Below are positions 1 to 64,000 of a stretch of DNA of 64,000 bases, piece after piece. A program made the translations under genes and the position numbers. The notes under the pieces were generated by a model. That model did not search any database and was not told where the DNA came from. It saw nothing but the letters and a program-made list of their open reading frames with translations. Origin of the DNA: Sinohyriopsis cumingii (lineage: Eukaryota > Mollusca > Bivalvia > Unionida > Unionidae); contig CM068830.1 in the NCBI GenBank assembly GCA_028554795.2, positions 115,066,714 through 115,130,713 on the forward strand, in the 5' to 3' direction. How positions within the stretch are numbered: position 1 is the first letter of the stretch; every line of letters begins with the position of its first letter.

Positions 1-605
1 ACGGGATAGATGGATAACAGATGGACATTGGACAACAAGCATCAGGTCATCCCATAAGTTCTTCTAGCCTATGACAATTTAAGCTAAAAATCTGTTTTTA
101 AAAACATATTCCCTGCACCTTCCTGTTTAGTCCTCCCATCTCCCATTTGTACCTCAAGGGCTATAGCAAATATCCTGAACTTGAACCAGGCCTGAGCTAA
201 TTTTTCTTATTACGTCAATTCAGTCAAAAGATGTTTTTCTTTGCCTTATGGCAACACATCCTTAATATTTTGTTTTTTAAAGTTATGATCAAGTATCATA
301 AGTTTTTTTGGCTGAATAATCTTGTGCACTCATTTCCCCAAGGACTCATTTGCACGTTTATATATGGCATAGGGATCTTAACAATTTCCTGGTTAAGACC
401 CAAGGGCAAATCCCCTCCGCTAGTGAGAGGAACTGAGACCTATGTTAGATGTACATAAAAGTTAGACTGTGTAGTTCATTCTAAATGCTGAAGCCAAGAA
501 TTTAATTTTCTACAATTTCAAAGTTGAGGTGACACAATATGCTGATACAAACACCACAATAACTTATTTTCACATCCTGAAGATCACAGCCACACAGATA
601 ATCCC
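1..605. other. No gene recognised
   Basis: AT-rich DNA without a convincing reading frame, RNA gene or repeat. It may include the extreme 5' part of the LINE that follows, but nothing in it proves this. Confidence 0.4.
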
Positions 606-1139
606 ATGCAGGAAAGTCATGTTCAGAATGAAAATGAAAACAATGGTGCAGATGATGATTTGGAGTTATCCAATATGGCTGACATTTATCCAGAATTCCT
701 GAGGGTCAAACATAATAAATACAGTATCACTGTGCATATAGATCCACAAAAGTTTGCGTTTGGATTCAGAACCTTGCATGACTTCATGCAGTTCAAGTGT
801 ACAAAATAGTATTATCTACAAAACACAAGAGAAAAACACTGTGACGGCTACATTGTATAAAACAACATGTGTCCTACACATACAGAACTGAACTGTTTCA
901 CATGGTAATCTGTAAATGTAGACAGGATGAGAACACCCATGCAAAAGGCAGTTATATGATGACATCTACACCAGTAACTAGATGTAGTACCAAACATGAA
1001 ACAGCTCCTAAAGTCTTTGACCTAAATGTCTCAGGCAATACAATTAACACCCCTCCAGAGTGTCAGGCAATTACACGCTCCATAAATCATGACCGCAGCA
1101 GTGATGGCTTAAACCTTAATGATTTCTCCATGTGTGTAC

Positions 1140-2215
1140 ATCAAAAAACAATTAGGAACTTGGAGGCCCAAATTGAAGAATTAAAACTGCAGTTACATGC
1201 TATTAAGTCAGCACAGGGAACGATTAATGAGCAAGTAACCTCATGCGAAATAGCAATTCAGAGAGACTCCCAAATATCAACAGTGTCAGATGCTCAGACA
1301 CAGACAATCCCAGTACCAGCCAAAAGAAATGTAAAATGACCATGTAAGTAACAACTGATACCAAAGTAATCCTGCATTGCAAACAACAGTACCCCCCCTC
1401 TCAGTCATGTGTCACACCTGCAACTGCAATAAGTGTACAGCCATGGCCCTCAGCTCAGACAAGTCTGTTGCCTGCACCAACAACTGCATTTCCCAGTGCA
1501 CAGACAAATGTGTCAACATCAGCTCGAGTACTTCACACACCTGAAACACCAATTTCAGCACCACCTCCTCCAAGAGATGTGTCTGAAATACAATCCAGAG
1601 TCCAACACATGAAATGACATGCCAGAAAAGATAGGACTCTAATAATTGGCTCCTCAATATTGAAAAGTATAATACCAAGGAGACTTTTTAAAACAGATGT
1701 ACAGACTCTAAGACATGCAAAATTCGATAACATCATGGACAAAATATTGAATACTGACCTAACCAAATACAACCAAATTATTATTTTAGTAGGTGGAAAT
1801 GATGCCAGTGGGGGAAGGTCACTAAATCAAATCAGAACAGATTTTGAAAGTTTACTTTATGCTGCTAGGTACTGCAGCCCAATTACATGTAAAATAATGA
1901 TATCAGGACCACCTCCTCATGTGGACACCAAGGCCAAAGAAATCAATGATCTGATAATTGACCTATGTGAAGACTTCAACCTACAGTACATTCCACAATA
2001 CACATCTTTCTTTCTTCAGAACCAGGATGTCAACCTAAGTCTCTACCACAGAAACAAAATCCATTTAAGCAAAAAAGGAACCTCTCAACTACTGAGAAAT
2101 ATTAACATGTATGCCCCCATTTTCAGGCACTATAATGAAGCGTACTGTCTCTACTGTGGAGAAACTGGGCACATGACACAGGTATGCCATCATGGCAAAT
2201 GGATTGAGTGATTCA
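1140..2215 (+). pseudogene. LINE ORF1: coiled coil, SGNH esterase-like domain, zinc knuckle
   Basis: A heptad-rich helix (about 1150-1215) is followed by Pro/Thr-rich linker and then, from about 1636, an SGNH-hydrolase-like domain. It keeps GSS near 1650 (block I), GGND at 1792-1803 (block III) and KIHLS near 2070 (block V, with the expected Asp replaced). A CCHC knuckle, CLYCGETGH..C, spans 2146-2187. ORF1 proteins of this kind bind LINE RNA. A TGA near 1617 separates linker from esterase, so the gene is inactive. The same domain order occurs at 28295-29389. Confidence 0.7.
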
Positions 2216-2544
2216 GATGCCATAAATATGGACACAAACAAAGACTTTGTCCATCAGTGTGTTATACATATTAGGAAGCTGGCAAAGAGGAGAATGCCAT
2301 TACTTCATTTACAACAAATCTAAATGTGCCTAGTGAGACTTTTGACTCTAACTATTCAGTGGACACTATTGTAAATGCAAAAGTTAACAGATTTTCAGGG
2401 CCTGTATGTGACTTTGAAGATGCTAATATATATGTACATTTAAATATAGAAACAGGATGTCAGAATGACAAAAGTGGTATGGAGACAATCTCAGTGAGTA
2501 CCCCATTGCATGATGGCATACATATAATCGATATGAAACTAAAT

Positions 2545-3150
2545 ACAAAAGGTTTTAACATAGGTCACTTAAATGTACAAGGTATAGTGGGAAAGATAGA
2601 CCAGATTAAGTTAATGTTGTCTTCCAAGGAAAATAATATACATGTTTTAGGACTCACTGAAACCAAATTAAATGCTAACCACAATGATGATCTATTTCAC
2701 TGTCAAGGCTACAATAAACCATTATGTAGGGACAGAGAGACAGCAGTGGGAGGTCTTGTTGTATACATTAGGGAAGATGTAAATGCAGAAAGGTGACATG
2801 ACTTGGAGTCACATGAAATTGAGAGTACCTGGGTGGAAATTTTTCAAAATAACGCAAAATCATTCTAGTTGGTTTCCTTTATAGACCACCTTCCTCCAAA
2901 GCAATTTGGAATGATAACTTTCTGAAACAAATGGAAAATGTTCTTGCACAGGAGAAAGAAACATATATACTCAGAGATATAAATAAGGACCTTCTCAACA
3001 CTCAAATTAGGAACAACTGGATGGAATTTATTGAATCATTAGGCCTAGACCAGCTGGTAAATGAGTCCACAAGGGTAACAGAAAAATCAAGCACTCTTAT
3101 TGATCACATTTATACCAACCTGCCAGACAATGTGGCTTGTGTTAATTGAC
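2545..3150 (+). pseudogene. LINE endonuclease domain (exo-endo-phosphatase fold), broken
   Basis: The frame reads FNIGHLNVQG, then LGLTETKLN (catalytic Glu region), GGLVVYIRED, and after a frameshift a degraded GDFN motif (reads RDIN) and LIDHIYTN. These are the ordered motifs of APE-type LINE endonucleases, which nick the target for target-primed reverse transcription. Frame breaks near 2795-2930 and loss of GDFN show it is nonfunctional. Confidence 0.75.
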
Positions 3151-3173
3151 TTGGTGACCACTATCCTACTTTT

Positions 3174-4760
3174 TTGACAAGAAAGGTTAAATGCAGGAAA
3201 ATTAAGAAAAATACACAAAAAACAATCACTTACAGATCATTCAAAATTTTTAATGAAGAACAATTTCTCAATGACCTATATAACATTCCATGGAATATGA
3301 TCCAAAATTTGGATGACATAGATGAAGCTCTGAGGTGGTGGACTGACTTATTCATGGATGTAGTCTCTAAGCATGCACCACTGAAAGTACATCGAGTAAA
3401 GACTGAAATTCAACCTAATTGGATTACTACTGAAATCCTAGATGCTATGAAAACAAGAGACCAATTCAAGGCTATGGGAAACCATGCACAATATAAAGTA
3501 TGGAGAAATAAAATAACAATTATGATTAAAAAAAGCTAAAAAAAAACTTATTATCAATCATTGCTTGAAAACAAAAAGAGCAACACAAACTCCATTTGGA
3601 AAGTCTTCAATGAACTCACTGGAGGAACACACAAAGATCAGACAAATAAAATTCACTCACTTCTGGTAAATGACACCATAGTCACTGATACTGACATTGC
3701 AAATGTTTTCAATGATTTTTTTCACCAACATTCCCAAAAAGTTAAAAGAACCAGTGATAGAAAACAACTTTAATGAACTGAAAGGTTCTGCAGCAGCAAA
3801 ATCTCTAAGGAGGTATGTTTCTCTATCCCACCAGTATCAAAAAACTTTGTTAAAAAATGTCTCAGTGAACTTGATACCAAGAAAGCTACAGGACTTGATC
3901 AGATTGGTCCAAGACTCATTATATCTTCTGCCTTAGACTGCTATTTTAGATAGCATAACATTCATAATCAATTTAAGTATTGCAACTTCATCTGTCCCAA
4001 ACATATGGAAAACTGCAAAAGTAACTCCTATTCACAAATCTGGTCCTTAAAGGATGATGCTGATAACTATCGACCAATCTCGATACTAACAAACTTGTCA
4101 AAACTGATTGAAAAACATGTCCATGACTCATTCATGTCATTTTTAACCAAACACCTGCTGTTAAACCTAATCAATCAGGCTTTAGACAAAAACATTCCTG
4201 TGAGAATGCCTTGATCTCCTTAATTGATAAATGGCTTCAAGCACTTGACCAAGGTAGAATAATAGGATCTGTATTTGTAGATTTCAGGAAAGCTTTTGAT
4301 ATGGTGGATCATGAAATCCTTTTGAAGAAACTGAAAATCTATCAATGTGATGAAAAAACAATTAGATGGTTTACTTCATACTTAAGTGAGAGAACACAAC
4401 ATGTTTATATAAATAATGTTCTGTCCAAACCTGGAACAATTAGATATGGAGTACCACAAGGCTCAATTCTAGGTCCATTACTATTCATTTTATTTATCAA
4501 TGACCTACCACTTTTACTAAGACTCAATATAATCTACATATCTCTATGCAGATGACACAACGTTGTCAGACATCCAAAACACAAAGCATGAACTCGAAAT
4601 TTCTTTACAGAATGCCCTAAACAAACTGGAAAACTGGTGCACATGCAATGGCATGGTGGTAGATACTGGTAAAACTAAAATATTACTTATCTCGACATGG
4701 CAAAAAAAACCCCAAATCTTGATAGTGATGAACTATGACATGGAAGGATGAAAATTTGTA
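3174..4760 (+). pseudogene. LINE reverse transcriptase, broken
   Basis: A linker (KHAPLK..K..PNWIT) leads to RT blocks: DNYRPISILTNLSKLIEK (about 4060-4110), VFVDFRKAFDMVDH (RT motif A, about 4270-4310), YGVPQGSILGPLLF (motif B, about 4445-4490) and YADD at 4545-4556 (motif C). These identify a non-LTR RT. Several frameshifts (near 3540, 3770, 4210, 4550) inactivate it. The linker resembles that of the LINE fragment at 58471-58815, suggesting one clade. Confidence 0.8.
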
Positions 4761-5460
4761 AATGGTCTGTCATGATAGACTGCTTGGTGTTCTGGTAGAT
4801 AATAACCTATCATGACTGAACGTGTCAAACATATCAGTAAAAAAAAGTCAATTCAAGTTTATGGCTTCTCAGTAGGATAAGACATTTTCTCCCTGAAAGG
4901 CACATAAAGGTATGTTATAACAGTTACATACAACCCTATTTAGACTATTGTAATACAGTATGGGGTAATTCAAATGATAAAAAATATAGCAAAGCTGACA
5001 CATCTTCAAAAAAGAGCATTAGGACTAATATCAATCCAGAAAGAAAGCAAGGAAAATTGAGCTGGTAAGTTAAAAATATTGCCTATTAAAGACCGAATCT
5101 GTTTGAGAAAAGCCAAATTAATGTACATGACATCCCATAATAGAGCTCCTGAATATTTACAATCACTATTCCAGTATATGCTACCTGGTAATACCCCCCA
5201 CCTGTGATCCAAGTCTACCAAACAGCATAAAATTCCCAAACCAAAAAAGAAGTTATTTTAAAAAAGTTTCCAATACTCTGGAACTCCACTATGGAATAGT
5301 ATTCCAGTTGAGATTAGAAATGCCCACTCTGTTTCCTTCTTCCAAACCCAATATATCCAGTGGCTTCAGAGATGCAGCTAAAATAAATAAATTCCTTTGT
5401 ATGAGGGCCTCAAGGTAGATTAGTTTTTAGCTAATTGTGTTACCCTTTTTAAATAAGGCC

Positions 5461-5480
5461 ATTATTATTATTATTATTAT
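5461..5480 (+). repeat. (ATT)n LINE 3' tail
   Basis: About seven ATT units sit where the decayed LINE ends; short tandem tails are usual LINE 3' termini. Confidence 0.6.
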
Positions 5481-5588
5481 GGGACTAAGGTTAGCAATCG
5501 AGTTAACCTGTTACTCATATACAAGAAGTAGTCACTTTAGCTGCTCAAAAGCCAGAAAGTGTACAGCCCCTCTTATCTTGTATGCTAA

Positions 5589-5589
<1 letters not shown>

Positions 5590-5656
<67 letters not shown>
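5590..5656. repeat. (AT)n microsatellite
   Basis: An unbroken AT dinucleotide tract of about 67 bp. It lies 120 bp left of Polinton-1 and is unrelated to its duplicated target. Confidence 0.95.
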
Positions 5657-5658
<2 letters not shown>

Positions 5659-5776
5659 ATTGTATAACTTATTTAATAGACCAGTGTGTGAGAAAGCTAG
5701 TAAATACACATGCCAAAGATCAGTCTAACAAAATGTGTTTTGTTGAAGGGTGTTATGTTGACTTTTATTTCCATGT

Positions 5777-5782
5777 GATATA
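5777..5782. repeat. Target-site duplication GATATA, left of Polinton-1
   Basis: GATATA precedes the left AG terminus and recurs directly after the right CT terminus at 24144-24149. A 6-bp duplication is the Polinton integrase signature. Confidence 0.95.
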
Positions 5783-6295
5783 AGTAGTGAAAGGGGTGAG
5801 ATTAGCGTCAATGGGAATTAGCATTACAAACACCCCCTGGGCGAGATTAGCGTCAATGGAAATTTAACATTAACCACCCTGGGCGAGATTAGCGTCAATG
5901 GAAATTTAACATGGGCAAAAAACCCTGGGTAAGATTAGCGTCAATGGAATTTAACATTGGAGAAAGGAAAAAAAAGGAAATATTGAGATTAGCGTCAAAG
6001 GCATTCGAACAATGGAAAAATAAAAAATATTGATTCTAGGGACAAAGGCAATTGAACATGGGGAATAGAGTTTAGGTCTGTCTAGGGACAAGGGGAATTG
6101 AACATGGGAATAAAGTGTGGGTTTGTCTAGGGACAAAGGGGAATTGAACATGTTAGAAAAAAAAAACTACTTTAGGGACAAGGGGAATTGAACATGGGAT
6201 TTATTTTTTTTAAAAAAAATTTTTATAAAGGGGTAGGCAATTGAAAAGTCATTCTCTTTTCAAGAAATATGGCTGGCCCTGAAAAGGGCCTTTGG
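5783..6295. repeat. Left TIR of Polinton-1 with nine iterated units
   Basis: Inverted copy of 23636-24143. It holds nine spaced units of about 30 bp. The outer five share the core GATTAGCGTCAA followed by an AATTTAACAT-like tail; the inner four have TAGGGACAA plus AATTGAACATG. An A/T-rich stretch and GGGGTAGGCAATTG follow, and the inner edge is a histone-type 3'-end signal read on the minus strand. Iterated TIR units may serve as sites for integrase or replication proteins; that role is inferred. Confidence 0.95.
6251..6290 (-). terminator. Histone-type RNA 3'-end signal, basic-protein gene, Polinton-1
   Basis: On the minus strand: stem-loop GGCCCTTTTCAGGGCC (6290-6275), the flank AGCCA, then GAAAAGAGAAT at 6262-6251 as a histone downstream element (HDE). 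The stem begins 24 nt after the stop codon of the gene at 6315-6545. It lies inside the left TIR, so outward transcripts would end before the iterated units. Confidence 0.75.
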
Positions 6296-6314
6296 GTTTA
6301 TGTTAATATTAATA

Positions 6315-6545
6315 TTAACATAGACGGCATCTGTCACATCTTCTTCTTCTTAAACTCCTTCTAACTGCAGGTCCATACACAAGTACCCTCTTGAGGCATC
6401 CTTGTCTTTCTATGTAAACTCTGCTCATCCATAGACTAGTATCTGTCTTATCAACAACAGTCCACTTGGACCGGACATACATGAGCATGTCCGTCCTAAA
6501 CATCATGGAAGACACAAGGGTGGATGATTCAACTGTGGTCCACAT
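6315..6545 (-). CDS. Small basic protein, 76 aa, C-terminal Arg/Cys tail
   Basis: Unrecognised family. The protein has a mixed N-terminal half, then a strongly basic tail with RSLRRRRC and closing Cys residues (CDRC, RLC), suggesting nucleic-acid or metal binding. It is real for three reasons: a near-identical 77-aa frame exists in Polinton-2 (41335-41568), a minus-strand TATA box (6590-6598) lies 45 bp upstream of the ATG, and a histone-type 3' signal begins 24 nt after the stop. It is transcribed outward to the left end, divergently from the coiled-coil gene at 6765. Small basic virion proteins occur in adenovirus-like particles, but I see no specific match. Confidence 0.65.
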   Translation of the reverse strand: MWTTVESSTLVSSMMFRTDMLMYVRSKWTVVDKTDTSLWMSRVYIERQGCLKRVLVYGPAVRRSLRRRRCDRCRLC

Positions 6546-6589
6546 CGTGAGGCGACGAGAACAGGTGAATCAAAGCAGTGAACTGCGCT

Positions 6590-6717
6590 TATTTATAGGT
6601 AGAGGAAGGATTGAAACGGATTGAGCTCATTCACCAATCCGAACACGCGTTACAAAATTCAGTCAGTCCGCATCCAATCCGAAGAGAGCAGTCTGTGACG
6701 TCATGTGGTCTATATAG
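6590..6717. promoter_or_regulatory. Divergent promoter: two TATA boxes, CCAAT pair, CRE
   Basis: A minus-strand TATAAATA (6590-6598) serves the basic-protein gene and a plus-strand TATATAG (6711-6717) the gene at 6765. Between them are CCAAT at 6633 and 6673, each within CCAATCCGAA, and the palindrome TGACGTCA (6696-6703), a CREB/ATF-type site. All are conserved in Polinton-2. CCAAT plus TATA is also usual for metazoan histone promoters. Confidence 0.7.
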
Positions 6718-6764
6718 ATTCGCTAGCGCCTGTGTGCTGTGAATCTATGCGACAGTGATTCAAC

Positions 6765-7319
6765 ATGACGGAAACTCAGAAAACGATCCATTGGGGTGCA
6801 CCAGCAGTGGAGACCGCCCAAGGGAACCCGGACTTACTTTCAGAAGAGGTACATTGGGATTTTGTGGATTTTCTTACCTCGCAAGAATTTGTTCCGGAAC
6901 CTTCGTCTCATTCTTCATTACCGCAAGTGGAGAATTTTAGACAGAGACAGAAAGAAGAATTGGAGAAATTTATGCAACGACAAAAGGAAGCGGAACGAGC
7001 TTTTCTCCTACAGCAACAGCAACAGCAACAAGAAGAGGTAAGAAAAAAACAACAAGAAGAAGTAGCAGCAAAGAAACTAGAGGGTGAAAATCAAACGGCT
7101 ACGGTACTGTTGGACATTTTAGCGGAGTTAAGAAATCTGAAACAAATGTATCAGACTTCTTTATCACGACCGAAGAGAATACGACCTTCCCGAGCTAAAC
7201 ACGCCAACCCTGTGACTAAGCCTATCGTACCACCCTTAGTGATTTCAACCCAATCATCATCATCAGAAGTAGGCCTCGGCCGTGGCAAAGGCTTAAGGCA
7301 GTTAAAGTTGATTGCTTAG
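6765..7319 (+). CDS. Gln-rich coiled-coil protein, 184 aa
   Basis: Unrecognised. The N-terminal ~50 residues are acidic (EEVHWDFVDFL). A charged helix follows, with a poly-Gln run near residues 85-95 and a KKQQEEV repeat, which should form a coiled coil. The C-terminal ~60 residues are basic with a Ser stretch and the end motif GLGRGKGLRQLKL. The ATG is 48 bp after a TATA box. A histone-type 3' signal starts 22 nt after the stop. The Polinton-2 copy (41788-42348) is 186 aa and differs mainly in Gln repeat number. A regulatory or early role is possible but unproven. Confidence 0.7.
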   Translation: MTETQKTIHWGAPAVETAQGNPDLLSEEVHWDFVDFLTSQEFVPEPSSHSSLPQVENFRQRQKEELEKFMQRQKEAERAFLLQQQQQQQEEVRKKQQEEVAAKKLEGENQTATVLLDILAELRNLKQMYQTSLSRPKRIRPSRAKHANPVTKPIVPPLVISTQSSSSEVGLGRGKGLRQLKLIA

Positions 7320-7341
7320 GCTCACCCCTACACCAAAAAAA

Positions 7342-7380
7342 GGCCCTTTTCAGGGCCACCCACTTCTCTCAAAAAGAGAT
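7342..7380 (+). terminator. Histone-type RNA 3'-end signal, Gln-rich gene
   Basis: Stem-loop GGCCCTTTTCAGGGCC (7342-7357), immediately ACCCA, then AAAAAGAGAT (7371-7380) at the spacing of a U7-binding downstream element. This is the closest of the ten sites to the metazoan histone consensus. No AATAAA lies nearby. Confidence 0.8.
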
Positions 7381-7610
7381 AGCCTTTCAATTTGCCAATA
7401 ACTCAAAAATCAACAACAAAAAAAAACCATTTTACCCTTATAGTACATGTCTGTGTATGAGTGCATGAGTGTAGCTTCTTATTTTAAAATCAAAACTCAA
7501 AGACACTTACCTTATATAATTAATTGATTCTTTTCTCCATAGTTACAATCCAATTCGCAATTCACAACAGAACACTTTATAAATTACATTCACTTCTTCT
7601 GTTTCTTTTT

Positions 7611-8060
7611 TTACTCTCTCTTTTTTTTCAATTTCTTCACCGTCACAGTCTTTTCCTCCTCTTCCTCCTCACTTTCTTCCCTTCTTCTTTTCTTCTCCTG
7701 TTTCTTTTTCTTCACCTGGCTGCTTTCTTCCTCTGAAGAATCTCTCTCTTCTTCTGAAGAATCCCTCTTTTCTTCCGACTCCTCTTGTTTCTTTTTTGGG
7801 CAATCTGGAGACCAATGTCCTTTTTCTTTACAATAATAACACGTATCTTGACTTTTGTCTTTTCTAGCCCCGGTTTTTGTTCTTTTTTGACGATCTGGAC
7901 ACTCTGAAGACCAATGCCCTTTCTTCTGACAGATATAGCAAGTATCTTGACTTTTATCTCGAAAGGAAGGAGAGTAGTCCGTCGGCTGGTCTGAAGAGAA
8001 TTTTCTAATCACCCCTCGCAAAGCTCTGATGAAACGTTCCATCTGGGTAGTCTCTTCCAT
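7611..8060 (-). CDS. Double CCHC zinc-knuckle protein, 149 aa
   Basis: Two Gag-like knuckles, CYICQKKGHWSSEC and CYYCKEKGHWSPDC, are linked by a basic segment and followed by a Glu/Ser/Lys-rich tail with DSSEEE repeats. Such knuckles bind single-stranded nucleic acid. I chose the ATG at 8060 because the minus-strand TATA (8114-8125) is too close to an upstream in-frame ATG at 8108. It is transcribed divergently from PolB, so it may act in replication or genome packaging. The Polinton-2 copy has a stop inside the second knuckle. Confidence 0.75.
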   Translation of the reverse strand: MEETTQMERFIRALRGVIRKFSSDQPTDYSPSFRDKSQDTCYICQKKGHWSSECPDRQKRTKTGARKDKSQDTCYYCKEKGHWSPDCPKKKQEESEEKRDSSEEERDSSEEESSQVKKKKQEKKRRREESEEEEEEKTVTVKKLKKKRE

Positions 8061-8113
8061 CGTTGTGCTCGGTTTGAGAGTGAAATCAATAGTGAAAGGA
8101 CAAGACACACACC

Positions 8114-8148
8114 CTTTTTATATACGCTGGTTTGTCATGACTATAAAT
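8114..8148. promoter_or_regulatory. Divergent TATA pair between zinc-knuckle gene and PolB
   Basis: Minus-strand GTATATAAAAA (8125-8115) and plus-strand TATAAAT (8142-8148) lie back to back, about 50 bp from each start codon. The arrangement is identical in Polinton-2 at 43164-43197. Confidence 0.7.
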
Positions 8149-8195
8149 TAGTCTATGGTGTTTAAACTTGAGTCATTTGACGTTTTGCACTCAAG

Positions 8196-11100
8196 ATGAA
8201 ACGATCCTATTCATTCGAGAAGAAAGAAGAAGAAGAAAGTAAGAGGCAGAAACGTGATCTATTGCCTGGTACCAGAGCTGAAGTCTTGGCACAAATTCAT
8301 GCCAGTGATTTTGAAGAGGACATGAGTGAACCAGAATCCAAACCCTCTAAACAAAGTTCACCACCCTTAGTTAACCCTGAAAAGTACTATTCCATTCGAG
8401 AGACGGAAAAGCGCTCCTCTAGAAAATTTAGAACCACGGCTTACACCTACACGGTGAAGTTTAAAGATTTCAAGGCCGACGTACCATTGGAGAAAGCAGA
8501 AGGGTTTATCACCGAGATGTGGGATTCTTTGCTCACCGCACTCAAGCGACAATGTCAACCCAAAGAAGACGATCGCTTGACACTATCCATAGATCACGAC
8601 AGCTTGAAATCCCCTGTTTGGGTCGAGTTTAGCAGACCCGCAGAACTAACCCCTTCCAAAGTCATGGACAAGATTCAACACGTACAACAATCTAATGACC
8701 AGTTTGACATCACCGATGGTAAAGCCACACTGAAAATGGCCCACGGCTCTCCTCCTCAAGGGACCGGACAACGCAATAAGGTGTTATTCGTGAACGACCT
8801 TCGCAGCACCAAAAAGAGTCTCGTCCAAATTAACAACCCTCAAGACCAGATGTGCTTAGCCCGAGCCATCGTGGTGGGACGAACCTATGCCAACAAGAAC
8901 GACACGGCATAATGGAAAAGAACCTGGAAAACTATTCAACAATCGGACCGAGCCAAACAACGAAACGAAGCAGAACTCCTGTTGAAACAAGCTGGCCTGT
9001 CCAAAGACACACCCTGTGGCATTCCTGAAATGCAAAAATTGCAAGATGTCCTAGCTCCACGCTACACCTTGAAAGTGCACCCTCAAGAAGTGCGTGGGCG
9101 TGTTGTTTCGAGGGAAAGACTTTAAGGACGGAAAATACATTCATGTCTATTATCACGATGACCATTTCGATACCATTACCACTATCACTGGATTCCTGGG
9201 ATACAGTTATTACTGTGAGAAATGTGACTATGGCTATAACAATCGAGAGCAACACAAACATTGCGCATGGAAATGCCCAGGATGTTTGGCCTCTCCACCC
9301 TGTCTGAGCGAAGGACAAGAAAGAGTACATTGTCCTGCTTGTCTGCGCACGTTTGTCAGCCCTGCCTGTTACCAGCAACATCTGAAGACGCAAGGTTCAC
9401 AGAAGAAATGTGCTTGTCAACTGCTGAGATTGTGCCCTACGTGTCGACAAGGCCTACGTACCAATAATGCCAAGGCACACGTATGTTCAGGAAAGAAAAA
9501 ATGTCACATTTGTCACCACATTGTGGACTTGAAACACGAATGCTACGTGCAAAAATACCAACCCCCACCAGAGAAAGAGGACGGTCACAAGAAGAAAGGC
9601 AATTTCATCTTTTTTTGATTTCGAATGCATGCAAGAGACTGGCATTCACATTCCTAATTTCTGCGTGGCTCATCGAGCATGCGAGAAGCGCATTCAAGAA
9701 CCTATCTTCAGTCATTGCCCTCACTGCAGCAAGATTCCTGGAGGGCGTGAAAAAATCTTTCGAGGACCGAACACGTTAGCCGATTTTGCCCAATGGGTCT
9801 TAGATCCCATCGACAAGACGTGGAGCCAAGAGGACATCGAACGTTACGGAGATTGTTATTGTCATGCCACAGTGATGGCTCACAATTTCTCCGGATACGA
9901 TGGACAGTTTCTTCTCAGATACTATACGGAACAAGGCACCGAGCGTCCTAAAGTCACTTTGAACGAAGCCAAAATCATTTTCATGCAAGTGGGACAAGTG
10001 CAGTTTAAAGATTCGATGAGCTATTTGGCCATGCCTTTGAGTCGAATGCCTAAAACGTTTGGAATGACAGAAATGGCTAAAGGGTACTTTCCACACTTTT
10101 TCAATACCGAAGCCAATCAACACGCCGTTCTACCCCATTTGCCTGAGACTCACTATTACGACCCCGACAACATGCGTACCGAACAACGAGAAGCTTTCTA
10201 CGCTTGGTACCAGACTCACGCCTCTGACCCTTTCGACTTTCAGGAAGAAATGCTAAAGTATTGTCGTTCCGACGTGGACATTTTACGGCGTTGCTGTGGA
10301 AAATTTCGAGAACTGTTCATGGAACACGGAGGGGTCGATCCTTTGAAAGAAGCTTGCACCATTGCCAAAGCGTGTTCCTTAGTGTATCGACAACGATTCA
10401 TGCCTGAAAACACCGTGGCTGTCATCAGTCCTCAAACGACCCACTATGTCAAACGTCAATACTCGGTCAAAGCCCTACGTTGGTTACATTACTTGTGCGA
10501 CAAGGAAGACAAATGGATTCAGCATGCCCGCAACGGAGGAGGCGAAAAGACCATCGGAACGTATTCGGTCGATGGCTGGGACTTAGAAAACCCCAAGATC
10601 GTGTACGAGTTTAACGGTTGCTTATTTCATGGATGTCCCGTCTGTTACCCTGATCGTAGCACTAAAAATCAGTTTTTACAACGAACCATGGAAGACTTGT
10701 ACCAGGACACTTGTCAGCGCCGCCTAAAGTTGGAACAGGAAGGATACCAAGTGGTGGAAATGTGGAAACACGAGTACGATCACCGTATGAAAACCGATCC
10801 CGAGTTTAAACGTGCCGTGGAAAGTTACAAGCTGATGGACCCCCTAAACCCGAGGGATAGTTTGTACGGAGGAAGGACCAATTCCACCTGTTTGCTGTAC
10901 CAAGCCGACGAAGAGAAAGGAGAAGAAATCAAATACTTGGATGTGTGTTCGTTGTATCCTTACGTGTGCAAATATTGTCCCTTTCCTGCAGGGCACCCAC
11001 AATTGTTCACGGAACACATCGACCTAAAAAACATTCGACAATATGAAGGCTTGATCAAGTGTAAAGTTTTGCCTCCCACGAACCTATACCATCCCGTCTT

Positions 11101-12269
11101 ACCTCACCATTGTCAAGGCAAACTGATGTTTCCATTGTGCCGTGCCTGTGCCGAAATGTGCAACCAAGACCAACCTTGTCAGCACACCCAGGAAGAACGT
11201 GCCTTGACGGGAACCTGGGTCAGCGTAGAATTGTTCAAAGCTCTGGACATGGGATACCAACTGTTAGAAGTGTACGAAATTTGCCACTTTCCCAAGACAC
11301 AACAATACCATAAGGGTGACCCCAGTCAGAAAGGCGTTTTCGCCGATTACGTGGATGCCTTTCTGAAACTGAAGCAAGAAGCCAGCGGCTATCCTTCCTG
11401 GTGTCACACTTCCAAAGACGAAAAGACATTCAAAGAGAAATACTATGAACAAGAAGGCATCTCTTTAGACCACATCGAGAAAAACGAAGGAAGGCGGTCG
11501 TTTGCCAAAGTGATGTTAAATTGCTTGTGGGGTAAAATGGCACAACGACCGTGTTTACCCAAGACGGAATATTTGACAGAACCTTCCCGCTACTTTCAGA
11601 TGATTCACGACAAAAACAAAATACATGAAACACATGGACGTCGTTCGCGAGGATTTGATCTTGGTCAATTACGAAGAAGATCTGGACTTTGTACAAGACG
11701 AACCTTTTGGAAATGTCATCATTGCGGCTTACGTGACAGCTCATGCTCGCTTAAAATTGTACGAAGCTTTAGAACTGTTAGGGGAACGTGTCCTGTACTT
11801 TGACATGGACAGTTGCATTTACATCCATCACCCGAGTCAACAGCACCCTGACATCGAAGGAGACCGTTTAGGAGCCTGGACAGACGAACATCCCGACGAC
11901 AAGATTCTAAGTTTCATCAGTGGCGGTCCCAAAAATTATGGCTACGAATACCGGGACCCACAAGGAGAATTGCATACGACGTGTAAAGTGAAAGGATTGA
12001 CTCTGAATTATCGTACCAGTCGTGTGGTGAACTTTGGGGTATTGAAAGAAGCCTTGCAATCGGGAGAGGATGCAAACTTTAAAGTGGCCACCTATCAACC
12101 AAACAAAATTGTACGTTTACCCACTCACCACATCGTCAGTCGACCTTTGGAAAAAGTCTATCAAATCGTGTACCAGAAGCGAGTGCGACTTCCCAATCAT
12201 TTCACCTTACCGTATGGACACGTCGGTATTGGTCTGTATATAAAAAGGAACCCTAGGCAAGATCGATAG
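8196..12269 (+). pseudogene. polB: Protein-primed family B DNA polymerase, broken copy
   Basis: Homologous along its length to the nearly intact gene at 43245-47306. Lesions: a nonsense TAA at 8910-8912, a frameshift near 9090-9110, an extra T in a T-run near 9612, and an insertion in an A-rich stretch near 11620. Exonuclease motifs (DFE, HNFSGYD, YCRSDVD) and DVCSLYP remain readable between breaks. The catalytic motif C reads DMDS near 11803 instead of DTDS, a substitution in the metal-binding block. It cannot make a full enzyme. Confidence 0.95.
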
Positions 12270-12301
12270 TTCATTGTGACTACCAAGACCGAGCGAACAA
12301 G

Positions 12302-12614
12302 ATGAATACTTTCAGAGAGACACAAAACAAGTTTAGACAGGGACAATTCAAGTGTAGGGCTTCTGAAGTGGAATGCGATTGTGAGCCTTGCGACTTTTCA
12401 ACCTGTGTTAGTGACGGTGCCAGAAGAACCCGTCACCCAGGACGGGACTGTCGTGGACAGGCCTGAAAGACCCTTTCGGGAGGACACTTGTGTGACCTTA
12501 CCCCCTACTATAGAACTGGTTAGAACATTACCCAAAACATGTTGTACAGACACTTGTGTTTATTCCACGTTAATGGTTATCATGTGCCTTTTATCCTTAT
12601 ACTTAAGCCTTTGA
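12302..12614 (+). pseudogene. Small membrane-anchored protein gene, frame uncertain
   Basis: Between PolB and the ATPase a conserved stretch encodes a Pro/Glu/Thr-rich segment (VTVPEEPV..D) then Cys residues and a C-terminal hydrophobic helix (about 16 residues, STLMVIMCLLSLYLSL), as in tail-anchored proteins. The first ATG (12302) is in another frame, so either a frameshift lies near 12390 or the true start is unseen. The Polinton-2 copy has a 1-nt deletion before the helix. Function unknown. Confidence 0.4.
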
Positions 12615-12657
12615 CTTTTATGTATTTTTGTCTTTCGTATTCATGTTTGAAACATTC

Positions 12658-12687
12658 AATAAACGTGTTCTGAAAAAAAGTATATAA
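12658..12687 (+). promoter_or_regulatory. AATAAA signal followed by ATPase TATA box
   Basis: AATAAA (12658-12663) would end transcripts of the PolB side; TATATAA (12681-12687) starts 54 bp before the ATPase ATG. Both are conserved in Polinton-2 (47725-47730 and 47746-47752). The signals are only 17 bp apart, a virus-like compactness. Confidence 0.7.
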
Positions 12688-12734
12688 ACTCTTGTCTTGT
12701 CTGTTTTCGTGTCACAAGTGACATTCCTGACACT

Positions 12735-13478
12735 ATGGCTACCTCTGCTGTCTCTGCTCCCTCTTACTCCACTGTCAAAGTCATCGACGAACACTTAGAT
12801 CGTGCCAGTTGGGAGGCTTTGTATCTTCGCCATCCCTTTAACATGCTTATTGCTGGACCTAGCGGTTCAGGCAAAACCGAATTCGTCAAACGTTTGATCG
12901 AGCATAAACATCATTTGATCGATCGACCATATCAGCGGATCGTGTGGTGTTACAAAGAGTGGCAATCGGCGTACAGCCTCTTGCGAGAAAGTCAAGGCGA
13001 TTCCATCGTGTTTGTGGAAGGCATTCCTAAAGAAGACGACGGCATCGTCTCTGACTCCCGTCAAACCCATTTGGTCATTTTTGACGACATGTTAGGAGAA
13101 GACGAAGAAGAAATTAAACTGTGGTTCACGCGCAAAGGGCATCACCGTAATGCCAGTGTCGTTTACATCACCCAAAATTTGTTTCAACAAAGTAAAGCCC
13201 ATCGCACCATCACTCTCAATGCGCATTACGTGGTCTTGTTTAAAAGCCCTCGAGATAAATCGCAAGTGCAAGCCTTAGCCAAACAGTTAGGAACGCCTTG
13301 ACTGACTCAGGCGTACGACGATGCCCTTCAAACTCCACACGCCTATTTACTCGTCGATTTGAAACCTACGACCCCCGAGGATTTGCGATTTCGTACCCAC
13401 TTGTTTCACCACTGGTGCCAAGACGGAGGGCCTGTCCTGTACACGTCTCCGTCCTCGACTTCATTTCACTCCACATAA
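12735..13478 (+). pseudogene. FtsK/HerA-type packaging ATPase, one nonsense codon
   Basis: Same 247-codon length as the intact copy at 47801-48544. Walker A (GPSGSGKT) and Walker B (HLVIFDD) are present, but TGG has become TGA at 13299-13301. This removes the C-terminal ~60 residues. The truncated product keeps both nucleotide-binding motifs but would lack the end of the ATPase fold. Confidence 0.92.
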
Positions 13479-13533
13479 AAAAATATATAAAAACCTCAGA
13501 CCCTTTTTCGTCTGTCTCACTCACAGTGCGAAC

Positions 13534-14457
13534 ATGACGTCCCTTCAGTCGCATCTTCCCGTCAAATTGATTCGTGCCTTGTATGGCATCAGTCGAGAAA
13601 AAAATCCACAAATACGAGATCGTGTTTTAGAAGCTAGTCTCAAAGAAGTCTTACGATGGTTCACGGTGACGGCACGTCAAATACTCCAAGGAATCATTCA
13701 GATTCCTCATCAAACAAAACGCTTTTTCGATCGAAACAAAGTCGCTTTGGTCCAACTGGCCAATCCCCGCATCGACACTCAAACCAAAAAACAAATCATT
13801 TTGAAACCTGGAGGGAGTGGTACTCTAGGAGGGGTCATCATTCGCTCACTCTTAAGATGGGATCCTAATGCCCCCAAAGTTATCCCCAAGAAGAAAGTCC
13901 AACGAAGCCCCAAGAAGAAAAAGAAAAAGACCAGGTCCCCAAGAAGAACTTCTCCAGTGGCGGGACCCTCCTCTTACCAGACACCACCTCGGGAAAAGAA
14001 AAGAAGCCCCTAGAAAAAGAAAAGTCCACAGAAGAAAACTAGTCGCAAGAGAGGCAGTTCGGCCAGGACGCAACCTTACACTCGCAAACCACGACCTGTC
14101 ACGGCGGTGACCACATCTCCGACAGCCTCACGTTCATCCACTTCTCCGTTGATGACACCAAGAACTGAAGAGTACATGGAGACGTTGATCACACCAAGAA
14201 CTTCTCCGTTGATGACCCCAAAAAGAACTTCCCCAGTGGCAGGATCCTCCAATTTAGTGGCAGTGGCTGCTGCTCACAAAGTACCTTCTCCTAAAATCAA
14301 AGTCCATGAAAGATCGGGTATGTTACAAAGTTTACTGGATTTGTCCAAGCAAGAACTGGCTCGATTTAGTCCGTTGCGTACCCCTTCACGACGTGTCATG
14401 CCTGTCCTCAAACTGATACGCCGTAAAGACAATCAGTGGCGACGCGTTCCAGTATAA
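13534..14457 (+). pseudogene. Basic core-like protein, one nonsense codon
   Basis: Counterpart of the intact gene at 48599-49513. The conserved ~115-residue N-terminus is open, then CAG has become TAG at 14011-14013 within the Lys/Arg/Ser/Pro-rich part. A TATATAA at 13484-13490 lies 44 bp upstream of the ATG. The frame stays open beyond the stop to 14457, where the stop codon overlaps the next TATA box. Confidence 0.85.
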
Positions 14458-14459
14458 AA
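14453..14459 (+). promoter_or_regulatory. TATA box overlapping the preceding stop codon
   Basis: TATAAAA includes the TAA stop (14455-14457) of the basic core-like gene and lies 60 bp upstream of the next ATG. The overlap is conserved at 49509-49515. Confidence 0.55.
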
Positions 14460-14518
14460 AAGACCTGTGACCAAGTCGGGGGTATCAGTGTTTTTTTGGT
14501 GCTCCTGAAGACTCAAAG

Positions 14519-14948
14519 ATGTCACCCTCCAGAAAACCCCAAGGAAAGAAAAGAAAAGGACTACCACCACGTTTAGTCAAACATGGGGACATGTTATCTG
14601 TCCTGTCCAAAGCTTCTCCACCTCTACGAAAAAAAACTCATTCAATCGGCCTCCAAAGAGGTCATCGATACTGTGTGCGAATGTTGTTTGAACGTTTTGA
14701 AAGGCACGATCCCTTTGTCCAAACACCAGAAACAATGCTTAAGCAAACATCGTCACGTTCTTCGCCAAATGGTTTGAAAGAAAATTCCCATTCGTCAAAA
14801 GAAGAAGATGTTAGTCCAACATGGAGGCATTTTGCCTCTCTTGTTAGGCCCCATACTGAAAGGAGTCTTGGGAACCATGTTGGGAGGACTGGTGGGAGCA
14901 AGATAAAAAGGCCCTCGGAAGTCCCAAGACCTCAGAATCGACCCCTGA
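14519..14948 (+). pseudogene. Basic/hydrophobic virion-like protein, frameshifted
   Basis: Counterpart of the intact 142-aa gene at 49573-50001. An extra A in an A-run near 14635 shifts the frame, and CGA has become TGA near 14776. The Cys pair (CECC), the Lys/Arg-rich middle and the Gly/Leu-rich end are recognisable across frames. Confidence 0.8.
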
Positions 14949-14955
14949 CAACCCC

Positions 14956-15588
14956 ATGGATGGACGAAAACTAGCTTTAGTGCCTTACAAACGATGGATG
15001 GAATACCATCGGTGGCAAGAACAACGCACCCCGCATTTACCTCCCAATCCCCATTTGAGCGAGATGTCCCAGTTACAACAGGAATTGCAGTCCTTAATGG
15101 ATAGCCAAGATTTGTCCAAAACAGAAAAATCGCAAAAGTACGGTCAACTCTTGCAACGACTGCAACTCTTTCACCAGAAAGCTTTAGACGAAACAGCTCT
15201 ACCCACTCTGAAAGATTTTAAGACCTTGATGAAAAGTCCAGCACCATCACCAGTACCAGTACCAGTACCACCAGTACCCGTGACCAAGACAGAAAAAGGA
15301 GAAGAAGAAGGGTTTCAAACTCCACCAGAAAAATTACGCAAGTTAACAACACCACCTACCTCCAGAATTGGATGGATTAAAAAGATGATGGCCACCCTTT
15401 CTTCATCACAAGAGAAAAAGAAAGTGAAGACAGAAGTGAAGACAGAAGTGAAACAAGAACCGATATGCCCCGCTCAGACATCCTCCTCTTCAACACCTAT
15501 TGCCGGTCGCACACGCAAAGCATTGCAATCCAAGAAAGTACCCCAAGAGAAAAAGAGTAGCATCCTCCAAGAGTGGGTGTCTTATTAA
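14956..15588 (+). CDS. Pro/Lys-rich linker protein, 210 aa, intact
   Basis: Unrecognised function. The N-terminus (LALVPYKRWMEYHR) and a Gln/Leu-rich helix to about residue 85 are followed by a Pro-Val repeat (PSPVPVPVPPVPV), a TPP motif segment and two copies of KTEVKTEVK. It ends SILQEWVSY. The position between the virion-like gene and integrase is constant in both elements, and a protein beginning with a similar LVPY motif is common in Polintons. The Polinton-2 copy lacks the Pro-Val segment and is frameshifted, so this is the better copy. Confidence 0.7.
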   Translation: MDGRKLALVPYKRWMEYHRWQEQRTPHLPPNPHLSEMSQLQQELQSLMDSQDLSKTEKSQKYGQLLQRLQLFHQKALDETALPTLKDFKTLMKSPAPSPVPVPVPPVPVTKTEKGEEEGFQTPPEKLRKLTTPPTSRIGWIKKMMATLSSSQEKKKVKTEVKTEVKQEPICPAQTSSSSTPIAGRTRKALQSKKVPQEKKSSILQEWVSY

Positions 15589-15605
15589 CACACAAACACA
15601 AAAAA

Positions 15606-16714
15606 ATGGAAAAAGTCTTAGCCAGCATTTACTACGATCCCTCTCATCCTGCAGGTTACGCAGGAGTTCAAAAATTGTATCGTGCTGCCAAAACGCGACT
15701 GAAAAGTCTCCGTTTACCTCAAGTGCAACGATGGTTACAAGAACAAACTACCTACACTTTACACAAACCCATTCGACGCAAGTTTGCCAGAAGTCGCACC
15801 CAAGTGGAAGACATCGATCATCAATGGCAAGCCGATTTAGCCGATGTCTCTCATTTGGCCAGCTACAATTGTGGCTACAAATATTTGTTTTGTGTCATCG
15901 ATGTCTTTTCCAAATTTGCCTGGGTCGTGCCCTTGACTTCCAAATCAAGCAGCGAGTTAGTGCAAGGCCTGTAACGGGTGTTGAAACAAAGCGGTCGTCA
16001 CCCTTTTCGATGGCAAACGGACAAAGGCACCGAATTTCTGAACCAAGCTTTCCAAAAAGAATTAAAGAAACGTGACATTCATTTTTTTACCACTGAGAAT
16101 CCAGAAACCAAAGCCAGCATCGTGGAACGTTTTCAACGCACTTTGAAAGAACGCATGTGGAAATATTTTACGCATCACCACACTCTCAAGTACATCGACA
16201 TCTTACCGCACCTGGTGCAAGCGTACAACCAATCTTACCATCGAAGCATCGGACGTGCCCGCAAGACGTGACTCCCGACAACGAAGTGCTGGTGTTTGAG
16301 CGTCTGTTTGGTACGTCCCGGACGAGGGCTGTCCCCAAGAAAAGTGGAATGTTGGCCGTAGGAGATTGGGTGCGCATTGGCAAAACCAAACGCACTTTCG
16401 ACAAAGGTTACTTACCTAACTGGACGACCGAATTGTTTCGCGTCACTGGACGAGTGCATGGTCGTCATCCTGCCGTCTAAAAATTGGAAGACATGAATGG
16501 AGAAGTGCTCAAAGAAACGTTTTACTTGCCCGAGTTAAAACGTGTCACCAAAAAAGAAGACGACGTGTACGACATCGAAAGCATTCTCGAACGCAGAACC
16601 CGTAAAGTGGGCAAACAACGTGTCAAAGAAGTGAAAATACGTTGGAAAGGATATCCACCCAGTTTTGATTCTTGGATCGACGCTTCGCAAGTCATCGACT
16701 ATAAAAAGAAGTGA
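15606..16714 (+). pseudogene. int: Retrovirus-like integrase with chromodomain, broken
   Basis: Homologous to 50593-51702. Lesions: CAA to TAA at 15972-15974, a 1-nt deletion near 16259, and TAT to TAA at 16478-16480. The D,D,E residues (WQADLAD, TDKGTEF, SIVERF) are all encoded but split among frames. The chromodomain end (RWKGYPPSFDSWI) is intact here, whereas the Trp codon of this motif is a stop in Polinton-2. Confidence 0.93.
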
Positions 16715-16719
16715 CCATC

Positions 16720-17139
16720 ATGCCCTTTCACACAGACGCAGCTACGTCAGCCACTCCTCCTTCACCTAGTTCTTCTGTGCAAGATTTACAAAAACAACCC
16801 TTGTGGGTGTGGTGTGGAGAACGTGTGCCTAAAATGCAAATCGTCTTTTTCTGCCAAATCTTCGTGGTGCATTGTGTCATCGGGGCAGCCATTGCCAATT
16901 TGAGTTTGCAACAAGGAGACAAACAATTGTGGACCATTTTATTGAGCAGTTGCATCGGTTACCTGCTTCCCAATCCCTCCCTGAAATTCTCCTCGAACGG
17001 GAACCACGGGAACCTTGTGTCCAGTGCCAGTGCCAGTCACCACTCCATCAACAATCACAACCAGAACCCCATTTTGGGCGGAGACATGCCTCTGACGTCC
17101 AGTAACCCCTCGGACAGCCACAGAACTCTGGAATCATGA
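16720..17139 (+). CDS. Two-helix membrane protein, 139 aa
   Basis: A Ser/Pro-rich N-terminus leads to a predicted transmembrane helix (about residues 40-62) and a second hydrophobic stretch (LWTILLSSCIGYLLP, about 70-86). A Ser/Asn-rich tail follows. A membrane protein with an LW..LLSS..GYLLP motif beside the penton gene is a recurrent Polinton component; its role is unknown. The ATG is 5 bp after the integrase stop, and its TGA overlaps the penton ATG in ATGA. Intact in both elements. Confidence 0.8.
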   Translation: MPFHTDAATSATPPSPSSSVQDLQKQPLWVWCGERVPKMQIVFFCQIFVVHCVIGAAIANLSLQQGDKQLWTILLSSCIGYLLPNPSLKFSSNGNHGNLVSSASASHHSINNHNQNPILGGDMPLTSSNPSDSHRTLES

Positions 17140-18068
17140 GTCACGAAAGCCAATTTTACTTAACCTTACCCAGTGACAGTTCCATGGAGGTGTTTCCCCA
17201 CAACACGTTGTGCTGTTACACGGCTAAATTACCTCAAGCCATCCAGTTAGATCACGAAGCCCATTGGGAAGTGGCTTTAGTAGAAATGATTCACCCGACC
17301 CAAGTCCTCAATGTCCTTCCCAATCAAAACTTTTTTGATGTGGAAGTTTATGGGGAGCAAATGCAACAGTACTTGGATACCCATGGCAAATATGACAAGA
17401 AAACCCCTAGCACAAGAAATCAAAAGTACACCACCTATCACTTGTTCATTCACCCAGGCTATTATTTTAGTGGTCAACATTTGGTGAGCACCATTACCTC
17501 CAGGTTTAATGTCGTGTTTCTGAAAGCTTTGGAAAGTGTCAAAAAAAGTGTCACCATGGAATACCACAAAACAGCTCGTCGCTTCTTGATGAAATTTGAC
17601 GGGAGTAAAATCCTGTCCATTTTATTTTGTTCTGAATTGTTTGACATGTTGGGCGGAGACATGGACATGAGAATGGCCATGATCAAGAAAAACGAATTAC
17701 CCATCGTTTACGACAACGAGTCTTTTAGCAAGTTATTTCGTGCCCCGGTAGAAATGAATCAAGGACTGAATTTAATGTTTGTGTACTCCGATGTGGTGGA
17801 GTACAACGTGGTGGGACACACCTCTGTACTGTTAATGCGTGTCATTCCTTTCAAAGTGGATTCTGCCATGAACGCTGACGAGGAAGGTGGAAACACTTAC
17901 CACGTTCACCGCGAATTTGTCCATCCTCACTATTTGCCTGTCAGCAAGTCGTATTTGGACACAGTCAACATTGCTATAAAAGGAGATTTGGGACAAAATA
18001 GTCCATTCACCAAAGGAAAAGTCACAGTGAAACTCCATTTTCGAAAACGGTTCTCTCACGACTCGTAA
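17136..18068 (+). CDS. Minor capsid protein, penton-like single jelly roll, 310 aa
   Basis: The N-terminus FYLTLPSDSSMEVFP..L.CYTAKLP..I.L and WEVALVEMIHP are the hallmark of the Polinton minor capsid (penton base) protein, which would occupy particle vertices. The length is normal and the frame is open in this copy. It starts within the ATGA overlap with the membrane-protein gene and ends 3 bp before the pX-like ATG. The 3' part contains a TATAAAA (17975-17981) that may drive the next gene. The Polinton-2 copy has a late nonsense codon. Confidence 0.88.
   Translation: MSHESQFYLTLPSDSSMEVFPHNTLCCYTAKLPQAIQLDHEAHWEVALVEMIHPTQVLNVLPNQNFFDVEVYGEQMQQYLDTHGKYDKKTPSTRNQKYTTYHLFIHPGYYFSGQHLVSTITSRFNVVFLKALESVKKSVTMEYHKTARRFLMKFDGSKILSILFCSELFDMLGGDMDMRMAMIKKNELPIVYDNESFSKLFRAPVEMNQGLNLMFVYSDVVEYNVVGHTSVLLMRVIPFKVDSAMNADEEGGNTYHVHREFVHPHYLPVSKSYLDTVNIAIKGDLGQNSPFTKGKVTVKLHFRKRFSHDS
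17975..17981 (+). promoter_or_regulatory. TATA box inside the penton gene
   Basis: TATAAAA lies 97 bp upstream of the pX-like ATG, within penton coding sequence, and is conserved in Polinton-2. It is a candidate late promoter. Confidence 0.45.
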
Positions 18069-18071
18069 GTC

Positions 18072-18488
18072 ATGTATCCAGTGTACCGAGGGGTTGCTCG
18101 ACAGCGAGGACACGGTTTAGGAGATATGTTAAAATCGGCCTTTCGTTCGGTGGCCCCAGTGTTGAAACCGATGGTGACACGCGGATTGCACGCCTTGAAA
18201 GATGCCGCACTGACGCAAGGCAAAGAATTTCTCCAAAATGTCATCATCGACAAACAAAACCCTAAAGAAGCCTTCATGAGGGCAGGCAAAAATGTCTTGC
18301 TGCAAACAGGCAAAGACATTTTAGGCCGACGAGACACACCTATAAATGCCCTGCACGCTACCGAGTCAGGCATTCAGCAAGGACAAGGCAGAAAGAGACG
18401 ACGAAGAAAACACCCTTTCACCAGACTTCAAGCTAGAAAGGCCAAGAAAAGAAGAACCGTTCGAGACTTAGACGTTTTCGATTATTGA
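18072..18488 (+). CDS. Basic pX/mu-like virion protein, 138 aa
   Basis: The N-terminus (YRGVARQRGHGLGDMLKSAFRS) is a short Gly/Arg segment leading into an amphipathic helix. A central HALKDAALTQGKEF..NVIID region follows, and a very basic tail (GRKRRRRK, KAKKRRTVRD). A basic protein with a YRG..RGHGLG start beside the capsid genes is typical of Polintons and recalls adenovirus core or pVI-type proteins; DNA condensation is plausible. Intact in both elements. Confidence 0.75.
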   Translation: MYPVYRGVARQRGHGLGDMLKSAFRSVAPVLKPMVTRGLHALKDAALTQGKEFLQNVIIDKQNPKEAFMRAGKNVLLQTGKDILGRRDTPINALHATESGIQQGQGRKRRRRKHPFTRLQARKAKKRRTVRDLDVFDY

Positions 18489-18512
18489 GAAAGAACAATA
18501 AAACAGAAAAAA

Positions 18513-19825
18513 ATGATGCACCGAGAGTCTTGCGCTTGTTCCAAGTCGGAACTGGATCTGTTTGCCATGCCCCCCACCATGATGACCATGCAAGAATCCC
18601 AGTGGGTGGAATTTCACCCCGTCTCCTCTCTGACAGCCTCAGCTCCCATCGAGTTTGAAATCAAAGGACAGCCCGAAGATTACATCGATCTGAATAGCAG
18701 TTACTTGTACAAGAAAGTCAAAGTTGTCGATGAGGATAATACGCTCCTAGATGGTGATGATGGTAATAGTTCCCGTCAACAATTTCATGCGTTCCTTGTT
18801 CAGTGGAGTGGACTTGTACTTGAATAACAAACTAGTCAGTAGTAGCATGGATACTTACCCTGATCGTGCCTACCTGGAAAATCTCTTGACGTACGGAATA
18901 GATGCCAAGAACACTCATCTCAGTGCCTGTGTGGTATGGGAAGCTGACGATGCAGGCCAGTTTGAAGAATTCGAAAATTGATACAAAGAAAGAACACAAT
19001 GCGGGATTTGTAGAACGAAGAGACAGAATCATGGGAGCCAACAAAAGTTTAGAACTGATGGATCGTTTGCATTTGGACATGTGGTTGCAAGAAAAGTATT
19101 TGCTGAACGGAGTGAATCTCCGCCTGAGACTGAATCGTAGTAGTGCCGTTTTCCATTTGATAGGTACTAGTGCTTGCAAAACTGTCATCGAGGAAGCCAG
19201 GCTCTACGTACGACACGTGGAAGTGTTACCTAAAGTGGGTAACGACATCAGTCAGACGTTGAGCAGGACGACCGCCAGGTATCCCATACGACGCGTGGAA
19301 GTGAAAACCTTCACCATTCCTACGGGGCTGTGATCCATGATCGAAGATCATCTGTTCCAAGGACAGTAACCCAAACGTTTGATCCTTGGTATCGTCGAGA
19401 ATGCAGCCTTCAACGGAGCTTTGGCTAAAAATCCTTTCCACTTTCAACACTTTGACGTGTCCAAGATCGAAGTCAGTCGCGATGGCAGGACCTTGTGTAC
19501 CCGACCTTTCGAACCTAACTTTGACAAGAAGAATTACTTGAGGTCGTACTTGTCCCTGTACGAAGCCACTGGTCAGTTAGGAACCAACACCAGTCACGGC
19601 ATTACGTACGAGGATTACGCAGGAGGCTACGCTTTGTGGGCTTTCGATTTCACTCCAGACCAAGGCAGCGACGAGGGACATTTCCACCCTATAAAATCTG
19701 GCCAGATTCATGTGGAAATTCAGTTTACTACAAATCTAACAGAGACGGTGAACGTCATCCTGTATGCAGAATTCGATAATACCATAGAAATCAACAGTTT
19801 GAGAGAAGTCATTCTAGATTACTAG
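18513..19825 (+). pseudogene. Major capsid protein, double jelly-roll type, broken
   Basis: The start region (SQWVEFHPVSSLT, PIEFEIKGQPEDYIDL) and FSGVDLYLNNKLVSS identify the Polinton major capsid protein, a double jelly-roll trimer forming the capsid faces. Frameshifts near 18770 and 18975 and stops at 19331-19333 and 19366-19368 destroy it. The ATG at 18513 adds a Cys-containing leader (MMHRESCACSK) absent in frame from Polinton-2. The C-terminus (TVNVILYAEFDN.IEI) is preserved. Confidence 0.9.
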
Positions 19826-19830
19826 AAGCC

Positions 19831-20316
19831 ATGGAATTCTGTTCTCCCTCTTTACCTAGTGGAGAAACTTTGGAGATGGAATGTGAGGAGACCATGGAGA
19901 AAGAAGAAGTGATCATGATGAAGTCAAGATGGCCAGAACAAGAAGCCCATTTAGTCTGCTGTTTTGCCAAACACTTGGCTGAAAAAATAACGGAATTGAT
20001 CAAGAAAAATTGCTATGGATGTCAAAACGATCATCCCAGTCAAATTCAACACGATAAATGCCTGATGTTGAGTCAAGAAGAAAAATTGGACAAGTATCTG
20101 GACGAGGCTTGGAGTCTCATCTCGGACGAAGTCGTGTTGCACCAGTGGTATAAAGACTTGCGTGAACATTCTTGTCCACCATTAACCACTCAAGAGATCC
20201 ATCGTATCGAAGCTCTCCTGAATCAGAGTGAGGAGACGAAACGAAGAAACGGTTACTTGTCAGACATTTTCAAGCAAAAAGTCAGGATTGAATTGACAAC
20301 GTATTATTACCTGTGA
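19831..20316 (+). CDS. Conserved Cys/His protein, 161 aa, intact
   Basis: The core CYGCQNDHPSQIQHDKCLM (about residues 61-80) has the spacing of a small metal-binding site. A protein with this Cys/His/Pro motif next to the major capsid gene recurs in Polintons; its function is not known to me. The rest is helical and acidic, ending VRIELTTYYYL. The ATG is 5 bp after the major capsid stop. A TATAAAA at about 19692 lies in the capsid gene upstream. In Polinton-2 all but the first codons are deleted. Confidence 0.75.
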   Translation: MEFCSPSLPSGETLEMECEETMEKEEVIMMKSRWPEQEAHLVCCFAKHLAEKITELIKKNCYGCQNDHPSQIQHDKCLMLSQEEKLDKYLDEAWSLISDEVVLHQWYKDLREHSCPPLTTQEIHRIEALLNQSEETKRRNGYLSDIFKQKVRIELTTYYYL

Positions 20317-20340
20317 AGAAGAAAAAAAGCACACAAATCA

Positions 20341-20901
20341 TTGGATACTTGGGAACTTTATTACCTTTTGAACCACAGTTCGTATACGGCTTCTTGGAAT
20401 CCTGTCGTCTGTGCTAAAGATGAACTCCCTCATTGCAAACCTAAAAACCATCAAGTTTACGTGATCAACACGGACGACAGTCATCTCCCAGGAACCCACT
20501 GGGTAGCCGTCTACTTTCTTCAAGAAGGATGTGTGGAATATTTCGATTCGTACGGATTGCCCCCTTTCGAAGACGATATCATTGACTTTATGAGAAGAAA
20601 TGCTCAGACCACCCGATTCAATAATGTGAAATTACAAGGCACAGATTCCTTGGTGTGTGGACAGTACTGTGTGTATTTTCTGCATCATCGCAGCCTGGGC
20701 TATTCCTTAGAACATTTAGTAACTCATTTTGATCCTCGTTCTTCTTGTAGAAATGATGTGAAAGTAGATCGATGGTTTTGTGACCATTATGCTTATCTTT
20801 TGTCTCAAGCTAGGAAACGTAGTGTCCATCAATGGCCTAATGATTTCCAACAGTGGAAATCACAATTTCATTCACAACGTTGTCAGCCCTGTTTAAAGTA
20901 G
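20341..20901 (+). CDS. Adenain-type cysteine protease (C5/Ulp1 fold), start codon lost
   Basis: The catalytic residues line up with the adenovirus maturation protease: His53 (GTHW), Asp69 (EYFDSYG), Gln99 (KLQG) and Cys106 (VCGQYC). The Gln-Cys spacing of seven equals that of adenain. It should cleave virion precursor proteins. The frame opens at 20317 but has no ATG before the catalytic His; the expected position 20341 is TTG followed by the normal-looking DTWELYYLL. The start therefore seems mutated, or a non-ATG start is used. The gene is absent from Polinton-2. Confidence 0.88.
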   Translation: MDTWELYYLLNHSSYTASWNPVVCAKDELPHCKPKNHQVYVINTDDSHLPGTHWVAVYFLQEGCVEYFDSYGLPPFEDDIIDFMRRNAQTTRFNNVKLQGTDSLVCGQYCVYFLHHRSLGYSLEHLVTHFDPRSSCRNDVKVDRWFCDHYAYLLSQARKRSVHQWPNDFQQWKSQFHSQRCQPCLK

Positions 20902-21131
20902 ACTGTATTTGAAGAAAAAAATGTTTGATGTTATAATGTTGGATTATTGTTTAAAATATGTTAGAGTTGTTGTTGTTTAGTGTTAAGTGATTTTTGAATT
21001 AAAAATGTTGTGTTTTGAAAAAAAAATGCCTTTGTGGTTTGTTTAGCTATAAGAATGTTGGATTGATGCTCTTTCATTTCTTACTATCCCTCTCATGACA
21101 CTCACTGAACGCTGCGACTCGAAAACCGTGT
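20902..21131 (+). other. AT-rich spacer with decayed polyadenylation signal
   Basis: No gene. AATTAAAA near 20998 corresponds to AATAAA at 54910-54915 in Polinton-2, so this is the end of the capsid/protease transcription unit with its signal mutated. Confidence 0.55.
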
Positions 21132-21170
21132 GGGGATGTTTTCCTTCACGTCCGCGCTTTGACTTTAAGA
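21132..21170 (+). promoter_or_regulatory. Shared promoter box, first right-hand gene
   Basis: GGGGATGTTTTCCTTCACG followed by TCCGCGCTTT and a TATA-like TTTAAGA. The same box precedes the genes at 22111 and 23247 and all three counterparts in Polinton-2. It is not found before the core genes. Confidence 0.7.
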
Positions 21171-21222
21171 ACCGGGTTGTTTCCAGTCTAACCATCCATT
21201 GTCGACTCATCCTCCTACGAAG

Positions 21223-21585
21223 ATGTGCTCCAAACTAGCTAAACTCAACGAAGCCTACGTGAATTTGCATAGGGTCAGACATGGTCTGATACCGAAGCCA
21301 GAAGAGATAGAGAATGTGAGAATGTTAAAAGTCACTGAAGACCTGATAGATGAGCTCTTCAGAGAAGAAGTGAACAGGGAAAAAGAAGAATGGACAGAGA
21401 AGTACAGACTTCAGAGACATCAGCAACAGCAACAACAACAACAACAACAGCAGCAGGAACCTGAACCTGAGAGAGGCTTTGTCGATTGTCGTATCGACAC
21501 CAAAGAGTTCTTCTTCTCTTTCCGAAGAAGCAGACCTATTGCCAGAAAGTCTGTCCTCAGAGGACATCGCATTCTTAGAAATTAA
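21223..21585 (+). CDS. Small poly-Gln coiled-coil protein, 120 aa
   Basis: Unrecognised. The helical N-terminus (KLAKLNEAYVNLHR, then EDLIDELFREEVNREKEEW) precedes a CAA/CAG-encoded poly-Gln run. The C-terminus is basic (RRSRPIARKSVLRGHRILRN). The start is the first ATG (21223) after the shared promoter box. A histone-type 3' signal begins 34 nt after the stop. The Polinton-2 copy has the same ends and a longer Gln run. It is one of three small helical genes under the same box, perhaps early or regulatory. Confidence 0.7.
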   Translation: MCSKLAKLNEAYVNLHRVRHGLIPKPEEIENVRMLKVTEDLIDELFREEVNREKEEWTEKYRLQRHQQQQQQQQQQQQEPEPERGFVDCRIDTKEFFFSFRRSRPIARKSVLRGHRILRN

Positions 21586-21619
21586 AAGATTGCCATAGCC
21601 AACAAAAAAAACAAAAAAC

Positions 21620-21659
21620 AGCCCTTTTCAGGGCTACCCAATACTCTAGAAAAGAAATA
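21620..21659 (+). terminator. Histone-type RNA 3'-end signal, poly-Gln gene
   Basis: Stem-loop AGCCCTTTTCAGGGCT (21620-21635), then ACCCA and AGAAAAGAAAT (21649-21659). The first pair is A-U, but the G-C second pair and UUUC loop of the histone consensus are kept. Confidence 0.75.
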
Positions 21660-21984
21660 ACAATCCATTTGCCAATGTGTGTAGGTAGTGTGAATATAAA
21701 CACTAACTCTTTTTTCATAGTGTGAGGGTATGTGTTTGTGTATAAGAATGTGTATTTGTAAGTGCTCACGTACGTTGGTGTGGATAGTAGATTAAGATGA
21801 TATTTGTTTTTTTGGCTGTTGGAGGTGTGGGGAGAGTAGATTTGGGGGTTTGATTTTATTGCTTTGCGTATGTGAATAGTATATTGGAGTGATTAATGAA
21901 ATAATTTTTTAGAATAGTGATGAGCAGTATAAAAAAGTGAATGAGTGTTTCTTTTAGGTCCGCGCATTGTTTTGTTTTTTTTGG

Positions 21985-22059
21985 TCACGATCTAGGTAAG
22001 ATCAATGTTATGTTTTTCAGGGGGATGTTTTCCTTCACGTCTTTCAGTTTTAGTATAAA
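21985..22059 (+). promoter_or_regulatory. Shared promoter box with upstream GATCTAGGTAAGATC element
   Basis: GATCTAGGTAAGATC (about 21989-22003) precedes GGGGATGTTTTCCTTCACG (22021) and TATAAAT (22053). A partial second box (AGGTCCGCGC, 21956-21965) lies upstream, showing a duplicated promoter unit. Confidence 0.65.
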
Positions 22060-22110
22060 TTGAAACTCGTTCGGCAGTCCAGCTACCCTTGTTGATTGAT
22101 CAACACCAGA

Positions 22111-22480
22111 ATGAACACGAGACTGGCGAAACTGATGGAACTTCATGTGCATCTGGAATATGCCAGGCACCTGTTGAACGAACTGGCCGCGGAGGCCATT
22201 GTTGAAGAATGAAGGATGAGAGAGGAGGAGGAAAGAAGAAATAAAGAAGAGGAGGAGAGAAGATACAAAGAAGAGGAGGAAAGAAGATACAAAGAAGAGG
22301 AGAGAAGATACAAAGAAGAGGAGGAGAGAAGATACAAAGAAGAGGAGGAGGAATAGGAGAAAAGAAGAAGAAATTTCAGAATCCCAGAAACCGAAAAATG
22401 GGATTCTGAAGCCACATATCCTGCCTCTGTTCTCTCCCCCAAAAAAGTAAAAAGCAACTGGGGAACAAGATGTGTATGTG
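22111..22480 (+). pseudogene. Glu/Arg-rich coiled-coil gene, truncated by nonsense
   Basis: Counterpart of the intact 128-aa gene at 56018-56404. The open frame stops after 33 residues at a TGA (22210-22212), just before the ERRYKEE repeats. A further stop lies near 22355. The downstream repeat and the C-terminal ESENWDSEA-like segment remain recognisable. Promoter box and 3' signal are intact. Confidence 0.75.
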
Positions 22481-22542
22481 GCGCCAGGCCTGGAAGGTGC
22501 CACCATTAACCAGGTGTCCATGAAGTTCCAAAAAAAAAAAAC

Positions 22543-22581
22543 AGCCCTTTTCAGGGCTACCCAATACTCTAGAAAAGAAAT
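22543..22581 (+). terminator. Histone-type RNA 3'-end signal, Glu/Arg-rich gene
   Basis: AGCCCTTTTCAGGGCT (22543-22558), ACCCA, then AGAAAAGAAAT from 22571. Identical in layout to the signal at 21620. Confidence 0.75.
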
Positions 22582-22729
22582 AACCATCCATTTGCCAATG
22601 TGTGTGTGTGTGTGTGTGTGTAGGTAGAGTAGTGTGAATATAAACACTAACTCTTTTTTCATAGTGCGAGTGTATGTGTTTGTGTGTTTGTGTTTGTAAC
22701 TGCTCACGTAAGTTTGTGTGAATGGTAGA

Positions 22730-23060
22730 TTATGGGTTTCTTTATTGTTTCTTAGCGTATGTGGAGAGTATAGTTTGGGTTTTGTAACCGCTCACGTACG
22801 ATTGTGTGGATAGTAGATTATGGATTTTGTTTATTGTTTCTTAGCGTATGTGGAGAGTATAGTTTGGGTTTTGTAACCGCTCACGTACGATTGTGTGGAT
22901 AGTAGATTATGGATTTTGTTTATTGTTTCTTAGCTTATGTGGAGAGTATAGTTTGGGTTTTGTAACAGCTCACGTACGATTGTGTGGATAGTAGATTTGG
23001 GTTTGTTTTAATGATTTGCGTGTGTAAATAGTAGATTTGGGGTTAGTTTATTGTTGCTTC
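22730..23060 (+). repeat. 89-bp tandem repeat, about 3.5 copies
   Basis: Units containing CGTATGTGGAGAGTATAG and ACCGCTCACGTACGATTGTG recur with exact 89-bp spacing (anchors 22755, 22844, 22933). The same array is at 56600-56940 in Polinton-2. It lies upstream of the last gene's promoter. Confidence 0.85.
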
Positions 23061-23098
23061 ACTTATGTGGATAGTATATTACATGAAATGAGAAAAGT

Positions 23099-23206
23099 AG
23101 GGGATGTTTTCTTTCACGTCCACATGATGTTAGGTCATGATCTAGGTAATATCAATTTTATGTTTTAGGGGGATGTTTTCCTTCACGTCCACGCTTTTCG
23201 TATAAG
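23099..23206 (+). promoter_or_regulatory. Duplicated promoter box of the last right-hand gene
   Basis: Two copies of GGGGATGTTTTCYTTCACGTC (23100 and 23169) flank ATGATCTAGGTAATATCAA; the second leads into TATAAGA (23200). The layout matches Polinton-2 (56956-57060). Confidence 0.7.
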
Positions 23207-23246
23207 AACCCACAGTATTCATCGTTCAAACCATTCTACAGAGAAG

Positions 23247-23573
23247 ATGGCTTCGAACCACCTCGATAAATTTCAAACATTGCAAGATGTCCTTGACAAT
23301 TTGGGCATGATAGAACAAATGCTAGTACGACTCAATGAAGACCACTATTCTTATAGTCCACATAGAGTAAAAATGGAGATTAACAACTTAAGAAAAGCAA
23401 AGGACATGATAAGTGGTGTGATGAAGGAAATAAAGGAGGAGAAGGAGGATGAAGAGGAAAGGATAAGAATAAGAAAATGGAATGAAAAAATTGAAAAAGA
23501 AGAAGAAAATGAGAAGAGGAGGAGGAAGAGAAGAAAGAAGAGGAGGAGAAAAAAAAGAAGAAAAAGAGTGTAG
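23247..23573 (+). CDS. Lys/Glu-rich coiled-coil protein, 108 aa
   Basis: Unrecognised. The N-terminal ~55 residues (KFQTLQDVLDNLGMIEQML, HRVKMEINNL) look like a folded helical domain. A long Glu/Lys/Arg repeat follows. The reading direction is outward to the right end, and a histone-type 3' signal in the TIR begins 68 nt after the stop. The Polinton-2 protein (118 aa) keeps the N-terminus closely and varies in the charged tail, which suggests the N-terminus is under constraint. Confidence 0.7.
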   Translation: MASNHLDKFQTLQDVLDNLGMIEQMLVRLNEDHYSYSPHRVKMEINNLRKAKDMISGVMKEIKEEKEDEEERIRIRKWNEKIEKEEENEKRRRKRRKKRRRKKRRKRV

Positions 23574-23635
23574 GTGAGAAAATAAGAAGTTGGTGGAGAA
23601 AAAGAAGAAATTAGAAGCAGAAGAAGAAGAAGAAA

Positions 23636-24143
23636 CCAAAGGCCCTTTTCAGGGCCAGCCATATTTCTCGAAAAGAGAATGACTTTTCAATTGCCTACCC
23701 CTTTATAAAAAAATTTAAAAAAAAAAAAAATCCCGTGTTCAATTCCCCTTGTCCCTAAAGTAGTTTTTTTTTTCTAACATGTTCAATTCCCCTTTGTCCC
23801 TAGACAAACCCACACTTTATTCCCATGTTCAATTCCCCTTGTCCCTAGACAGACCCAAACTCTATTCCCCATGTTCAATTGCCTTTGTCCCTAGAATCGA
23901 TATTTTTTTTTCCATTGTTCGAATGCCTTTGACGCTAATCTCAATATTTCCTTTTTTTCCTTTCTCCAATGTTAAATTCCATTGACGCTAATCTTACCCA
24001 GGGTTTTTTGCCCATGTTAAATTTCCATTGACGCTAATCTCGCCCAGGGTGGTTAATGTTAAATTTCCATTGACGCCAATCTCGCCCAGGGGGTGTTTGT
24101 AATGCTAATTCCCATTGATGCTAATCTCACCCCTTTCACTACT
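23636..24143. repeat. Right TIR of Polinton-1
   Basis: Inverted copy of 5783-6295 with all nine iterated units mirrored. Differences are few single bases and length changes in A/T runs. It starts exactly at the 5' flank of the histone-type stem-loop and ends CT before the target duplication. Confidence 0.95.
23641..23680 (+). terminator. Histone-type RNA 3'-end signal in the right TIR
   Basis: GGCCCTTTTCAGGGCC (23641-23656), AGCCA, then AAAAGAGAAT (23671-23680). Serves the gene at 23247 and mirrors the left-TIR signal. Confidence 0.75.
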
Positions 24144-24149
24144 GATATA
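24144..24149. repeat. Target-site duplication GATATA, right of Polinton-1
   Basis: Exact repeat of 5777-5782. Confidence 0.95.
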
Positions 24150-24518
24150 AATATCATACTAAATTCAGTCTAAACTTTTTAAATCTGAGAATGCGATGAA
24201 CCATTTAGTTCAATGACATGTACAGGATCAAAAACGTCTATATTTTACAGATCTTTAACTTTTTATTGTGCTAAATTCCTAAGCCATGGTACTGTAGTAA
24301 AAATAATGACTGCATCAGTCAGGATTCAATCATATGCAGCTAATGGCTCCTTGATACTTTCTCATGGGATCAGATTGGGTTTATTGTGTGTTGTTTCTAC
24401 TCTTTTAAAATAGAAGAAAATAAATCTTGCTCTAATTTTTTTTAAAGTAATTTCGCAGTGTGTAATTTATAATACTGAATGTAAATAAATTAACACACTT
24501 CAGTTGATGATCCAGGCT

Positions 24519-24590
24519 GTCCGATGATAAGATTTGAACCCGCACCCTTTCGGTCATGAGTCCAGCACACTAACCACTGAGCCACCACAT
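24519..24590 (-). repeat. tRNA-derived SINE head or tRNA pseudogene
   Basis: On the minus strand an A box TGGCTCAGTGGT (24584-24573) and a B box GGTTCAAATC (24540-24531) stand at tRNA spacing. There is no clean acceptor stem, so a SINE or degenerate tRNA is more likely than a working gene. Similar heads lie at 62071-62220. Confidence 0.6.
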
Positions 24591-26860
24591 CTTCTTGCCT
24601 GCATATTGAGTATGTCATCTTGCTCAGAGATATTTGAGATTGATAATCATAAGCCATCATCAAATTATAATAACTGTAGTTGAATCGGTTCTTAAATGTA
24701 TGGAATAATTCAATTGGTCAGAACATAACTATGTGATCATACCCACCTGCATATATTTCTGTATACCATAAACTGTACAGAGAACTACTTTATGCTTCTA
24801 TAAAGAGTCAAGTGCAAAGTAACTAATGTGAACACTAAATAGGAAGGCATTCACACTGCATGCATTTAAACCTATAGTAAAAGTCACATGGGTCATGTAT
24901 GTGCATTTACTCATTTTAAATTAAAAATAAATTATTCTTTTAAAATTGAACACTAATTTTCTTAACCAAAGTCTTTTCAATCATGATTATTGATTGATCT
25001 GCGCCTTAACTGTCATCAATAAAATTCCAGACAAATAATTTTGATCTCTATCGACTTTTACAATGGTAGTCATGTACTAAACTTGGGTCAAGCAGAGAGA
25101 ATATCGACTGGAATTGTCACAGTATAGGGTAGTATGAATTGATTTATCAAAATACATAGCTTTCATTGTGACAACAGAGCATGCGACATTCAATCCGGTT
25201 TGTACTGGATCTCACTTTTAACTTCATTTTGTCCAAAAAGGTCTACAAACTTTAACATTGATTTCACCTTATACTCTTCTTGGGCGTCTAATAATGACCT
25301 TCTCATGGAATGTATAAGATTCCAAATGAAATGAATACTTGCTACCTAAATGTATGTAGAATCAAATTTTAAACATTGATGCCCATTACTGAAATAGTCA
25401 GTGCTGAATGAATAATTGACCTGTATGACTTTTGCTACCATATATTCTGAAAGAAATGAATTTTGTAACTATATGAACTCCAATATGTCAGTGTACAGTG
25501 TTATGTATATTTGATTTAATTTATATTTGATTTAATTGTTTGTTAGTAAGTATTAAATTTTTTTATTCCATTACTTGCTATTGTAATTTAACTTTATTTA
25601 CTGGAATAGAGTTTGGTTCTGTTTTTTTTTTAATTTTTGATGTAAACAACTTTAAAGAAACATTGTATTTAATGCTGACCTAGTTCCTGACTTGATTTAG
25701 AACCAGTGATAGTTTGTAGTAAACAACTTCTTTAATTTTTTATTATTATTCCTTCTCAGAGTAAGATTCATAAAGTAGAACCAAGGCCATACTTGGATTA
25801 CGTGTTAAATAACATGTATCAATTAGGTTTTTTTCAGAGGATTGACCCACATGCGGGCATCTGTTTTGCGTTGTAGCTTGATTCATTGTTGATGTTTTGA
25901 GAAATAATAGTCATACTTGCCTTAACAGTGAAGATGTCCAAATGTTTTATGTTGTGCCAGTTTTGGGGCTAATTATTTTATTTTATTTTAAAGAAAAGTA
26001 TTTCCATGGAAATACTAGTGCTCTAAATTACTTCTTGGACAAGGACATTTATCAAAATTTATACAAAATTCAAATTGGACTGTTATTTTCTGTGATCAAA
26101 CAAAGAATTTTCGACACAACAGTACTATGCTGACTACAGATTATGTCACTGCCTTCCATTTTGGATTTCATTGGGACTCGAACTCAGTTTCATTAGTACT
26201 TTATACTTCTAGGATTTCTATTTTTTAATTCCTGGATTATTTTTGGATTTGATTCGTAAAATCATAAGTTTTTTTTCTCATTTTTAACTTGTTTTTCTAG
26301 GGAAATAAATTATTTGTTAAATTTTATAAAGCTTGTTGTCTTCACTTTTTTCTTGTTCCATTTTGTAAGAGCCTAAACATGTATCAGATACATACAAATA
26401 CATTTTTAATTATGGCTATGTAGCCAATTCACAAACATGCTGTTTGAGAAATATGTATTGATTATGTCAATGAACTGCTGCATCGATGCATCTTTTGCAT
26501 TTGAGTGGGTAAAAAAATTTTATGCCAATGATGTTAAATTGCAAGAAAGACTAAACTCTATTCAGGATCTAAAATCCAGATATTTCAACTCAACTTTTGA
26601 CCATAATTAGTGGTAGATGTTACTGTTTGCATGTAGAATTTTATAAAGCATTTGACAAGATCAACAAGATCAATTGAAAATGGTGTAAAGATATATTTGT
26701 ATGTATCTCTACACTGCTATGTCCACTGTTTACTCTGATTTCGATCCAACTTTTTTGTTTGATGCGGAAGTTAGCATATTGAACCTCTGCTGAGTCATAC
26801 CAAAGACTTATAAAAATGTTACATACAGTTGCCAACAATCAAGAAATTCTTGGATGAGAA
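24591..26860. other. AT-rich DNA, nothing recognised
   Basis: No frame over 80 residues, no protein-like composition, no RNA gene and no obvious repeat seen. The stretch 24150-24518 is the same. Confidence 0.4.
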
Positions 26861-26911
26861 TCTACACTTCCAGCAGGGACACTCACATAATGGACTGATC
26901 TATATAAATCT

Positions 26912-27115
26912 ATGCATACAGATTCTGCCACAGTAACTCTATACATAACAACTGGTAAAATTCATGTACAAGGGCCAGGCTACACAGAATGGGTAAATTA
27001 TTTTATCAACACTTGTCAGCAAATGGTAGATAACACCAGATTGAAATCAATTACCTCTCAGCCAAGGGCTTCAACACCCATCCCTGAAGCCCACATATCT
27101 CATAATCCAGTAAAC
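26912..27115 (+). pseudogene. LINE ORF1 N-terminal fragment
   Basis: The frame SATVTLYITTGKIHVQGPGY..WVNYF resembles the N-terminal region of ORF1-type proteins of invertebrate LINEs (a TVY..TGK..VQG motif). It lies upstream of a coiled coil and esterase on the same strand, so it probably belongs to the same LINE (copy B). Moderate to low confidence. Confidence 0.4.
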
Positions 27116-27480
27116 AGTAACACAATTGTTGGTGTGGTAGGAGTTGTGTCTTGGTATGTGGGTAGTTGTGAGTGTGATTGTGTTGGTGTTGGTATTTTTG
27201 GAAGTGTGGTGGATGGTTGAAGAAGTGTTATGGGTCTTTCAGAGTGTTCCATTAATTCTTCTGCATTAGTCTCATTTGTGTGCTGTTGTTGTTGTCTGTC
27301 ATTGGAGCCCTGGTGTAGTTGTGTGTTTTTGAGGGGACAGTTCCACTTTTTGTGACCTAGAATGCCACAAGCATCACATGGCCTTGTCAGGTGGCAACTG
27401 TAGAACCATGTTTGCACAGGTATGCCAAATATTTTAAAATGTTCTGGGATTTTATTTATGTCTCTTAGAACAACTCTTTA
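27100..27480 (-). pseudogene. Gag/ORF1-like zinc-knuckle fragment
   Basis: On the minus strand: CDACGILGHKKWNCP, a CCHC knuckle, followed by a Gln/Thr/Pro-rich tail. It looks like a second retroelement fragment inserted against the LINE above. The upstream frame is full of stops. Confidence 0.45.
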
Positions 27481-27948
27481 TTACTCACCAACAAAGATCA
27501 CTTTTAAATATGTACTAATCAAATAAAAATTAGTGCCATGGTGCATCTGAACCTTAATAAATAACTGGAAAACAGTATGCGAAGGCATACAGAACAACTA
27601 GAACACATATTAATACCATGCAAAACATGCATGCACAAAGCACAAATATGAAACACATAAACACTAATTTTTTTGTTTCTAACACGTAATTATAGTTTTG
27701 GTTTAAAGACAAATATTCAAAATTCCATTTACAAGGATAGGGATAGGTAAGGAAAACAACTATGGTCAATTTGATCAAATTACTGCTGTCCGAACAGTAA
27801 AAAAGAACTATACAAGAGAAGCACTCACTAAATAACACCACACAGACACAAATTGACTCTGGCATTGACTCCGGCAAAGTCACTACGCGAAAGTACGTGA
27901 TGAGGACCCACAGAGAGGAAACCAACCCTAGGACTGAATAAACCCTAT

Positions 27949-27962
27949 GGGGGGGGGGGGGG
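27949..27962. repeat. Poly-G tract
   Basis: Fourteen consecutive G in otherwise mixed sequence; length is prone to assembly error. Confidence 0.8.
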
Positions 27963-28294
27963 TACAATCCTAGATTCAAGCACATAGGGATAGAAACAAG
28001 ACCCAGTGCCAGCCCAGGTAGAGGGAAGGGAGTACCACCCTGCAAGCCTTCTATGGGATAATAAAACTTGAAAATCTGACGAACAAAACAAAGAGAAACC
28101 CTGACCAAAAAAAAATTGTATTGCTCATTAATCTCAAACATAAAAACTTTTAACACTTATGGGTGGACATGGGACACCTACACCATAACACACATTCACT
28201 TTAATGCTCAATCCAGCTAATATACTGAGGAGAGCTGAAGGGTGAAAACAACCCTTTTTGAGTTCCATGGAATCCATAACCAGACTTGCTCCTC

Positions 28295-29389
28295 CATACA
28301 GTGCTTAGTAATGATAGGTAATCTCGAGGCCAAAGTAGAAATGTTAGAACAGGAACTCTCTGCACTAAAATCAATGAGTCTACAAAGCGTTCCAATGGAT
28401 AAACCAGGTGCAAAAAAGTGTGCCAGGAAACCCAGACAACACAATACACAAACATGTCAAAGGACCAAAACACAAGAGCATGCAAGGGCACTCAGACCAT
28501 ACCAAAACCAGCTATTAGGAAAAAATCATTATACACACAAACAGATGCAACCACATCAATTAAACAAGATGAGTGTCTTCTACAGGTATTAGATGCGCAG
28601 GGACAAAAATTAGTTAAAGCCCATACTGTAAACACTGACCGTCATGTGTCTAAACACTGACCATCATGTGTCTCACTCAACATCAAAACCAGGTACAGAA
28701 GGAACTGCTCTAAAGACAACCTCCAATTACCCACAGCAAGAAGCTAAATTAAATACAAATACTAAATACAGCAGTCACCAAACTCTCAGTCAGTATAGTC
28801 ATGGAAATCAATAAATCCAAGCAATGCATCTGACCCCCCACCCCCTTGTCAAAATCAACAACATAGTTAAAGACAGATCTCTTCTCATAGGATCATCAAA
28901 AATCAAAGGAGTAAGAACAAGATGGTTATATAAAACGGATATAAAAACCCATAGAGGTGCAACCATTAATACTACTGCAGAAAAAATATTGGAAATGGTT
29001 ATGTCACCATATCATACTGTAATTATTCTCATTGGTGGCAATAATTACAGTAATGACCAATCTTTGAAGGGCATTGAGGATGATTATGAAAGCTTGTTGT
29101 ATGCCTTCAGGTCCAAAAACACAGAATGTAAAATAATCATCTCAGGTCTACCGCCAAGAAAGGATGTATTTATGACTTCACTAAATGGCACCATAAGTAC
29201 GTTGTGTGAAAATTTCAAAATACTCTTTGTTCCGCAATACAGAACCTTAAAAGACAATAGAGTGAACCATCAATTATACCAGCGAGACAAAATCCACTTG
29301 TCTAACAGAGGTACTGCCATGCTCCTTAGGAATATAGACCAGTACATACGACTTATAAAAGGGGTTAGGCATGCTTGTATTGTGGAGAG
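28295..29389 (+). pseudogene. LINE copy B ORF1: coiled coil plus SGNH esterase-like domain
   Basis: A heptad helix (LEAKVEMLEQELSALK) and a long linker precede an esterase-like domain with GSSKIKG (block I), IGGNN (block III, Asp replaced by Asn) and DKIHLSNRG (block V). The start of a CLYCGE knuckle is cut by ISL2EU insertion at 29390. It is clearly related to LINE copy A. The frame from 28824 to the insertion is open. Confidence 0.7.
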
Positions 29390-29391
29390 TA

Positions 29392-29712
29392 GTCCGAGTT
29401 GCCTCTGACCCTTGCCACCCCATTTTTTTATATTTGGACATTTATGTTGGGTGTGTACGGTCAAAGCGCATTCCCTATCGAAAAGTTGGAATTTGCCGAC
29501 ACCATATGGCATGGGGTAGCCGCTTTCTAGCCGACCCAGCACATTTGAACGACCTTTCATCAAGATATACCTGCGTGAAATTGATAGGAATATAATTTAT
29601 TTTCTCAGAAATTGCGATCATAGCATTCGTTAAGTCTTTCATCCGCTGATACACGAGAAAAAAATATGTCGTTACTAAAATTTGACAGGGATCTAGCCAT
29701 ATGTATTCCTAG
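29392..29712. repeat. Left TIR of ISL2EU-like element
   Basis: Reverse complement of 37228-37549 with scattered mismatches and a small length change. Also matches both ends of the shorter element at 59856-62062. Confidence 0.8.
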
Positions 29713-30262
29713 TCACGTGACTACACAACTCTCGCAACCTACATCTCAATGACATCAGAGGTCAAACAGTCACGTGATATCAACAACGGACCATTTCTAG
29801 TGTTGCCGTAGGAAAACAAATCAAACATATAAATAAAAGTCATGTAATTTGTATAGAAAAATGAATAAACATAAACTTCTCAAAAATATTTATTGTGAAA
29901 AGAACGACGAAAATCTGTACATGTTGAAGAAAATTAGATTCACTACGAAGAGCACGTGTCAATTTGGTAGTCACGTGACACCAACAAACATCGCTGACAC
30001 GTGCTCGGTACTTCTTGAAAATGGCTTTCTCCACCCTGCTGCGATACCGACAGGTTTCTGTTCGTTGTTCTCAGAATAAATTTGTTGAGAATTAAGTGTG
30101 CATTATATTTATTTACAAACATTAAGTGACTTCTATATAGTATGTCCAAATTCTATGTACAACAACTTGAGATTTTTGTTATAGTCGGTATCACGTGACT
30201 ATGTGACCTCTGATGTCATTGACACGCAGGTACCGAGATTTGTATAGGGTTGTTCAGCCAGC

Positions 30263-30269
30263 TATAAAT
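30263..30269 (+). promoter_or_regulatory. TATA box of the THAP transposase gene
   Basis: TATAAAT 141 bp upstream of the ATG at 30410. Confidence 0.4.
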
Positions 30270-32108
30270 ATCTTATGATGTCATTTACCCGCTAGGCATT
30301 GCGCCGTCAGCCATATTGTTTTCGGACAAACATAGAATCAGCCGTGAGTAAACTGTATTGCTGTTTTCATCGTATTCTAAGCGATAACATTTGTTTTTAA
30401 GCTTCAATAATGGTTGTAAAACACTGTTGATATGGTATTTGCCGTAGTGACTCTAGATATGGCAACAAAGATTACATGATGGGAGTTACTTTCATTCCAT
30501 TCCGAAACCCAAACAAAGATCTTGACAGGTGTCGTCGATGGCTTAGAGCTTGCGGAAGGGAAAACTTTGACGTTGAAAAAGTCACAAAGGACACGTTTAT
30601 TTGTACTCTTCACTTCGTTGGTGGATATGGACCCAGCGAGCAGCATCCCGACCCTATGCCTGCGACTTTAACGCCTATACAGGTAAGTGTTTATGTATAC
30701 ATGTAGGTAACACATACCAAGGCTACTGCTCATAACGTTTCCTTAGAAAAGTGTAATAAATAACCATGCCATAATGAAACTCTGCATGTGAATAATAACA
30801 TGTTGTTAAGACGTTTGTCATGTGATAAAATTACCCTTCAATGTGGGTGGGTGTTTTCTAGTGTGTATATTATTTACATCATTTGTTTCACTTTGTTTCA
30901 ATGTACATGATTACATTCCGAATAGACCCAGTTGATATAAAAGAATTGCGATACCCAAATAAGTTTCCATTTGTCTATTCATTTTTGTTATCATCATTTT
31001 TTATGACTACACCTTAATTGTTTCATGTATTTCACAAAACTTTGTAGTTATTATGATGATGTAATAACCTTGTGCAGTTAGAGTATCACATGCATTATTG
31101 GATCCCACACTGATTTGTGTGTGTGTGTATGTGTGTGTACTTAAGAATAAGGTCTCCCATTTCTGATCCCATTCTTTCTTTTACTGATTTGTTTTTCTTT
31201 ACAGATTCAACATTACTGCAACAAGAGAAAACCACCCAAAGAGAGAGACATAAATAGGTCGACTAAGAAGCAGCTGAAATTGGACACACAGGATGTAGCA
31301 CAAGCACTGCTTGATTTGGCTTGTAGCCCAGTGATGCTTCTTGCAGATGTGGACTCTCCAAGACAACTTGATACCATTCCACTTATGACCAGCTTTCATG
31401 ATAATGACAGTACATATGACAGTGTCATTGTGAGTGAAATGCCATGCACACAAGATGTTGGATGCCAGACAATGATATCCAGGGATACACATGATGTGTG
31501 TTCAAGAATAGAGAACAAGTTGTTACAAAATGAGAACAAACTGCTGAAATCTGAGCTTCATTTGCTACAACCAAGTACATCAAGCAGAGAAATAGAAATA
31601 TCCGAAAAAATACAGCAGCATATTTGCCATGTCCACTTTGACATATCAGAAGTAGAAGATGATGATCAGAAATGTAAATTTTATACAGGCTTGTCATGAG
31701 TCCAGCTCGTGACATTGTGGAGCTTTATAAGCCCTGCTGTTGAACATTTGAAATATTGGTACAGCAAAGGCAGCAAATCGAAAGTCAGTTCTAGTGTAAA
31801 TTGTCGCCTGTCACCCAAAAATGCCTTACTAATGACATTGATGCATCTTAAACTTGTGCTTGTTAATCAGGACCAAGCCTATAGATTTGGTGTTAGCAAG
31901 GCTACTGTGTCAAATATTATAACAACATGGGTCCAGTTTTTGTACACCCAGTTTTTACCCTTGAAAGATTTCATGTTTGCAGAGAGATGCCGTGTAAAGG
32001 AAAAAATGCCAAGATCCTTTAAAAAATACAAGAATTTAAGATGTATAATTGATTGCACAGAATTTTTTGTTCAGCAATCAAGCAATTTTCAAACACAAGG
32101 AAACCTCT

Positions 32109-33531
32109 CAGGGATGGTCCTGGCTTTTAAAAAGCTGTCGCCAAAAAAATCGCCAACCTCAATATTATGTCGCCAATTTTCAAAAAGTGTCGCCAGAACA
32201 AGTAGTGTACATTCTTCCAAGTGTTAATTTAGTCTATTAATGTAACAGGCAATGAAAATTACAAAAGATGAGTTAGTTAATACTTTAATTACAACAAGCA
32301 TTAACAAAGTGTTACATGAAGATCCGTCGCGATTTTAGGGCTGCCCACTTGTTGAATGCAGTTTCAAAGTCTAATTTTTCACATCTGTACATGCCGATTC
32401 TCATTAAATTCTCGAGAGATGAGATGCAGAGTTTATTTCTGATGTCAGTTTTTATGAGGTCCATCTTACTGAATCCACGTTCACAGTCTACAGTGCTGAC
32501 AGGTGACACCAGTAGTCTCTCAGCAGTCGCAGATGCGCAAGGGTACGTTACCCTGGATTGCACTGACATCTGAATCAAGTCCTTAACACCTCTATACACC
32601 ATACCATTCCTGAGAACTTGAACCCTAGCATAAGCCACAAAGCCAGCCAACTCCTGACTAACCAATGCATTATCAACTTTAGTTGACATTTTAATAATAA
32701 TAAAACCCCATGATTGTACATTGCAATGTATGATAAGTGACATATAATGCGACCGTCGATTGCATGCATTCCGTAATTAAATGCCCCTCCCCCCCCCCCC
32801 CCCATTGGCTAGCTTCACAAAGCTTGTAGTGAATTGCTTTTTAAATCCCAAGAATGATCACTGAATGTTGTATACATTTTCTCGACAAGCAAAATAAGAT
32901 CTCCATTCCCCCAAATGAAACTTACACGAGCCAAAACCTGGCAATATTGGACCGTATATATAAGCATAAATTCACACCCAATTTAGGGATTCTTTCACTC
33001 CTGTATTTTGAGAAATAAATAATTATTTTTGTATTTATACACAGTAGTCGGTACTTCAAAGGTTATCAGTTTTCTATGAAGGTTCAGCAAAACTATTGTA
33101 TTGGTATATGTAAAAAAAAATTGAAGGATTAGCCATTCAATTAATTGTATCTGTTCTATTCGCGTCTTAAGAAGACGGTCAGTTGTAGGTATAGTTCGGT
33201 AACATGATGGACTGTATCACAGCATACAGTACTCGGCCCAGATGTCAGCATAAGCAGATTATTATGTAACAATGCACTGTAAAGATGGGATTGTCAATAC
33301 GAACAAAGGAACGTTTGTGTAACAGATATATTCCAATGCATTGCTTAGTCAAATTTGTGGCTTCCTTTCGTTCTCCCTTTTAATTTATCCAGTCCAAATC
33401 TATGATTGTATGTACAAATTAAATAACCAAAAAGTCTGTCGCCAAATAAATCGCCAGATGGGATATTTTTGTCGCCAATAAGGAAAAAAAATCGCAATTT
33501 GCGACATTGGCTAAGCCCAGGATGATCCCTG
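32109..33531. mobile_element. hAT element nested in the transposase (1.4 kb)
   Basis: The ends CAGGGATGGTCCTGG and its near inverted copy at 33511-33531 are flanked by a 5-bp repeat CCTCT. Counting CCTCT only once makes the flanking DDE frame continuous, which fixes the borders. The subterminal regions carry repeated TCGCCA words. The inside holds a minus-strand hAT C-terminal domain. Most of the transposase is missing. Confidence 0.8.
32312..32743 (-). pseudogene. hAT transposase C-terminal dimerisation domain fragment
   Basis: CERGFSKMDLIKTDIRNKL..SLENLMRI is the conserved hAT-C block of hAT transposases, resembling the ZNF862/KIAA1586 group. The 143 codons cover only the end of the protein; the RNase H-like domain is absent. 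The first codons belong to another frame or an intron. Confidence 0.8.
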
Positions 33532-34809
33532 CCTCTATTCCAGCTATAAAGCCCATTCAACTTACAAAGTACTCATAGCTGTTGCCCCCAATGGTGCAAT
33601 AATGTATGTAAGCAATGTATTTGAAGGGTCCATTTCTGACAAGGAAATTGTACTTAAATCTGGATTCTTAAAATATATTTGAATCCTGGAGATGTTGTGA
33701 TGGCAGATCCGGGTTTTAACATCAAGAACATTTTTAATGAGATTCAAGTTGAACTTATCATTCCTCCCTTTCTAAGGGACAGGAAGGTTTTCACTGCACA
33801 AGAGGAAGCACTAACCAAAGATGTGGCTAAACATCGAATTCATGTGGAAAGGGCAATCGAAAGAGCGAAAAGCTTTCGTTTATTGCACAAGACCATGCCA
33901 CTGAGTCTGGAACCAATAATAACATAAATTGTTTATGTTGTTTGTTGTCTTGTAAATTTCCAGGAACCTCTTGTCAAATGAGTATCTCTGCCAATGACCT
34001 TCCAGTAATTTACAGGCAGCCATGAATGAGAAATGAAAAATCATTGTTGAAGTTGATTTTTGTACAATTTAATTTTATTGGCATATAAATCGCAATAGAA
34101 AATACAGTGTCAGGTTATAAAATACAATTGTCAGTTATAAAGAGCAACATGCAGCATTTATGAAAAAACACAATAATGTTACTTTTATTGAAAACAAAAA
34201 TATATGGGTTACTATAAACACTGAAATACACATGTATTTACATGTTCTCTCTGTATATATCAGTTTCCACACAAATTATTATTTTTGTTTGAATAATAAT
34301 ATAAAGTGAAATAAAATATGATTTTTGTGATTTAGATACGAATTGCTTTTTTTCTATTTATAGCACAATTCATGTAATGATGTCACTCGGTCGTACTTCA
34401 TTCAACAGACCTTATACATGGCGAATCGTGGTATACATACATAGAGTCAAACCACCTCCCATCCGGAACGATCAACCTGTCCAATAAAGTATGACAATTG
34501 ACGCATGCTATAACTAGGAAAATATACAGAGAGAACATGTAAATACATATGCATTTCGGTTTTTCAGTGTATCTTGGTTTTTCTAGTAACTGAAAAAATA
34601 TTCTTAATCACATTTCAGCCTGTTACATGCACACACTACATGTCAATGTAAATATCTTGTACCTCATTAAACATTTTCACACAAATACATACTTATTTTA
34701 AATTTGTATTAGTCGTCTTGTACAAGATTAAATTGATTGATTCATTATCGTTCTCTTGCTGTCAAGATTCTTCCAAATGAAATGAATTGCCTGCAGTCCT
34801 GACTATTTA

Positions 34810-37111
34810 TCACAAACTCTTTGGCATCAGCCTTCTTGGAATTCTCATTTCAAAGAATTCTGGACATAACCATTTGTGATGGAATGAAATTAACTTTTCA
34901 GAAAGTGATCCCCAAAACTCTTGGTCAAATTGGACTCTTATTTTTTCAAAATGTATATCAGACCATACCACAAAGTCGCACCATTTAAGTCCCATTATAC
35001 CAAGTTGTGTTTGAATTTGAAAGTAATATGCATGATTTTTTCTTAACTCGATATGTCCATTGGATCTTCGGAGACAAAAGCCACTTTGTAGCTTCTTGGT
35101 TAATTGTTCATCAAACGTCCTAATATCTTTTCCCTGAAGAATCTGTGGACATTTTATTTCAAGCAGTCCATACTTATTTTCTTCTCCAGGATCTAAAACT
35201 AATCCATCAGGACTACAAGCAAGTTCTGGGTACTTGGAATTGACCCATAATCCTGTTTTCACAGCAGAAAATCCTTCAGTTTCCATTCTCTATTCCATAT
35301 AAAATTGCACAAGACTTTAAAGCCTTCTCCTCCCACAAAATTTTATTTAAAATGGAACGAGCAGACTGGGGGTTGCTTGCTGTTGACACAGTCTTACTCA
35401 CCGAGGCTGTGACCCTAATGCGCCTCTCCAAAAACCATTCGGCACTTCCTTGCTCCTTTACAATTTCCTGTGGGTAAGGGCTGCTTGGTAGCAAAATGTT
35501 TTGGAGAAGAGCACTCCTGTTTTCACACAGAAGTGCTTTTGATTCCGCATCTAGTTCATAATCTGCATATTGCCTGTAAAGGATGGACTGCCACATTTTC
35601 TGATGATGACGTAGAGTTGCTTTCAATAGCATTTAACAGATCTGTGACAGCTTTCAGAGGAGTTCGCCAACTGTATGCTGGTGTTGGATCATACAGTATA
35701 ACATCACTGATTTTTCTTTTCTTGATATTTTCATAAATCACATCTGACACACACTATGGGTCCTTATATCTTTTACGTCCCTTGTTCCATTCACAGCATT
35801 TTGATGTGCAAGATTGAGCATCAGTTCCATTCTTTTCAATATAGTCCAGCATTGCAAAAAGAAGCGCACAAACATGGCTACACCTGACCATTGAAGATGC
35901 AATGCATGTACATGAGGCATCTCTAACAAATCCACTGTCTTTAGAAATTTGTACCATTGTATCGTACATAGTACTCATTACATAAGAAGCCATGACTTTA
36001 GCTTTTAAATAATATGTGCCATTCTTCTCGCAGTCTTTCATTGACTGTACGTGGCCACTTTTAAAATAGTTTCTTCCTCTATTTAAAGATTTAGCTGTAT
36101 GTAAGTCCTGCACATCATCATCGTTCTCATTCTCTTCAGTATTTTGGGTTTGTCCTGTAAACTGCACTGATTCTATAATGTGATGATGCACATGTCCTGC
36201 ATTAAAATGCTTAGGAAGATCAACAGAAGGAAAAATATTCCAACCTGTGATATGGGGGAATAGAAGCTTTAGGTTTGTCTTGATGCTGTGTCTCAGTCTC
36301 TTTAAGTTTCTTCAGTTTGAGATCATACCATATACTACCATCAACAGATAATGAAATGGACTGACTATTTCCTGCTTCTATGCATTGTCTGACCCTGCAA
36401 AGATAGATGAATAATAATATTAATAATAATAATCATAATAATAGAGTACAACAAAATAACTATTTAAAATTTAATGTTCACGCCACACCTCGGGGAAAAA
36501 CCCTGTGAACCTAACCGACAGAAACAAATACCCCATATTACTGAACAAACTAATTCATCACTGAATTTCCCTTTGATACAGAAATGATACAAGCACATAA
36601 GGGTTTGGATTTATAGAGAGACTACTAGGTCACATATCTTTGTTCTCACGGCCGGTTAAAAGATAATATTTTGTGTCTGCGACCAAATGAACTGGAGGGG
36701 GGGGGGCGATATCGTGCATTGCTGCTCTGATTTTCAATGCAGTGAACATTTTGTTTACAAATCAATTCACCTCTTACATTTAGAACGAACTAGTAATGAT
36801 GCTTTGGTGGTCTATTTACTTTTTAAACATTTTTTTTTTTTGGGGGGGGATGACATTATATAGGCACGATGTTCGTTCTACTTAACCGTTCTATTGCCAA
36901 TATTGGAAGCATCGAATGCATGCAGTATATACACACTGAATTTTACATACCTTTTGATCAAATCGCTTAGATTTCCACTGATGGTCAAATCTCTGCACTG
37001 TAAACATCGTTTCAGCTGCACAACTGAGTGATTTTCTACCAAAGGATAAGGTAATTTTCCACCAGGAACATCATCTTCTGTCAGTGAAACGTAATGGTAC
37101 TGAGCCGCCAT
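34810..37111 (-). pseudogene. SAP / SWIM / YqaJ-nuclease gene of ISL2EU
   Basis: From the ATG at 37111, exon 1 has a SAP-like helix pair (VVQLKRCLQCRDLTISGNLSDLIKR) and ends with donor GTATGT at 36950. An acceptor TTTGCAG near 36395 starts exon 2. Next come a SWIM zinc finger (CTCIASS..RCSHVC, about 35870-35920), a YqaJ N-terminal block (GSAEWFLERRIRVTAS, about 35400-35450) and the PD-(D/E)XK centre (ACSPDG...LLEIKC, about 35145-35215). YqaJ is a phage-recombinase type exonuclease; here it probably aids transposition. Frame breaks near 35276, 35750 and 36190 show decay. Confidence 0.75.
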
Positions 37112-37227
37112 ACTGTAATGTTTGTCCGAAGCTGGGGGTTGGGGGGGGTTACATTCTATTTTTAGGTATGAGGTAGTGATTCGTGACGTCACACAAGGTC
37201 CACGGCTGAACAACCCTCATGTGACTC

Positions 37228-37549
37228 GGAATGCAAATAACCAGATCCAGGTCAAATTTCAGTAACGACGTATTTTCGTCTCGCCTGTCAGCGAATCAAA
37301 GACATGACAAATGCTGTGCTCACGATTTTTGAGAAAATAAATCATATTCCTATCGATTTCATGCAGTTATATCTTGATGAAAGGTCGTTCAAGTGTGCTG
37401 GGTCGGCTAGAAAGCGGCTACCCCATGCCGACACCAGATGGTGTCGGCGAATTCCAACTTTTCGATAGGGAATGCGCTCTGACTCTACACGCCAACATAA
37501 ATGTCCAAATATAAAAAAATGGGTTGCAAGGGTCAGAGGAAACTTGAAC
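37228..37549. repeat. Right TIR of ISL2EU-like element
   Basis: Inverted partner of 29392-29712, ending CTTGAAC followed by TA. Confidence 0.8.
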
Positions 37550-37550
37550 T

Positions 37551-40225
37551 ATGTGAAGAGAACTGTCAGGTAACAGCAATGTCTGCATGGAAAACAGATT
37601 TGTTGCCATCTTTGTAACGAACATGGACATAAGCAAAAGTTGCAACACATATCCAGCAACAAAATTCGTTAGAATATGTGTATACTTTTCAATGTAATAA
37701 CTATAATTCTATAAACAGATTTCAGTCACTATCTGATTTGTGTACAAAGTGCAACTTGTTAGCATGTAAACAACTATGTGATATTATTGTTCAAGTTACT
37801 TCTCCTCTGAGGCTCCTCAAGTGTCTTGGTTGGATCATTGTGTCTCTACACAGTCTGCTCATTCCGCTATAAATGATATGAGAATACTTCACACCCTACT
37901 AAGGTCCGACCATCGTCCTACTTTAATGACTATCTAGACTGATTTGATTCCCAAATTTGATTCTTGCCCCAATTAACTCTTAAACTTGAAATACAACATC
38001 AATTGGTCAGACCTTACTTCTGACGAAAAACTGAATTATACTCGGACATCAGGATTTTTATTTAACAAGATTGAGATCCCACATTGTGTTGCGGTCTGTG
38101 GTGACCACTGCTGCACTAACCAGGTGCATATGAAACAGATAAATGGATTATACACTGATATAGTAAAAGCTTTGTCGAACTCTGGTAATAGCTTGACTAG
38201 TAAATCCAAACGTGGTCACCTGGTTATACCAGGCTGGAATGACTGTGTCAAAGAATTACACGACTTCGCACGAAATGCTTACATTATGTGGCGTGATAAC
38301 GGTAAACCTCGTCACGGCCATCTCAGTAACCAAATGCGCCAAACAAGAGCACGACTTAAATATGCACTTAGATGATGTAAGAAGGAAGAAGTAAAACATA
38401 GAGCAGACTCGCTAGCACAAAAAGTTGAAAATGTCGATCAGTGTGAATTCTGGAAGCAAGTTAAACAAAATACTACGACAACTTCCAATAAACTACCAAT
38501 TTGCATTGATGGGAACCATGGTCAGAATAATATATGCAACCTGTGGAAAAATCATTTTGAAGACTTACTCAATAGTGTTAAAAATGAATCGAATAAGAAG
38601 CATGTGCTTTTAGCATTGAATACACCTTCTGCTCGTATTGAGGTAATCACATTGTCTGAGATCCAAAGTGCAATAACAAGACAGAAAGGTGGTAAATGTC
38701 CAGGATCAGATATTTTATATGTGGAACATTTTAAATTTTCAGATACTAGACTTCACGTGTTTTTGATAATTTTATTTAATTGCATGTTTGTGCATAACTT
38801 TGTACCAGATAATTTCACAAAAGTTACCATTATACCGCTACTAAAAAGCAAAATGGGTAACCCGGCGGACAAAAATAACTACAGATCTATAGCTCTTACG
38901 ACTATTATTTCAAAAATATTTGAATGCATCATACTGTAAAGATGTGAAGTCACAATCTCCGATAATCAGTCTGGTTTTAAAAAGCAGCATTCAACAGATT
39001 TATGCATATATGCCTTTAAGGAAACTGTCAACTATTGTGTAGAACATGGCAGCCCAGTGTTTGCATGGTTTTTAAACGCTAGCAAGGCATTTGATAGGGT
39101 CAGTCACTGGACAATCTTTAAAAAGCTGATTGACATTAAAATACGTGGCTACATAATTCATACTTTAGTTAACTGGTATGGAAAACAGTTGTACTGTGTG
39201 CGATGGGAAGTGTAATATCCAGCGCTTTAAATGTAACCAATGGGGTGAGGCTGGCGGGGGGTATTCTGTCCCCTTTGTTATTTTAGAGAGAGAGAGAGGA
39301 GTTAAATCGTAAGCTCGGTCAGTGTTACGTGGGGTTACGTCTGCCACCAAATGTGTTGTTTCTTAACAATTTTAGTTTTGCTGATGATATGTCATTGATG
39401 AGTCCTTCTATAACAGGTTTAAGGAAATTATTAAAGATATGTGAACAATACGCATTTGAGAATGATATAATCTATAATACAAAAAAATCAGTATGCATGG
39501 TCTTTCAGCCAACTTCTTTCAAATTACCATCTCCTCCCCCTCTACATCTTAACGGCAATGCTCTTTCATATGTCAACAGTTATACGTATTTGGGTCATAT
39601 TTTGAAATCTAATCGGTCGGATAATGAAGATATGATGAGACATTACCGATTTTTGTGTACTCGAACAAACATGTTTCTACGTAAATTTAAGAATTGTTCA
39701 TTGAATGTCAAAATTAGATTATTCAAATCTTATTGCTGCACTATGCATTGTACTCCTCTGTGGACAAACTTTAGTGAATCTATGAAAAGTAAACTAGTTA
39801 TTGGTTATAACAATAGTCTTCATTTTCTATTAGGTCTTCTTAGGTGGAACAGTGCCTCCAACATGTTTGTAAATTATAATGTATCCAGTTTCGATGAAAT
39901 AATGAGAAAGTATGTATTCTCAATGATGACAATAATATCTAATAGTAAGAACTGTATATTGAAATCTCTTTGGACCTATGACATTCATTTAAATTCTCAT
40001 ATTATTAGTAGATGGAACAAATTACTCTTTAAATGTGCGATTTAATTTCATTCTTAACAATGCATGGCACAGTTAATAGTTCTAAATGTATCTGTATACT
40101 TGTATGTATGATATATATGTTCTTTTATGTTTACAATGTTTTAATTTATATAAATATTTTATTTTAGTGGTATGGACTTTGTAGTCTGAAATAAAGAATT
40201 CTTATCTTCTTATCTTATCTTAATA
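37551..40225 (+). pseudogene. LINE endonuclease remnant and reverse transcriptase, 3' part
   Basis: After the ISL2EU end the LINE resumes with a degraded knuckle region. An RSDHRP motif (near 37905) marks the end of an endonuclease, then a linker (37986-38375). RT blocks include KCPGSDIL, NNYRSIALTTIISKIFE (38875-38930), KAFDRVSHW (about 39080-39110) and FADDMSL (39371-39391, catalytic block). A thumb/tail region runs to 40045. Stops near 38940 and 39215 break it. It may be the rest of LINE copy B or a different LINE; the FADD group differs from copy A's YADD. Confidence 0.75.
40198..40222 (+). repeat. (TCTTAT)n-like LINE 3' tail
   Basis: Short TTCTTATC repeats directly after AATAAAG and the end of the LINE. 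Confidence 0.5.
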
Positions 40226-40879
40226 TATCAATGTCTTCTTGTAGGTATGTGAATCAGTCTCATATTGAACATTCTCATGTATCCACTACATGTGGTTACG
40301 GTACAACAGATGGATCTTGTATGTTATCTTCTTCATGTGTTTATGTAATTAATCAAGGCAATTAAAATAAATCTGTCAAGTCTAAAAACACTACATTGCA
40401 GGAGTCACGGTACTAATTCAACTCTCATAGTAAACATATGGAAACACCACCATATTCAAATTTCAATAGCTTAAAATATCAAGGTGCTGATTATCAGACT
40501 TACATTTTTCCATGTACAACTATCCTTGGTGCAAGCTCCTGTGTGGAGAACACCATATGACCCACGGCATTGTTTTAATCTACATGTGCATGAAACACAT
40601 GTTATTGATTCTGAACCAAATGAATCAGGTGCTACTTTCATTATTGAGTACTCCTAAGTCAAGCCTGTAAAAATACTAAAATTGCATCAATAGAACTGTG
40701 TCTGTTTTTTTAAATTACATATAGGATCAGCTCTCAAAGATATTTTTACTGAAATTTTAATTTCCATTATTAACCAATTATGGACCACCAAACCCGTATA
40801 TACTCTATTATTTGTTCACCCATTTTTAGACTGGTTCACAGTTCTTCCATTTTATTTTAGTACCGTGTGTACTGCATAC
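40226..40879. other. AT-rich DNA, nothing recognised
   Basis: No supported gene or repeat. This is the left flank of the Polinton-2 target. Confidence 0.4.
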
Positions 40880-40885
40880 AACCTT
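40880..40885. repeat. Target-site duplication AACCTT, left of Polinton-2
   Basis: AACCTT precedes the AG terminus and recurs at 57948-57953. Confidence 0.95.
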
Positions 40886-41319
40886 AGTAGTTAAGTGGGA
40901 TACTATACGTACAATGGGAATTAGCATTACGGAGACCCCTGGGACAATATACGTACAATGGAAATTTAACATGGCAAAAAATTGTGGGTCAATATACGTA
41001 CAAGGGGTTTTAACATGGAGAAAAATCGTGGGACAATATACGTACAATGGAAATTTAACATGGAGAAAAACGCTGGGCCACTTTAGGGACAATGGGAATT
41101 TAACATAGAGTTTGGGTCTGTCTAGGGACAAGGGAAATTAACATGGGGAATAGAGTTTGGGCTTTTGGGATTTTTTTTTTTTTGTTTTTTTTTTAAAAAG
41201 TTTTTTTAAATTTAAATTTAAATTTAAATTTAAATTTAAAAAAAAGGGGGGGGGTAGGCAATGGAAAGGCTATCTCTTTTCGAGAAATATGGCTGGCCCT
41301 GAAAAGGGCCTTTGGGTTT
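40886..41319. repeat. Left TIR of Polinton-2 with six iterated units
   Basis: Six units are arranged as in Polinton-1, but the outer four have the core ATATACGTACAA instead of GATTAGCGTCAA. The inner two share TAGGGACAA. A (TTTAAA)n tract (about 41206-41240) and a G run precede the histone-type signal at the inner edge. Confidence 0.95.
41272..41310 (-). terminator. Histone-type RNA 3'-end signal, basic-protein gene, Polinton-2
   Basis: Minus-strand stem-loop GGCCCTTTTCAGGGCC (41310-41295), AGCCA, then CGAAAAGAGAT. It starts 24 nt after the stop codon of the gene at 41335-41568. Confidence 0.75.
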
Positions 41320-41334
41320 ATGTTAATGTATTCA

Positions 41335-41568
41335 TTAACATAAATGGTACCGCATTGGTCTTCTTCTTGTCCTTAGGCTATGTCTCACTGTTGGTCCGTA
41401 AATCAGCACTCTTTTCAGGCATCCTTGTCTTTCTACGTAGATCCTACGTATCCACAGGCTGGTGTTTGTCCTGTGGACAACGGCCCACTTGGATCGGACA
41501 TACATGGGTATGTCCGTCCGGAACATCATGGAAGACACAAGCGTAGAAGATTGCACATCGGTCCACAT
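41335..41568 (-). CDS. Small basic protein, 77 aa, copy 2
   Basis: Counterpart of 6315-6545. The N-terminus (SSTLVSSMMFRTD, YVRSKW) and middle (ERQGCLKRVL.YGP) are conserved, while the Arg-rich end is more variable and one Cys pair is lost. The minus TATA is at 41612-41620. Conservation of the frame across two diverged elements supports translation. Confidence 0.65.
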   Translation of the reverse strand: MWTDVQSSTLVSSMMFRTDIPMYVRSKWAVVHRTNTSLWIRRIYVERQGCLKRVLIYGPTVRHSLRTRRRPMRYHLC

Positions 41569-41611
41569 CCTGAAGCGACGAGAACAGGTGAATCAATGCA
41601 CTGAACTGCGC

Positions 41612-41740
41612 TTATTTATAGGTAGAGGCAGGATTGAAACGGATTGAGTTCATTCACCAATCCAAACACGCGTTACAAAATTCAGTCAGCCAGCATCCAA
41701 TCCGAAGAGAGTAGTCTGTGACGTCAGTTGGTCTATATAG
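41612..41740. promoter_or_regulatory. Divergent promoter, copy 2
   Basis: Minus TATA (41612-41620), CCAAT at 41657 and 41697, TGACGTCA at 41719-41726 and plus TATATAG at 41734-41740, in the same order and spacing as in Polinton-1. Confidence 0.7.
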
Positions 41741-41787
41741 ATTCGCTAGCGCTTGTGTGCAGTCAATCTATGCGACAGTGATTCAAC

Positions 41788-42348
41788 ATGACGGAAACTC
41801 AGAAAACGATCCATTGGTGTGCACCAGCAGGGGAGACTGCCCAAGGGAACCCGGACTTACTTTCAGAAGAGGTACATTGGGATTTTGTGGATTTTCTTAC
41901 CTCGCAAGAATTTGTTCCGGAACCTTCGTTACCTTCTTCATTACCGCAAGTGGAGAATTTTAGACAGAGACAGAAAGAAGAATTGGAGAAATTTATGCAA
42001 CGACAAAAGGAAGCGGAACAAGCTTTTCTCCTACAGCAACAGCAACAGCAACAAGAAGAGGTAAGAAAAAAACAACAGCAACAACAGCAAGAAGAAGTAG
42101 CAGCAAAGAAACAAGAGGGTGAAAATCAAACGGTCACGGTACTGTTGGACATTTTAGCGGAGTTAAGAAGTCTGAAAGAAATGTATCAGACTTCTTTATC
42201 ACGACCGAAGAGAATACGACCTTCCCGAGCTAAACACGCCAACCCTGTGACTAAGCCTGTCGTACCACCCTTAGTGATTTCAACCCAATCATCAGAAGTA
42301 GGCCTTGGCCGTGGCAAAGGCTTAAGGCAGTTAAAGTTGATTGGTTAA
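41788..42348 (+). CDS. Gln-rich coiled-coil protein, 186 aa, copy 2
   Basis: Counterpart of 6765-7319 with an extra KKQQQQQQ block and fewer Ser near the C-terminus. The acidic start and the GLGRGKGLRQLKL end are unchanged. The 3' signal after it has a mutated second base pair. Confidence 0.7.
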   Translation: MTETQKTIHWCAPAGETAQGNPDLLSEEVHWDFVDFLTSQEFVPEPSLPSSLPQVENFRQRQKEELEKFMQRQKEAEQAFLLQQQQQQQEEVRKKQQQQQQEEVAAKKQEGENQTVTVLLDILAELRSLKEMYQTSLSRPKRIRPSRAKHANPVTKPVVPPLVISTQSSEVGLGRGKGLRQLKLIG

Positions 42349-42375
42349 ACTCACTCCTACACCATAAAGAAAAAA

Positions 42376-42414
42376 GACCCTTTTCAGGGCCACCCACATT
42401 TCTCGAAAAGAAAT
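42376..42414 (+). terminator. Histone-type 3'-end signal with a mismatched stem
   Basis: GACCCTTTTCAGGGCC (42376-42391), ACCCA, then GAAAAGAAAT. The second stem pair, G-C in histone signals and important for SLBP, is A opposite C, so this copy is probably weakened. Confidence 0.65.
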
Positions 42415-42645
42415 ACAATTTCAATTTGCCAATAACTCAAAAATAAACCCACCCATTTTACCCTTATAGTACGTGTCTGTGTATGAGTACGTGAGTGTAG
42501 CTTCTTATTTTAAAATCAAAACTCAAAGACACTTACCTTATATCATTCATGTATTCTTTTATCCATTTTTTTACAATCCAATTCACAATTCACCACAGAA
42601 CACTTTAAAAAGTTCGTACACTTCTTCTTTTTCATTATTTAGTCT

Positions 42646-43109
42646 CTCTGTTTTTTGAATTTCTTCACCGTTTTTTCCTCATTTTCTTCCCTTCTTCTTT
42701 TCTTCTCCTGTTTCTTTGCTTCTTTTAAATAGAATTGTCTTCTTTCTTCCTCTTCTTCCTCTGAAGAATCCCTCTCTTCTTCCGAAGAATCCCTCTCTTC
42801 TTTTGAAGAATCCTTCTTTTCTTCTGACTCCTCTTGTTTCTTTTTTGGGCAATCTTAAGACCAATGTCCTTTTTCTTTACAATAATAACAGGTATCTTGA
42901 CTTTTGTCTTTTTTAGCCCCTGTTTTTGTTCTTTTTTGACGGTCTGGACACTCTGAAGACCAATGCCCTTTCTTCTGACAGATATAGCAAGTATCTTGAC
43001 TTTTATCTCGAAAGGAAGGAGAGTAGTCTGTCGGCTGGTCTGAAGAGAATTTTCTAATGACCCCTCGCAAAGCTCTGACGAAACGTTCCATCTGGGTAGT
43101 CTCTTTCAT
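42646..43109 (-). pseudogene. Zinc-knuckle gene, copy 2, stop in second knuckle
   Basis: Counterpart of 7611-8060. The first knuckle is intact; CCA has become TAA (about 42855-42857) after CYYCKEKGHWS, removing the last Cys of the second knuckle and the acidic tail. The tail region beyond has also diverged in frame. Confidence 0.75.
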
Positions 43110-43163
43110 CGTTGTGCTCAGCTTGAGAGTGAAATGAATAGTGAAAGGACAAGACACACATCC

Positions 43164-43197
43164 TTTTTATATACGCTGGTTTGCCAAGACTATAAAT
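43164..43197. promoter_or_regulatory. Divergent TATA pair, PolB copy 2
   Basis: Minus GTATATAAAAA and plus TATAAAT, as in Polinton-1. Confidence 0.7.
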
Positions 43198-43244
43198 TAG
43201 TCTATGGTGTTTAAACTTGAGTCATTTGACGTTCTGCACTCAAG

Positions 43245-46200
43245 ATGAAACGATCCCATTCATTCGAGAAGAAAGAAGAAGAAGAAAGTAAGAGGCAGAA
43301 ACGTGATCTATCGCCTCGTACCAGGGCTGAAATCTTGGCACAGATTCATGCCAGTGATTTTGAAGAGGACATGAGTGAACCAGAATTTGAAACCTCTAAA
43401 CCAAGTTCGTCACCCTTAGTCAACCCTGAAAAATACTATTCCATTCGAGAGACGGAAAAGCGCTCCTCTAGAAAATTTAGAACCACGGCTTACACCTACA
43501 CGGTGAAGTTTAAAGATTTCAAGGCCGACGTACCCTTGGAGAAAGCAGAAGGGTTCATCACCGAGATGTGGGATTCTTTGCTCACCGCACTCAAGCGACA
43601 ATGTCAACCCAAAGAAGACGATCGCTTGACACTATCCATAGATCACGACGGTTTGAAATACCCTGTTTGGATCGAGTTTAGCAGACCTGCAGAACTAACC
43701 CCTTCCAAAATCATGGACAAGATTCAACACGTACAACAATCTAATGACCAGTTTGACATCACCGATGGTAAAGCCACACTGAAAATGGCCCACGTCTCTC
43801 TTCCTCAAGGGACAGGACGCAAAAAGATGTTATTGGTGAACGAGCTTCGCAGCATTAAGCGCAGTCTTGTCCAAATTCACAATCCTCATGACCAGATGTG
43901 TTTAGCCCGTGCCATCGTGGTGGGACGAACCTATGCCAACAAGAACGACACGACAGAATGGAAAAGAACCTGGAACACTATTCAACGATCCGATCGAGCC
44001 AAACAACGAAACGAAGCAGAACTCCTGTTGCAACAAGCTGGCCTGTCCAAAGACACACCCTGTGGCATTCCTGAGATGCAAAAATTGCAAGATGCCCTAG
44101 CTCCACGCTACATCTTGAAAGTGCACCCTCAAGGAATGCGCGGGTCTCTGTTGTTTCGAGGCCAGGATTTTAAGGACGGAAAATACATTCATGTTTATCA
44201 TCACGATGACCATTTCGATACCATTACCAGTATCACCGGATTCCTGGGATACGCTTATTATTGTGAGAAATGTGATTATGGTTATAACAATCGAGAGCAA
44301 CACAAGCATTGTGGATTTAAATGCCCAGGATGTTTGGCCTCTCCACCCTGTTTGAGCGAAGAACCAGTGCCTTGTTCGACTTGTCTGCGCACGTTTGTCA
44401 GCCCTGCCTGTTACCAGCAACATTTGAAAACACAAGGTTCACAGAAGAAATGTGCTTGTCAACTCCTGAGATTGTGCCCTACGTGTGGACAAGGCATACT
44501 TACCAACAATGCCAAGGCACACGTATGTCGAGGAAAGAAAAAATGTCACATTTGTCACCACGTCGTGGACTTGGAACACGAATGTTACGTGCAAAAATAC
44601 CAACCCCCACCAGAGAAAGAGGACGGTCACAAGAATAAAGGCAATTTCATCTTTTTCGATTTCGAATGCATGAAAGAGACTGGCATTCACATCCCTAATT
44701 TATGCGTGGCTCATCGAGCGTGCGAGAAGTGCATTCAAGAACCTATCTTCAGTCATTGCCCTCACTGCAGCAAGATTCCTGGAGGACGTGAAAAAATCTT
44801 TCGGGGACCAAACACGTTAGCCGATTTTGCCCAATGGGTCTTAGACCCCATCGACAAGACGTGGAGCCAAGAGGACATCGAACGTTACGGAGATTGTCAT
44901 CGTCATGCCACGGTGATGGCTCACAATTTCTCCGGATACGATGGACAGTTTCTTTTGAGGTACTATACGGAACATGGCACCGAACGTCCTAAAGTGATTT
45001 TGAACGGAGCCGAAATCATTTTCATGCAAGTGGGACAAGTACAGTTTAAAGATTCGATGAGTTACTTGGCCATGCCTTTGAGCCGAATGCCTAAAACGTT
45101 TGGAATGACAGAAATGGCTAAAGGGTACTTTCCACACTTTTTCAATACGGAAGCCAATCAACACGCCGTTCTACCCCATTTGCCTGAGGCTCACTTTTAC
45201 GACCCCGACAACATGCGTACCGAACAACGAGAAGCTTTCTACACTTGGTACCAGGCTCATGCCTCTGACCCCTTCGACTTTCAGGAAGAAATGTTAAAGT
45301 ATTGTCGTTCCGACGTGGACATTTTACGACGTTGCTGTGGAAAATTTCGAGAACTGTTCATGGAACACGGAGGGGTCGATCCTTTGAAAGAAGCTTGCAC
45401 CATTGCCAAAGCGTGTTCCTTAGTGTACCGCCAACGATTCATGCCTGAAAACACCGTGGCTGTCATCAGTCCTCAAACGACCCACTATGTCAAGCGTCAA
45501 TACTCGGTCAAAGCCCTACGTTGGTTACATTACTTGTGCGACAAGGAAGACAAATGGATTCAGCATGCCCGCAACGGAGGAGGTGAAAAGACCATCGGAA
45601 CGTATTCAGTAGATGGCTGGGACTTAGAAAACCCCAAGATCGTGTACGAGTTTAACGGTTGCTTATTTCACGGATGTCCCGTCTGTTACCCTGACCGTGA
45701 CACTAAAAATCAGTTTTTGCAACGAACCATGGAAGACTTGTACCAGGACACTTGTCAGCGACGCCTAAAGTTAGAACAGCAAGGATACCAAGTGGTGGAA
45801 ATGTGGGAACACGAGTACGATCACCGTTTGAAAACCGATCCCGAGTTTAAACGCCTCGTGGAAAGTTACCAGTTCATGGACCCGCTGAACCCGAGGGATA
45901 GTTTGTACGGAGGAAGGACCAATGCCACCTGTTTGCTGTACCAAGCCGACGAAGAGAAAGGAGAAGAAATCAAATACTTGGACGTGTGTTCGCTGTATCC
46001 CTACGTGTGCAAATATTGTCGCTTTCCTGTAGGGCACCCGCAATTGTTAACGGAACACATCGACCTGAAAAACATTCGACAATACGAAGGCTTGATCAAG
46101 TGTAAAGTTTTGCCTCCCACGAACCTATACCATCCCGTCTTACCTCACCATTGTCAAGGCAAACTGATGTTTCCATTGTGCCGTACTTGTGCCGAAACGT

Positions 46201-47306
46201 GCAACCAGGACCAACCTTGCCATCACAGCCAGGAAGAACGTGCCTTGACGGGAACCTGGGTCAGCGTGGAATTGTTCAAAGCTCTGGACATGGCATACCA
46301 ACTGTTAGAAGTGTACGAAATTTGCCACTTTCCCAAGACACAACAGTACCACAAGGGTGACCCTACTCAGAAAGGCATTTTTGCCGACTACGTGGATGCC
46401 TTTTTGAAACTGAAACAAGGCAGCGGCTATCCTTCCTGGTGTCAGACTCACGAAGACCAAATACAATTCAAAGAGAAATACTACGCACAAAAAGGCATCT
46501 CTTTAGACCACATCGAAAAAAACGAAGGCAGGCGATCGTTTGCCAAAGTGATGTTAAATTGCTTGTGGGGTAAAATGGCACAACGACCGTGTTTACCCAA
46601 GACGGAATATTTGACAGAACCTTCCCGCTACTTCCAGATGATTCACGACAAAACCAAATACATGAAACACGTGGACGTCGTTCGAGAGAATTTGATCTTG
46701 GTCAATTACGAAGAAGATCTGGACTTTGTACAAGACGACCCTTTTGGAAATGTCATCATTGCAGCTTACGTGACAGCTCATGCTCGCTTAAAATTGTACG
46801 AAGCTTTAGAACTGTTAGAAGAACGCGTCCTGTACTTTGACACGGACAGTTGCATTTACATCCATCACCCGAGTCAACAGCACCCTGACATCGAAGGAGA
46901 CCGTTTATGAGCCTGGACAGACGAGCATCCCGACGACAAGATTCTAAGTTTCGTCAGTGGTGGTCCCAAAAATTACGGCTACGAATACCGGGACAAACAA
47001 GGAGAAGTGCACACGACGTGCAAAGTGAAAGGACTGACTCTGAATCATCGTACCAGTCGAGTGGTCAACTTTGGGGTATTGAAAGAAGCCTTGCAATCGG
47101 GAGAGGATGGAAACTTTAAAGTGACCACCTATCAACCGAACAAGATTGTACGTTTACCCACTCACCACATCGTCAGTCGACCCTTGGAAAAAGTCTATCA
47201 AATTGTATACCAGAAGCGAGTGCGACTTCCCAATCACTTCACCTTACCGTACGGTCACGTCGGTATTGGTCTGTATATGAAAAGGAACCCTAGGCAAGAT
47301 CGATAG
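43245..47306 (+). pseudogene. polB: Protein-primed family B DNA polymerase, one nonsense codon
   Basis: Copies the element DNA, probably from a terminal-protein primer. The frame has 1354 codons, of which GGA to TGA at 46908-46910 is the only break, after residue 1221. Domains: charged N-terminus; Cys-rich region (about residues 340-445, CxxC pairs); 3'-5' exonuclease motifs DFE (472), HNFSGYD (560-566) and YCRSDVD (686-692); polymerase motif A DVCSLYP (913), motif B region MLNCLWGKM (1103) and motif C DTDS (1199-1202). The stop falls just after motif C, so a truncated product would keep all catalytic motifs but lose the thumb end. Confidence 0.95.
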
Positions 47307-47331
47307 TTCATTGTTCATTGAAGTAACTTAC

Positions 47332-47667
47332 CATGTCGTTGACGAAGAAGAAACCAGATTGGTTAGGAGTCAAATGTTGGACATCACCGAGACCAGGGTT
47401 TTGAGGCTTGGACACAAGAGGTGGCCCAGTATGCACGAGAGTTATTCAAGGAAAAAAGTTACTTTTCAACCTGTGTTAGTGACGGTGCCAGAAGAACCCG
47501 TCACCCAGGACAGGACTGTCGTGGACAGGCCTGAAAGACCCTTTCGGGAGGACACTTGTGTGACCTTACCCCTACTATAGAACTGGGTAGAACTTTACCC
47601 AAAACATGTTGTACAGACACTTGTGTTTATTCCACGTTCATGGTTATCATGTGCCTTTTATTCTTGT
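47332..47667 (+). pseudogene. Small membrane-anchored protein gene, copy 2
   Basis: The region 47461-47667 matches 12390-12614. A first ATG at 47332 opens a frame ending near 47400 and the Pro/Glu-rich segment is in another frame. A 1-nt deletion in a C-run near 47571 separates this from the hydrophobic helix. The upstream 130 bp differs from Polinton-1, suggesting replacement or deletion there. Confidence 0.4.
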
Positions 47668-47724
47668 ACTTAAGCCTTTGGCTTTTATGCATTTTTGTCT
47701 TTCGTATTCATGTTTGAAACATTC

Positions 47725-47752
47725 AATAAACGTGTTATGAAAAAGTATATAA
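47725..47752 (+). promoter_or_regulatory. AATAAA and ATPase TATA box, copy 2
   Basis: AATAAA at 47725-47730 and TATATAA at 47746-47752, 48 bp before the ATPase ATG. Confidence 0.7.
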
Positions 47753-47800
47753 ACTCTTGTCTTGTTTGTTTTTCGTGTCACAAGTGACATTTCTCACACC

Positions 47801-48544
47801 ATGGCTACCTCTGCTGTCTCTGCTCCCTCTTCCTCTACTGTCAAAGTCATCGACGAACACTTAGATCGTGCCAGTTGGGAGGCTTTGTATCTTCGCCATC
47901 CCTTTAACATGCTCATTGCTGGACCTAGCGGTTCAGGCAAAACCGAATTCGTCAAACGTTTGATCGAACATAAACATCATTTGATCGATCGACCCCCTCA
48001 ACGAATCGTGTGGTGTTACAAAGAGTGGCAATCGGCGTACAGCCTCTTGCGAGAAAGTCAAGGCGATTCCATCGTGTTTGTGGAAGGCATTCCTAAAGAA
48101 GACGACGGCATCGTCTCTGACTCCAGTCTAACCCATTTGGTCATTTTCGACGACATGTTAGGAGAAGACGAAGAAGAAATTAAACTGTGGTTTACGCGCA
48201 AAGGGCATCACCGTAATGCCAGTGTCGTTTACATCACCCAAAATTTGTTTCAACAAAGTAAAGCCCATCGCACCATCAGTCTCAATGCGCATTACGTGGT
48301 CTTGTTTAAAAGCCCTCGAGATAAATCGCAAGTGCAAGTCTTAGCCAAACAGTTAGGAACGCCTTGGCTGACTCAGGCGTACGACGATGCCACTCAAACT
48401 CCACACGCCTATTTACTCGTCGATTTGAAACCTACGACTCCCGAGGATTTGCGATTTCGTACCCACTTGTTTCACCACTGGTGCCAAGACGGAGGGCCTG
48501 TCCTGTACACGTCTCCGTCCTCGACTTCATTTCACTCCCCATGA
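47801..48544 (+). CDS. FtsK/HerA-type genome-packaging ATPase, 247 aa
   Basis: Powers DNA packaging into the capsid in related viruses. Walker A GPSGSGKT is at residues 41-48 and Walker B VIFDD at 114-118; the ITQNLFQQ segment after it fits the sensor region of this A32/FtsK-HerA clade. The start is the ATG at 47801 in good context (ACCATGG), 48 bp after TATATAA; an upstream in-frame extension is in the 5' leader. Length equals other Polinton ATPases. Intact here; Polinton-1 has a late nonsense codon. It is followed by the core-like gene with its own TATA. Confidence 0.92.
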   Translation: MATSAVSAPSSSTVKVIDEHLDRASWEALYLRHPFNMLIAGPSGSGKTEFVKRLIEHKHHLIDRPPQRIVWCYKEWQSAYSLLRESQGDSIVFVEGIPKEDDGIVSDSSLTHLVIFDDMLGEDEEEIKLWFTRKGHHRNASVVYITQNLFQQSKAHRTISLNAHYVVLFKSPRDKSQVQVLAKQLGTPWLTQAYDDATQTPHAYLLVDLKPTTPEDLRFRTHLFHHWCQDGGPVLYTSPSSTSFHSP

Positions 48545-48552
48545 AAAAAATC

Positions 48553-48559
48553 TATAAAA
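48553..48559 (+). promoter_or_regulatory. TATA box of core-like gene, copy 2
   Basis: TATAAAA 40 bp before the ATG at 48599, just after the ATPase stop. Confidence 0.6.
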
Positions 48560-48598
48560 ACCTCAGACCCTTTTTCGTCTGTCTCACACAATGTGAAC

Positions 48599-49513
48599 AT
48601 GACGTCCCTTCAGTCGCATCTTCCCGTCAAATTGATTCGTGCCTTGTATGGCATCAGTCGAGAAAAAGATCCACAAACACGAGCTCGTGTCTTAGAAGCT
48701 AGTCTCAAAGAAGTCTTACGATGGTTCACGGTGACGGCACGTCAATTACTCCAAGGAATCATTCAGATTCCCCATCAAACCAAACGCTTTTTCGATCGAA
48801 ACAAAGACGCTTGGGTCCAACTGGCCGATCCCCGCATCGACACTCAAACCAAAAAACAAATCATTTTGAAACCTGGAGGGAGCGGTACTCTAGGAGGGGT
48901 CATCATTCGCTCTCTCTTAAGATGGGATCCTAATGCCCCCAAAGTTATACCCAAGACAAAAGTCCAACGAAGCCCCAAGAAGAAAAAGACCAGGTCCCCA
49001 AGGAGAACTTCTCCAGTGGCAGGACCCTCCTCTGACCAGACACCACCCCGGAAAAAGAAAAGAAGCCCCCAGAAAAAGAAAAGTCCACAGAAAACTAGTC
49101 GCAAGAGAGGCACTTCGGCCAGGACGCAACCTTACACTCGCAAACCACGACCTGCCACAGCGGTGACTGCGTCTCCGGCAGCTTCACGTTTGTCCACTTC
49201 TCCGTTAATGACACCCAGAACTGAAGAGTACTTGGAGACGTTGATCACACCAAGAACTTCTCCGTTGATGACCCCCAAAAGAACTTCCCCAGTGGCAGGA
49301 CCTTCCAATTTAGTGGCAGTGGCTGCTGCTCACAAAGTACCTTCTCCCAAAATCAAAGTTCAAGAAAGATCGGGCATGTTACAAAGTTTACTGGATTTGT
49401 CCAAGCAAGAACTGGCTCGATTTAGTCCGTTGCGTACCCCTGCACGACGTGTCATGCCTGTCCTCAAACTGATACGACGTAAAGACAATCAGTGGCGACG
49501 CGTTCCAGTATAA
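48599..49513 (+). CDS. Basic core-like protein, 304 aa, intact
   Basis: The N-terminal ~115 residues (LPVKLIRALYGI, RWFTVTARQLLQGI, PGGSGTLGG near residue 92, IIRSLLRW) look folded. The remainder is Lys/Arg/Ser/Pro-rich with repeated TSPLMTP and RTSPVAG words and ends in a basic segment (RRVMPVLKLIRRKDNQWRR). This composition suits a DNA-binding core or scaffold protein, as in adenovirus-like particles, but I do not recognise the family. SP and TP motifs are potential kinase sites. Confidence 0.7.
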   Translation: MTSLQSHLPVKLIRALYGISREKDPQTRARVLEASLKEVLRWFTVTARQLLQGIIQIPHQTKRFFDRNKDAWVQLADPRIDTQTKKQIILKPGGSGTLGGVIIRSLLRWDPNAPKVIPKTKVQRSPKKKKTRSPRRTSPVAGPSSDQTPPRKKKRSPQKKKSPQKTSRKRGTSARTQPYTRKPRPATAVTASPAASRLSTSPLMTPRTEEYLETLITPRTSPLMTPKRTSPVAGPSNLVAVAAAHKVPSPKIKVQERSGMLQSLLDLSKQELARFSPLRTPARRVMPVLKLIRRKDNQWRRVPV

Positions 49514-49572
49514 AAAAGGCCTGTGACCAAGTCGGGTATCAGTGTTTTTTCGGTGCTCCTGAAGACTCAAAG

Positions 49573-50001
49573 ATGTCACCCTCCAGAAAATCCCAAGGAA
49601 AGAAAAGGAAAGGACTGCCACCACGTTTAGCCAAACATGGGGACATGTTATCTGTCCTGTCCAAAGCTTCTCCACCCCTACGAAAAAAACTCATTCAAAC
49701 GGCCTCCAAAGAGGTCATCGATACCGTGTGCGAGTGTTGTTTGAACGTTTTGAAAGGCACGATCCCTTTGTCCAAACACCACAAACAATGCTTAAGCAAA
49801 CATCGTCACGTTCTTCGCCAAATGGTTCGAAAGAAAATTCCCATTCGTCAAAAAAAGAAGATGTTAGTGCAACGTGGAGGTATTTTACCTCTCTTGTTAG
49901 GCCCCATACTGAAAGGAGTCTTGGGAACCATGTTGGGAGGACTGGTGGGAGCAAGATTAAAAGGCCCTCGGAAGTTCCAAGATCTCAGAATCGACCCCTG
50001 A
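49573..50001 (+). CDS. Basic/hydrophobic virion-like protein, 142 aa, intact
   Basis: A basic start (SPSRKSQGKKRKG) precedes a helical section with a CECC pair and the LNVLKGTIPLS motif. A Lys/Arg cluster (VRKKIPIRQKKKMLVQ) follows, then a Gly/Leu-rich hydrophobic end (GGILPLLLGPILKGVLG). This basic-then-hydrophobic layout recurs in Polintons near capsid genes and could be a membrane-active or core protein (pVI-like by analogy only). I chose the ATG at 49573, 58 bp after the TATA that overlaps the previous stop. Confidence 0.7.
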   Translation: MSPSRKSQGKKRKGLPPRLAKHGDMLSVLSKASPPLRKKLIQTASKEVIDTVCECCLNVLKGTIPLSKHHKQCLSKHRHVLRQMVRKKIPIRQKKKMLVQRGGILPLLLGPILKGVLGTMLGGLVGARLKGPRKFQDLRIDP

Positions 50002-50008
50002 CAACCCC

Positions 50009-50570
50009 ATGGAAGGACGAAAACTAGCTTTAGTACCTTACAAACGATGGATGGAATACCATCGGCGGCAAGAACAACACACCCCGCATTTACCTCCCAA
50101 TCCGCATTTGAGCGAGATGTCCCAGTTACAACACGAATTGCAGTCCTTGATGGATCGCCAAGATTTGTCCGAAACAGAAAAATCGCAAAAGTACGGTCAA
50201 CTCTTGCAACGACTGCAACTCTTTCACCAGAAAGCTTTAGACGAAACAGCTCTACCCACCCAAGACAGAAAAAGGAGAAGAAGAGGAAGGGTTTCAAACT
50301 CCACCAGAAAAAGTACGCAAGTTAACAACACCACCTACCTCCAGAATTGGATGGATTAAAAAGATGATGGCCACCCCTTCTTCCTCACAAGAGAAAAAGA
50401 AAGTGAAGACAGAAGTGAAGACAGAAGTGAAACAAGAACCGATATCCCCCGCTCAGACATCGTTCTCCTCTTCGACACCTACTGCTGGCCGCACACGCAA
50501 AGCATTGCAATCCAAGAAAATACCCCAAGAGAAAAAGAGTAGCATCCTCCAAGAGTGGGTGTCTTATTAA
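50009..50570 (+). pseudogene. Pro/Lys-rich linker protein, copy 2, deleted and frameshifted
   Basis: Counterpart of 14956-15588. About 80 nt covering the Pro-Val repeat are missing near 50262, shifting the frame; the C-terminal KTEVK repeats and LQEWVSY end are readable from 50364. Confidence 0.75.
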
Positions 50571-50592
50571 CACACCAACCAACACAAAAAAA

Positions 50593-51702
50593 ATGGAAAA
50601 AGTCTTAGCCAGCATTTACTACGATCCCTCCCATCCTGCAGGTTACGCAGGAGTTCAAAAATTGTATCGTGCTGCCAAAACGCGACTGAAAAGTCTCCGT
50701 TTACCTCAAGTGCAACGATGGTTACAAGAACAAGCTACCTACACTTTACACAAACCCATTCGACGCAAGTTTGCCAGAAGTCGCACCCGAGTGGAAGGCA
50801 TCGATCATCAATGGCAAGCCGATTTAGCCGATGTCTCTCATTTGGCCAGCTACAATCGTGGCTACAAATATTTGTTTTGTGTCATCGACGTCTTTTCCAA
50901 ATTTGCCTGGGTCGTGCCCTTGACTTCCAAATCGAGCAGCGAGTTAGTGCGAGCCCTGCAACGGGTGTTGAAACAAAGCGGTCGTCACCCTTTTCGATGG
51001 CAAACGGACAAAGGCACCGAATTTCTGAACCAAGCTTTCCAAAAAGAATTAACGAAACGTGACATTCATTTTTTTACCACCGAGAATCCCGAAACCAAAG
51101 CCAGCATCGTGGAACGTTTTCAACGCACTTTGAAAGAACGCATGTGGAAATATTTTACGCATCACCACACTCTCAAGTACATCGACATCTTACCGCACCT
51201 GGTGCAAGCGTACAACCAATCTTACCATCGAAGCATCGGACGTGCCCCGCAAGACGTGACTCCCGACAACGAAGTGTTGGTGTTTGAGCGTCTGTTTGGT
51301 ACGTCCCCGACGAGGGCTGTCCCCGAGAAAAGTGGAATGTTGGCCGTAGGAGATTGGGTGCGCATTGGCAAAACCAAACGCACTTTCGACAAAGGTTACT
51401 TACCTAACTGGACGACCGAATTGTTTCGCGTCACTGGACGAGTGCATGGCCGTCATCCTGCCGTCTATAAATTGGAAGACATGAACGGAGAAGTGCTCGA
51501 AGGAACGTTTTATTTGCCCGAGTTACAACGTGTCACCAAAAAAGAAGACGACGTGTACGACATCGAAAGCATTCTCGAACGCAGAACCCGTAAAGTGGGC
51601 AAACGACGTGTCAAAGAAGTCAAAGTACGTTAGAAAGGATATCCACCCAGTTTCGATTCTTGGATCGACGCTTCGCAAGTCATCGACTATAAAAAGAAGT
51701 GA
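50593..51702 (+). pseudogene. int: Integrase with chromodomain, one nonsense codon
   Basis: Joins element ends to target DNA, giving the 6-bp duplication. N-terminal YYDPSHPAGYAGVQKLY, then the rve catalytic core: WQADLAD (first Asp), YLFCVIDVFSKFAWVVPL, TDKGTEF (second Asp) and ASIVERFQRTL (Glu). An SH3-like segment and a C-terminal chromodomain (DIESILERR...GYPPSFDSWI) follow; the chromodomain may guide insertion by reading histone marks. Of 369 codons only TGG to TAG at 51631-51633 is broken, removing the end of the chromodomain including an aromatic-cage Trp. The catalytic core is whole. Confidence 0.93.
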
Positions 51703-51707
51703 CCATC

Positions 51708-52127
51708 ATGCCCTTTCACACAGCAGACGCAGCTACGTCGACCACTCCTCCTTCAGCTAGTTCTTCTGTGCAAGATTTACAAAAACAACCCTTGTGGGTG
51801 TGGTGTGGAGAACGTGTGCCTAAAACGCAAATCGTCTTTTTCTGCCAAATCTTCGTGGTGTATTGTGTCATCGGGGCAGCCATCGCCAATTTGAGTTTGC
51901 AACAAGGAGACAAACAATTGTGGACCATTTTATTGAGCAGTTGCATCGGTTACCTGCTTCCTAATCTCTCCCTGAAATTCACCTCGAACGGGAACCCCGG
52001 GAACCTTGTGTCCAGTGCCAGTGCCAGTCACCACTTCAACCACAACCAGAACCCCATTTTAGACGGAGACACGTCTCTGACGTCCAGTAATATCCCATCG
52101 GACAGCCACAGAACTCTGGAATTATGA
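51708..52127 (+). CDS. Two-helix membrane protein, 139 aa, copy 2
   Basis: Counterpart of 16720-17139, intact, with the same ATGA overlap with the penton gene. Differences are confined to the Ser/Asn-rich ends; both hydrophobic segments are almost unchanged. Confidence 0.8.
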   Translation: MPFHTADAATSTTPPSASSSVQDLQKQPLWVWCGERVPKTQIVFFCQIFVVYCVIGAAIANLSLQQGDKQLWTILLSSCIGYLLPNLSLKFTSNGNPGNLVSSASASHHFNHNQNPILDGDTSLTSSNIPSDSHRTLEL

Positions 52128-53053
52128 GGCACCAAAACCAATTTTACTTAACCTTACCCAGTGACAGTTCCATGGAGGTGTTTCCCAAGAACACGTTGTG
52201 CTGTTACACGGTCAAATTACCTCAAGCCATCCAGTTAGATCACGAAGCCCATTGGGAAGTGGCTTTAGTAGAAATGATTCACCCGACCCAAGTCCTCAAT
52301 GTCCTTCCCAATCAAACTTTTTTTGATGTGGAAGTTCATGACGAGCAAATGCAACAGTGGATGGATAGCAATGTCAAATATGACAAGAAAACCCGTACAC
52401 AAAATCAAAAGCACACCACCTATCACTTGTTCATTCCCCCAGGCTATTATTTTAGTGGTCAACATTTGGTCAGCACCATAACCTCCAGGTTTAATGTCGT
52501 GTTTCTGAAAGCTTTGGAGCATGTCAACAAAAGTGTCACCATGGAGTACCACAAAACAGCTCGTCGCTTCTTGATGAAATTTGAACGGAGTAAAATCATG
52601 TCCATTTTATTTTGTCCTGAATTGTTTGACATGTTGGGCGGAGACATGGACATGAGAAAGACCATGATTAAGAAAAACGAATTACCCATCGTTTACGACA
52701 ACGAGTCTTTTAGCAAGTTATTTCGTGCCCCGGTAGAACTGAACCAAGGACTGAATTTGATGTTTGTGTACTCCGATGTGGTGGAGTATAACGTGGTGGG
52801 ACACACCTCCGTACCGTTACTGCGTGTCATTCCTTTCAAAGTAGATTCTGCCACGGGCGCTGACGAGGAAGGTGGAAACACTTACCACGTCCACCGCGAA
52901 TTTGTACATCCTCACTATTTGCCTGTCAGTTAGTCGTATTTGGACACGGTCAACATTGCTATAAAAGGAGATCTGGGACAAAAAATTCCATTCACCAAAG
53001 GAAAAGTCACGGTGAAACTCCATTTTCGAAAACGGTTCTCTCACGACTCGTAA
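52124..53053 (+). pseudogene. Penton-like minor capsid protein, one nonsense codon
   Basis: Counterpart of the intact gene at 17136-18068. AAG has become TAG at 52931-52933, removing the last ~40 residues, probably the final strands of the jelly roll. The rest of the frame is open. Confidence 0.88.
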
Positions 53054-53060
53054 GTAAGTC

Positions 53061-53477
53061 ATGTATCCAGTGTACCGAGGGGTTGCTCGACAGCGAGGAC
53101 ACGGCTTAGGAGATATGTTAAAATCGGCCTTTCGTTCGGTGGCCCCGGTGTTGAAACCGATGGTGACACGCGGATTGCACGCCTTGAAAGATGCGGCACT
53201 GACGCAAGGCAAAGAATTTCTCCAAAATGTCATCATCGACAAACAAAACCCTAAAGAAGCCTTCATGAGGGCAGGCAAAAATGTCTTGCTGCAAACAGGC
53301 AAAGACATTTTAGGCCAACGAGAAACACCTATAAATGCCCTGCACGCTACCGAGTCAGGCATTCAGCAAGGACAAGGCAGAAGGAGACGACGAAGAAAAC
53401 ACCCTTTAACCAGACTTCAAGCGAGAAAGGCCAAGAAAAGAAGAACCGTTCGAGACTTAGACGTTTTCGATTATTGA
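53061..53477 (+). CDS. Basic pX/mu-like virion protein, 138 aa, copy 2
   Basis: Nearly identical to 18072-18488, with a few conservative changes. It and the membrane protein are the best-preserved pair in the two elements. Confidence 0.75.
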   Translation: MYPVYRGVARQRGHGLGDMLKSAFRSVAPVLKPMVTRGLHALKDAALTQGKEFLQNVIIDKQNPKEAFMRAGKNVLLQTGKDILGQRETPINALHATESGIQQGQGRRRRRRKHPLTRLQARKAKKRRTVRDLDVFDY

Positions 53478-53542
53478 GAAAAGAAACAAAAAAAAAATGA
53501 TGCACCGAGAATCTTGCGCTTGTTCCAAGACGGATCTGGACC

Positions 53543-54801
53543 ATGCCCCCCACGATGATGACGATGCAAGAATCCCAGTGGGTGGAATTTCACCCCGTCT
53601 CCTCACTGACCGATTCCGCTCCCATCGAGTTTGAAATCAAAGGACAGCCCGAAGATTACATCGATCTGAATAGCAGTTACTTATACCTGAAAGTCAAAAT
53701 TCTAGATAAGACTGGAGGTGCTATAGACGATGAAGCAGTAGCTCCCGTCAACAATTTCATGCATTCCTTGTTCAGTGGAGTGGACTTGTACTTGAATAAC
53801 AAACTGGTCAGTAGCAGCATGGATACTTACCCTTATCGTGCCTACCTGGAAAATCTCTTGACGTACGGAATAGATGCCAAGAACACTCATCTCAATGTCT
53901 GTGTGGTATGGGAAGCTGACGAACCTACCAAGTTTGAAATATTGGAAACTGATGAAAAGAAAGACAACAATGATGGATTTGTAGAACGAAGAAAGAGAAA
54001 CACGGGAACCGACACAAGTTTAGAACTGATGGATCGTTTGCATTTGGACATGTGGTTGCAAGAAAAGTATTTGCTGAACGGGATGGATGTCCGTCTGAGA
54101 CTGAATCGTAGCAGTGCCGCTTTCCATTTGATGGCTGATAGTGACGGTTACAAAACCAAAATCCTAGAAACCAGACTCTACGTACGCCGTGTGGAAGTGT
54201 TACCTAAGGTGGGAAACGACATCAGTCAGACGTTGAGCAGAACGACCGCCAAGTATCCCATACGACGCGTGGAAGTGAAAACCTTCACCATTCCCAAGGG
54301 ACAGCGATCCATGATCGAAGATCATCTGTTCCAAGGACAGTTACCCAAACGTTTGATCGTTGGTATCGTCGAGAATACAGCCTTCAACGGAGCTGCCGAA
54401 AAAATCCTTTCTACTTTCAACACTTTGGCGTGTCCAAAATCGAAGTCAGTCGCGATGGCAAGACCTTGTGTACCCGACCTTTCGAACCTGACTTTACCAA
54501 GAAGAATTACTTGAGATCGTACTTGTCCCTGTACGAAGCCACCGGACAGTTAGGAACCAATACCAGTCACGGTATTACGTACGAGGATTATGCAGGAGGC
54601 TACGCTTCGTGGGCTTTCGATTTCACTCCAGACCAAGGCAGCGACGAGGGACATTTCCACCCTATAAAATCCGGCCAGATTCGTGTGGAAATTCAGTTTA
54701 AAGACCGAGACCCTGATGAAACGGTGAACGTCATCCTGTATGCAGAATTCGATAATATCATAGAAATCAACAGTTTGAGAGAAGTCATCCTAGATTACTA
54801 G
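53543..54801 (+). pseudogene. Major capsid protein, double jelly-roll type, one frameshift
   Basis: The frame is open from the ATG at 53543 to about 54405, where a length change near GCTGCCGAAAAAATCC shifts it; the C-terminal part reads from 54430 to 54801. An upstream ATGATG (53497) matching the Polinton-1 start is out of frame because of a short deletion, so translation from it would fail. This is the better copy of the capsid gene; neither element has an intact one. Confidence 0.9.
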
Positions 54802-54803
54802 AA

Positions 54804-55043
54804 ACCATGGAAGACTGTTATCCCTCTTTACCTAGTGGAGAAACTTTTAGTGTTGCATTGTTGTTAAAAAATGTTAGAGTTGTTGTTGTTTAGTGTTAAG
54901 CGATTTTTGAATAAAAAATGTTGTGTTTTGAAAAAAATGCCTTTGTGTTTTGTTTAGCTATAAGAATGTTGGATTGATGCTCTTTCATTTCTTACTATCC
55001 CTCTCATGACACTCACTAAACGTTGCGACTCAAAAACCGTGTG
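54804..55043 (+). other. Deletion scar of Cys/His and protease genes; poly(A) signal
   Basis: The first ~17 codons of the Cys/His gene (ATG at 54807) run straight into the sequence that follows the protease in Polinton-1. About 1.1 kb present at 19880-20950 is missing. AATAAA at 54910-54915 ends the unit. Confidence 0.85.
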
Positions 55044-55082
55044 GGGGATGTTTTCCTTCACGTCCGCGCTTTGACTTTAAGA
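55044..55082 (+). promoter_or_regulatory. Shared promoter box, poly-Gln gene copy 2
   Basis: GGGGATGTTTTCCTTCACG, TCCGCGCTTT and TTTAAGA, as at 21132. Confidence 0.7.
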
Positions 55083-55134
55083 ACCGGGTTGTTTCCAGTC
55101 TAACCATCCATTGTCGACTCATCCTCCTAAGAAG

Positions 55135-55506
55135 ATGTGCTCCAAACTAGCTAAACTCAACGAAGCCTACGTGAATTTGCATAGGGTCAGACACAGTCTG
55201 ATACCGAAGCCAGAAGAAATAGAGAATGTGAGAATGTTAAAAGTCACTGAAGACCTGATAGAAGAGCTCTTCAGAGAAGAAATGAACAGGGAGAAAGAAG
55301 AATGGACAGAGAAGTACAGACTTCAGAGACAGCAGCAACAGCAGCAACAACAACAACAACAACAGCAGCAGCAGCAGCAACCTGAACCTGACAGAGGCTT
55401 TGTCGATTGTCGTATCGACACCAAAGAGTTCTTCTTCTCTTTCCGAAGAAGCAGACCTATCGCCAGAAAGTCTGTCCTCAGAGGACATCGCATTCTTAGA
55501 AACTAA
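55135..55506 (+). CDS. Small poly-Gln coiled-coil protein, copy 2
   Basis: Counterpart of 21223-21585 with a longer Gln run. Start and basic C-terminus (SVLRGHRILRN) are unchanged. The histone-type signal begins 39 nt after the stop. Confidence 0.7.
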   Translation: MCSKLAKLNEAYVNLHRVRHSLIPKPEEIENVRMLKVTEDLIEELFREEMNREKEEWTEKYRLQRQQQQQQQQQQQQQQQQQPEPDRGFVDCRIDTKEFFFSFRRSRPIARKSVLRGHRILRN

Positions 55507-55545
55507 AAAAAGAATGCCATGGCAAACAAAAAAAAAAAAAAAAAC

Positions 55546-55584
55546 AGCCCTTTTCAGGGCTACCCAATACTCTAGAAAAGAAAT
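55546..55584 (+). terminator. Histone-type RNA 3'-end signal, poly-Gln gene copy 2
   Basis: AGCCCTTTTCAGGGCT (55546-55561), ACCCA, then AGAAAAGAAAT. Confidence 0.75.
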
Positions 55585-55890
55585 AACAATCGATTTGCCA
55601 ATGTGTGTAGGTAGAGTAGTGTGAAAATAAACACTAACTCTTTTTAAAAAAATGTGAGGGTATGTGTTTGTGTGTTTGTGTTAGTAAGTGGTTAAGTAAG
55701 TTGGTATGAATAGTAGATTAAAATGATGTCTTTTTTTTGGTGTTTGAGGTGTAAATTTGGAGTTAGATTGGATTGCTTTGCGTATGTGGATAGTCTAATG
55801 AAGTGATTTATAAAATATTTTAAAATAGTGATGGGTAGCATAAAAAAGTGAGTGAGTGTTTCTTTTAGGTCCGCGCGTTGTTGTTTTTGG

Positions 55891-55966
55891 TCATGATGTA
55901 GGTAACATCAATTTTATGTTTTTTTAGGGGGATGTTTTCCTTCACGTCCGCGCTTTCACTATAAAT
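55891..55966 (+). promoter_or_regulatory. Shared promoter box, Glu/Arg-rich gene copy 2
   Basis: ATGATGTAGGTAACATCAA, then GGGGATGTTTTCCTTCACG (55928), TCCGCGCTTT and TATAAAT (about 55960). Confidence 0.7.
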
Positions 55967-56017
55967 TGAAACTCGCTGGGCAGTCTAGCTACCCTTGTTG
56001 ATTGATCAACACCAAAA

Positions 56018-56404
56018 ATGAACACGAGACTGGAGAAACTGTTGGAACTTCATGTGCATCTGGAATATGCCAGGCGCCTGTTGAATGAACTGGCCGCGGA
56101 AGCCATTGTGGAGGAGGGAAGGATAAGAGAGGAGGAGGAAAGAAGAAAAAAAGAAGAGGAGGAGAGAAGATATAAAGAAGAAGAAGAAGAGGAAAGAAGA
56201 TACAAAGAGGAGGAGAGAAGAAACAAAGAAGAGGAGGAGGAGAAGGAAAAGAAGAGAAGAAGAATAAATTTCAGAATCCCAGAGAGCGAAAATTGGGATT
56301 CTGAAGCATCATATCCTGCCTCTGCTCTCTCCCCCAAAAAAGTAAAAAGTAACTGGGGGATAAGATGTGTATGTGGCGCCAGGCCTGGAAGGTGCCACCA
56401 TTAA
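56018..56404 (+). CDS. Glu/Arg-rich coiled-coil protein, 128 aa, intact
   Basis: Unrecognised. A helical N-terminus (LEKLLELHVHLEYARRLLNEL) leads into EERRYKEEE repeats forming a long charged helix. The C-terminal part (ENWDSEASYPASALSPKK, then CVCGARPGRCHH) is distinct and has a possible small metal site. The Polinton-1 copy is truncated by nonsense. It ends 28 nt before a histone-type signal. Confidence 0.65.
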   Translation: MNTRLEKLLELHVHLEYARRLLNELAAEAIVEEGRIREEEERRKKEEEERRYKEEEEEERRYKEEERRNKEEEEEKEKKRRRINFRIPESENWDSEASYPASALSPKKVKSNWGIRCVCGARPGRCHH

Positions 56405-56432
56405 CCAGGTGTCCATGAAGTTCCAAAAAAAC

Positions 56433-56471
56433 AGCCCTTTTCAGGGCTACCCAATACTCTAGAAAAGAAAT
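56433..56471 (+). terminator. Histone-type RNA 3'-end signal, Glu/Arg-rich gene copy 2
   Basis: AGCCCTTTTCAGGGCT (56433-56448), ACCCA, then AGAAAAGAAAT. Confidence 0.75.
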
Positions 56472-56599
56472 AACCATCAATTTGCCAATGTGTAGGTAGA
56501 GTAGTGTGAATATAAACACTAACTCTTTTCTAAGATAGTGTGAGGGTATGTGTTTGTGTGTTGGTGCTTGTAAGAGCTAAGGTATGTTTGTGTGAATAG

Positions 56600-56940
56600 T
56601 AGATTATGGGTTTCTTTATTGTTTCTTAGCGTATGTGGAGAGTATAGTTTGGGTTTTGTAACCGCTCACGTACGATTGTGTGGATAGTAGATTATGGATT
56701 TTGTTTATTGTTTCTTAGCGTATGTGGAGAGTATAGTTTGGGTTTTGTAACCGCTCACGTACGATTGTGAGGATAGTAGATTATGGATTTTGTTTATTGT
56801 TTCTTAGCGTATGTGTTTGTGTGTTTGTGTTTGTGTGTTTGTGTTTGTACCCGCTCACGTACGATTGTGTGGATAGTAGATTATGGATTTGTTTATTGTT
56901 TCTTAGCGTATGTGGAGAGTATAGTTTGGGTTTTATTATA
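56600..56940 (+). repeat. 89-bp tandem repeat, copy 2
   Basis: Anchors at 56629, 56718 and 56807 are exactly 89 bp apart; the fourth is at 99 bp because a GTGTTTGT run is inserted. Confidence 0.85.
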
Positions 56941-56955
56941 TGAAATGAAAAAGTA

Positions 56956-57060
56956 GGGGATGTTTTCCTTCACGTCCGCGCGTTGTTTGGTCATGATCTA
57001 GGTAAGATCAATTTTACGTTTTAGGGGGATGTTTTCCTTCACGTACGCGCTTTAAGTATA
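56956..57060 (+). promoter_or_regulatory. Duplicated promoter box of the last gene, copy 2
   Basis: GGGGATGTTTTCCTTCACG at 56957 and 57026 on either side of GATCTAGGTAAGATCAA; TATAAGA follows at about 57057. Confidence 0.7.
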
Positions 57061-57113
57061 AGAACCCACAGTATTCGTCGTTCAAACCATTCTGCAAAGA
57101 ATAAAAAAAGAAG

Positions 57114-57470
57114 ATGGCTTCTAACCAAATGGACAAAATACAAACATTACAAGACGTTTTAGACAACTTAGGAATGATGGAGCAGATGTTGATAAGACTG
57201 GTTGAAGACCATTATTCCTATAGTCCCCATCGTGTAAAGATGGAAATTAATAACTTAAAAAAGGTAAAGGACAAGATTAGTGGTGTCATGAAAGAGATAA
57301 AGGAGGAGAAGGAGGATGAAGAGGAAAGAATAAGAATAAGCAAATGGAACGAAAAGATTGAAAAAGAAGAAGAAAATGAGAAGAGGAAGAAAGAAGAGGA
57401 GGAAGAGAAGAAGAAAGAAGAGCAGGAGAAAAAAAAAGAAAGAAAAGAAGAGAAAGAGTGTTGGAGATAA
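57114..57470 (+). CDS. Lys/Glu-rich coiled-coil protein, 118 aa, copy 2
   Basis: Counterpart of 23247-23573. The N-terminal domain (QTLQDVLDNLGMMEQML, HRVKMEINNLK) is conserved and the charged tail is extended. It ends 53 nt before the TIR-located signal. Confidence 0.7.
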   Translation: MASNQMDKIQTLQDVLDNLGMMEQMLIRLVEDHYSYSPHRVKMEINNLKKVKDKISGVMKEIKEEKEDEEERIRISKWNEKIEKEEENEKRKKEEEEEKKKEEQEKKKERKEEKECWR

Positions 57471-57514
57471 AATAAGAACTTGGTGGAGAAAAAGAAGAAA
57501 CTAGAAGCAGAAGA

Positions 57515-57947
57515 AAACCCAAAGGCCCTTTTCAGGGCCAAACATATTTCTCGAAAAGAGATAGCCTTTCCATTGCCTACCCCCCCCTTTTTTTTAAATT
57601 TAAATTTAAATTTAAATTTAAATTTAAAAAAACTTTTTAAAAAAAAAAAAAAAAAAAAAAAATCCCAAAAGCCCAAACTCTATTCCCCATGTTAATTTCC
57701 CTTGTCCCTAGACAGACCCAAACTCTATGTTAAATTCCCATTGTCCCTAAAGTGGCCCAGCGTTTTTCTCCATGTTAAATTTCCATTGTACGTATATTGT
57801 CCCACGATTTTTCTCCATGTTAAATCCCCTTGTACGTATATTGACCCACAATTTTTTGCCATGTTAAATTTCCATTGTACGTATATTGTCCCAGGGGTCT
57901 CCGTAATGCTAATTCCCATTGTACGTATAGTATCCCACTTAACTACT
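57515..57947. repeat. Right TIR of Polinton-2
   Basis: Mirror of 40886-41319 with all six units. Poly-A/T and (TTTAAA)n tracts may be unstable in assembly. Confidence 0.95.
57524..57562 (+). terminator. Histone-type RNA 3'-end signal in right TIR, copy 2
   Basis: GGCCCTTTTCAGGGCC (57524-57539), AAACA in place of ACCCA, then CGAAAAGAGAT. Confidence 0.7.
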
Positions 57948-57953
57948 AACCTT
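57948..57953. repeat. Target-site duplication AACCTT, right of Polinton-2
   Basis: Exact repeat of 40880-40885. Confidence 0.95.
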
Positions 57954-58815
57954 GTCTGAAAGTCAATCCTCTGATCGAAATTGTCATGTCTTTGGCCTCC
58001 TCATAAGAGGTCTGCAAGTAATCAACCTAAATATTCAACACATCCTCCTTAAACTGAATGGGATAAAGTTAATATTACAGCAAACTAGATAGTCAGTATT
58101 TTAGGTCTATGTGAAACCTTTCTTTCGGACAATACTTATTATCTGGTTCTCCAAATACAGGGGTTCAACTTTTTCAATCAAAGCCAATACTCTTATGTTC
58201 AGTTTACAGGCCACCTAGTTCCACAGCTGATTGGATTGATAGATTTGAGGTGCAGATTCAAAAAGCATTACTAAAGGAAGATTTAGAAACTATCAAATTA
58301 GGTGATTTTAACATTGACTACATGAAAATTCCACCATTAACATGGATAAGTAACTTTGAAACTTACAACTTAACTCAATTAATTAACACCCCAACTAGAG
58401 TAACAGATAAAAGTGCTACTATCATTGATCATGTCAATACTAATAAACCTGAAAACACAGTGAAATTAATGTGCCAGTGTATGCACAGAGTGACCACTAC
58501 CCAGTCTGTTTAACTAGACATGTTCTCAAATCATCTAAAAATGGTCAACACATTGAAATACAATACAGGGACTTTAAACAGTTTGATGAGGAAATGTTCT
58601 TATATGATTTACTTTGCAAACCCTTTCAATCAGTCTGCAAAATAGCTGATGTCAACACTGCCTTAGACAAATGGTATCGGATGTTCAATGCAGTCTTAGA
58701 CAAACATGCCCCAATTAAAACAAAAAGGGTTAAACACCAAATTACACCCAAGTGGATTACCCCTGAGATCAATGAGGCTAGGCATCTAAGAGATAAGTTC
58801 CACAAGAAAATGACG
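57954..58815 (+). pseudogene. LINE endonuclease fragment, copy C
   Basis: Reads GLQVINLNIQ, then KLGDFNIDY (intact GDFN), TRVTDKSATIIDHV, AQSDHYPV (SDH motif) and KHAPIKTKRVK, i.e. the second half of a LINE endonuclease plus linker. It ends abruptly before the RT. The GDFN and SDH motifs survive, so this fragment is less decayed than copy A. Frame breaks lie near 58080-58245 and 58470. Confidence 0.75.
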
Positions 58816-58859
58816 TCCTTTATTTATTTATACTTGTTTTCAGTTGGCCAGTGAGAAGG

Positions 58860-59853
58860 TAGTATTCCATTCATGGCGTTGTTCTTGCATATTAAGCGGG
58901 TGCGATCAGGACCATGTCGAACGGTACCGTGGGAAAATGATTTGGTATTCCTTAAAGGTATGACATTAAGTCAAACTTTTGACAGGGATACACAGTCGAA
59001 TGCCTGAGCTAAATATCGGTACCAAATTTATTAAGCTACGCACAGCGTAGCTTGAAATATCAGCGTTTATTCTTAAATAGGTCGCGCGAGCAAGGAGAGA
59101 AATTTCCTCCCTTGTAGTTATTATATAGTACATGTATGACAGGTCAGTTGTAAGCAACGATACGAGCTCCTGTGGTCTGCATCAGTGGTTATGATGTCAT
59201 AAACCCCATTTAAAATGCCGCATGCCAGCAAATATTGAATGTAATTCAACATAATTTTTGTAAAACAAATAATGACAATTGTTCTTGACTTTATTTAAAT
59301 GAAATGGGGCGTTATGTGTCGAACCCAGGTAGCTGAAAAAGTGTTTTGATGCCACACGACAGTTCAAGTCAATGGTTCAACTTTCTGGTATTGAAGTACC
59401 GTCCTCTTGAACAATCCTTTTGAGAAAAGTACCTGTCAGCATTCTACCTATCATATCCAAAATGTATGTGTGATCAAGTGCAGCCATTTATCATCATTAT
59501 TTGAAAACATTTTTAGCAAACATTTTGGTGCTTGTTGTAAAGGTCAATCTCCCCATACCACACTGTTACATTTAACTGAAGATGTGTGTATGTGTTTGTG
59601 CGTGTGTGTGATTTGGATTTTTAACGTAGCTTTAAAAAAAAATTGAGTCATATCGCTACGATGTCTGCAGTGTGACAGTTTATAGTGATGTCTAGCACTG
59701 GGGCATCATGTCGCACACAAGTAGCATGATGTCCCATCCAGTCACATTATCCTGACACCAGGCCGACCCGTCCTAACACTAACCTCTTAATGCTGAGCGC
59801 CACGCGAGGCAGCTGTTAGTACCATTTTTATAAGTCTTTGGTATGACTTGGTC
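58860..59853. other. Intergenic DNA, nothing recognised
   Basis: No supported gene. A short perfect hairpin AAGCTACGC / GCGTAGCTT lies near 59033-59053, and a GT-rich stretch near 59581-59610. Confidence 0.4.
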
Positions 59854-60747
59854 TAGTCCGCGTTTCCTCTGTCCCTTGCACCCCATTTTGGATATTTGGA
59901 CATTTATGTTGGGGTGTAGGGTCAGAGCGCATTCCCTATCGAAAAGTTGGAATTCGCCGACATCATTTGGTATCGGCATGGGATAGCCGCTTTCTAGCCG
60001 ACACAGCACACTTGAAAGACCTTTCATCGAGATATACCTGCATGAAATCGATAGGAATATGACTTATTTTATCCGAAATTGAGATCATAGCATTCGTTAT
60101 GTCTTTAATCCGCTGATACACGAGACGAAAGGACATCGTTGCAAAAATTTGACATGGATCTGTTTTTGTTTTTTTTTTGTATTCCTAGTCAGGTGACTAC
60201 ACGTGACTAAACAACTCTCGCAACCTACATCTCAGTGACATCAGAGGTCATAAAGTCACGTGATATCAACAGACCATTTTTAGTGTTGCTGTAGGACAAC
60301 AAATCGAACATAAATATAAAAGTCATGTAATTTTTATAGAAAAATGAAGAAAAAAACCCTTCTCAAAATATTTTGTGAAAACAACGAGGAAAATCTGTAA
60401 ATGTTGCAGAAATTTGAAGAAAAGCACATTCACTACTAAGAGCATGTGTCAATTTAGTAATCACATGACACCAACAAAAAACATCGCTGACACGTGCTCG
60501 GTACTTCTTGAAAATGGTTTTCTCCACCCTGCTGCGATAGCGACAGGTTTCTGTTTGTTGTTCTCAGAACAAATATGTTGAGAATTAATTGTGCATTATA
60601 TTTATTTACAAATATTAAGTGACTTTTATACAATATGTCCAAATTCTATGTAAAACAACTTGGGAAATTTGGTTATTGTCGATATCACGTGACTATATGT
60701 TCCGAGATTTGTATAGTCACGTGACTCGGAATGCAAATGGCCAGATC

Positions 60748-61752
60748 CACAGGTGCTCGACGCGAGCTTGATGTTGTGAAAGAAAACAATGATCTAAAGG
60801 AAAAATATCATACAGAGTGGCAAAAACGCCTTAGATTATCCCCATGATCCGTTCTGACATAGGACCCTCTCTATCATAATATATAAGAGAGAAGGTGCGG
60901 AACATCCAAATGCTTCGTTCCGCCCATGACTCTCTATTTCCTTCTGCTATTTCCGTTTTTTAAAGGCACACGACCATACTATATGGCTTGCTTTACTCCT
61001 GATATATTTTTCTATTCATCAAGCCATTAGTGACTTTTCTGCGTTGTACCAAACTGAAATTACAGGCTCCGAAACGTGCGATTTTCGCGAATGTTTACTC
61101 CGAGACAAGTGCGTGCACATGTGAAAACCGGTGACAAGAGCTACATGTACCATGTTTACGACTCTACGATTCATCCCTTCTTGAAGTACAGAACAGTTGA
61201 AGGTGTAAAAGTAAGTTTTTACTTACCATTAACTCGATTCAACTTTAGGAATCCTGTTCCATGCAAGAATTAGACATTGTCTTCTTCGCTGCACATACAT
61301 TTTATACATGCGACTCAATTTTCAATATAGGTAAACTATGCGGCACACACGTCAACACCGAAATATAATTGGCTCAAAGGGTTATACTTATTATCACATT
61401 TGCTCGGACTTGTCTCAGAGTAAAAATTCGCGAAAATCGCACGTTTCGGAGCCCGTGACTTCAGTGTGTAGAACGCAGAAACGTCAATGAGGCCTTGATG
61501 GATAGAAACATATCTCAGGAGTATGGATGTGTGCTTTTAAAGACGGAAATAGCAGAAGGAAATAGAGAGCCATCGGTGGAACGAAGTATTTGGAAGTTCC
61601 GTACCGTCTCTCTTATATATTATGTTAGAGAGGATCCTATGTTAGAACGGGACAAGGGGGTATCTAAGGTATTTTTGTCACTCTGCATGATTTTTTTTCC
61701 TTTAGATTATTGTTTTCCTTTCTCAACATCAAGCTCGCGTCAAGCACCTGTG
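60748..61752. mobile_element. Nested fold-back element with ~350-bp arms
   Basis: CACAGGTGCT...AGCACCTGTG termini with imperfect arms (about 60748-61115 and 61405-61752) are flanked by GCCAGATC on both sides. The uninterrupted target survives near 37231. The target repeat is 8 bp if the element begins CACAGG, but 6-12 bp is possible because terminus and target share bases. The size suits hAT- or MULE-type mobilisation; no transposase is encoded. Confidence 0.7.
61076..61423 (+). CDS. Candidate two-exon small gene in fold-back loop, 75 aa
   Basis: Exon 1 (61076-61210, from an ATG in the left arm) reads TPRQVRAHVKTGDKSYMYHV and ends at donor GTAAGT. A 120-bp intron ends TTCAATATAG. Exon 2 (61331-61423) continues in phase and ends SHLLGLVSE before TAA. 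The protein-like composition and matching phase are suggestive only; no homology is recognised and no polyadenylation signal was identified. Confidence 0.25.
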
Positions 61753-62070
61753 GCCAGATCCAGGTCAAATTTCAGCAACGACGTACTTTCGTCTTGTCTG
61801 TCAGCGGATTAAAGAAATGACGAATGCAATGCTCACGATTTTTGAGAAAATAAATCATATTCCTAGTAAGTCATGCAGGTATATCTCGATAAAAGGTCGT
61901 TCAAGTGTGCTGGGTCGGCTAGAAAGCGGCTACCCCATGCCGACACCAAATGGTGTCGTCGAATTCCACCTTTTCGATAAGGAATGCGCTCTGACTCTAC
62001 ACCACAACATAAATGTCCAAATATTAAAAAATGGGGTGGCAAGGGTAAGAGGAATCTCGGACTAGACTCG

Positions 62071-62138
62071 GTCAGGGATTAAACCCACAATCTCTCGCAT
62101 CTGAGGCGGACGCTCTAACCACTAGGCCATCAGAGCGG
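62071..62138 (-). repeat. tRNA-derived SINE head, minus
   Basis: Minus-strand A box TGGCCTAGTGGT (62129-62118) and B box GGTTTAATCC (62085-62076). Confidence 0.6.
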
Positions 62139-62159
62139 TTGATTTAACTGAAGAGACCG

Positions 62160-62235
62160 CTCCAGTGGCCTAGTGGCTAGAGTATCTGCTTAGGAAGCGC
62201 GAAGTTGCTGGTTTGAACCCCAGCCAAGTCGTTCC
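62160..62235 (+). repeat. tRNA-derived SINE head, plus
   Basis: A box TGGCCTAGTGGC (62166-62177) and B box GGTTTGAACCC (62210-62220). It lies head to head with the minus-strand copy 22 bp away. Confidence 0.6.
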
Positions 62236-62289
62236 AAAACCTTATTAAGAAAATGGTATTAACAACTGCCTCGCTTGGTGCTCAGCATA

Positions 62290-62893
62290 ACTCTTGGACG
62301 ACCATGTCATTAATCCGGCGAATTAACCTTTATTTTCACCATTGCGATCACAAACCCTTTCATATATAATCCACTAGACGGAAGTAGCCCATTCTACCGC
62401 GGGCTGAATAACATGAAGAAAGTAATTTCACAAGATAAAATATTTAGCTTGCTTTTTATTTCAGATTGGATCTGTTTATAATTTTATATTAATTTACAGA
62501 ACAGAAATATGTAGTTAAAATTCGGATAGTTGAAATAACGGTTGATGACGTCATCACACTTCAACTATTAAAGACGGATGCTGGCCCCGGTAGATTAAAA
62601 GAAATGTGTTTCATCGATTTTGATAGGTTGCCACCTGGTAAGAGTATCTCTTGTTTGTACTTATATATATTTTTTCATAAAGAAAATTATAGTGGGGAAG
62701 AAAATATTAGTATCAAAAGATAAAACAGATTCTGCGCCGTGTTCGGTACAATTGTTAGACCCTAATACATATTTACTGCAGGATGCAAACTGGTAGAATG
62801 GGCTACTTCCGCCTGGTGAAAGGGATGTGACCGCAATGGTGAAAATAAAGGTTAATTCGCCAGACTGGATTAATTACATGGTCGTCCAGGAGT
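62290..62893. mobile_element. Small inverted-repeat element (~600 bp)
   Basis: Arms of about 105 bp (62290-62400 and 62785-62893) begin ACTCTTGGACGACC / ACTCCTGGACGACC and include TTTATTTTCACCATTGCG. No clear target duplication was seen. The interior includes the candidate exon at 62500. Confidence 0.65.
62500..62637 (+). CDS. Candidate internal exon, 138 nt
   Basis: Acceptor ATTAATTTACAG, open frame reading KYVVKIRIVEITVDDVITLQ and on to FIDFDRLPP, donor GTAAGA. Composition is strongly protein-like. Its end phase fits the candidate exon at 63687. It lies inside an inverted-repeat element, so it may be captured or the arms may be unrelated. No family recognised. Confidence 0.35.
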
Positions 62894-63124
62894 CATGCGT
62901 TGGTACGTCACTGTCTTTTGAATGTATATGTGTAGTTTTTCAGTCTCCTTGCGATTCTGAAGCGATAAAAGACGCGTGAGAAAAGTTGAATCGAGCGGAG
63001 GGTTGTGGTCACCGTTGCACTCCTTGTCTTCATTTGTATTATCGATAAGGTGATTTCAAGTTGTCTGAGATTTCGCCGTACATTGTTGATAAAACGTCAG
63101 ACTCCTGTGCCAAAAAATTGTCTC

Positions 63125-63230
63125 TAGTCCTTCATGTAAGACCTCGACGCTGATATTTATGTTTTGGGCGTCTATACGTCTAGACACCCAAAACATATAT
63201 ATCAGCGTCGAGGTCATGTACGTAGGACTA
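63125..63230. repeat. Long hairpin, ~106 bp
   Basis: Left arm with GACCTCGACGCTGATATTTA pairs with a right arm of near-equal sequence across a short loop. A diverged extra copy of the arm is at about 63412-63460. It may be a small fold-back element or non-coding RNA source. Confidence 0.7.
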
Positions 63231-63670
63231 AAACTGTCCCCTGCCACCAGAATGAAATTGTTGAGTTATTGAGTTAAAACATAAGATGAGAGGCCGTGTT
63301 CTAACACTCAATAACATTAATATATACAAGTGACTACTGTGAGGGCATAACAAAGAGTGGTATCAAAGAGGCAGACGCTTATAGGACTCATGTTACTATT
63401 TAGTCTTACATGTAAGACGCTGATATTTATGTTGTGGGCGTCAAGGTCTTACAGCCTAACTAACGGCGCTGTAAAGCGTGTTTTGGTGTCGACTAACATC
63501 GTTACGAAAGTGAAATTTTCATGAATATTTTACACAACTGACAACTAAAGTAACGATGCCTTTCTATGGAGTAAAGTCATAATGTTTTAGTCAGACTTTA
63601 CTTACTCTGATGTCTTTTCTCTAATAAATTAAAATTCTCACAAACGAAATTGACCTGTTTTTAAGTTTCT
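63231..63670. other. No gene recognised
   Basis: Apart from the diverged extra hairpin arm near 63412-63460, I see no supported feature here. Confidence 0.4.
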
Positions 63671-63686
63671 TTGGCCTACATTTCAG

Positions 63687-63736
63687 TTGACTGGATAGCG
63701 ATGAAAGCCGAGAATGCCGAAATCGGGTTAAGTTGA
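63687..63736 (+). CDS. Candidate terminal exon with stop
   Basis: Acceptor GGCCTACATTTCAG, then, in the phase left by 62637, DWIAMKAENAEIGLS and TGA. AATAAA follows at 63759-63764. Short, so chance cannot be excluded. Confidence 0.25.
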
Positions 63737-64000
63737 AATATTATTCTTTAACGAAACGAATAAAAATATATTATACCTATTGGAACTGCAAAGCAACGTT
63801 TCATTTCGTTCAAGAAACATATCCCCCATATGAACCTACTTAAACATACTTCGGCATACCTCAACTACTGTCTCATTGCAACAAATTCAAATGTATGTCA
63901 ACGGAATATGAAAATGCGTCCATTTGCATGGATCATATTTTCATTCCGCCAGGATAAAGACAGCACAGTGAGTATACTAATTGCACATAAATTAGTGGAA

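Follow-up and report, generated by a model that had tools for sequence, protein, structure and literature searches.

Histone-type 3' ends are regarded as a mark of metazoan histone genes. In the window, the whole 64-kb stretch of DNA analysed here, an initial annotation had proposed signals of this type at ten sites behind small genes of two mobile elements, which raises the question of whether genes other than histone genes can end in this way, and from where such an element would have obtained the necessary parts.

Two Polintons and the sites behind their outer genes

Element A (5783..24143) and element B (40886..57947) are Polintons. Each runs from TIR to TIR inside a 6-bp target duplication (GATATA in A, AACCTT in B), and Pfam matches to PolB, an A32/FtsK-type ATPase and an rve integrase were found in both, a combination shared with Polinton/Maverick elements and adintoviruses. 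The PolB frame is interrupted in A, and in B it forms a 1221-aa ORF, although the match to a relative continues beyond its stop. A tblastn search with the capsid-like ORF of L025, a distant relative treated below, gave matches in both elements, whereas the protease-like ORF of L025 was matched in A only; the capsid and protease labels of these two ORFs are putative and follow gene order rather than a family search. A and B are copies of one family, with their longest aligned stretches 86–95% identical. In PolB, the window shares 45% identity with a coral adintovirus entry, and the named PolB relatives among the matches listed (120 of 959) come from bivalves (oysters, mussels and others), from echinoderms and corals, and from a small number of other invertebrates. 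Several offset alignments between the element ends reveal internal repeats in the TIRs at 5783–6299 and 40886–41319. Repeats also lie upstream of gene 5 (22661–23030 and 56535–56934), with an 89-nt offset in A, where they hold three minus-strand AATAAA motifs at 89-nt spacing that are conserved in B.

The outer genes encode small proteins that are often rich in Q, K or E. In element A, gene 1 (6315..6545, minus strand; a basic protein of 76 aa) runs outward into the left TIR and is followed 24 nt past its stop by a stem-loop with a downstream element (6251..6290, minus strand). Gene 2 (6765..7319, plus strand; 184 aa, Q-rich) is followed after 22 nt by a stem-loop, ACCCA and AAAAAGAG (7342..7380, plus strand), and gene 3 (21223..21585, plus strand; 120 aa) after 34 nt by an AGCCCU/AGGGCU stem-loop, ACCCA and GAAAAGAAA (21620..21659, plus strand). 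The coding frame of gene 4 is broken, and its stem-loop and downstream element lie at 22543..22581 (plus strand). Gene 5 (23247..23573, plus strand; 108 aa, K/E-rich) has its site 67 nt past the stop at the inner edge of the right TIR (23641..23680, plus strand). In element B, gene 1 (41335..41568, minus strand; 77 aa) has a stem-loop and downstream element 24 nt past its stop (41272..41310, minus strand), and the remaining genes and sites are on the plus strand. Gene 2 (41788..42348; 186 aa) is followed after 27 nt by a stem-loop whose second pair is broken (A opposite C), with ACCCA and GAAAAGAAA (42376..42414). The stem-loops and downstream elements of gene 3 (55135..55506; 123 aa), gene 4 (56018..56404; 128 aa), and gene 5 (57114..57470; 118 aa) begin 39, 28, and 53 nt past the stops (55546..55584, 56433..56471, and 57524..57562), the last again at the inner edge of the right TIR. 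The stem behind every intact small outer ORF thus starts 22–67 nt past the stop and always on that gene's strand; the association with outer genes proposed earlier holds, and the distance of about 20–140 nt proposed with it is narrowed. As had also been stated, none of the sites follows a core gene, since no RF00032 site was found behind any core gene of either element.

No histone Pfam match was found in genes 2, 3, and 5 of both elements or in gene 4 of B. Captured histone genes beside the sites were considered and rejected, because the outer ORFs are not histones, either by Pfam or at any of 68 genomic loci (68/68).

The stem-loop and downstream-element sites of the outer genes are confirmed. 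All ten were located at the positions proposed for them and match the Rfam family RF00032 in e-value mode, with 30.9–39.6 bits and E-values of 3.8e-8 to 6.7e-5, and four of the ten pass the gathering (curated) score of the family; beyond these ten, the 64-kb window holds no RF00032 match at E ≤ 1. A degenerate scan that left the stem sequence free (6-bp stem with at least five Watson–Crick pairs, TTTN loop, [AG]AAAGA 12–15 nt on) returned exactly the same ten sites, whereas 60 second-order Markov windows contained 0.17 such sites on average and never more than one. A chance or compositional artefact is ruled out by the RF00032 matches together with this simulated-window control. The details of the motif were refined at the same time. 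ACCCA, described as following most stems, stands directly 3' of the stem in six of the ten sites, with AGCCA in three of the others and AAACA in one. The purine element, placed earlier at 12–15 nt downstream, lies 13 nt from the stem at all ten sites, and its core reads GAAAAGA everywhere except at 7342, where it is AAAAAGA.

With nine of the ten sites being perfect inverted repeats, 42376 being the exception, and four of the ten being located at the TIRs, the sites might be read as DNA-level hairpins or plain terminators that serve replication or end recognition, their likeness to histone signals being incidental. Such hairpins would need neither histone-type flanks nor a downstream core at the host spacing, and would not have to follow the strand of the preceding gene at a short distance from each intact stop; moreover, the sites of genes 2–4 lie outside the TIRs. 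We regard this explanation as extremely improbable.

Independence, conservation and relatives of the modules

The outermost site pairs, 6251/23641 in A and 41272/57524 in B, mark the inner edge of the TIRs and belong to genes 1 and 5. Since these sites share a TIR position and A and B are copies of each other, the sites represent about three sequence forms. The earlier count of ten sites, five per element, is therefore correct as a count, whereas treating the sites as ten independent cases was rejected.

Unlike outer genes of one element were compared without gaps, excluding the TIR pair 1/5 and the gene 3/gene 4 pair, whose modules are near-identical. Identity was 81–100% over the stem-loop, 53–87% over the next 15 nt, and 67–100% over the downstream core, but 10–48% further out, beyond 20 nt upstream and beyond 60 nt downstream of the stem start. 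Between A and B, dN/dS is 0.10 for gene 1 (dS 1.59), 0.07 for gene 5 (dS 1.62), and 0.17 for gene 3 (dS 0.12), and 0.72 for gene 2, which at dS 0.04 is too close to inform. Genes 1 and 5 nevertheless have stems that are identical between A and B in 16/16 bases, at a dS of about 1.6 that is near saturation and a rough estimate, and TIR homogenisation may contribute to this identity. Because the dS of these end genes is far above the 0.04 and 0.12 of genes 2 and 3, the elements resemble mosaics, with ends that may come from another lineage.

Pairing was counted over 16 rows, of which 15 are distinct: the ten sites of the window, one row for L025, and one for each of five host histone genes. Paired cells make up 98.9% of the total, exceeding every slid register. 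Two pairs are changed on both sides, in one case because of host H1, and 17 of 500 shuffles reach two; a measure of further pair types over the 15 distinct rows was not above its shuffles.

A search of the host genome with RF00032 gave 589472 loose candidates, of which 75 were scored and ranked by score, and 68 of the 75 were fetched. In the 900 nt upstream, the best tblastn match was a window gene at 56 of the 68 loci (gene 1 at 28, gene 2 at 17, gene 5 at 11); at the remaining 12 it was an ORF taken from loci L032, L083, and L043. We take these 12 as probable further Polinton end genes, because 10 of them also carry the promoter box described below. A histone was the best match at none of the 68 loci, with five host histones among the queries. 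The stem equals the reference at 62 loci, and six have one change at pair 4, which leaves that pair mismatched in three; the downstream element is lost at L030 and lost in part at L031. Because the loci were ranked by motif score, they are no measure of conservation. A sample of gene 3 was therefore chosen by protein alone, from 31106 candidates with at least 150 copies scored, taking 20 at even steps down the list. All six pairs and a core at 13–14 nt are present in 20/20 of these copies, which are about 98% identical in protein and therefore young. The motif is accordingly kept in related Polintons, a point on which the earlier proposal had been made to depend, and it is present in the distant L025 as well.

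Two PolB queries of the host genome recovered one kind of Polinton, with 63 scored matches at 46–47% and 98 at 44% identity to the query; no distant Polinton family was returned among the scored matches of these two queries. The scored matches lie mostly in open frames of about 1350 aa. The many copies (63 and 98 by PolB), the open PolB frames, and the high identity of the gene 3 proteins suggest that the family may have undergone a recent burst.

A profile search of contigs with a PolB alignment gave five loci, L024–L028. L025 is a Polinton fragment in a bacterial MAG, with PolB segments 26–44% identical to those of the window and 36% identical to the query. It carries a stem-loop of 35.8 bits, 28 nt past a small C2H2 zinc-finger ORF that lies beyond the integrase, and an AATAAA about 70 nt past the stem. 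No site was found in L024, L026, and L027, which are short, PolB-centred and may not extend to the outer genes, or in L028, a weak archaeal match. L024–L027 are animal-type Polinton contigs in bacterial MAG or single-cell records (Photobacterium, Bacteroidia, Poribacteria, Epulopiscium) and are probably host contamination. In IMG/VR, no relative was returned by the PolB scans or by a strict motif pattern, and the 23 matches to a loose pattern were dismissed as chance-like by eye.

Likeness to the host histone repeat at both gene ends

The histone repeat of the host is about 8.3 kb long and contains H3, H4, H2B, H2A, and H1, with a stem-loop behind each. Of the relatives of its H1 that were listed (120 of 4967), all that bear an organism name are molluscs except for one bacterial-MAG record, which makes a mollusc the most likely host. 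The histone-type layout proposed for the Polinton sites agrees with these genes in the stem-loop, the 13-nt spacing, and the GAAAAGA core. The host cores lie 13–14 nt past the stem and read GAAAAGA in four genes and GAAAAGG in H2A. The host stem-loops score 35.0–39.4 bits, and genomic Polinton sites reach 45.6. The H2B stem-loop is identical to the commonest genomic Polinton form (16/16), from which those of H3, H4, and H2A differ in the last base of the loop and that of H1 in the third pair. Further downstream, a perfect TCAATTTTGCC stands at +29 in host H2A. The host H2B version differs from it at two positions and those of Polinton genes 2–4 at none or one, and the stretch is not clear in host H3, H4, and H1 or in Polinton genes 1 and 5. 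The stretch lies at a fixed distance, beyond the expected U7 duplex. An Rfam U7 search of the host genome found no U7 among the 65 scored of 801960 candidates, and an exon-by-exon SLBP search of the host gave no match, both being run without a positive control.

One reading of the shared flank is that the Polinton modules may derive from the capture of an H2A/H2B-type 3' end. If so, the present sites could be passive fossils, in which an ancestor captured histone-gene DNA together with its 3' end and functionless copies have persisted by descent and TIR homogenisation. The extension of the likeness out to +29, the placement of the gene 1 and 5 sites in the TIRs, and the near-identity of the gene 3 and 4 modules fit such a capture. 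However, unlike outer genes keep the stem and core while their flanks are near chance identity, the end genes retain every stem base at their high dS, the module is common to several end-gene families, and the distant L025 carries it behind an unrelated gene. Passive persistence is hence very unlikely; functional 3'-processing signals account better for these observations.

The 5' side of genes 3, 4, and 5 also resembles the host histone genes. These genes share GATGTTTTCCTTCACGTCCGCGCT, a 24-bp box of histone H2B/H1 type, or a one-mismatch form of it, on the plus strand. The box lies at 21135..21158 before gene 3 of A and 55047..55070 before gene 3 of B. Before gene 4, it lies at 55931..55954 in B and at 22024..22041 in A, where only the first 18 of the 24 bases are kept and the last six have diverged. 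Gene 5 has a box with one mismatch in both elements, at 23172..23195 with a second copy from 23103 in A, and at 57028..57051 with a second copy from 56959 in B. By eye, a TATA-like stretch follows within about 15 nt after the box. In the window, the box is confined to the right ends of the elements (8 places when up to four mismatches are allowed in its first part). Of the host promoters, that of H2B agrees with the box at 23/24 positions and that of H1 at 22/24, and H2A has five mismatches in the other orientation; in 1000 Markov sequences the minimum was six mismatches. Among 23 genomic loci of gene 5 or other end genes, the box is present with at most two mismatches in the retrieved sequence of 20, and the exact H2B form was found in at least nine. 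It is absent before genes 1 and 2 in the window and in six genomic loci. A likeness between the gene 1/gene 2 intergenic region and the histone repeat was tried and set aside as not significant. Box sites common to host H2B/H1 and Polinton genes 3–5 were recorded at L127 2593, L127 5995, and window position 21135. The presence of this box before genes 3–5 adds to the idea that these genes may be expressed in S phase, and the joint likeness suggests host histone loci as a source of regulatory parts.

Proposed expression, known parallels and further observations

The interpretation of the sites as histone-type 3' ends is supported by these comparisons of sequence. The outer genes of this Polinton family very probably end in genuine histone-type 3'-processing signals, whose mRNA ends would be formed by host SLBP and U7. 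In the proposed mechanism, Pol II would transcribe the short outer genes and host SLBP would bind the stem-loop of the transcript. Thirteen nucleotides further on, the GAAAAGA element would be the pairing partner of the host U7 snRNP, with GAAAAGAGAUAG and GAAAAGAAAUAA as the candidate pairing stretches of the modules. An AAAGAG purine core is known to pair with CUCUUU of U7, and loss of this pairing strongly lowers processing, as described in the available text of PMC7026596. The RNA would then be cut just past the stem, at ACCCA, giving short mRNAs that lack poly(A), like the host histone mRNAs. Histone promoter factors would start genes 3–5 through the 24-bp box, and with both the start and the end of the transcript on the histone programme, expression would be expected to peak in S phase, while the DNA of the element is being copied. 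SLBP binding, cleavage, the lack of poly(A), and S-phase timing are what we infer from the layout of the genes. This arrangement suggests that the small end genes may borrow the host programme for making histones during DNA replication.

The position of poly(A)-type signals bears on a further possibility, that most of these mRNAs receive poly(A) further downstream, the stem-loop contributing no more than S-phase stability or translation through SLBP. Dual processing has been described for some histone genes in the available part of PMC9756948, with H2A.X among them according to that of PMC7807067, and the AATAAA past the L025 stem would fit it. However, beside genes 1–5 the gene strand carries neither an AATAAA nor an ATTAAA that is conserved between A and B. 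The single conserved plus-strand AATAAA lies past PolB (12658/47725), about 440–470 nt downstream of where the PolB match stops, and neither of the two conserved plus-strand ATTAAA motifs (13113/48179 and 15376/50355) adjoins genes 1–5. The poly(A)-like signals near the sites, at 6200 on the minus strand in A and at 42442 and 55626 in B, are not conserved between the elements. Such dual use is unlikely, and 3' ends formed as in histone mRNAs remain the preferred reading. The broader proposal, that animal Polintons use the whole host histone programme, both promoter box and SLBP/U7, to make S-phase-timed, poly(A)-free mRNAs of their outer genes, with competition for SLBP and U7 as a possible consequence, is one that we favour on balance.

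To our knowledge, no mobile element or virus has so far been known to run its genes on the whole histone programme, and we know of no histone consensus or U7 element in the hairpin-directed 3' ends of Mimivirus. Those ends are alike in that a hairpin behind viral genes sets the mRNA 3' end, but, as far as the available text of PMC4402537 describes, they depend on viral enzymes and on polyadenylation in the cytoplasm. The Polinton sites share with the histone mRNA 3' end (RF00032, SLBP, U7 snRNP) the 6-bp stem, the UUUN loop, the AC-type flank, and the purine core at the host spacing, as well as single-ORF genes with short 3' UTRs. In contrast, the outer genes are not histones and sit in a mobile, virus-like element, and one Polinton form has A-U instead of G-C as its first pair. 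A similar stem-loop and HDE occur in an S-phase-specific cnidarian histone set, according to the available text of PMC5011920.

The earlier statement that such signals were undescribed in Polintons holds for animal Polintons within the open literature, where we found no account of histone-type promoters or 3' ends, and has to be qualified for their relatives. The nearest mention is PMC12220804, which in its available text gives a bare count of six histone 3'UTR stem-loops among 8300 PLV/virophage genomes; the same Rfam family thus occurs in related elements, but these are protist elements, and the count comes there with no gene context, host comparison, promoter, or interpretation. The signal itself is of a known kind; what is new, as far as our searches show, is that non-histone genes of a mobile element use it in combination with a histone promoter box. 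The element appears to use both ends of the histone programme for non-histone genes, which would explain replication-timed expression. If this is true, the transcripts would be missed by poly(A)-selected RNA-seq and Polinton expression may be undercounted; given the gene 3 copy number scored above, the element might also draw SLBP and U7 away from histone mRNAs.

Two further ORFs were noted in the window. One, at 7611–8060 on the minus strand inside Polinton A, encodes CCHC zinc knuckles (Pfam zf-CCHC, 1.2e-13), and the other, at 1735–2211 in flanking DNA outside both elements, encodes a GDSL lipase/OSK-like domain.
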